Of a stretch of DNA of 22,908 nt, positions 1-22,908 are shown piece by piece (the first letter of the stretch is position 1; each line of letters starts with the position of its first letter). Under the pieces are notes generated by a model that worked only from the letters and a program-made list of their open reading frames with translations, ran no database searches and was not told the origin of the DNA. Position numbers and translations under genes: made by a program. The DNA comes from a virus, in IMG/VR virus record IMGVR_UViG_3300021959_005513, positions 1 through 22,908 of that record; one strand, given 5' to 3'.

Positions 1-86
1 GGGTTTGGGAACATAAAGCTGATAAACTATTTGAAGAGAAATATATTATAACAGGATTTTTTTACGATAAGGAGGATAAATGCTAA
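1..86 (+). CDS. 3' end of an unidentified gene (partial)
   Basis: The third reading frame is open from the window edge to a TAA at 84-86. It encodes about 27 residues, including EHKADKLFEEKYIIT. The stop overlaps the next gene's ATG (80-82), the short-overlap style seen throughout the window, which supports a real gene end. The peptide is charged and has no recognisable motif; its function cannot be given. Confidence 0.5.
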   Translation, partial: VWEHKADKLFEEKYIITGFFYDKEDKC

Positions 87-550
87 TAATGGATAGATTT
101 TTATATTTGGTATACTGGGTTGTTAAGGTATACCTAATAGGAGTTATATTCTGGTTACTATTAACAATGCCTGGACATGCAAAACATTGGACATCAGAAC
201 AACCATATAATGTACAAGTTGAAGATATATACGAATGGCGATATACATCAGACAGACATTCAGTAGAAAAGTGTAAAATAATATATGAAGAAAATCAAAC
301 AAACAGTCAAAATGCTCTTAAAGGTGCTCTTATTGGTGGTATCATTGGTAGTATTATTTCTGATGGTGATGATACTGCAACTGCAGGTGGTGCTTTATTT
401 GGTGCGATAGCTGGTGCAAATACTGACCCAATAACAGGTGTAAAGAAAAAAGTATGTAACATTGAAAAGAAAAGAGTTCAAGTGTACAGTCATAGTGTGA
501 TAACATTTTGGTTATCAGGTGATGAATATGAATTGAGGTTTTATAAATGA
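80..550 (+). CDS. Glycine-zipper membrane protein
   Basis: A 156-residue protein. A hydrophobic N-terminal segment (about residues 7-32, ending in a P-G-H-A-K stretch) looks like a membrane anchor or signal peptide. Residues about 78-113 form a glycine-zipper hairpin (GALIGGIIGSII, then GGALFGAIAGA), the pattern of two-helix Gly-zipper domains in 17-kDa-antigen-like envelope proteins. Between these is a charged region, and after the zipper a Lys-rich stretch with one Cys. The ATG at 80 has AAGGAGG at 69-75 just upstream; Met4 at 89 is an alternative start. It overlaps the cupin gene by 4 nt. A role in the host envelope or membrane is inferred from the zipper; the exact function is unknown. 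Confidence 0.72.
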   Translation: MLIMDRFLYLVYWVVKVYLIGVIFWLLLTMPGHAKHWTSEQPYNVQVEDIYEWRYTSDRHSVEKCKIIYEENQTNSQNALKGALIGGIIGSIISDGDDTATAGGALFGAIAGANTDPITGVKKKVCNIEKKRVQVYSHSVITFWLSGDEYELRFYK

Positions 551-879
551 GATATAGAGATTGGAACATAGGCGGTGGTATAGTAAAACAGGACGACAGG
601 TATGTTGTTTCTGATAATGTATTATTGAATAACATGGTCGTCAGTTCTACTCTATTACACCCTAACAAAAGCACAACTGGCCACAGACATAAAGGACAAG
701 AAGAAGTCTATATTTTTATACAAGGAAGTGGTGAAATGGAAGTTGGTCTTGATAGATATGAAGTGAGAGCTGGTGATACAGTTCTAATACAAGATGGAAA
801 GTTTCATAGAGTACATGCAGGAGATAACGGATGTTATTTTATATGTGTATTTGATGGAAACAGAATTACAAAAAGATAA
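547..879 (+). CDS. Cupin-domain protein
   Basis: A 110-residue single-domain cupin. The first cupin motif has H46-x-H48 and E52/E53 followed by a Gly turn (FIQGSGEMEV). The second motif is GDTVLIQDGKFHRVHA, with H87 or H90 as the remaining metal ligand. This is the metal-binding set of small cupin_2 proteins related to sugar-phosphate isomerase C-termini. It starts in a 4-nt ATGA overlap with the upstream gene and ends in TAATG overlap with the exonuclease. The substrate cannot be assigned. A second, different cupin lies at 13913 next to the glycan genes. Confidence 0.8.
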   Translation: MRYRDWNIGGGIVKQDDRYVVSDNVLLNNMVVSSTLLHPNKSTTGHRHKGQEEVYIFIQGSGEMEVGLDRYEVRAGDTVLIQDGKFHRVHAGDNGCYFICVFDGNRITKR

Positions 880-1541
880 TGTTTGAACATGAAAAAATTG
901 ATATTGGATATGACGACTTGGTTGCAGAAACGAGTAATACTGGCAGATTATATATTACTCCTGATGGTAATTATCCTTCTGTTACTACAGTTCTAAGTAT
1001 CATAAAAGAAGAACAAATACAAGCATGGAGGGCTCGAGTTGGCGAAGAAGTAGCCAATAAAGTAAGTTCTTTTGCGGCTAATCGTGGCACTCTTGTCCAT
1101 GCTATTATAGAAGATTATCTTAACAATAAAGATACATCTGAATACTTACCTCACATACAACAATCGTTTAGAAACATCAAAACAATACTTGATGAACATA
1201 TAACTAAAATATATGGTCTAGAAGTTCCTCTCTACAGTAAACATTTGGGAGTGGCTGGTCGAGTAGATTGCGTTGCTTTATACGATAATGTCCCAACGAT
1301 TGTTGACTTCAAAACTTCAAGAAGAATAAAGAAAGCTGAAGATATATCAAATTACTTCGCACAGATGTCAGCTTATGCCATCATGTGGGAAGAAAGAACT
1401 GGTATGCCGATTGTAAACACTGTAATTGTCATGGATGTTGATGATGAAATGCCAATAGTATTTAAAGAACATCGTGATAATTGGGTCGATTTATTACAAA
1501 AAACAATAGCTGAATATAAAAAAAGAAAACTTTTTCGTTGA
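879..1541 (+). CDS. PD-(D/E)XK exonuclease (RecB/Cas4/MGME1-like)
   Basis: A 220-residue nuclease. The motifs of the PD-(D/E)XK exonuclease fold are visible in order: GTLVH at 70-74, E115 before the core, GRVD at 127-130, the catalytic IVDFKTS at 141-147 (D143, K145), and QMSAY at 162-166 as the Q-x3-Y motif. Length and layout match phage single-domain exonucleases annotated as RecB-like or MGME1-like. It probably acts on phage or host DNA ends in replication, recombination or host-genome breakdown. The start forms TAATG with the cupin stop. Its last codons overlap the upstream edge of promoter block A, so it closes a transcription unit. Confidence 0.85.
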   Translation: MFEHEKIDIGYDDLVAETSNTGRLYITPDGNYPSVTTVLSIIKEEQIQAWRARVGEEVANKVSSFAANRGTLVHAIIEDYLNNKDTSEYLPHIQQSFRNIKTILDEHITKIYGLEVPLYSKHLGVAGRVDCVALYDNVPTIVDFKTSRRIKKAEDISNYFAQMSAYAIMWEERTGMPIVNTVIVMDVDDEMPIVFKEHRDNWVDLLQKTIAEYKKRKLFR

Positions 1542-1629
1542 TAAGTACATAAGTCATTGATATTAAACAAATCTTTTTTTCTAAAAAAGTCTTTTTTTGC
1601 TTTACTTATATGTAAAAGTATAGTACAAT
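1537..1629 (+). promoter_or_regulatory. Promoter cassette, copy A (conserved upstream block plus early-type promoter)
   Basis: The core promoter is TTTACT (1601-1606), exactly 17 nt, then TACAAT (1624-1629), a sigma70-type promoter like T4 early promoters. About 60 nt upstream begins a block, GTTGATAA..ATAAGTCATTG followed by AAACAAATC and a T-tract, that recurs at 21516 and 22167 in the same arrangement. Transcription should start near 1636, and a GAGGAG ribosome site at 1648-1653 serves the ATG at 1660. Confidence 0.8.
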
Positions 1630-1659
1630 GTATGTATGATAATTAATGAGGAGAAAAAA

Positions 1660-2034
1660 ATGACTTTAGAAAATGATATAAAATCTGGTTTAATTGAAGT
1701 GAGCCATGGTAAAGATGCGTTTGATTACATAATAAGTGCCCAAGATGGTGAAGTAGTTGTTACAAAATACCTCGATGAAAAAGAATGGAATGAACACTTC
1801 CAATGTGAATTTACTAAAACTGAAGAAATTGGGAGGTCTTCAGACCCTACTTTCTTATCTTATTTATACCAAGCGATGGAAGATGATGGTATTATTGGTA
1901 CTATCTACACTAGTTCTAGTATGGATTATGCTACTGATTGTGGTTTTGAAAATAATAGCGATGCTAGAGATATTTGGGATAGAGCAGAAGATATTTACAG
2001 AACAAGACAATTTAATAAAAGGAACTATGCATAA
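1660..2034 (+). CDS. Hypothetical acidic protein behind an early-type promoter
   Basis: A 124-residue protein of unknown function. I start it at ATG 1660 (MTLENDIKSG) because GAGGAG lies 7 nt upstream. The in-frame ATG at 1636 lies near the predicted transcription start, and its extra residues (MIINEEKK) merely translate the leader; the same leader peptide appears in front of the gene at 22282. The protein is acidic and soluble, with no membrane segment or recognised motif; the region around residues 78-99 (GIIGTIYTSSSMDYATDCGF) is uncharged. Its stop overlaps the next gene's start (TAATG). Confidence 0.72.
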   Translation: MTLENDIKSGLIEVSHGKDAFDYIISAQDGEVVVTKYLDEKEWNEHFQCEFTKTEEIGRSSDPTFLSYLYQAMEDDGIIGTIYTSSSMDYATDCGFENNSDARDIWDRAEDIYRTRQFNKRNYA

Positions 2035-2630
2035 TGTCATATCATGGAAATTATACTATACTAACTGATGCTGATGGAGTTCTTCTAAACTGGAGAGATT
2101 CATTTGATTATTATATGATGAAACAACATAATATATTTGCTTCTGGTGACGTAAGACAATACGACCAAGCAAAAAGATATAACATACCAAAAGAAGATAT
2201 ACATAAATATATTATACAATTTAACAACTCATCTAATATTGGTTTCTTACCACCATTATATGATTCTGTAAAATATGTAAATAAATTATATGAATTAGGT
2301 TATACGTTTTTGGTTATTACATCGTTATCATTAAATCCTTATTCTCAAAGATTGAGGACAAGGAATCTGAAAAAAATATTTGGCAACGCATTACAAGAAA
2401 TCGTCTATCTTGATACTGGTGGGGATAAGGATGAAATCCTAGAATATTATTCTGAAATGTATCCTGAACATTATTGGATAGAAGATAAAGTTAAGAATGC
2501 CCATGTAGGAGCAAAGTTTGGTTTTGATTCTATGCTGTTAAAGCATCCTTATACGAAACTTGAAGATACTACTGGCTTGACAGTATGTTCTAACTGGAAA
2601 CAAATATACGAAAGGATAATTGGTGAATAG
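2034..2630 (+). CDS. HAD-superfamily hydrolase (phosphatase-like)
   Basis: A 198-residue HAD-fold protein. Motif I is TDADGVLLNW with nucleophile D12 and D14; motif II is VITSLS near residues 94-99; motif IV is YWIEDKVKNA with E150/D151. The small cap region (about 20-75) resembles phage HAD proteins compared with 5'(3')-deoxyribonucleotidases. A nucleotidase or sugar-phosphatase role is possible, and the sequence does not decide. It is translationally coupled to the genes on both sides. Family assignment is firm; substrate is not. Confidence 0.8.
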   Translation: MSYHGNYTILTDADGVLLNWRDSFDYYMMKQHNIFASGDVRQYDQAKRYNIPKEDIHKYIIQFNNSSNIGFLPPLYDSVKYVNKLYELGYTFLVITSLSLNPYSQRLRTRNLKKIFGNALQEIVYLDTGGDKDEILEYYSEMYPEHYWIEDKVKNAHVGAKFGFDSMLLKHPYTKLEDTTGLTVCSNWKQIYERIIGE

Positions 2631-2871
2631 AAAAGCAAACTTTTTATTTTTTGAAACTTTAGAATTAAGATTTAAGTTCGAAGAAATGACTTCGGACTTC
2701 AAGTTTAATGATGATAAAAACAAGTCTGATATAAATACTCTCAAATGGTTTGTAAAAGAAGGATACAAATCTAATTCTTTAAGAGATAATTTCGAGGAAG
2801 CAAAAGAACTTGCTTTGATGATTATCAAAAACTATGAGAGGATTACGCATGTCAAAGAGTCTACAGAATAA
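2623..2871 (+). CDS. Small hypothetical protein (GTG start)
   Basis: About 82 residues (MNRKANFLFFETLELRFKF...), Lys/Glu/Phe-rich, probably a soluble helical protein. I chose GTG at 2623 because an AAGGA-like site at 2612-2616 is 6 nt upstream; TTG at 2620 would be too close. It overlaps the end of the HAD gene by 8 nt, and its end overlaps the next gene's start region. No family recognised. Confidence 0.6.
   Translation: MNRKANFLFFETLELRFKFEEMTSDFKFNDDKNKSDINTLKWFVKEGYKSNSLRDNFEEAKELALMIIKNYERITHVKESTE
2730..2737 (+). promoter_or_regulatory. Possible T4-type late promoter
   Basis: TATAAATA followed by CTC matches the T4 late promoter box. It lies inside the small hypothetical gene, about 110 nt before the EF-hand membrane gene and the glycan island. 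In AT-rich DNA this 8-mer is expected a few times by chance, so this is only a candidate. Confidence 0.3.
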
Positions 2872-3211
2872 CTCTATTTACGAGACTTTAGATGCAGACG
2901 GTGATGGTATAGTTAGTGATGAAGAAATGCAAAGAGCAAAAGAAATAGAAGAATTAGAATATCAAAGAATACGACACGAAAACGAAGACAAGAAAGAAGA
3001 TCAAATCAGAAAGATGGCTTGGTTTGCTTTATGGGGTATCTTACTATATCCTGTAGCAATTATCCTTTGTGCCTTAACTGGACAAGAACAAGGGGGTCAA
3101 TTACTTGCTGATATCGCACCAACATACTTTGTTGCGGCTGCTGGTTTAGTTGCTGCATTTTTTGGTGCTAATGCTTATGCGAAAAAGAATGGTGAGACAG
3201 TTAAAAAATAA
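2849..3211 (+). CDS. EF-hand protein with two membrane segments
   Basis: A 120-residue protein. An EF-hand calcium loop is clear near residues 15-27 (DADGDGIVSDEE: D-x-D-x-D-G-x-I-x3-E spacing). A charged, probably coiled-coil linker follows (EELEYQRIRHENEDKKEDQIRK). Two hydrophobic helices come next, one in AWFALWGILLYPVAIILCAL and one in YFVAAAGLVAAFFGANAYA. I start at ATG 2849 (MSKSLQNNSIYE), which has GAGAGGAT upstream; the in-frame ATG at 2834 lies inside that site. The layout (cytosolic Ca-binding head, two-helix membrane tail) would fit a holin-like or other membrane protein, but that is inference. It overlaps the first glycosyltransferase by 1 nt. Confidence 0.78.
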   Translation: MSKSLQNNSIYETLDADGDGIVSDEEMQRAKEIEELEYQRIRHENEDKKEDQIRKMAWFALWGILLYPVAIILCALTGQEQGGQLLADIAPTYFVAAAGLVAAFFGANAYAKKNGETVKK

Positions 3212-3999
3212 TGAAACAATTGATATATCAGGTCTATGTACACAATAGGTCTAATCTTTACGATTGGTGTACTGAGTCCGTTGCAAATTACTGCAAGAAA
3301 TATAATATAGACCACATCATACAAACGGAACCTATTCTACGAATTAAACCAAATGTTTTTCGTACGAATAGGTCTCCCGAATCCTATGGTAAATACGGTG
3401 GATATCTTCCAATATACGAAAAAGAAAATGCTTTTGATTACTTTGATAAGTATGACCAAATAGCAATTATTGATGCCGATATTTACATCAGAGATACAGC
3501 TCCTAATATATTTGATGAGTTATCTACTGCATACTGCTTTGGTGCAGTTGCAGAAAGAGAAATGCCATTAACAGAAGAATATGTTCGAAAGATACAAAAC
3601 TATTCTCGTATGCAATATGGTAATATGAAGAATGTAGAATTCTATTGGAATGACAAAGGTGCAGAGTTCTTTAATATGGGTATGATGGTAATGAACAAAT
3701 CAATTACAAAGTACATCAAAGGAAATGCAAGAGAGTTTCTAGAAAGAGCAGAATTTCAAGACTTTATAGATGGTATGGGTGCGTGGAAATGGTCAACTGA
3801 CCAGACACTATTGAATACTTGGGTAAAGAAGTATAAAATACCAACAAAGAATCTAAGTTGGAAATGGAATGGACTATACAAAGGTATAGATGACAATGCG
3901 ATAGAGGGTTGTCATTTTGTTCATTTCTTTCTACGAGATAAACTACCAAACAAAGGCGAAGATATAGAGAGGTTGTCAAATGAAATTTATCGCACATAG
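3211..3999 (+). CDS. Glycosyltransferase, GT-A/GT8-like with DxD motif
   Basis: A 262-residue probable nucleotide-sugar glycosyltransferase. It has a GT-A core with the metal-binding IDADIYIR (D88-x-D90). After it come FNMGMMVMNKS (the N-x-G-x-M loop common in GT8-like acceptor regions), STDQTLLN, and a C-terminal HFVHFF segment with a His that could bind metal or diphosphate. It opens the long island and ends with 20 nt of overlap with the GDPD-like gene. Its donor and acceptor are unknown. Soluble; no membrane segment seen. Confidence 0.78.
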   Translation: MKQLIYQVYVHNRSNLYDWCTESVANYCKKYNIDHIIQTEPILRIKPNVFRTNRSPESYGKYGGYLPIYEKENAFDYFDKYDQIAIIDADIYIRDTAPNIFDELSTAYCFGAVAEREMPLTEEYVRKIQNYSRMQYGNMKNVEFYWNDKGAEFFNMGMMVMNKSITKYIKGNAREFLERAEFQDFIDGMGAWKWSTDQTLLNTWVKKYKIPTKNLSWKWNGLYKGIDDNAIEGCHFVHFFLRDKLPNKGEDIERLSNEIYRT

Positions 4000-4564
4000 A
4001 GGAAACATCAACGGTAAAAATCCACAAAGAGAAAACAAACCAGAGTATATTGAGAGAGCATTATCATATGGTTATGATTGTGAAATAGATGTATGGTATA
4101 TTAATGGTGAATGGATATTAAGTCATGATAATCCCTTTGAGCCTGATTCTAAATCATTCTCTCATAAAGTAAACTTTGAGTTTCTCGGTAAAAAGAATCT
4201 ATGGTTACATTGTAAAAACATAGAGGCCATGATAAATCTATATGCGACAAAATATAATTATTTCTGGCACGAGAATGACAAATACACAATTACTAGTAGA
4301 GGTCATATTTGGTGTTTTCCTGACCAACCTGCACCAGCATTAACTATTAGAAGAACAGTTGATGACTTATATCAAAATGGTATGGCATTTTTACACAATA
4401 TGCCTAGAACTAGACAAACAATTGGTGTGTTACCAGAACTTAATGAAACGAATATATATCAGTATGATGCAATATGTACTGATGTGGTTAAGAAGTATGA
4501 ACCTGAAGTACAAGATGAACAACTTGAGTTAAAGATACATGAATATAAAACTGGTACTGTTTGA
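3980..4564 (+). CDS. GDPD-like phosphodiesterase
   Basis: A 194-residue protein of the glycerophosphodiester phosphodiesterase (PLC-like TIM barrel) type. The family signature is near the N-terminus: H6-R7-G, E18-N19, A27, E35-x-D37 and H49-D50 (MKFIAHRGN...EIDVWY...ILSHDNPF). The family hydrolyses glycerophosphodiesters with a divalent metal bound by the E-x-D pair. At 194 residues it is shorter than typical GDPDs (about 240-300), so the barrel may be minimal. GAGAGG precedes the start. It overlaps the next gene, a HAD-nucleotidyltransferase fusion, by 26 nt. In this setting a role in handling a phosphodiester-linked sugar or glycerol decoration is more likely than phospholipid catabolism; that is inference. 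Confidence 0.75.
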   Translation: MKFIAHRGNINGKNPQRENKPEYIERALSYGYDCEIDVWYINGEWILSHDNPFEPDSKSFSHKVNFEFLGKKNLWLHCKNIEAMINLYATKYNYFWHENDKYTITSRGHIWCFPDQPAPALTIRRTVDDLYQNGMAFLHNMPRTRQTIGVLPELNETNIYQYDAICTDVVKKYEPEVQDEQLELKIHEYKTGTV

Positions 4565-5894
4565 CCTAGATGGTGTACTAATAGATGCTAAAAAGATTCA
4601 CTATGATGCTTTAAACGAAGCACTCGGTGAAGAGTATGCGATATCAGAAAAAGAGCATACTAATCTATACGATGGTAGAAAAACCTTTGAGAAGTTAGAC
4701 TTACTAACTCAAAGAAAAGGTTTACCATCATCATCCCATAAACAAATATACGATAAGAAACAATCTATTACTATGACTAAGATATCTGCTCTAGAGCCGA
4801 TTGAAGAAATAGTAAAATTGTTTCAAGAACTTGAGAAACAAAACTTTCTGATTGGTGTTTGTTCAAACTCTATTCGTAGAACTGTATTAACAGCACTGGC
4901 TAAAACTCAGTTGATGGAATACTGTTCAGTAATCATATCAAACGAAGATGTAAAGAACTCTAAACCACACCCCGAAATGTACTGGAAAGCAATGTCTATG
5001 ATGACAGTCTTACCAGAAGAAACACTTATTGTTGAAGATAGTCCTCCTGGATTATTAGCCGCAGAAAGATCTAGAGCAAATTATATAAGAGTAAATAATC
5101 CATATGATGTAACAAGAGATAAGATATTCTCAAATTTAAAAGGTAGTAAAATGGCAAACATTTGGAAAGATGAGAAACTAAATGTCTTGATACCGATGGC
5201 AGGAGCTGGTTCAAGATTTCAACAGGCAGGATATACATTTCCTAAACCTATGATACAAGTACATACAAAACCAATGATACAAGTTGTAGTTGATAATTTA
5301 GGACTAGAAGCAAACTATCACTTTGTTGTACAAAAAGAACATAGAGAGAAATATAATTTAGATACTTTCCTTAATCTAATAGCACCTGGAAGTTGTCAAA
5401 TCATTGAAGTTGATGGTATAACTGAAGGAGCAGCCTGTACTGCTTTACTCGCCAAAGAATTTATTGATAATGATAACCCACTATTCTTTGCTAACAGTGA
5501 CCAGTTTGTTGAGTGGAATCCTGTAGAGTTTATGTATAATATGCAAGAAACAAATGCTGACGGTGGCATACTTACATTCAAAGCAACACACCCTAAATGG
5601 TCATTCGCTAAACTAAATGAAGAAGGATTAGTTACAGAAGTCGCAGAAAAGAATCCGATTAGTGATAACGCAACTGTTGGTTACTATTATTGGAAACATG
5701 GTTCAGACTTTGTTAAGTATGCTGAGGAAATGATAGAAAAAGATATAAGAGTGAATAACGAGTTCTATGTATGTCCAGTATTCAACCAAGCGATCGCTGA
5801 TGGTAAACAAATAAGAACTGTAAATGCTAATGCTATGTGGGGACTTGGTACACCAGAGGATTTACAATACTATCTAAATAATTACAAAGGTTAG
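4539..5894 (+). CDS. Fusion of HAD phosphatase and sugar-phosphate nucleotidyltransferase
   Basis: A 451-residue two-domain protein. Residues 1-200 are a HAD/beta-phosphoglucomutase-like domain: FDLDGVLID (D9, D11), GVCSNS, SKPHPEMY and VEDSPPG. Residues about 212-451 form a nucleotidyltransferase: LNVLIPMAGAGSRF (the G-x-G-x-R loop), PKPMIQV, FANSDQF for the metal/nucleotide site, and NEFYVCPVFNQ near the end. Such enzymes activate a sugar- or alcohol-phosphate with an NTP, and the HAD domain could dephosphorylate or trim the precursor. Met205 (ATG 5151) sits in the linker with an AAAGGT site upstream, so the second domain might also be made alone. It lies between GDPD-like and methyltransferase genes. 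Substrate unknown. Confidence 0.85.
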   Translation: MNIKLVLFDLDGVLIDAKKIHYDALNEALGEEYAISEKEHTNLYDGRKTFEKLDLLTQRKGLPSSSHKQIYDKKQSITMTKISALEPIEEIVKLFQELEKQNFLIGVCSNSIRRTVLTALAKTQLMEYCSVIISNEDVKNSKPHPEMYWKAMSMMTVLPEETLIVEDSPPGLLAAERSRANYIRVNNPYDVTRDKIFSNLKGSKMANIWKDEKLNVLIPMAGAGSRFQQAGYTFPKPMIQVHTKPMIQVVVDNLGLEANYHFVVQKEHREKYNLDTFLNLIAPGSCQIIEVDGITEGAACTALLAKEFIDNDNPLFFANSDQFVEWNPVEFMYNMQETNADGGILTFKATHPKWSFAKLNEEGLVTEVAEKNPISDNATVGYYYWKHGSDFVKYAEEMIEKDIRVNNEFYVCPVFNQAIADGKQIRTVNANAMWGLGTPEDLQYYLNNYKG

Positions 5895-5896
5895 AT

Positions 5897-6490
5897 ATGT
5901 ATAGAAAAGACAATCCTATTGGAATACCCAATATAAGAAACTTCAAGATATCAGAAGCATCTGAGATATTCAATAAAATCTATAATGAAAGTTATTGGAA
6001 ACACGGTGATGGTTCTGGTGGTAATTCTCAACCACATATTGTCGCAGACTTATTTCCTATCCTAGATGAGATATTTGAAACATATGATATTACAACTGTT
6101 GCTGATTTAGGTTGTGGTTCTCATTTTGTATTCAAAGATTATAAATGGCCTGACCATATACAATACACAGGATATGAAGCATCTACACTTGCGATAGAAA
6201 GAGCAAATAAGAATTGTAATAGAGATGACTTTACGTTTGTAGAGTGTTCTGACTTTAATGAAATCCCACCATGCGATTTTATATTCGCTAAAGATGTAAT
6301 TTGTCATTGGCACGTGGATTTAGTACACGAGTTCGTTGATAATATTATTCCTAAATTTAAGTATGGTGCGATTATAGGTGGTGTTGGCATTACATTAACT
6401 GAAAAGATAGAAAAAGATTGTACAACTAGTTGGTTAATGAAAACAGGAAAGGGTATAGATTATGGTGTCTGGTTATTTTCAAAACTGTAA
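5897..6490 (+). CDS. Class I SAM-dependent methyltransferase
   Basis: A 197-residue protein. Motif I is VADLGCGSHF (about residues 68-77), followed by an acidic strand end (YTGYEAS), FVECSDFNEIPPCDFIFAKDVICHW as motifs II-IV, and a GAIIGGVGIT strand. This is a Rossmann-fold SAM methyltransferase of the small-molecule/sugar type. It follows the nucleotidyltransferase by 2 nt with AAAGG before the ATG, and overlaps the sulfotransferase-like gene by 29 nt. It probably methylates a sugar or an activated intermediate of the same pathway (inference). Confidence 0.78.
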   Translation: MYRKDNPIGIPNIRNFKISEASEIFNKIYNESYWKHGDGSGGNSQPHIVADLFPILDEIFETYDITTVADLGCGSHFVFKDYKWPDHIQYTGYEASTLAIERANKNCNRDDFTFVECSDFNEIPPCDFIFAKDVICHWHVDLVHEFVDNIIPKFKYGAIIGGVGITLTEKIEKDCTTSWLMKTGKGIDYGVWLFSKL

Positions 6491-7076
6491 TTGTCATTAC
6501 TGTAAAAGAAATGGTGGATTTCCTCGTCATATCCACGTCAGAACGATAAACAGAAACTGGTTTGAAACACCAAAGAATGGTACAGTTAGTATCAAGTGGG
6601 GTTGTAAACTAAATCGTGCTGATGTACATGCTATGAACAATACAAAGAAACCATCAATCGTTGTATACCGAGACCCTGTTGATAGATTCAGAAGTACATT
6701 TCTACATTACTTCCATGAAGATGGTTTACGATTTCAAAATTTGGAAGGAAAAAGGTTTGGTGATGGTGTGGGATTCTTTGAGAATCTAGGTTATAACATA
6801 CACGAATTACGTTTACATGAACGAGCAGATATATTATTAGATAATTTAGATAAACTTTCAACTAAAGAAGAAGTTCATCACTGGTGGCCTCAAGTAGATT
6901 TCTTTAATACAGATGATATAGAAATTATACCTATGAGTAAAATCAATCAAACATTTAAAATAAAGGCAATATTAAATCAACAAAAAAAAGTAGATTTTGA
7001 GTTTACAAACGAACAAAAAAATAGTATAATAGAACTTTATAAAAAAGACTATGATTATTTTGAAGGAAAGATTTAG
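6462..7076 (+). CDS. Sulfotransferase-like protein
   Basis: A 204-residue protein resembling PAPS-dependent carbohydrate sulfotransferases. FETPKNGTVSIKWG (P37, K38, G40, T41) fits the 5'-phosphosulfate-binding loop. IVVYRDPVDRFRSTFLHYF (R70-D71-P72, R75, S78) fits the 3'-phosphate-binding motif. The spacing of about 30 residues and a C-terminal YKKDYDYF tail agree with small Golgi-type/bacterial sulfotransferases. Four Cys near the N-terminus and at residue 48 are unexplained. AAAGGG precedes the ATG. A role in sulfating a glycan made by the neighbouring enzymes is inferred. An alternative would be another P-loop transferase. Confidence 0.65.
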   Translation: MVSGYFQNCNCHYCKRNGGFPRHIHVRTINRNWFETPKNGTVSIKWGCKLNRADVHAMNNTKKPSIVVYRDPVDRFRSTFLHYFHEDGLRFQNLEGKRFGDGVGFFENLGYNIHELRLHERADILLDNLDKLSTKEEVHHWWPQVDFFNTDDIEIIPMSKINQTFKIKAILNQQKKVDFEFTNEQKNSIIELYKKDYDYFEGKI

Positions 7077-7285
7077 TGCAAGAAGAACAACGTTTAGTTA
7101 AATTATTGACAGGTGAATTGGTGTATGGTAATACAGGTGAAATACTAGATTATTGTAAGAAACACGATACGAATGTTCAAGAAGAATATAAGAATATTAC
7201 ACCATCAATTGTAGCAAAACAATTTAAATATATAGGTTATAGAATACATCAACCTTATGCGATATCAAGGAGTATGAATTATTAA
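7076..7285 (+). CDS. Small hypothetical protein (GTG start)
   Basis: About 69 residues starting at GTG 7076 in a TAGTG overlap with the upstream stop, with GAAGGAAAG upstream. It is basic and soluble (VKLLTGELVYGNTGEILDYCKK...), with no family recognised. The 1-nt overlaps on both sides and good ribosome site support it as real. It may be an accessory peptide of the glycan genes, but nothing in it shows this. Confidence 0.6.
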   Translation: MQEEQRLVKLLTGELVYGNTGEILDYCKKHDTNVQEEYKNITPSIVAKQFKYIGYRIHQPYAISRSMNY

Positions 7286-7995
7286 TGAAAGTCGCCGCTT
7301 TATATTCTGGATTAGTTCGTGAGTTTAAAGATTGGGAAGAGAATCATAAACGAATAACTCAACATTGTGATACTATATTATATACAACTTGGGAAGGTAG
7401 ACCTACACCAAAAAATAAAGATTGTATCACATTTCCTGAACCAGAAATAGATTATAAACCAATGCAAGTCCCCGAAGCAGTTGAAAGATGGCCTCGTATG
7501 AAGTTTCATTTAAACAACGAATCTCAAATGTGGTTGACTAAACAAATTATCGCTCATCAACTTGCTTGTAATTACATTAATAGTGATGAGTATGATGTGA
7601 TTATTCGTATGCGATATGATATATATGTGGGTGACCACGATTGGAAATTAGTTATCAATCGAGTTGCGAATGAAAATATAGTTATATCATTTGGTGGTTG
7701 GAATGGTGTGATGGATAGAACTAAAAATATACATGAAAATTTTATACTACCAACTTCTGAAAATGGTGGGACAAAAATGGAAGGTCAGATACTTGACTTT
7801 ATGAATATACACCCAGGATATAAAATGAAAGATGGAATCAAATTACATAATGAAAAGAAACTAATGCCTGCCAATCTAGGTTGGCAACAAGTATTAGGTG
7901 ATCCATATGAAGAAACACCAATCAACTATGGTGGTGGAGTTATGTTACAAAGATATAGAGAAAAGAATTTACATCATGTGCCAGGAGGATTTTAA
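7285..7995 (+). CDS. Putative glycosyltransferase, R-x-R-x-D type (tandem copy 1)
   Basis: A 236-residue protein beginning MKVAALYSGLVREF, the opening typical of WavE-like and related phage/LPS glycosyltransferases. YDVIIRMRYDIYV carries R108-x-R110-x-D112, which takes the place of DxD in such families. Further on are LHNEKKLMPANLGWQQVL and YGGGVMLQRY, both shared with the next gene. The pair is therefore a tandem duplication that has diverged. Predicted cytosolic. Donor and acceptor are unknown; the transferase assignment rests on motif resemblance. Confidence 0.6.
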   Translation: MKVAALYSGLVREFKDWEENHKRITQHCDTILYTTWEGRPTPKNKDCITFPEPEIDYKPMQVPEAVERWPRMKFHLNNESQMWLTKQIIAHQLACNYINSDEYDVIIRMRYDIYVGDHDWKLVINRVANENIVISFGGWNGVMDRTKNIHENFILPTSENGGTKMEGQILDFMNIHPGYKMKDGIKLHNEKKLMPANLGWQQVLGDPYEETPINYGGGVMLQRYREKNLHHVPGGF

Positions 7996-8759
7996 TGAAA
8001 GTCGCAGTATGTTTATCAGGTATTGTTAGAGGTCAGATTGCATTTAATATTCAGAGATTGAAACAAGCATTTCCTAATGCAGATTTCTTCTATGGAACTT
8101 ATACTGCAAGAGAAGAAGATTTACACTGGTTTCTTGGTATGGGTAACAATGATTATTATCTATTTGATGAACCAAAGATGCACTATCACCCAATACTTGA
8201 TGTAGAAGAAGTGTACACTCATAAACTCAAAACAATCAAAGAGAAAATGATAAAAGGTGAGATGGAAAAAGAAAAACAAAAAGTTGCACATCACACCAAA
8301 CAAATATTGAGTCATGCAAATCTATTACAACAATTGTGGCCTGACTATGATATGATTATTCGTGCAAGATGGGACACATTTGTTTCACTTGAAGTAGATT
8401 GGAAACCATGGATACAACAATCATACGAAGAAAACATTGCAATTGGATTTGGTACACGAACATCTCGTTGGAAAGATTTAGATTCTTTCTATGAAGTTCC
8501 TAAAGTTTATCCTGATGGTAAAGATGATAACATCAGTCAAGATTGGGGTCATTATCTTATGGACCCAATCATTATGCACCCTCGTAGTTTGTTAGACCCT
8601 AACTATGCATTTGAGTTACACGAACAAAAGAAACTACTACCTGCAGAAGTAGGTTGGTGGCAAGTGTTAAGTGAACCAACTGGTGGTGAAAGACATTTAT
8701 CAGTTTATGGTGGGGCACAAATAGAAAGATTTTTGAATAGAACAAGATATAAAAGATGA
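7995..8759 (+). CDS. Putative glycosyltransferase, R-x-R-x-D type (tandem copy 2)
   Basis: A 254-residue paralogue of the preceding gene. It shares MKVAVCLSGIVRG at the N-terminus, YDMIIRARWDTFV (R123-x-R125-x-D127), LHEQKKLLPAEVGWWQVL and a C-terminal YGGAQIERF. A Lys/Glu-rich helix at about residues 76-100 is an insertion absent from copy 1. It starts at the stop of copy 1 (1-nt overlap) with AGGAG upstream, and overlaps the GT25-like gene by 4 nt. Probably transfers a different sugar in the same glycan (inference). Confidence 0.6.
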   Translation: MKVAVCLSGIVRGQIAFNIQRLKQAFPNADFFYGTYTAREEDLHWFLGMGNNDYYLFDEPKMHYHPILDVEEVYTHKLKTIKEKMIKGEMEKEKQKVAHHTKQILSHANLLQQLWPDYDMIIRARWDTFVSLEVDWKPWIQQSYEENIAIGFGTRTSRWKDLDSFYEVPKVYPDGKDDNISQDWGHYLMDPIIMHPRSLLDPNYAFELHEQKKLLPAEVGWWQVLSEPTGGERHLSVYGGAQIERFLNRTRYKR

Positions 8760-9454
8760 AAAGTTTTATTATAACAATTAAAGATAACGAGTTATCTGAA
8801 AATGCCGCAAAGAAATGTATTGAATCTTCAGTTAAACTAGAAAATCCATTTAAAATAGAAGTGTTTGATGCTGTGACACCAAGACTTGTTGAAGGTCTTT
8901 TAAACAAATATAATTTAAGATGGAACTATCCATGGCAAGGTGAAGAGTTTGATTTCAGTACAGGATTAAAAAAGTCAGCATATAAAACTGCAGATCCTAA
9001 GAAAAGAATAGCATGCGCATTAAGTCATTATAGATTATGGAAATGGTGTTCTGATAATCATGAACATTGTTTAGTATTAGAACACGATGCTATATTTTTG
9101 CAAAGATTAGACCCAGTTTATATTTTAAATAGTAATTTTAATGTTGTTGGTATAAACAATCCTATCGGTAATACTAGGAAAGCAAAACTGTTTAATGATA
9201 TGGTACAAGAACAAAGAAGTGTGCCGATAGTAATGACACCAACTATTGATGATGTTAGTGTTCCTCAAGGAATCGCTGGTAACTCAGCTTATATAATACA
9301 CCCAACAGGAGCTCGAGCTTTATTAGATCTTGCACATTTACATGGTCTTTGGCCAAACGATGCTTTGATGTGTAAACAGCTTGTGAAAAGACTTGGAGTA
9401 ACTACTAAATATTATACAAGTACACAAGGAATAGAATCAACTACTGTGAATTGA
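8756..9454 (+). CDS. GT25-family (LPS-type) glycosyltransferase, tandem copy 1
   Basis: A 232-residue protein with the GT25 layout. It opens with SFIITIKDN followed by an A-A-x-x-C-I helix. Then come FDAVTP, ACALSHYRLWKW (S90-H91) and CLVLEHDAIF (E109-H110-D111, the usual E-x-D metal motif). GNSAYIIHPTGARAL follows near residue 177. GT25 enzymes add galactose, glucose or similar sugars to LPS or proteins. The next gene is a related copy. Start in a 4-nt overlap with the preceding gene. Confidence 0.8.
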   Translation: MKSFIITIKDNELSENAAKKCIESSVKLENPFKIEVFDAVTPRLVEGLLNKYNLRWNYPWQGEEFDFSTGLKKSAYKTADPKKRIACALSHYRLWKWCSDNHEHCLVLEHDAIFLQRLDPVYILNSNFNVVGINNPIGNTRKAKLFNDMVQEQRSVPIVMTPTIDDVSVPQGIAGNSAYIIHPTGARALLDLAHLHGLWPNDALMCKQLVKRLGVTTKYYTSTQGIESTTVN

Positions 9455-9455
9455 T

Positions 9456-10187
9456 ATGAATTTTTATATTATAAGAATAAAAGATAACGAATATTCAGTA
9501 AAAGCCGCTGAGAGATGCTTAAAGTCTTTGAGAGAATTTTATGGCGAACAAATAAATGAATGTTACTTTGATGCCATAACACCAAAAGATAATCCAACTA
9601 GATTGCTAAAAGAAGATGGTGTTGTAAAATTAAATGGTTTTATAGAACCATACTCTAGATGGGATAATGTTATATCAGCATTCACTTCTCACTTTTCTAT
9701 TTGGAAACAAATATTAAAAACTCAAAAGTCTGGTATAATTTTTGAGCATGATGCGGTCGTAATAAATGCATTACCAATCGTAACAAAGAAAGTTCCGATC
9801 GATAATACTTCTAATTCACCATATAAAATAAAAATCAAACCGGATCCAAGATTAGGAGATATAGTAAATCTAGGACAACCATCTTATGGTAAATTCAACA
9901 CTCCTGCCAATATAGGAATAAATCCCCTCACATCTAAAAGATATTTTCCTGGAGCCCATGCTTATTATGTATCACCCAAAGGTGCTGAACAACTAATAGA
10001 AGTTGCTAAAAGAGAAGCAGGTCCGACTGATGTTTTTATAAATTATAGAAGATTTAATAATTTACAAGAGTGGTATCCATGGTCAGCTATGGCTAAAGAT
10101 AATTTTAGCACTATTCAAAATGTTAATGGTTGTCAAGCAAAACACGGATATAATCCTGAGAGGTATAAACTTGTACAAGTTCGATAA
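9456..10187 (+). CDS. GT25-like glycosyltransferase, tandem copy 2
   Basis: A 243-residue paralogue of the previous GT25-like gene: FYIIRIKDNEYSVKAAERCL at the N-terminus, FDAITPKDN, AFTSHFSIWKQ (S78-H79), GIIFEHDAVV (E97-H98-D99) and GAHAYYVSPKGAEQL. Conserved motif order shows the same fold, while the C-terminal half differs, suggesting a different sugar specificity. It lies 1 nt after the previous stop, and its 3' end overlaps the next gene (TTG start 10171) by 17 nt. Confidence 0.77.
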   Translation: MNFYIIRIKDNEYSVKAAERCLKSLREFYGEQINECYFDAITPKDNPTRLLKEDGVVKLNGFIEPYSRWDNVISAFTSHFSIWKQILKTQKSGIIFEHDAVVINALPIVTKKVPIDNTSNSPYKIKIKPDPRLGDIVNLGQPSYGKFNTPANIGINPLTSKRYFPGAHAYYVSPKGAEQLIEVAKREAGPTDVFINYRRFNNLQEWYPWSAMAKDNFSTIQNVNGCQAKHGYNPERYKLVQVR

Positions 10188-10839
10188 AGCATTTGTTACT
10201 GGCTGTGATAAGTCTAATGAATGGATGTTAGACTGGTTCGTAGATAATTATTTGAAACATAATGATACACCCATCGTATTCGCAGACTTCGGTATAAGTG
10301 AAGAAAAACTAGAACAAATCAATAAAGAAAAAAAGTTTTATGCAGTAATGCATTTTAAAAAAGAAAGAAACTTTGCAGGATGGTTTCTTAAACCAACTGC
10401 TCTCATACACACGCCCGCACGCGAAGTAGTTTGGATTGATACTGATTGTGAAGTATTAAATGATTTATCAGGTATATTTGATGACTTAATGCCTATGAGA
10501 TTAAATATGGTTCAAGATAGACCTTGGTCAAAAAGAAATAGTAGTAAAGGACCTTGGTATAACTCTGGTATTGTTGGTATAGTGAATAGACCAAATATAC
10601 TTAAACAATGGGAAATCGCCTGTACAAATAATCCAGTATACAGAGGAGACCAAGAAGTCCTATATTTTATGTTAGATGAAATAGCAAAACTAACTCATAT
10701 AAACGAATTACATAACAAGTATAATGTTATAAGATTACAGTATGTTGATGGTACTGTACCAAAACAAGTATTAGTAAAACACCATACAGGTTTTAAAGGT
10801 AAAGAAAAAATTCGTGAATTGATGAATGAACAGAAGTGA
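10171..10839 (+). CDS. Glycosyltransferase with DxD motif (GT8-like), TTG start
   Basis: A 222-residue protein. I start at TTG 10171 (MYKFDKAFVTGCDK) because GAGAGG lies 7 nt upstream. The longer frame from ATG 10120 would sit inside the conserved end of the preceding gene and has no ribosome site. EVVWIDTDCEVLNDL gives D90-x-D92, the metal-binding motif of GT-A enzymes; WYNSGIVGIVNRP and GDQEVLYFML match the acceptor-side loops, and VKHHTGFKGK the C-terminal His region, of GT8-like enzymes. It overlaps the radical SAM gene by 14 nt. Confidence 0.75.
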   Translation: MYKFDKAFVTGCDKSNEWMLDWFVDNYLKHNDTPIVFADFGISEEKLEQINKEKKFYAVMHFKKERNFAGWFLKPTALIHTPAREVVWIDTDCEVLNDLSGIFDDLMPMRLNMVQDRPWSKRNSSKGPWYNSGIVGIVNRPNILKQWEIACTNNPVYRGDQEVLYFMLDEIAKLTHINELHNKYNVIRLQYVDGTVPKQVLVKHHTGFKGKEKIRELMNEQK

Positions 10840-11416
10840 AATAAATCTAGACATAACTCATAGGTGTCTTTTACAATGCCCTAAATGCCAGCGAAATGTA
10901 TTTCCTGGTTTACATAAACGAGGACATGACTTATCAATAAAAGATTTCAAAAAAATATCTGATTACTTTAGCAAGATTGTATTCTGTGGTCAGATGAGCG
11001 ATCCTATATACCACCCAAACTTTTTAGACTTTTTAGAAATATCAAAAGATAGAGAAGTATCAGTTGATACGAATGGTCATGGGAAAGGATGGAAGTTCTG
11101 GGCAAAAGCATTTACATATAAGAATATTACTTGGCGATTTGGTTTAGATGGCTTGCCCAAAGATAGTCATAAGTATAGAATCAATCAAGATGGTGAACAC
11201 GTATTTGAAGTCATGAAGTTTGGTAAATCTATGGATGCAAATATACATTGGAATTACATCGTTTTCAAATACAATGAGAACGATATAAAAACAGCTAAAT
11301 ACATAGCAAAGGGAAATGGAATAAAATTAAATATTATCAAATCATCTAGATGGGATTTAAACGATGATTACAAACCATCTAAAATGTATTTAGAAAATCA
11401 GAGGAGTTTAATTTGA
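10826..11416 (+). CDS. Radical SAM enzyme core without its C-terminal domain
   Basis: A 196-residue protein. HRCLLQCPKCQR holds the canonical C14-x3-C18-x2-C21 motif for the 4Fe-4S cluster that splits S-adenosylmethionine. FCGQMSDPIYHP corresponds to the GG(E/M)P-like strand-2 region, and VSVDTNGHG to strand 3. It is about the length of a bare core; full members of this phage group continue into a Cys-rich SPASM/twitch domain. That domain is missing here, but a matching 90-residue Cys-rich protein lies at 13022, after the B12 radical SAM gene. Substrate unknown; possible roles include peptide, sugar or nucleotide modification. Confidence 0.82.
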   Translation: MNRSEINLDITHRCLLQCPKCQRNVFPGLHKRGHDLSIKDFKKISDYFSKIVFCGQMSDPIYHPNFLDFLEISKDREVSVDTNGHGKGWKFWAKAFTYKNITWRFGLDGLPKDSHKYRINQDGEHVFEVMKFGKSMDANIHWNYIVFKYNENDIKTAKYIAKGNGIKLNIIKSSRWDLNDDYKPSKMYLENQRSLI

Positions 11417-13035
11417 AAGTATTAATGGTATATCCTAACTTACCTTTGATGATGACGCCAGCATTGGCTGTTGCTTTATTCAATACTATATGTAAGGAAG
11501 AAGGAGCAGAATTTAAACTGTTTGAAACTACAGAGTATTCTAAAGAATACGAAAATAGGCATATCGCATTAACAAAGTTTGGTGGGAACAGAGGCAATCA
11601 AAGAGGAGATACTGATGATGATTATTTTGATATAAAACCATTAGAAAGAATTGTCCCAGACTTCATTGAAACAGTTGAAAGTTATAAACCAGACTTAATT
11701 CTAATGTATGCTCAAGAAGATGTTGTAGGAGTATCTCTAGATCTTTTAAATAGTATTAAAGATAAAAACATACCGCATATAGTTGGTGGTGTATATGCTA
11801 TGTCAGTTCCTGAAGAATTAATCAGAGAACCTTTAGTAAACATAATATGCCGATATGAGGGAGAAACAGTTGTTCGTCAAGCAATAAGAGCATTTAAAGA
11901 AAAGAAAGCAATTACAGGTATAGATGGTATTTGGTGGAAGGATGAGAATGGTGAAATACATCGAAACAAACCAGCAAAATTAGTTGATATTACAGAAGTA
12001 GAGCCTGATTATAGTTGCTATCAAAAAGGTAGATGGGAACGACCAATGGGTGGTCGCCATTTCTATAGAGCAATCGCAATGGAAACATATCGTGGTTGTC
12101 CTTATCAATGTACATATTGTAATTCTCCTGTTACTAGAGATATCGCAAAGGGATTAGATCTAGGAAACTTCATGAGAAGGAAACCAGCTCATATTATAGA
12201 AAAGGAATTATTAAATTTCTTTGATAAAGGATTAGAACCAGATTTGGTTATTTTTATTGATGATAGTTTCTTAGCAAGACCAGCTAAAGAAATATACGAG
12301 TTCTGTGATATGTGGAGTAAATATAAAATTCCATTCTGGTTCAATACTAGAATTGAAAACTGCAAACCAGATTATTTGAAAGCATTAAAAGAAGCTGGTT
12401 GCTATAGAATGTCATTTGGTATTGAAGCTGGTAATGAAGAATATCGTGCCAAGTATTTAAAAAGAGCTGTTAAGAATAAAGTCTATCACGAACATTTAAA
12501 GTATATAAATGAAAGTAACATACCATATAGTCTTAATGCTATAATCGGATTACCGTACGAGACCAGAGAACTAGTTCTTGATACAGCTAGACTTTTCCAT
12601 CATGCTAAAGGATATGATGGTATAACATTAGCAATATGGCAACCGTATAGAGGAACTGAGTTAAGAGATATCGCAGTAGAAGCAGGGTTTATAAAACGAG
12701 ATGATAAAATAAAAATGGCTGGATTCTTAAACTTTGATAATTCAGATACTGGTATAAAAATGCCAAAACCATACTTACAACAAGATGAGATGGCGAAACT
12801 GGCTAAGACTTTTTCTCTTTATGCTTACTATCCTGAAGAAATATGGGATCTAGTAAGAGAATCTGAAACTAATGAAAAATTATATGATGAGTTAATGAAA
12901 AATTATAAACAGAACTTTTATTTCGGTGAGTTCCATTCTGGTGGTGCCGATAAGATACAATATCTAAATAAGTTCTGTGCGAAACACGATATATCATCAA
13001 CATATCAATGGGAGACAATGGTTGCTATATCCTAG
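11413..13035 (+). CDS. B12-binding-domain radical SAM enzyme
   Basis: A 540-residue protein starting at TTG 11413 with GAGGAG 6 nt upstream. Residues about 1-165 form a cobalamin-binding-like Rossmann domain (MKVLMVYPN..., HIVGGVYAMSVPEE). The DxHxxG lower-ligand motif is absent, as in many class B enzymes. GCPYQCTYC carries C229-x3-C233-x2-C236. IFIDDSFL, SFGIEAGNEE and NAIIGLPYETRE are the usual strands 3-5 of this family. Members are mostly methyltransferases acting on unactivated carbon or phosphorus, or ring-rearranging enzymes. The C-terminal 13 nt overlap the SPASM-like gene. Cofactor supply would come from the host. Confidence 0.85.
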   Translation: MKVLMVYPNLPLMMTPALAVALFNTICKEEGAEFKLFETTEYSKEYENRHIALTKFGGNRGNQRGDTDDDYFDIKPLERIVPDFIETVESYKPDLILMYAQEDVVGVSLDLLNSIKDKNIPHIVGGVYAMSVPEELIREPLVNIICRYEGETVVRQAIRAFKEKKAITGIDGIWWKDENGEIHRNKPAKLVDITEVEPDYSCYQKGRWERPMGGRHFYRAIAMETYRGCPYQCTYCNSPVTRDIAKGLDLGNFMRRKPAHIIEKELLNFFDKGLEPDLVIFIDDSFLARPAKEIYEFCDMWSKYKIPFWFNTRIENCKPDYLKALKEAGCYRMSFGIEAGNEEYRAKYLKRAVKNKVYHEHLKYINESNIPYSLNAIIGLPYETRELVLDTARLFHHAKGYDGITLAIWQPYRGTELRDIAVEAGFIKRDDKIKMAGFLNFDNSDTGIKMPKPYLQQDEMAKLAKTFSLYAYYPEEIWDLVRESETNEKLYDELMKNYKQNFYFGEFHSGGADKIQYLNKFCAKHDISSTYQWETMVAIS

Positions 13036-13294
13036 ATGTATGAAAAACAAACCACCTGCATATTCTGCGACTGGTTATATATTACCATGTTGTTGGTGTG
13101 ATAATGAAAATATAGAGGACTTTGATTTTATGATGAAAGAACATCTTCATATTTCAAATATAGATAATATTGATGATATATTTTTATCAGATGAGTGGAC
13201 AGAGTTTCGTAAAAGATTAGAAACAAACCCACCAAGAGTATGTAAAAAATATTGTTCAAGTGAATGGGAAACTAAAAGGATTGAGAATGAGTAA
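13022..13294 (+). CDS. Stand-alone SPASM/twitch-like Fe-S domain (TTG start)
   Basis: A 90-residue protein (MLYPRCMKNKPPAY...). The Cys pattern C6, C23-C24-x-C26, then C74-x3-C78, with GYILPCCWCD and a W-x(3)-R-x2-L segment between, is that of the C-terminal auxiliary-cluster (SPASM/twitch) half of phage radical SAM proteins. TTG 13022 has GGAGA 6 nt upstream. The ATG at 12977 would lie well inside the preceding gene. It probably belongs with the radical SAM core at 10826, which lacks this part; two polypeptides would have to assemble, or one gene has been split. Confidence 0.7.
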   Translation: MLYPRCMKNKPPAYSATGYILPCCWCDNENIEDFDFMMKEHLHISNIDNIDDIFLSDEWTEFRKRLETNPPRVCKKYCSSEWETKRIENE

Positions 13295-13916
13295 GAAAGT
13301 TGTTCATGTAATTGGTAATGGTATGATGGCTCAATTATTTGACCATAACGCAAAAGGATTGAGATTGTGTTGTAATCTCGCACCATTTCCAGTAGATAAT
13401 GTGTATGCATCTTGTATTGTTGATTTTAAAATGATGCGAGCATTAACAGAAGGTTCCATACAAATTCCTGGAAAATGGATATTAGGATATAGACCAAAAA
13501 TACATATGAGTCAGAATCCACAATTTCATATGCATGTTTCTGATAGGATTAGGGAATTTTATTTAGAAAAACCAGCATATGCCGCAAACTATACTGATTT
13601 CAATTGCGGGCACTTTGCAGTATATTATGCTTCTCAAAAACTACAAGCAGATGAGGTTCATTTATATGGATTTGATTCTTTATTTGATTTTGATTTACGA
13701 AGTTGTACTGACTTCTATTTAAGTTCTCAAAGAGATAACATGAATACTCATAGACTTAATGGTAACTGGAGACCTATATGGTATCATATGTTCCATGAAT
13801 TTAAAGATATAAATTATAAACTTTATCATAAACATAATGATATTAAGATTGAACCTCTACCAGATAATGTAGAAATTGTTATAAAAGATCCTAAACAAGT
13901 GAAAGTGAATCAATGA
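13287..13916 (+). CDS. Conserved phage protein, possibly sialyltransferase/DUF115-like
   Basis: A 209-residue protein. Start at ATG 13287 (MSKKVVHVIGNGMMAQ), with AAAGGA upstream. The N-terminal strand-turn (VIGNG), and CGHFAVYYASQKLQADEVHLYGFDSLFDF in the middle, resemble the fold of GT42/DUF115-type proteins, in which G-x-D follows a helix and strand. The similarity is by eye and weak. It overlaps the SPASM-like gene by 8 nt and the cupin by 4 nt. Its context suggests glycan or nucleotide-sugar work; it could equally be a binding protein. Confidence 0.5.
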   Translation: MSKKVVHVIGNGMMAQLFDHNAKGLRLCCNLAPFPVDNVYASCIVDFKMMRALTEGSIQIPGKWILGYRPKIHMSQNPQFHMHVSDRIREFYLEKPAYAANYTDFNCGHFAVYYASQKLQADEVHLYGFDSLFDFDLRSCTDFYLSSQRDNMNTHRLNGNWRPIWYHMFHEFKDINYKLYHKHNDIKIEPLPDNVEIVIKDPKQVKVNQ

Positions 13917-14257
13917 AAGCAGGAAAGATATGGGGACAAACAGAACTTATCCATGCTAATGGAGTTCTAGAGTTTCATAGAATAGAATTTAAAAAAGGAT
14001 ATAAATGCTCCGAACATCTACACGAATTTAAATGGAATGGATTCTTTGTAGAGTCAGGAAAGATGTTAGTTCGTGTATGGCAAGACGACCAAGGTCTTGT
14101 AGATGAAACAATATTAGAAGCTGGAGATTTTACTAGAGTAAAGCCACAACTGGTACATCAGTTTGAAGGATTAGAAGATGGAGTAGCATTTGAATTATAT
14201 TGGGCTGAATTTAATCACGATGATATAGTGAGGAGAAATGCAGGAAAAAAAGTCTAA
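13913..14257 (+). CDS. Cupin-domain protein (second cupin)
   Basis: A 114-residue single cupin. EHLHEFKWNGFFVESGKMLVRVW is cupin motif 1 (H34-x-H36), and GDFTRVKPQLVHQFEG is motif 2 with the third His. It resembles small cupins near sugar-modifying genes. The start overlaps the previous stop (ATGA). It differs in sequence from the cupin at 547, so the two are not recent duplicates. Function unknown. Confidence 0.75.
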   Translation: MKAGKIWGQTELIHANGVLEFHRIEFKKGYKCSEHLHEFKWNGFFVESGKMLVRVWQDDQGLVDETILEAGDFTRVKPQLVHQFEGLEDGVAFELYWAEFNHDDIVRRNAGKKV

Positions 14258-14732
14258 AAAAAGTATTTACAAATACGAAAAAGATAAATATAATAAACCT
14301 ATGATAAGGGAAATGGTAAATCTAGTTGATGTATATGGTGGTACAAAATATCGCCGAGAACTTGCCGAAAAGGTCGTACAATTCTGTATCGGTCAAATGC
14401 TTCCTCGTATAAAAACACTTGATATTATGGTAGAACTCGAATCGGGAACTTCATTCGAAGATGGTACTACCGGTTGTTGTTATGCGATGGCTCATCGTGA
14501 GTTTAAAATGGATATATGTGCTAATCAAACTGAAGAAGAATTTATCAGATCTATATGCCATGAGATGGTTCATATCAAACAATATATTCGTGAAGAGTTT
14601 ATTGAAGAATTAGTGGATTATGAAACAATGGCAGAATATTTTAATCAACCTTCCGAAAAGGAAGCATATAGTATGGAAGAGGAGTTATATAAAGAATGGC
14701 TACTAGTGAACAGAGAAGTAAAGAAGTCTTAG
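14238..14732 (+). CDS. Zinc metallopeptidase-like protein (HExxH)
   Basis: A 164-residue protein. SICHEMVHIKQY holds H108-E109-x2-H112, the zinc-binding and catalytic motif. KEAYSMEEELY downstream supplies Glu residues that could be the third ligand (gluzincin or SprT-like arrangement). GGAG sits just before ATG 14238, so the Lys-rich N-terminus (MQEKKSKKSIYKYEKDK) is real. A promoter-like sequence lies under those codons. Phage proteins of this kind are common, but their targets are not known. Confidence 0.7.
   Translation: MQEKKSKKSIYKYEKDKYNKPMIREMVNLVDVYGGTKYRRELAEKVVQFCIGQMLPRIKTLDIMVELESGTSFEDGTTGCCYAMAHREFKMDICANQTEEEFIRSICHEMVHIKQYIREEFIEELVDYETMAEYFNQPSEKEAYSMEEELYKEWLLVNREVKKS
14266..14294 (+). 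promoter_or_regulatory. Possible internal promoter
   Basis: TTTACA (14266-14271), exactly 17 nt, then TATAAT (14289-14294). The preceding AAAAAAAGTATTTAC matches the run before the promoter at 16569. It lies inside the metallopeptidase gene and could feed the coiled-coil, glutaredoxin and TAGT genes downstream. Confidence 0.5.
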
Positions 14733-14836
14733 AATTAGAAGTAGAATTACTAAAAGATAATGTAAGGCTTCTACAAGAACAATTACAAAAAGCATATATA
14801 AGAATCAAAGAGATATTAGATGACAGGACTTTATAG
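14696..14836 (+). CDS. Tiny coiled-coil protein (46 aa)
   Basis: ATG 14696 to TAG 14834-14836 encodes 46 residues (MATSEQRSKEVLELEVELL...). Leu, Val and Ile recur at heptad-like spacing with Glu/Gln/Lys between, so most of it should be one long coiled-coil helix. It fills the gap between the metallopeptidase and glutaredoxin genes, overlapping both, in the way phages pack tiny genes. The nearest ribosome site (GGAG, about 12 nt upstream) is rather far, so expression is uncertain. Confidence 0.5.
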   Translation: MATSEQRSKEVLELEVELLKDNVRLLQEQLQKAYIRIKEILDDRTL

Positions 14837-15065
14837 AATCTATTCTCAGTCAGGATGTATCTATTGCGACGCCGCAATGGATCTCCTTGACAAAAAAGAA
14901 ATAGTTTACGAGGAAGTAAAAATTGATAACAATGATGAGGAAAAGGCATTTCTTAAATCGCAAGGTTTTAGAACAGTACCACAAATTTATAATGAGTTAG
15001 GTGAACATATCGGTGGATATATGGATCTTAAAGATTACTTTGATGCCGGTCAAGATAAAGTATGA
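14820..15065 (+). CDS. Glutaredoxin
   Basis: An 81-residue thioredoxin-fold protein of glutaredoxin length. SGCIYCDAA contains the redox pair C13-x2-C16; TVPQIY is the cis-proline loop (P54); GGYMDL is the glutathione-binding Gly motif. It would reduce disulfides with glutathione, classically feeding ribonucleotide reductase in phage nucleotide synthesis. Start codon ATG 14820 overlaps the coiled-coil gene, and its end overlaps the TAGT-type gene by 4 nt. Confidence 0.92.
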   Translation: MTGLYRIYSQSGCIYCDAAMDLLDKKEIVYEEVKIDNNDEEKAFLKSQGFRTVPQIYNELGEHIGGYMDLKDYFDAGQDKV

Positions 15066-16555
15066 ATGTAAAAGAAACTACTAATTACGATAACTATTTA
15101 AACAAACCACTTCAAGATGATTATAAAGCAACTCTTGAAGAACATACCAATATTAAAGTTGGTCTCCCACAAAAATTAAAATCAAAAGAAGAGAAAGCTG
15201 GTGTATATAAAACACTACCTGTACATTTTCGTAATGTCGATGACATGGCTGACTATTGTTCATTAATTGGTCAGTGTATTGATTACAAAACAAAGATCGC
15301 ATATTTTCCTAAAGTAGATCCAGAAACTTCACTCTTTGATGAGGAAGAACCGACTAATATAAAAATAGATAAATCATTACTAATACCAAAAGAAAAAGAA
15401 GTAAAAGAAAAACCAAATATTGAAGATGTCAATTCTAACTGGCGAGAACATTGGATTGATATGCCAGAATATATTATTCAGACTGTGCGTTCTTTTAGAA
15501 GTATAGAAATGTACTTTAGAACTGAAAAAGATTATAAGGATTTCTCTATTAGAGTAGGACAAGATTTAAATTCTGAATCAATTAGTATTTGGTATCCAAA
15601 GCAAGAAATTATACAGAATAAAAAGTACCGATGGGTTGATACCTCTTCTCCACGTCCTTTAAAACATCCCCTATACATCGTTTCGAAGGGTAGATCGGAC
15701 TCTATGCTAACTTCTAGATCTTTATCAAGAATGAAGATCCCACACTATATTGTTATCGAACCTCAGGATGAAGCTGATTATGAAAGTGCTTTGGATAACT
15801 TTAATATAAGAGAATATGTAACATTACTCATAGCACCATTCTCTAATCATGGTGACGGTCCTGGAAGAGCAAGAAACTGGGCATGGGATCACTCTATTGA
15901 AATAGGAGCAAAATGGCATTGGGTGTTAGATGATAATATAAGAGATTTTTATAGATACAATGATGGCGAGCGAGTAAGATTTGAAAGTTCTACTGGCTTT
16001 CGTATTATGGAAGACTTTTGTGATAGATACGAAAACGTTTATATAGCTGGACCGCAGTATCGTTCTTTTGTTCATACCTTTTCTTATAAACCACCATATC
16101 TTGCTAACACTAGAATATATTCCTGCTTATTAATTAGGAATGATTGTAAGCATAGGTGGAGAGGAAGATATAACGAAGATACCGATATTTGTTTACGAGT
16201 GATGAAAGATGGGGATGTATGTTTACAGTTCCATGCTTTTCTACAAGATAAAGTTATGACGCAAGCGATTGCTGGTGGTAATACAGCTGAATTCTACCAC
16301 GCAGAAAATACTGAATCTATTGATAATGGATGGAATAGTGATGGTACTATAAACAAATCGCAGATGTTAGCTGATATGCATCCTGATGTTACTAGAGTTG
16401 TTTGGAAATTTGGAAGATGGCATCATCATGTAAATTATACTCCATTCAAAAAGAATAAACTAAAATTAAAACCGAATCTAAATCTATCAAAAGATATTAA
16501 TGAATATGGCTTGGTTTTGACTAGAGATTTTAAAGATCCAAGATGGACAAAATAA
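15062..16555 (+). CDS. TET-associated-type (DNA) glycosyltransferase with duplicated N-terminal module
   Basis: A 497-residue protein. Residues 205 onward match the TAGT glycosyltransferase layout: PLYIVSKGRSDS, HYIVIEPQDEADY, GPGRARNWAWDH (266-277), WHWVLDDNIRDFYR (D290-D291-N292), GRYNEDTDICLRVM, and AGGNTAEFYHAE. Such phage enzymes are predicted to add sugars to hydroxymethylated bases in DNA. The N-terminus holds two copies of a 35-residue module, VHFRNVDDMADYCSLIGQ (about 54-84) and MYFRTEKDYKDFSIRVGQ (about 150-182), each ending in a (Y/W)(F/Y)P. A Lys/Glu-rich linker joins them. No TET oxygenase or base hydroxymethylase is in the window. The product may protect phage DNA from host defence (inference). 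Confidence 0.75.
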   Translation: MNVKETTNYDNYLNKPLQDDYKATLEEHTNIKVGLPQKLKSKEEKAGVYKTLPVHFRNVDDMADYCSLIGQCIDYKTKIAYFPKVDPETSLFDEEEPTNIKIDKSLLIPKEKEVKEKPNIEDVNSNWREHWIDMPEYIIQTVRSFRSIEMYFRTEKDYKDFSIRVGQDLNSESISIWYPKQEIIQNKKYRWVDTSSPRPLKHPLYIVSKGRSDSMLTSRSLSRMKIPHYIVIEPQDEADYESALDNFNIREYVTLLIAPFSNHGDGPGRARNWAWDHSIEIGAKWHWVLDDNIRDFYRYNDGERVRFESSTGFRIMEDFCDRYENVYIAGPQYRSFVHTFSYKPPYLANTRIYSCLLIRNDCKHRWRGRYNEDTDICLRVMKDGDVCLQFHAFLQDKVMTQAIAGGNTAEFYHAENTESIDNGWNSDGTINKSQMLADMHPDVTRVVWKFGRWHHHVNYTPFKKNKLKLKPNLNLSKDINEYGLVLTRDFKDPRWTK

Positions 16556-16568
16556 TTAAAAAAAAGTA

Positions 16569-16597
16569 TTTACTTTATATAAAAAATATTATAGAAT
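16569..16597 (+). promoter_or_regulatory. Early-type sigma70-like promoter
   Basis: TTTACT (16569-16574), exactly 17 nt, TAGAAT (16592-16597), in the only intergenic gap of this stretch (16556-16628). It lacks the GTTGATAA block seen at 1537, 21516 and 22167. AGAGGAAA before ATG 16629 is the ribosome site. Confidence 0.72.
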
Positions 16598-16628
16598 AAA
16601 AACATAATAACGATAAGAGGAAAATACT

Positions 16629-17132
16629 ATGCCAAACTGGTGTGAAAATCAATTAACGATGACAGGTCCTAAACAAGATGTAAGGGATCTTTGGGAAAAA
16701 ATAGAAAACGATTCACAATTTTTTGAACACATGGTTCCTAATCCTAAAGGTGAATGGGATTACGGTTGGTCTTGTGAAAACTGGGGAACTAAATGGGATG
16801 CCAACTTTTCTGAAGGTGATATGGAATGTTGGGATAATGATGATGGAACAGCAACTATACAAGGAAATATTTTGACTGCTTGGTCGCCACCAATACAAGT
16901 ATTTCAAACATGGCAAGAAAGTAACGATTGGGATATAGAATTATGGTATATCGAAGATGGTATTAGTTACATGGGTGTTTGGAAAAACGATGAAGAAATA
17001 CATATTGATGATGTTTATGAAACTTACAAAAACACTCCTCGTGATGATTGGGATGAATCGTTTAAATATGTTGCCGACTTCTTCGACTTAGAAGAAAGAT
17101 ATTATGATTGGGATGATGAGGAGGAAGAATAA
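16629..17132 (+). CDS. Api92-like ferredoxin-like-domain protein
   Basis: A 167-residue acidic, Trp-rich protein opening MPNWCENQLTMTGP. The features of Api92-like phage proteins are present: the N-x-L-T-x-T-G start, NWGTKWDAN in the middle, and TAWSPPIQVFQTW at about residues 84-96. The C-terminus is very acidic (DWDDEEEE). Function unknown across the family. It is the first gene behind the promoter at 16569, so it may be expressed early; it overlaps the next gene by 1 nt. Confidence 0.8.
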   Translation: MPNWCENQLTMTGPKQDVRDLWEKIENDSQFFEHMVPNPKGEWDYGWSCENWGTKWDANFSEGDMECWDNDDGTATIQGNILTAWSPPIQVFQTWQESNDWDIELWYIEDGISYMGVWKNDEEIHIDDVYETYKNTPRDDWDESFKYVADFFDLEERYYDWDDEEEE

Positions 17133-17737
17133 TGAATGTATTTTATTTATCTTCACTCCCAAGAGAATGTGCTGAAATGCATTGTGATAAACATGTAGTC
17201 AAAATGATTATTGAATATGCTCAACTAATGTCAACAGCACATAGAGTTTTAGATGGGGAAATATATAATGATAAGACTGCTAATGGCAGGAATATAAAAA
17301 GATGGAAACTTCCCAATTCAAATAAGGAAGGTGTTTTGTATAAAGCATCTCATGTAAATCATCCGAGTGCTATATGGACTCGTGAAAACAGAAGACATTA
17401 CAACTGGTTGTACGCAATGTGGAGATATCTTGGTGAAGAATATACACATAGATATGGAAGAGAACATTTAACTATTACTAAATTAGGTCAAGTGTTAGTT
17501 AATCCACCTTTAAATATTCCTTACACGAAATTTAAACAACCACCTCAAGCGATGCCAGACGATTGTAAACATGCGTCATCTATCATCGCATACCGAACAT
17601 ACTATACTTTGTACAAGCAATCATTTGCTAAATGGACAAATCGTAAAATGCCGATTTTTTTCTTGAATCATCTCAGGAGAGAAAATGAAAAAAAGTACGG
17701 TAACATGATTAATGGTTTGTCAGTGGTACGAGGATAG
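17132..17737 (+). CDS. Conserved phage protein, possibly pyrimidine-dimer DNA glycosylase-like
   Basis: A 201-residue basic protein. HCDKHVVKMIIEYAQLMSTAHR (about 17-38) and ASHVNHPSAIWTREN (about 72-86) are its marked motifs. The order (Lys/His-rich helix, then N-H-P-S-x-x-W) recalls the Pyr_excise family of putative pyrimidine-dimer glycosylases, but this is by eye and the catalytic residue is not certain. A short hypothetical is the alternative. It starts in a 1-nt overlap with the Api92-like gene. Confidence 0.45.
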   Translation: MNVFYLSSLPRECAEMHCDKHVVKMIIEYAQLMSTAHRVLDGEIYNDKTANGRNIKRWKLPNSNKEGVLYKASHVNHPSAIWTRENRRHYNWLYAMWRYLGEEYTHRYGREHLTITKLGQVLVNPPLNIPYTKFKQPPQAMPDDCKHASSIIAYRTYYTLYKQSFAKWTNRKMPIFFLNHLRRENEKKYGNMINGLSVVRG

Positions 17738-17741
17738 TAGC

Positions 17742-17894
17742 ATGAACGGAATACTACACCTAACATTTCTTCTCCTCTTTATCGTTATAGGTGTAGTATT
17801 TCTGCTTTTTTCTTTATACATATTTTTTACAATGAAAGTATGGCATTTGCTTTTACTTGTATTCATAATATCACTTGCTATTCGCTACATATAA
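17742..17894 (+). CDS. Tiny membrane protein with two helices
   Basis: About 50 residues starting at ATG 17742 with AGGA 7 nt upstream. The sequence is almost entirely hydrophobic: HLTFLLLFIVIGVVFLLFSLYIFF, a short MKVW turn, and HLLLLVFIISLAI. Two membrane helices with a tight turn and a small charged tail suggest a holin-, antiholin- or other membrane-active peptide, but no family is recognised. A perfect 13-bp inverted repeat begins just after its start codon. Confidence 0.6.
   Translation: MNGILHLTFLLLFIVIGVVFLLFSLYIFFTMKVWHLLLLVFIISLAIRYI
17750..17800 (+). promoter_or_regulatory. Stem-loop: perfect 13-bp inverted repeat
   Basis: AATACTACACCTA (17750-17762) and its exact complement TAGGTGTAGTATT (17788-17800) are separated by 25 nt. 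A T-rich run (TCTGCTTTTTT) follows. It lies 6 nt after the ATG of the tiny membrane gene, so the RNA hairpin could restrain translation, act as an attenuator or terminator, or be a processing site. Confidence 0.6.
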
Positions 17895-17897
17895 ATA
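17890..17897 (+). promoter_or_regulatory. T4-type late promoter
   Basis: TATAAATA at 17890-17897, about 19 nt before ATG 17916, in a gap between genes. Box, distance to start and the type of gene it serves (tail-type module) all fit a late promoter. Confidence 0.6.
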
Positions 17898-17915
17898 GAT
17901 TAAAAGGATTAATCT

Positions 17916-18506
17916 ATGGCAATTTATACAAGACCTGCAGGACTAGACTCATCTGCCGTAATGTGGTATGATAGTGATACAGGACAAATAGTCAACGAAA
18001 ATAATATAATAGGTGAACCTGTTAGTATAAATTCTTTATCACTAATGGATTCCTCTGTGCAATACATAAGTGGGACTGCTCCAGAAGGAGATTCAGATTT
18101 TATTGATTTATATAATGCAAGTATTCAAGAAGATAGAAAATTATTATTAAAATCTTATACCAATCAAACTCAATTAGAATCATTTATTAAATTACAAAAT
18201 CCAACAGTTAGTAATGTATATGCTGTTACTACCACTTTTAACACACATATGTACATAGGTCCAATATTAATAAATTATGGATTAGCCGCAGTAACTCCAG
18301 GCAGCGCCTCTATTATAACACTAGATGAACCATATACTAGGATTGGGGATTATACAGTTCAGGCTATTTCCTATGATGGTAACCATCCAGGCGCCACACG
18401 TGGCGCACAAGGAGTAAGAATTTTAAATGCTACTCAAATATATCTAGCAAAAGCACAATTTAATGGAAATTACATGTATTATTTTACGATAGGAAGGAAA
18501 TCATAA
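17916..18506 (+). CDS. Probable virion/tail-region protein
   Basis: A 196-residue protein with no recognised domain. The sequence is rich in Ser, Thr, Asn, Tyr and beta-strand-like runs (SVQYISGTAPEGDSD, ITLDEPYTRIGDYTVQ, NYMYYFTIGRKS), as in small fibre or appendage proteins. It lies behind a TATAAATA late box and directly before a tail-assembly chaperone, which supports a tail fibre or baseplate role. This is inference; a hypothetical protein is the safe name. A GC-rich perfect hairpin (18391-18406) lies inside the gene. Confidence 0.55.
   Translation: MAIYTRPAGLDSSAVMWYDSDTGQIVNENNIIGEPVSINSLSLMDSSVQYISGTAPEGDSDFIDLYNASIQEDRKLLLKSYTNQTQLESFIKLQNPTVSNVYAVTTTFNTHMYIGPILINYGLAAVTPGSASIITLDEPYTRIGDYTVQAISYDGNHPGATRGAQGVRILNATQIYLAKAQFNGNYMYYFTIGRKS
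18391..18406 (+). repeat. GC-rich perfect inverted repeat
   Basis: GCGCCAC, 2 nt, GTGGCGC: a perfect 7-bp palindromic hairpin inside the preceding virion-type gene (coding for G-A-T-R-G-A). It is far more GC-rich than its surroundings. Confidence 0.6.
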
Positions 18507-18868
18507 TGATTAGATATTTTGTTTCTTTAGATGAAAATGATATGGTTGAGGAAAGACTTACTGCTTATGGTGATTATCCTGAAGGATTTTTAAAATTGGT
18601 TCAAGTGGAAGATGAAGAAACAATGTTAGCAATTCCTATTGGGGCTAAACTTTCAGGTGCTACATGGGTAGCATCAGAAAAACAAATACGATTACAAAGA
18701 CAAGAAATACTAGAAACATCAGTCGATCCATTCACTACCAATATTTTGAAATGGAATGATTTAACCACTTCCGAACAAGAACAATTAACGAATTATAGAA
18801 GACAATTATTAGATATAACTGAACAAGAAGGCTTTCCAGAAAATGTGATTTGGCCAACTAAACCATAA
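18506..18868 (+). CDS. Phage tail-fibre assembly chaperone-like protein
   Basis: A 120-residue protein. The C-terminal part (about residues 85-120) ends with ILKWNDLTTSEQEQL, then NYRRQLLDITEQEGFP and NVIWPTKP. This matches the ending of phage tail assembly chaperones (W-x-x-Y/L-T-x-x-E, YR-x-x-L, FP-x-x-V-x-WP). It starts in a 1-nt overlap with the virion-type gene, so it is most likely the assembly helper of that protein. Confidence 0.72.
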   Translation: MIRYFVSLDENDMVEERLTAYGDYPEGFLKLVQVEDEETMLAIPIGAKLSGATWVASEKQIRLQRQEILETSVDPFTTNILKWNDLTTSEQEQLTNYRRQLLDITEQEGFPENVIWPTKP

Positions 18869-18871
18869 ATT

Positions 18872-19834
18872 ATGAATATACTTAAAACTTTTTATTTAAA
18901 TTGTGATGATACTGGTGAAATATCAAACTTTGATAATAATGTCATTCGTATAAACAAAAGATTCAATATGGGACATAGACCAGTGATGGGACTTCTTTGC
19001 CCACACTTCTATAATTCTCAAATAATGTTCCTAGATAAAATTATATCAGAACCTTATAAACTTACCATTTGTTTGTATAAAGGTTTGTTTGATAAGAAAT
19101 GCAAACCATCTAATAAAAGCACAATTGGTGATACTCTTACTTTCTTTTTAAATAATCTATTACCACCAGACAATGGTATGATCGTTTCTATTTACGAATC
19201 TGAAACGATGGAAAACAAAGTTAAGATAGATGAGCACTTTAAACATTTTATACCATTCAAAGAAGAAATGGCATGGGTGGGAGATGGCGATTATATTACT
19301 TTACATGATATTGAAGATACAGTTTCAGAAAGAAGAAAAGTACAATTGAATCAATCATCTCATTCAGAAATTATAAAAAACATTGACGATATATCAATCT
19401 ATCCTGTCAAGAGAATTAATTATGAAATGACTGAAGAAGAAATGTTTTCTATTTTAAAACATACGAAGTTTCATTTAACTTATCCAGGCGCAACTTACTT
19501 TAGTGCTGGTATGATTAATTGTCCGACGATAGGAATATACATTGACAAAAAAATAATTAGAGTTAGAGATTGGCTATCTAAAGAAAGTTCTAAAGATAGA
19601 GAGTTTATTGATATTGAGTCAACTATACACGAAAGAGTTTCTACGATGCAAGATGCAGGAATATATCATACATATGGTTGGGAAAATAGAAACGATAAAA
19701 GTATAAAAATGTTAAGACAAAACTATTTGAAACACGCAACTAATAGTGAATTAGAATGTTATCTGAGGGGATATGCCGACTATAAATACGGATACAGATT
19801 AGGATTAATGAAGGAGAATAAAAATGGCAGATGA
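18872..19834 (+). CDS. Hypothetical protein, possibly GT-B glycosyltransferase-like
   Basis: A 320-residue soluble protein without a clear family. HTKFHLTYPGATYFSAGMINCPTIGIYI (about 206-232) resembles the donor-binding end of GT-B enzymes, where a Gly-rich turn precedes a helix. DGDYITLHDIEDT is an acidic strand in the middle. It sits between the chaperone and the next late gene, so it may modify a tail protein, but this is inference. Its 3' end contains a candidate late box (19781) and overlaps the next gene by 11 nt. Confidence 0.5.
   Translation: MNILKTFYLNCDDTGEISNFDNNVIRINKRFNMGHRPVMGLLCPHFYNSQIMFLDKIISEPYKLTICLYKGLFDKKCKPSNKSTIGDTLTFFLNNLLPPDNGMIVSIYESETMENKVKIDEHFKHFIPFKEEMAWVGDGDYITLHDIEDTVSERRKVQLNQSSHSEIIKNIDDISIYPVKRINYEMTEEEMFSILKHTKFHLTYPGATYFSAGMINCPTIGIYIDKKIIRVRDWLSKESSKDREFIDIESTIHERVSTMQDAGIYHTYGWENRNDKSIKMLRQNYLKHATNSELECYLRGYADYKYGYRLGLMKENKNGR
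19781..19788 (+). promoter_or_regulatory. Possible T4-type late promoter
   Basis: TATAAATACG at 19781 places the box about 35 nt before ATG 19824, with AAGGAG before that start. It lies within the end of the previous gene. Position is good, but the 8-mer is short for AT-rich DNA. Confidence 0.4.
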
Positions 19835-20087
19835 TTTTTTTGATTTTGGTTTTACTGCAGTAGATGAATCAGAATTAGAAGCAGTACAAAAAGCAACCAC
19901 ACAAGCAACAGTAGTCGCATCTACAGCTGATGCCACACAAGCAAAACTAGACAAATTATATAATTCAATTACACCTCTACTCAATAATCTTAAAGCAAAC
20001 CCAGAGAAAGAATATATTCTTTGGCCTAATAGAGTAGAGAAAGTAGAACAATTTGAAGACATACTATATAAAATATATTCAGAATAG
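19824..20087 (+). CDS. Conserved small protein of T4-like marine phages
   Basis: An 87-residue acidic protein (MADDFFDFGFTAVDESELEAV...). The N-terminus is aromatic and acidic; a helical central part (TTQATVVASTADATQAKLDKLYNSI) precedes a NPEKEYILWPNRVEKVEQFEDI tail. This kind of protein is, as far as I recall, shared by marine T4-like phages, function unknown. Strong ribosome site (GAAGGAGAA) upstream. Its last codons are part of a 35-nt direct repeat found again after the Fe-S carrier gene. Confidence 0.6.
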   Translation: MADDFFDFGFTAVDESELEAVQKATTQATVVASTADATQAKLDKLYNSITPLLNNLKANPEKEYILWPNRVEKVEQFEDILYKIYSE

Positions 20088-20101
20088 GATTAATAATGAG
20101 T
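20067..20101 (+). repeat. 35-nt direct repeat, copy 1
   Basis: Begins TATAAAATATATTCAG and ends TAATAATGAGT. It spans the end of the preceding gene (codons for KIYSE and stop) through the start codon of the Fe-S carrier gene. It matches copy 2 except for one base. Confidence 0.9.
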
Positions 20102-20389
20102 AATATGCTCATAACAATAACTGATTCTGCAAAAGAATATCTTAAAAAGATAGGAACTCCAAATATTAAATTATCAGTATCAAGTGGTGGTTGTGCTGGT
20201 TTTCAATATATTTGGGAAAAAACAGATGAAGAACCTATGATTGAGAATCTATGTATTGATATGTTGGCAGAGATGTTTATTTTTGGTTGTACTATTGATT
20301 ATGTAGAGGAACTTGGTGGTTCATATTTAAAAGTAATTAACCCAAATGCAACTTCTAGTTGTGGGTGTGGTGAGAGTTTTGCCGTATAA
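20096..20389 (+). CDS. A-type iron-sulfur carrier (IscA/HesB-like)
   Basis: A 97-residue HesB-like protein. The three invariant Cys that hold a Fe-S cluster are C33 in GGCAGF and C89-x-C91 in SSCGCGESF. Known A-type proteins pass Fe-S clusters to apo-enzymes. Phages of marine hosts often carry one, presumably to keep Fe-S enzymes or a phage-modified protein supplied. In this window, radical SAM enzymes are possible clients (inference). The gene sits between two copies of a 35-nt repeat. Confidence 0.9.
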   Translation: MSNMLITITDSAKEYLKKIGTPNIKLSVSSGGCAGFQYIWEKTDEEPMIENLCIDMLAEMFIFGCTIDYVEELGGSYLKVINPNATSSCGCGESFAV

Positions 20390-20419
20390 AATATATTCAG
20401 AATAGGAGTAATAATGAGT
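20385..20419 (+). repeat. 35-nt direct repeat, copy 2
   Basis: Same sequence as 20067-20101 with one change (T to G before TAATAATGAGT). Here only the first few bases overlap the Fe-S carrier gene's stop; the rest is its 3' gap and the start of the MazG gene. Confidence 0.9.
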
Positions 20420-20815
20420 GAATTTTTAGATGATTACGTGAATTTCGTAGATAGTGTAACAAGTGATAATTCTAAGAGATCTGATGCTTTCTTTGATGCG
20501 TTAGATTCAATAGAAGAAAAGGGTATAGCACCCGAAAGAATACTTACAGCATCCATTGGTATGGCAAGTGAAGCTGGTGAGTTTTCTGATATTATCAAGA
20601 AGATAGTATTCCAGGGAAAAGAAGTCAACGAAGAAACCATACGACATCTTAAACTTGAGATTGGTGATGTAATGTGGTATATTGCTCAAGCATGTATGGC
20701 ACTCAACGTATCATTAGAAGAAGTGATACGAATGAACATCGAGAAACTTGAAAAAAGATATCCTGGTGGATTCGATAAAATTAAATCAAACAATAAAGAT
20801 TCAAAAGATTTATAA
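20414..20815 (+). CDS. MazG-like nucleotide pyrophosphohydrolase
   Basis: A 133-residue all-alpha NTP-PPase. ASEAGEFSD has E53-x2-E56, and KLEIGDVMWYIA has E82-x2-D85, the two metal-binding motifs of the MazG family; the following helix YIAQACMALNVSLEEVI fits. MazG-type enzymes split NTPs or alarmones, and phage versions are thought to alter host (p)ppGpp or nucleotide levels. Ribosome site AGGAG precedes the ATG. Confidence 0.85.
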   Translation: MSEFLDDYVNFVDSVTSDNSKRSDAFFDALDSIEEKGIAPERILTASIGMASEAGEFSDIIKKIVFQGKEVNEETIRHLKLEIGDVMWYIAQACMALNVSLEEVIRMNIEKLEKRYPGGFDKIKSNNKDSKDL

Positions 20816-20818
20816 ATA
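20811..20818 (+). promoter_or_regulatory. Possible T4-type late promoter
   Basis: TATAAATAG, only 5 nt before ATG 20824. Transcription would begin at or after the start codon, giving a leaderless mRNA, so the match may be chance. Confidence 0.3.
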
Positions 20819-20823
20819 GTCAT

Positions 20824-21510
20824 ATGATACTATACGAAGATTTACGAACACTTTCTGAAGGCGTCTACGATCCCAACATATTTAAAGCATTCTTTTTAGC
20901 TGGGGGTCCTGGATCTGGTAAATCATATGTTACCAGCAAAGCATTCAGTGGTGAAGGATTGCGAATAATAAATTCTGATACAGCTTTTGAAAGAGCTTTG
21001 CAAAAAGCAGGTCTTTCTTTAAAAATGCCTGACAGCGAAGCTGAAGTTAGAGATACTGTTCGTGCCAGAGCAAAAGCAACAACTTCTACTATGTTGGATC
21101 TATCGCTACAAGGTCGATTAGGAATTGTAGTTGACGGAACTGGTGCTGAATACGATAGAATATCTGACCAGAAACGACAACTAGATCGTTTGGGTTATGA
21201 TACATATATGGTGTTTGTAAATACTTCACTTGATGTTGCTCAAGAAAGAAACAAAGCGAGATCTAGAAGTGTCCCAGCCGATATCGTCAAACAGTCTTGG
21301 TTAGATGTACAATCAAACATGGGATTGTATCAAAGACTATTTGGCGGCTCTAATTTTGTTATTGTTGATAACAACAAAAACGATAAAGAACTCACCTCAC
21401 AAACCATGAATTTTGTAGCCAAAGAAGTTGGCAAGTTTTTAAGACGCCCTGTCTCAAATCGAATCGCAAAATCGTGGATAAATTCCGAACTCGAAAGGAA
21501 AAAAAGATAA
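20824..21510 (+). CDS. P-loop kinase/zeta-toxin-like ATPase
   Basis: A 228-residue protein. FLAGGPGSGKSYV (G27-S34) is the Walker A loop, and GIVVDGTGAE the second strand (Walker B-like). An Arg-rich lid (ARSRSVPADIV) follows. The layout fits small-molecule kinases of the zeta toxin/AAA_33 type, which phosphorylate nucleotides, sugars or nucleic-acid ends. The MILYEDLRTLSEGVYDPNIF leader before the P-loop matches a marine T4-like phage pattern as I recall it. It closes the A-type carrier/MazG/kinase group, before a promoter block. Confidence 0.8.
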   Translation: MILYEDLRTLSEGVYDPNIFKAFFLAGGPGSGKSYVTSKAFSGEGLRIINSDTAFERALQKAGLSLKMPDSEAEVRDTVRARAKATTSTMLDLSLQGRLGIVVDGTGAEYDRISDQKRQLDRLGYDTYMVFVNTSLDVAQERNKARSRSVPADIVKQSWLDVQSNMGLYQRLFGGSNFVIVDNNKNDKELTSQTMNFVAKEVGKFLRRPVSNRIAKSWINSELERKKR

Positions 21511-21515
21511 AAACA

Positions 21516-21608
21516 GTTGATAACTTTATAAGTCATTGTTTTTAAACAAATCTTTTTTTCGTTTTTTGCGATTTTTTTCTTTACTTTTATTTAAAAATAA
21601 TATACAAT
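21516..21608 (+). promoter_or_regulatory. Promoter cassette, copy B
   Basis: GTTGATAACTTTATAAGTCATTG begins the conserved block at 21516, followed by TTAAACAAATC and a T-tract, as in copy A. The core is TTTACT (21580-21585), 17 nt, TACAAT (21603-21608). It precedes ATG 21642 with a GAGGAG ribosome site. Confidence 0.8.
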
Positions 21609-21641
21609 GAATGTATAAGTTAAATAAAAGAGGAGAAAATT

Positions 21642-21968
21642 ATGGATACTTATTTTAAAAATGGTTTAGAAAATCTTATTTCTAAATTAACTGAAGATAA
21701 AAACGAATGGTCTAAAAGATTAGGCTATGAACCAAAAGCAACTGAGAGCGATTGGTCAATATCTGTTGGTAAAAAGTACACCAAGATTATGGCTAAACAA
21801 GGTGGTGTTTGGGGATTCATTTTAAATGAAGATGACGATGCTCGTAACTTCAGAAGAGGAGATATACTTAAAGCAAAAAGTTGGAGTACTCCTTCTCTTA
21901 ATTTTCCTAGAGGAAGTATCTTCGAGCATACTGATTATTTACCAAGAAATATATGGGTAGGTGCATAA
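21642..21968 (+). CDS. Hypothetical small protein, early module
   Basis: A 108-residue protein (MDTYFKNGLENLISKLTEDK...). The N-terminal half is helical and charged; the C-terminal half (GVWGFILNEDDDARNFRRGDI...) has strand- and turn-like segments and may bind a ligand, but no family is recognised. GAGGAG lies in the right place before ATG. It is the first gene behind promoter copy B and overlaps the next by 1 nt. Confidence 0.7.
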   Translation: MDTYFKNGLENLISKLTEDKNEWSKRLGYEPKATESDWSISVGKKYTKIMAKQGGVWGFILNEDDDARNFRRGDILKAKSWSTPSLNFPRGSIFEHTDYLPRNIWVGA

Positions 21969-22159
21969 TGGCTAATAGTTTAAGTACAATGGATTTTGAA
22001 AACTATGTTGTTAACAAAAAGGCTTGCCCATGTGATGGATGTCCTATGCAACAAAAATGCGAAGATAACTTTACAGAATGTTCAGCTATGAGAAGATGGT
22101 GTGCTAAAGGAGACTATAAAATAGCTGATGTTCAAAGATATATTAGACCTATAAAATAA
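21968..22159 (+). CDS. Small Cys-rich protein
   Basis: A 63-residue protein, start ATG 21968 (MANSLSTMDF) in a TAATG overlap; ATG 21953 would lie inside the previous gene. ACPCDGCPMQQKC followed by CSAMRRWC gives six or more Cys, suitable for a zinc or Fe-S site. It could act as a small metal-binding regulator; no family is recognised. Second gene behind promoter copy B. Confidence 0.65.
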   Translation: MANSLSTMDFENYVVNKKACPCDGCPMQQKCEDNFTECSAMRRWCAKGDYKIADVQRYIRPIK

Positions 22160-22166
22160 AAAAATA

Positions 22167-22249
22167 GTTGATAACTTTACAAGTCACTGAAAATAAAGGA
22201 TTCTTTTTTTACGATTTTGCTTTACTTTTGTGAAAAAATATAGTAGAAT
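22167..22249 (+). promoter_or_regulatory. Promoter cassette, copy C
   Basis: Third copy of the block: GTTGATAACTTTACAAGTCACTG at 22167, then a T-tract. Core TTTACT (22221-22226), 17 nt, TAGAAT (22244-22249). The downstream leader GATAATTAATGAGGAGAAA is the same as after copy A. Confidence 0.8.
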
Positions 22250-22281
22250 GATAATATATGATAATTAATGAGGAGAAATAT

Positions 22282-22440
22282 ATGATGTTTTTAGTAAAAT
22301 TTACCTTTCCTGATGGTACTGATGAATATACGCCTTTTGATGGTCTTGATTGGCTTGATGAATATTGTCGTTTGAGTAAATTGTATGATGAAAAACTAAA
22401 AATTGAATTTGTTGAAGTAAATGAGGAGTTTATAATATGA
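22282..22440 (+). CDS. Hypothetical small protein, early module
   Basis: About 52 residues (MMFLVKFTFPDGTDEY...). I use ATG 22282 (next ATG 22285 also possible) with GAGGAG at 22270-22275; the upstream in-frame ATG 22258 only translates the leader (MIINEEKY). Strand-turn-strand start and an acidic end; no family recognised. Overlaps the next gene (ATGA). Confidence 0.65.
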   Translation: MMFLVKFTFPDGTDEYTPFDGLDWLDEYCRLSKLYDEKLKIEFVEVNEEFII

Positions 22441-22601
22441 AAACTAAAAATGATTTTAAAAACTTAACTGAAGATAGTATGGTTCGTGTTGGGCATGTTT
22501 GGTATGCTGTAAACTATCTTGCTGAATCTTTCTTAATTATCTCTGATGATGATGGTGAAGAATTTGAAATTGAATATGAACATATTGATGATGTACAATA
22601 A
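22437..22601 (+). CDS. Small acidic hypothetical protein (54 aa)
   Basis: ATG 22437 overlaps the previous stop (ATGA) and runs to TAA 22599-22601, giving 54 residues (MKTKNDFKNLTEDSMVRVGH...). The acidic C-terminus (DDDGEEFEIEYEHIDD) is striking. No family recognised. The coupling and the ribosome site before the next gene support it as real. Confidence 0.6.
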   Translation: MKTKNDFKNLTEDSMVRVGHVWYAVNYLAESFLIISDDDGEEFEIEYEHIDDVQ

Positions 22602-22609
22602 GGAGTGAT

Positions 22610-22908
22610 ATGAGTATTGATTATAAATTTAATGAAGATTATAATCTTAGTTTGATGAAAGTGTATATTGATAACACGTACAACTCTCATTATTCTAAAG
22701 GTAAATTCCAAGCGACCGAGTTTATTATTGACTCTGGTCATGGTATGGGTTTCTGTATCGGTAATATTTTAAAATATGCTCAGCGATATGGAAAAAAGAA
22801 TGGTAAGAATGCTGACGATCTAATGAAAGTTATACATTATGGCTTGATAGCATTACACATCGACCAACAAGAAAAGATGCAAAACACTTTGAAAGAACTT
22901 GATAATGA
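22610..22908 (+). CDS. DUF3310-like protein (partial, runs off the window)
   Basis: The frame from ATG 22610 is open to the window end (99 full codons). AAGGAG lies 6 nt before it. YIDNTYNSHYSKGKFQATEFIIDSGHGMGFCIGNILKYAQRYGKK matches the DUF3310 pattern (Y-x-x-HY, E-x-I, G-F-x-x-GN-x-x-KY-x-x-R). Such proteins are frequent in phages, with no established function; some are annotated as nucleotide-kinase-like. Truncated, so the C-terminus cannot be judged. Confidence 0.7.
   Translation, partial: MSIDYKFNEDYNLSLMKVYIDNTYNSHYSKGKFQATEFIIDSGHGMGFCIGNILKYAQRYGKKNGKNADDLMKVIHYGLIALHIDQQEKMQNTLKELDN

Follow-up and report, generated by a model that had tools for sequence, protein, structure and literature searches.

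The window, that is, the whole stretch of 22,908 nucleotides (22.9 kb) of viral DNA analysed here, carries between positions 3211 and 13916 an island of 15 plus-strand ORFs that follow one another end to end, with a spacing between neighbouring genes of −68 to +2 bases, i.e. overlapping or abutting (Table 1). A first-pass annotation made from the sequence alone had counted sixteen overlapping genes in this interval; the tight packing and the overlaps were as described, whereas the 16th ORF, a cupin gene, starts only at 13913. Because orthologues of the island genes occur in hundreds of other contigs, these genes are not chance ORFs. A DNA-level search against GenBank phages gave no match. The catalytic motifs noted in the first-pass annotation are present, and its families were retained for the glycosyltransferases, the GDPD-like protein, the HAD-nucleotidyltransferase fusion, the methyltransferase, the sulfotransferase-like protein, the radical SAM and the B12 radical SAM enzyme, while g07/g08, g11 and the SPASM gene were reassigned. 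One of its two tandem glycosyltransferase pairs, g09/g10, matches GT25 strongly; the other, g07/g08, has no Pfam family and was linked to WavE via a bacterial relative, which reaches WavE at 3e-5.

Table 1. Features of the island and its surroundings; positions refer to the window.
Feature	Position	Strand	Assignment	Basis
e	879..1541	+	PD-(D/E)XK / phage exonuclease, conserved left flank	phrog_298 E 3e-66; upstream of island in many relatives
m	2834..3211	+	small predicted membrane protein, conserved left flank	44-59% homologues, same place in L012, L013, L019, L025, L027, L040
g01	3211..3999	+	GT8 glycosyltransferase, chassis	PF01501 E 2.5e-5 (just above cut-off), DAD motif
g02	3980..4564	+	GDPD-superfamily protein, compact barrel	motifs, profile search, AF2 model
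g03	4539..5894	+	HAD (beta-phosphoglucomutase-like) - sugar nucleotidyltransferase fusion	PF13419 (HAD_2) E 2e-30; PF00483 (NTP_transferase) E 3e-11
g04	5897..6490	+	SAM methyltransferase, passenger	PF08241 E 3e-5, above cut-off
g05	6462..7076	+	PAPS sulfotransferase-like, passenger	PF03567 E 0.004, score 17.7, under cut-off 22
g06	7076..7285	+	small protein, passenger	ORF; 87% in L011
g07	7285..7995	+	putative glycosyltransferase, WavE-like, g08 paralogue	phrog_13607
g08	7995..8759	+	putative glycosyltransferase, WavE-like	phrog_13607; RxRxD invariant, 18 sequences
g09	8756..9454	+	GT25 glycosyltransferase, chassis (A)	PF01755 E 2e-12, EHD motif, ordered core
g10	9456..10187	+	GT25 glycosyltransferase, chassis (B)	PF01755 E 2e-11, ordered core
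g11	10120..10839	+	GT8/glycogenin-like glycosyltransferase, chassis (g)	profile match glycogenin E 4e-4, DTD motif, ordered core
g12	10826..11416	+	radical SAM, catalytic half, passenger between g11 and g15	CLLQCPKC, PF04055 E 3e-5
g13	11413..13035	+	B12-binding radical SAM enzyme, passenger	PF04055 E 5e-16; PF02310 E 3e-5 (under cut-off)
g14	12977..13294	+	SPASM cluster-binding half	PF13186 E 6e-4, weak, just under cut-off
g15	13260..13916	+	chassis protein (X), putative transferase	confident AF2 fold, no PDB match
g16	13913..14257	+	cupin, passenger	phrog_7851 family ('cysteine dioxygenase')
g17	14238..14732	+	conserved right flank (z)	phrog_10499; right flank in many relatives
TAGT	15062..16555	+	TET-associated DNA glycosyltransferase-type protein	PF20691 E 1e-40, 140 bits vs cut-off 27.5
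Chaperone	18506..18868	+	tail (fibre) assembly chaperone	PF16778 E 2e-9; phrog_8746 tail fiber assembly

GT25 and GT8, the families of the transferases that form the backbone, or chassis, of the island, are classic LPS transferase families. For the chassis test, IMG/VR was searched with g15 as query rather than with a sugar-nucleotide enzyme, and the loci were dereplicated. Thereby, the order GT25-GT25-GT8-like-g15 (A-B-g-X) was found in all 41 g15 loci, with a GT8 gene upstream in 26 of the 35 having sufficient upstream DNA. The same backbone also surrounds the HAD/NTP gene in relatives, where g01 orthologues (55-61% identity) lie upstream of that gene, and the complete chassis (GT8 ... GT25-GT25-GT8-like-g15) is common to most relatives. 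At least 487 viral relatives of g15 were detected, and comparison with the PDB by profile and by fold gave nothing convincing for it; an assignment as sialyltransferase-like GT29/GT42 was unsupported, since only weak MptE-like matches appeared.

The donor module of the island consists of g02 and g03. For g02 no Pfam match was obtained; its motifs HR..EN..ExD..HD, comprising the catalytic histidines (HR/HD) and the ExD metal pair, do not vary across 33 relatives. Profile comparison with the PDB brings up GDPDs (E 0.001), and the best PDB match of the AF2 model is the GDPD 2o55 (probability 0.99, E 3e-3), at a TM of only 0.44. At what we take, from knowledge of the family, to be the third metal-ligand position, an invariant H77 (HCK) replaces the acidic E of the IEIK strand, and for this reason g02 is called GDPD-like rather than GDPD. 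In the HAD half of g03, D9/D11 (DxD nucleophile), H21 and K74 are invariant in 18 sequences, H21/K74 being the equivalents of bPGM H20/K76 in an alignment with 6h8y; against the curated bPGM model TIGR01990 the score is 80.9, under the cut-off of 189.4. HAD/NTP loci number at least 598. In 43 of 59 dereplicated viral loci the GDPD and HAD/NTP genes are linked, and either of the two can come first. The GDPD is not obligatory for the module, because several HAD/NTP loci with complete flanks are devoid of it. Also in bacteria, a GDPD gene lies near homologous HAD and nucleotidyltransferase genes (15 of 25 fused and 42 of 49 unfused loci). A recent capture of the HAD/NTP gene from a Pelagibacter-like host was considered and rejected, as in the tree the window falls within a phage clade to which MAG contigs are the next neighbours, while Pelagibacter stands apart.

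Like g02 and g03, which also differ between phages, g04-g06, g12-g14 and the cupin gene g16 are passengers. Both g04-g06 and g12-g14 are missing from nearly all relatives, and scans with g12 and g05 returned no contigs beyond the same lineage. The g05 protein has both PAPS motifs (5'-PSB PKNGTVS, 3'-PB RDPVDRFRS), which are kept in contig L011. The g13 protein, with the cluster motif CxxxCxxC at C229/C233/C236, resembles HpnJ/PhpK/AprD4; besides weak matches, IMG/VR holds relatives only on a contig of the same sample and on L014 (~50% identity), where the gene directly follows g15 in a slot of its own kind, and among GenBank phages no B12 radical SAM enzyme of this kind was found. As g12 shares 42% identity with Mosig_00084 of the Pelagibacter phage Mosig and g14 matches the adjacent Mosig_00085, g14 is probably the split-off SPASM half of the radical SAM gene g12, as judged from the two adjacent halves in Mosig. 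The variable slots of the relatives frequently hold members of the g08 family, and furthermore epimerases, GDP-mannose dehydratase-like proteins, FkbM and other methyltransferases, sulfotransferases, a hexapeptide transferase, PIG-L and radical SAM proteins. RuBisCO-like proteins occur in sister islands.

In this modular glycan cassette, a conserved chassis is combined with passengers that differ between phages. The single pathway proposed at first is thus only partly right: a role in building and decorating a glycan is well supported, whereas relatives swap the donor module as well as the enzymes for radical, methyl and sulfate chemistry. The chassis genes do not occur merely as unlinked pieces, nor have they suffered motif losses, and the exact gene set, described at first as an unfamiliar combination, was found only in the lineage of the window within the collections searched. 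The carrier is, as read from its relatives, a T4-like, Kyanoviridae-related marine phage: T4-type gp23 (PF07068) is present on five of 35 long relative contigs, from which the T4-like assignment of the 22.9-kb window is taken, and the single GenBank phage relative of g15 (41%) is in C48C1 (Kyanoviridae). No photosynthesis genes were seen within the window.

Between the window and L011, dN/dS was 0.05-0.28 for seven genes (0.17 for g04), as determined for this one genome pair with a simple method. These low values, together with the invariant catalytic residues and the conserved order, argue for function. If the island were non-functional, host-derived 'stuffer' DNA filling a headful genome, a quick turnover of genes such as that of the passengers would be expected, and for the LPS clusters of the cyanophages P-SSM2, S-SM2 and S-SSM7 the choice between function and stuffer was left open by Sullivan et al. 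2010 (PMC3037559). We regard this explanation as very improbable here, given that gene order is conserved, active-site residues are invariant, dN/dS is far below 1 (in the one pair), the ORFs are tightly packed and the HAD/NTP genes form a phage clade that diverged within phages. The same transferases in the same order across relatives, with fast-changing decorating enzymes between them, look like a working machinery for surface disguise and not like filler.

From the genes, their families, order and linkage, and the purifying selection in one pair, we infer a glycan product, a donor chemistry, an acceptor and a benefit for the phage. The soluble glycosyltransferase chain (GT8, then GT25-GT25-GT8-like-g15) would build a short oligosaccharide inside the infected cell, for which the HAD/nucleotidyltransferase fusion and its GDPD-like partner may supply a special sugar or phospho-sugar in nucleotide-activated form; here the bPGM-like HAD domain would shift or strip phosphate and the second domain add the nucleotide. 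The exchangeable methyltransferase, sulfotransferase, radical SAM/SPASM pair and B12 radical SAM enzyme would diversify the sugar chemistry. Since the island shows no polymerase, flippase or exporter, we consider the host LPS/surface-glycan pathway, at its cytoplasmic face, the likeliest acceptor, so that the cell surface might be altered during infection, e.g. against superinfection. For this reading as a whole, an oligosaccharide-making cassette of a T4-like marine phage acting on the host surface, we see about an even chance. With respect to the module, we tentatively suggest, as one possibility among several, that GDPD and HAD/NTP constitute an undescribed nucleotide-activated sugar or phospho-sugar pathway that hundreds of marine viruses share with bacterial surface-polysaccharide loci, and the product of which would here be altered by B12 radical chemistry and then attached by an undescribed chassis including g15 as a new transferase family.

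Against the host surface as target counts the failure to identify a lipid-linked acceptor or an initiating transferase, as does the position of a tail-assembly gene 4.6 kb downstream of the island, which also fits glycosylation of the virion. The same cassette could possibly glycosylate virion proteins such as tail fibres or capsid, e.g. to vary receptor binding or to escape grazers or defence; the transferases include no recognisable membrane or lipid-carrier partner, and pelagimyophage glycosyltransferases share a host recognition cluster with tail fibres (PMC7029224). However, GT8 and GT25 are LPS-type families, the HAD/NTP and GDPD module is common to bacterial surface-polysaccharide loci, and several relatives have ribonucleotide reductase, GIY-YIG and exonuclease genes upstream instead of fibres. 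No paper combining phage virion glycosylation with a sulfotransferase was found in the literature. The virion ranks second as acceptor, a minority prospect after the host surface glycan, our first choice.

Attachment to phage DNA, as also envisaged in the first-pass annotation, would mean that the cassette makes sugars and attaches them to hypermodified DNA jointly with the TAGT. This protein is strongly matched 1.1 kb downstream of g15 and lies beside the island in three relatives too; however, it is missing from 32 of the 35 long contigs of relatives with chassis or module, although these contigs are fragments and absence is no proof. One of the 32 (141 kb) also has no thymidylate-synthase-family gene, and the window has no recognisable TET or hydroxymethylase. 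Because only three of the 35 long relatives scanned hold a TAGT, DNA is an unlikely target of the chassis, and the TAGT neighbour probably serves a separate function.

With the conserved core now defined as GT8...GT25-GT25-GT8-like-g15, the question of filler or function in the sugar islands of T4-like ocean phages becomes testable, this core being told apart from its exchangeable decorations. Furthermore, the uncharacterised donor module (GDPD and HAD/NTP) is present in phages and bacteria, and its chemistry can be assayed with purified protein.

Among known systems, the island comes closest to the 'LPS gene cluster' of T4-like marine phages, with which it shares several glycosyltransferases and sugar-nucleotide enzymes in one block. 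Cyanophage LPS clusters (PMC3037559) are likewise single islands with such genes in T4-like phages, and S-SM2 and Bellamy likewise carry GDPD-like and nucleotidyltransferase homologues as well as cupins annotated, like the phrog_7851 family, as 'cysteine dioxygenase'. Annotations in S-SM2 also include phosphoheptose isomerase and heptose kinase, which suggests a heptose pathway as a possible reading of the donor module. In S-CAM9 a HAD/NTP fusion (57%) lies downstream of genes for a ribonucleotide reductase and a GIY-YIG protein, a setting shared by relatives of the window. The window differs from the cyanophage clusters by additional radical SAM, B12 radical SAM and sulfotransferase genes, and by g15, the marker of the chassis, which among GenBank phages occurs only in C48C1. 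In the portion of the literature covered, no demonstrated change of host LPS by published T4-like marine phage clusters was found. The pelagimyophage host recognition cluster (PMC7029224) is a similarly hypervariable, glycosyltransferase-rich island with GT8 as the commonest family. Pelagibacter phage Mosig EXVC030M has a corresponding split radical SAM and SPASM gene pair amid exotic enzymes; in the stretch examined only this pair matches the window, and g15 is absent from Mosig (tblastn). In bacteria, the operon NTP1-GDPD-HAD-NTP2 in polysaccharide-type loci of Kosakonia, Pseudomonas, Paraburkholderia and Vibrio, on which no literature was found, has homologous HAD and nucleotidyltransferase parts and a linked GDPD-like gene as in the phage; the Kosakonia locus includes rml genes and an ABC-type exporter (recognised by eye among the proteins). 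A Kosakonia cupin was considered as g16 homologue and was not found at E 1e-3. The GDPD proteins of these unfused operons are longer and similar to g02 at profile level only (18-28 bits). Pelagibacter, with an RmlC-type gene at its locus, has homologous parts and the GDPD-like link, too, and there, as in the phage, HAD and NTP are fused and have no adjacent second nucleotidyltransferase, whereas the unfused bacterial operons have both NTP1 and NTP2.

The window comprises 22,908 bases of DNA and comes from an IMG/VR virus record. Its region at 3211-13916 is a real, modular glycan island, in which 15 open reading frames, all on the plus strand, overlap or abut each other (intergenic gaps of −68 to +2). 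The first-pass annotation was right about the dense packing on one strand, while its count of sixteen genes included a cupin gene starting at 13913. Pfam, PHROGs and NCBIfam served to identify the gene families. Active-site motifs were found in all genes checked for a family motif, with one substitution, located in the GDPD-like protein.

Coordinates of the island and of further features in the window and in compared loci
Sequence	Position	Strand	Feature
Window	80-550		Small glycine-zipper protein (Rick_17kDa_Anti), possibly membrane- or outer-membrane-related
Window	3211-13916	+	Glycan island
Window	15062-16555		TET-associated DNA glycosyltransferase-type protein (TAGT)
Window	20824-21510		P-loop kinase with Zeta-toxin and AAA_33 matches; 41-46% homologues in several related contigs
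L014	18186-20587		B12 radical SAM homologue, immediately followed by a KdsB-like cytidylyltransferase gene (CMP-Kdo synthetase-type)
L124	8600-11386		NTP1-GDPD-HAD-NTP2
L187	5051-6139		RuBisCO-superfamily protein, about 360 amino acids, PDB matches to E 2e-24
Mosig MT647606.1 (L181)	~54500-71300		Island adjoining a tail fibre gene; contains nitroreductases, MoaA-like radical SAM genes, aminotransferases, carbamoyltransferase, dioxygenases and a fatty-acid-desaturase-like gene

With the fused HAD/sugar nucleotidyltransferase (HAD/NTP) as bait, IMG/VR yielded at least 598 relatives; in the best 80, which were examined in detail, the order exonuclease, small membrane protein, GT8, GDPD, HAD/NTP, variable genes, GT25, GT25, GT8-like, g15, g17 (the right flank) recurred. 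Contig L011 (81-96% over g01 to g07) carries the genes of the window in the same order throughout its reach. L010 and L005 are near-identical contigs from the same sample. To avoid bias from this bait, g15 was used as a second one, yielding at least 487 relatives, the best 80 of which were dereplicated at 90% identity to 41 loci. GT25, GT25, GT8-like and g15 occurred in this order in all 41, among them L244 with an unrecognised third gene and L184 from the window's own lineage; the four genes were contiguous in 33 loci, and the last two adjacent in 38. Where at least seven upstream genes were available (35 loci), these included a GT8 gene in 26, a nucleotidyltransferase-domain gene in 10, often stand-alone instead of fused, and a GDPD gene in one. 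Because of these counts, GT25-GT25-GT8-like-g15, ending in an uncharacterised protein, is regarded as the chassis, with HAD/NTP and GDPD among the passengers. The initial proposal of a single unprecedented pathway was too strong.

Within the same type of phage island, a RuBisCO-superfamily gene lies directly 5′ of a stand-alone sugar nucleotidyltransferase gene; besides L187, it was detected in 15 more g15 loci (L189, L190, L191, L193, L195, L199, L200, L201, L221, L224, L226, L228, L231, L234, L248). Seven aligned sequences keep the KPK and GGADFIKEDE motifs and have a loop-6 region without lysine, and the protein is therefore likely RuBisCO-like and not a carboxylase.

Of 59 dereplicated viral loci, 43 have GDPD next to HAD/NTP on the same strand, no more than 2.1 kb away (20 upstream, 23 downstream); in about half of the other 16 the flanks are short. 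Among bacterial and archaeal records, GDPD was present within 2.5 kb of the fusion in 15/25 loci, and of an unfused HAD with two nucleotidyltransferases in 42/49 loci, there with low scores (18-28 bits). The linkage thus survives changes of order, fusion and host, which argues for a shared pathway. L124 and about 40 other bacterial loci of polysaccharide type from several phyla have the unfused four-gene order NTP1-GDPD-HAD-NTP2; their GDPD-like proteins had no Pfam match, and NTP2 a weak one. His20 and Lys76 are important for the mutase activity of beta-phosphoglucomutase, and since their equivalents are invariant in the HAD domain, the favoured reading of this domain is a phosphosugar mutase or a sugar phosphatase that supplies the pyrophosphorylase. 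In the GDPD-like protein, the two catalytic histidines and the ExD pair are retained, but an invariant His replaces the third acidic ligand of GDPDs, so the reaction of this protein may differ. As the GDPD-like gene of cyanophages S-SM2 and Bellamy adjoins genes annotated as phosphoheptose isomerase, a heptose route is possible.

In related islands, the variable slots are occupied by epimerase/dehydratases, several methyltransferases (FkbM among them), sulfotransferases of two kinds, hexapeptide transferase, PIG-L, GATase, cupin and radical SAM proteins. The methyltransferase, sulfotransferase and radical SAM genes of the window are rare among relatives, and three radical SAM-type genes between the GT8-like gene and g15 are an unusual feature of its lineage. 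Since g12 (radical SAM) and g14 (SPASM) match two neighboring genes of Pelagibacter phage Mosig, an isolated SAR11 phage, they are best read as the halves of a single enzyme, separated by insertion of the B12 gene. In L014, a homologue of the B12 enzyme (about 50% identity) directly follows g15, and its KdsB-like neighbor hints at a CMP-sugar as substrate.

The island showed no recognisable polymerase, flippase or exporter. GT8 and GT25 are LPS-type glycosyltransferase families. DNA is unlikely as acceptor of the chassis because TAGT is missing from 32 of 35 long relatives, although these contigs are fragments. A tail assembly chaperone gene near the island makes glycosylation of the virion a possible alternative. 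The pelagimyophage authors prefer O-chain modification (PMC7029224). Sullivan et al. left open a reading of LPS clusters as 'stuffer DNA' (PMC3037559). Such filler is disfavoured by low dN/dS against L011 (0.05-0.28 in seven genes; Nei-Gojobori, one pair), conserved order and invariant active sites, and the island is probably functional.

In the HAD/NTP tree, the window falls inside a clade of phage sequences that has good support (17 rows, 100/100; 26 rows, 95/82); the sequences from Pelagibacter and Legionella lie outside it. T4-type gp23 was present on 5/35 long relative contigs, and among GenBank phages g15 was found in Kyanoviridae phage C48C1 only, which has further window genes. The island belongs with the 'LPS clusters' already known from marine T4-like phages, as a variant that has an uncharacterised donor module and an uncharacterised chassis protein.
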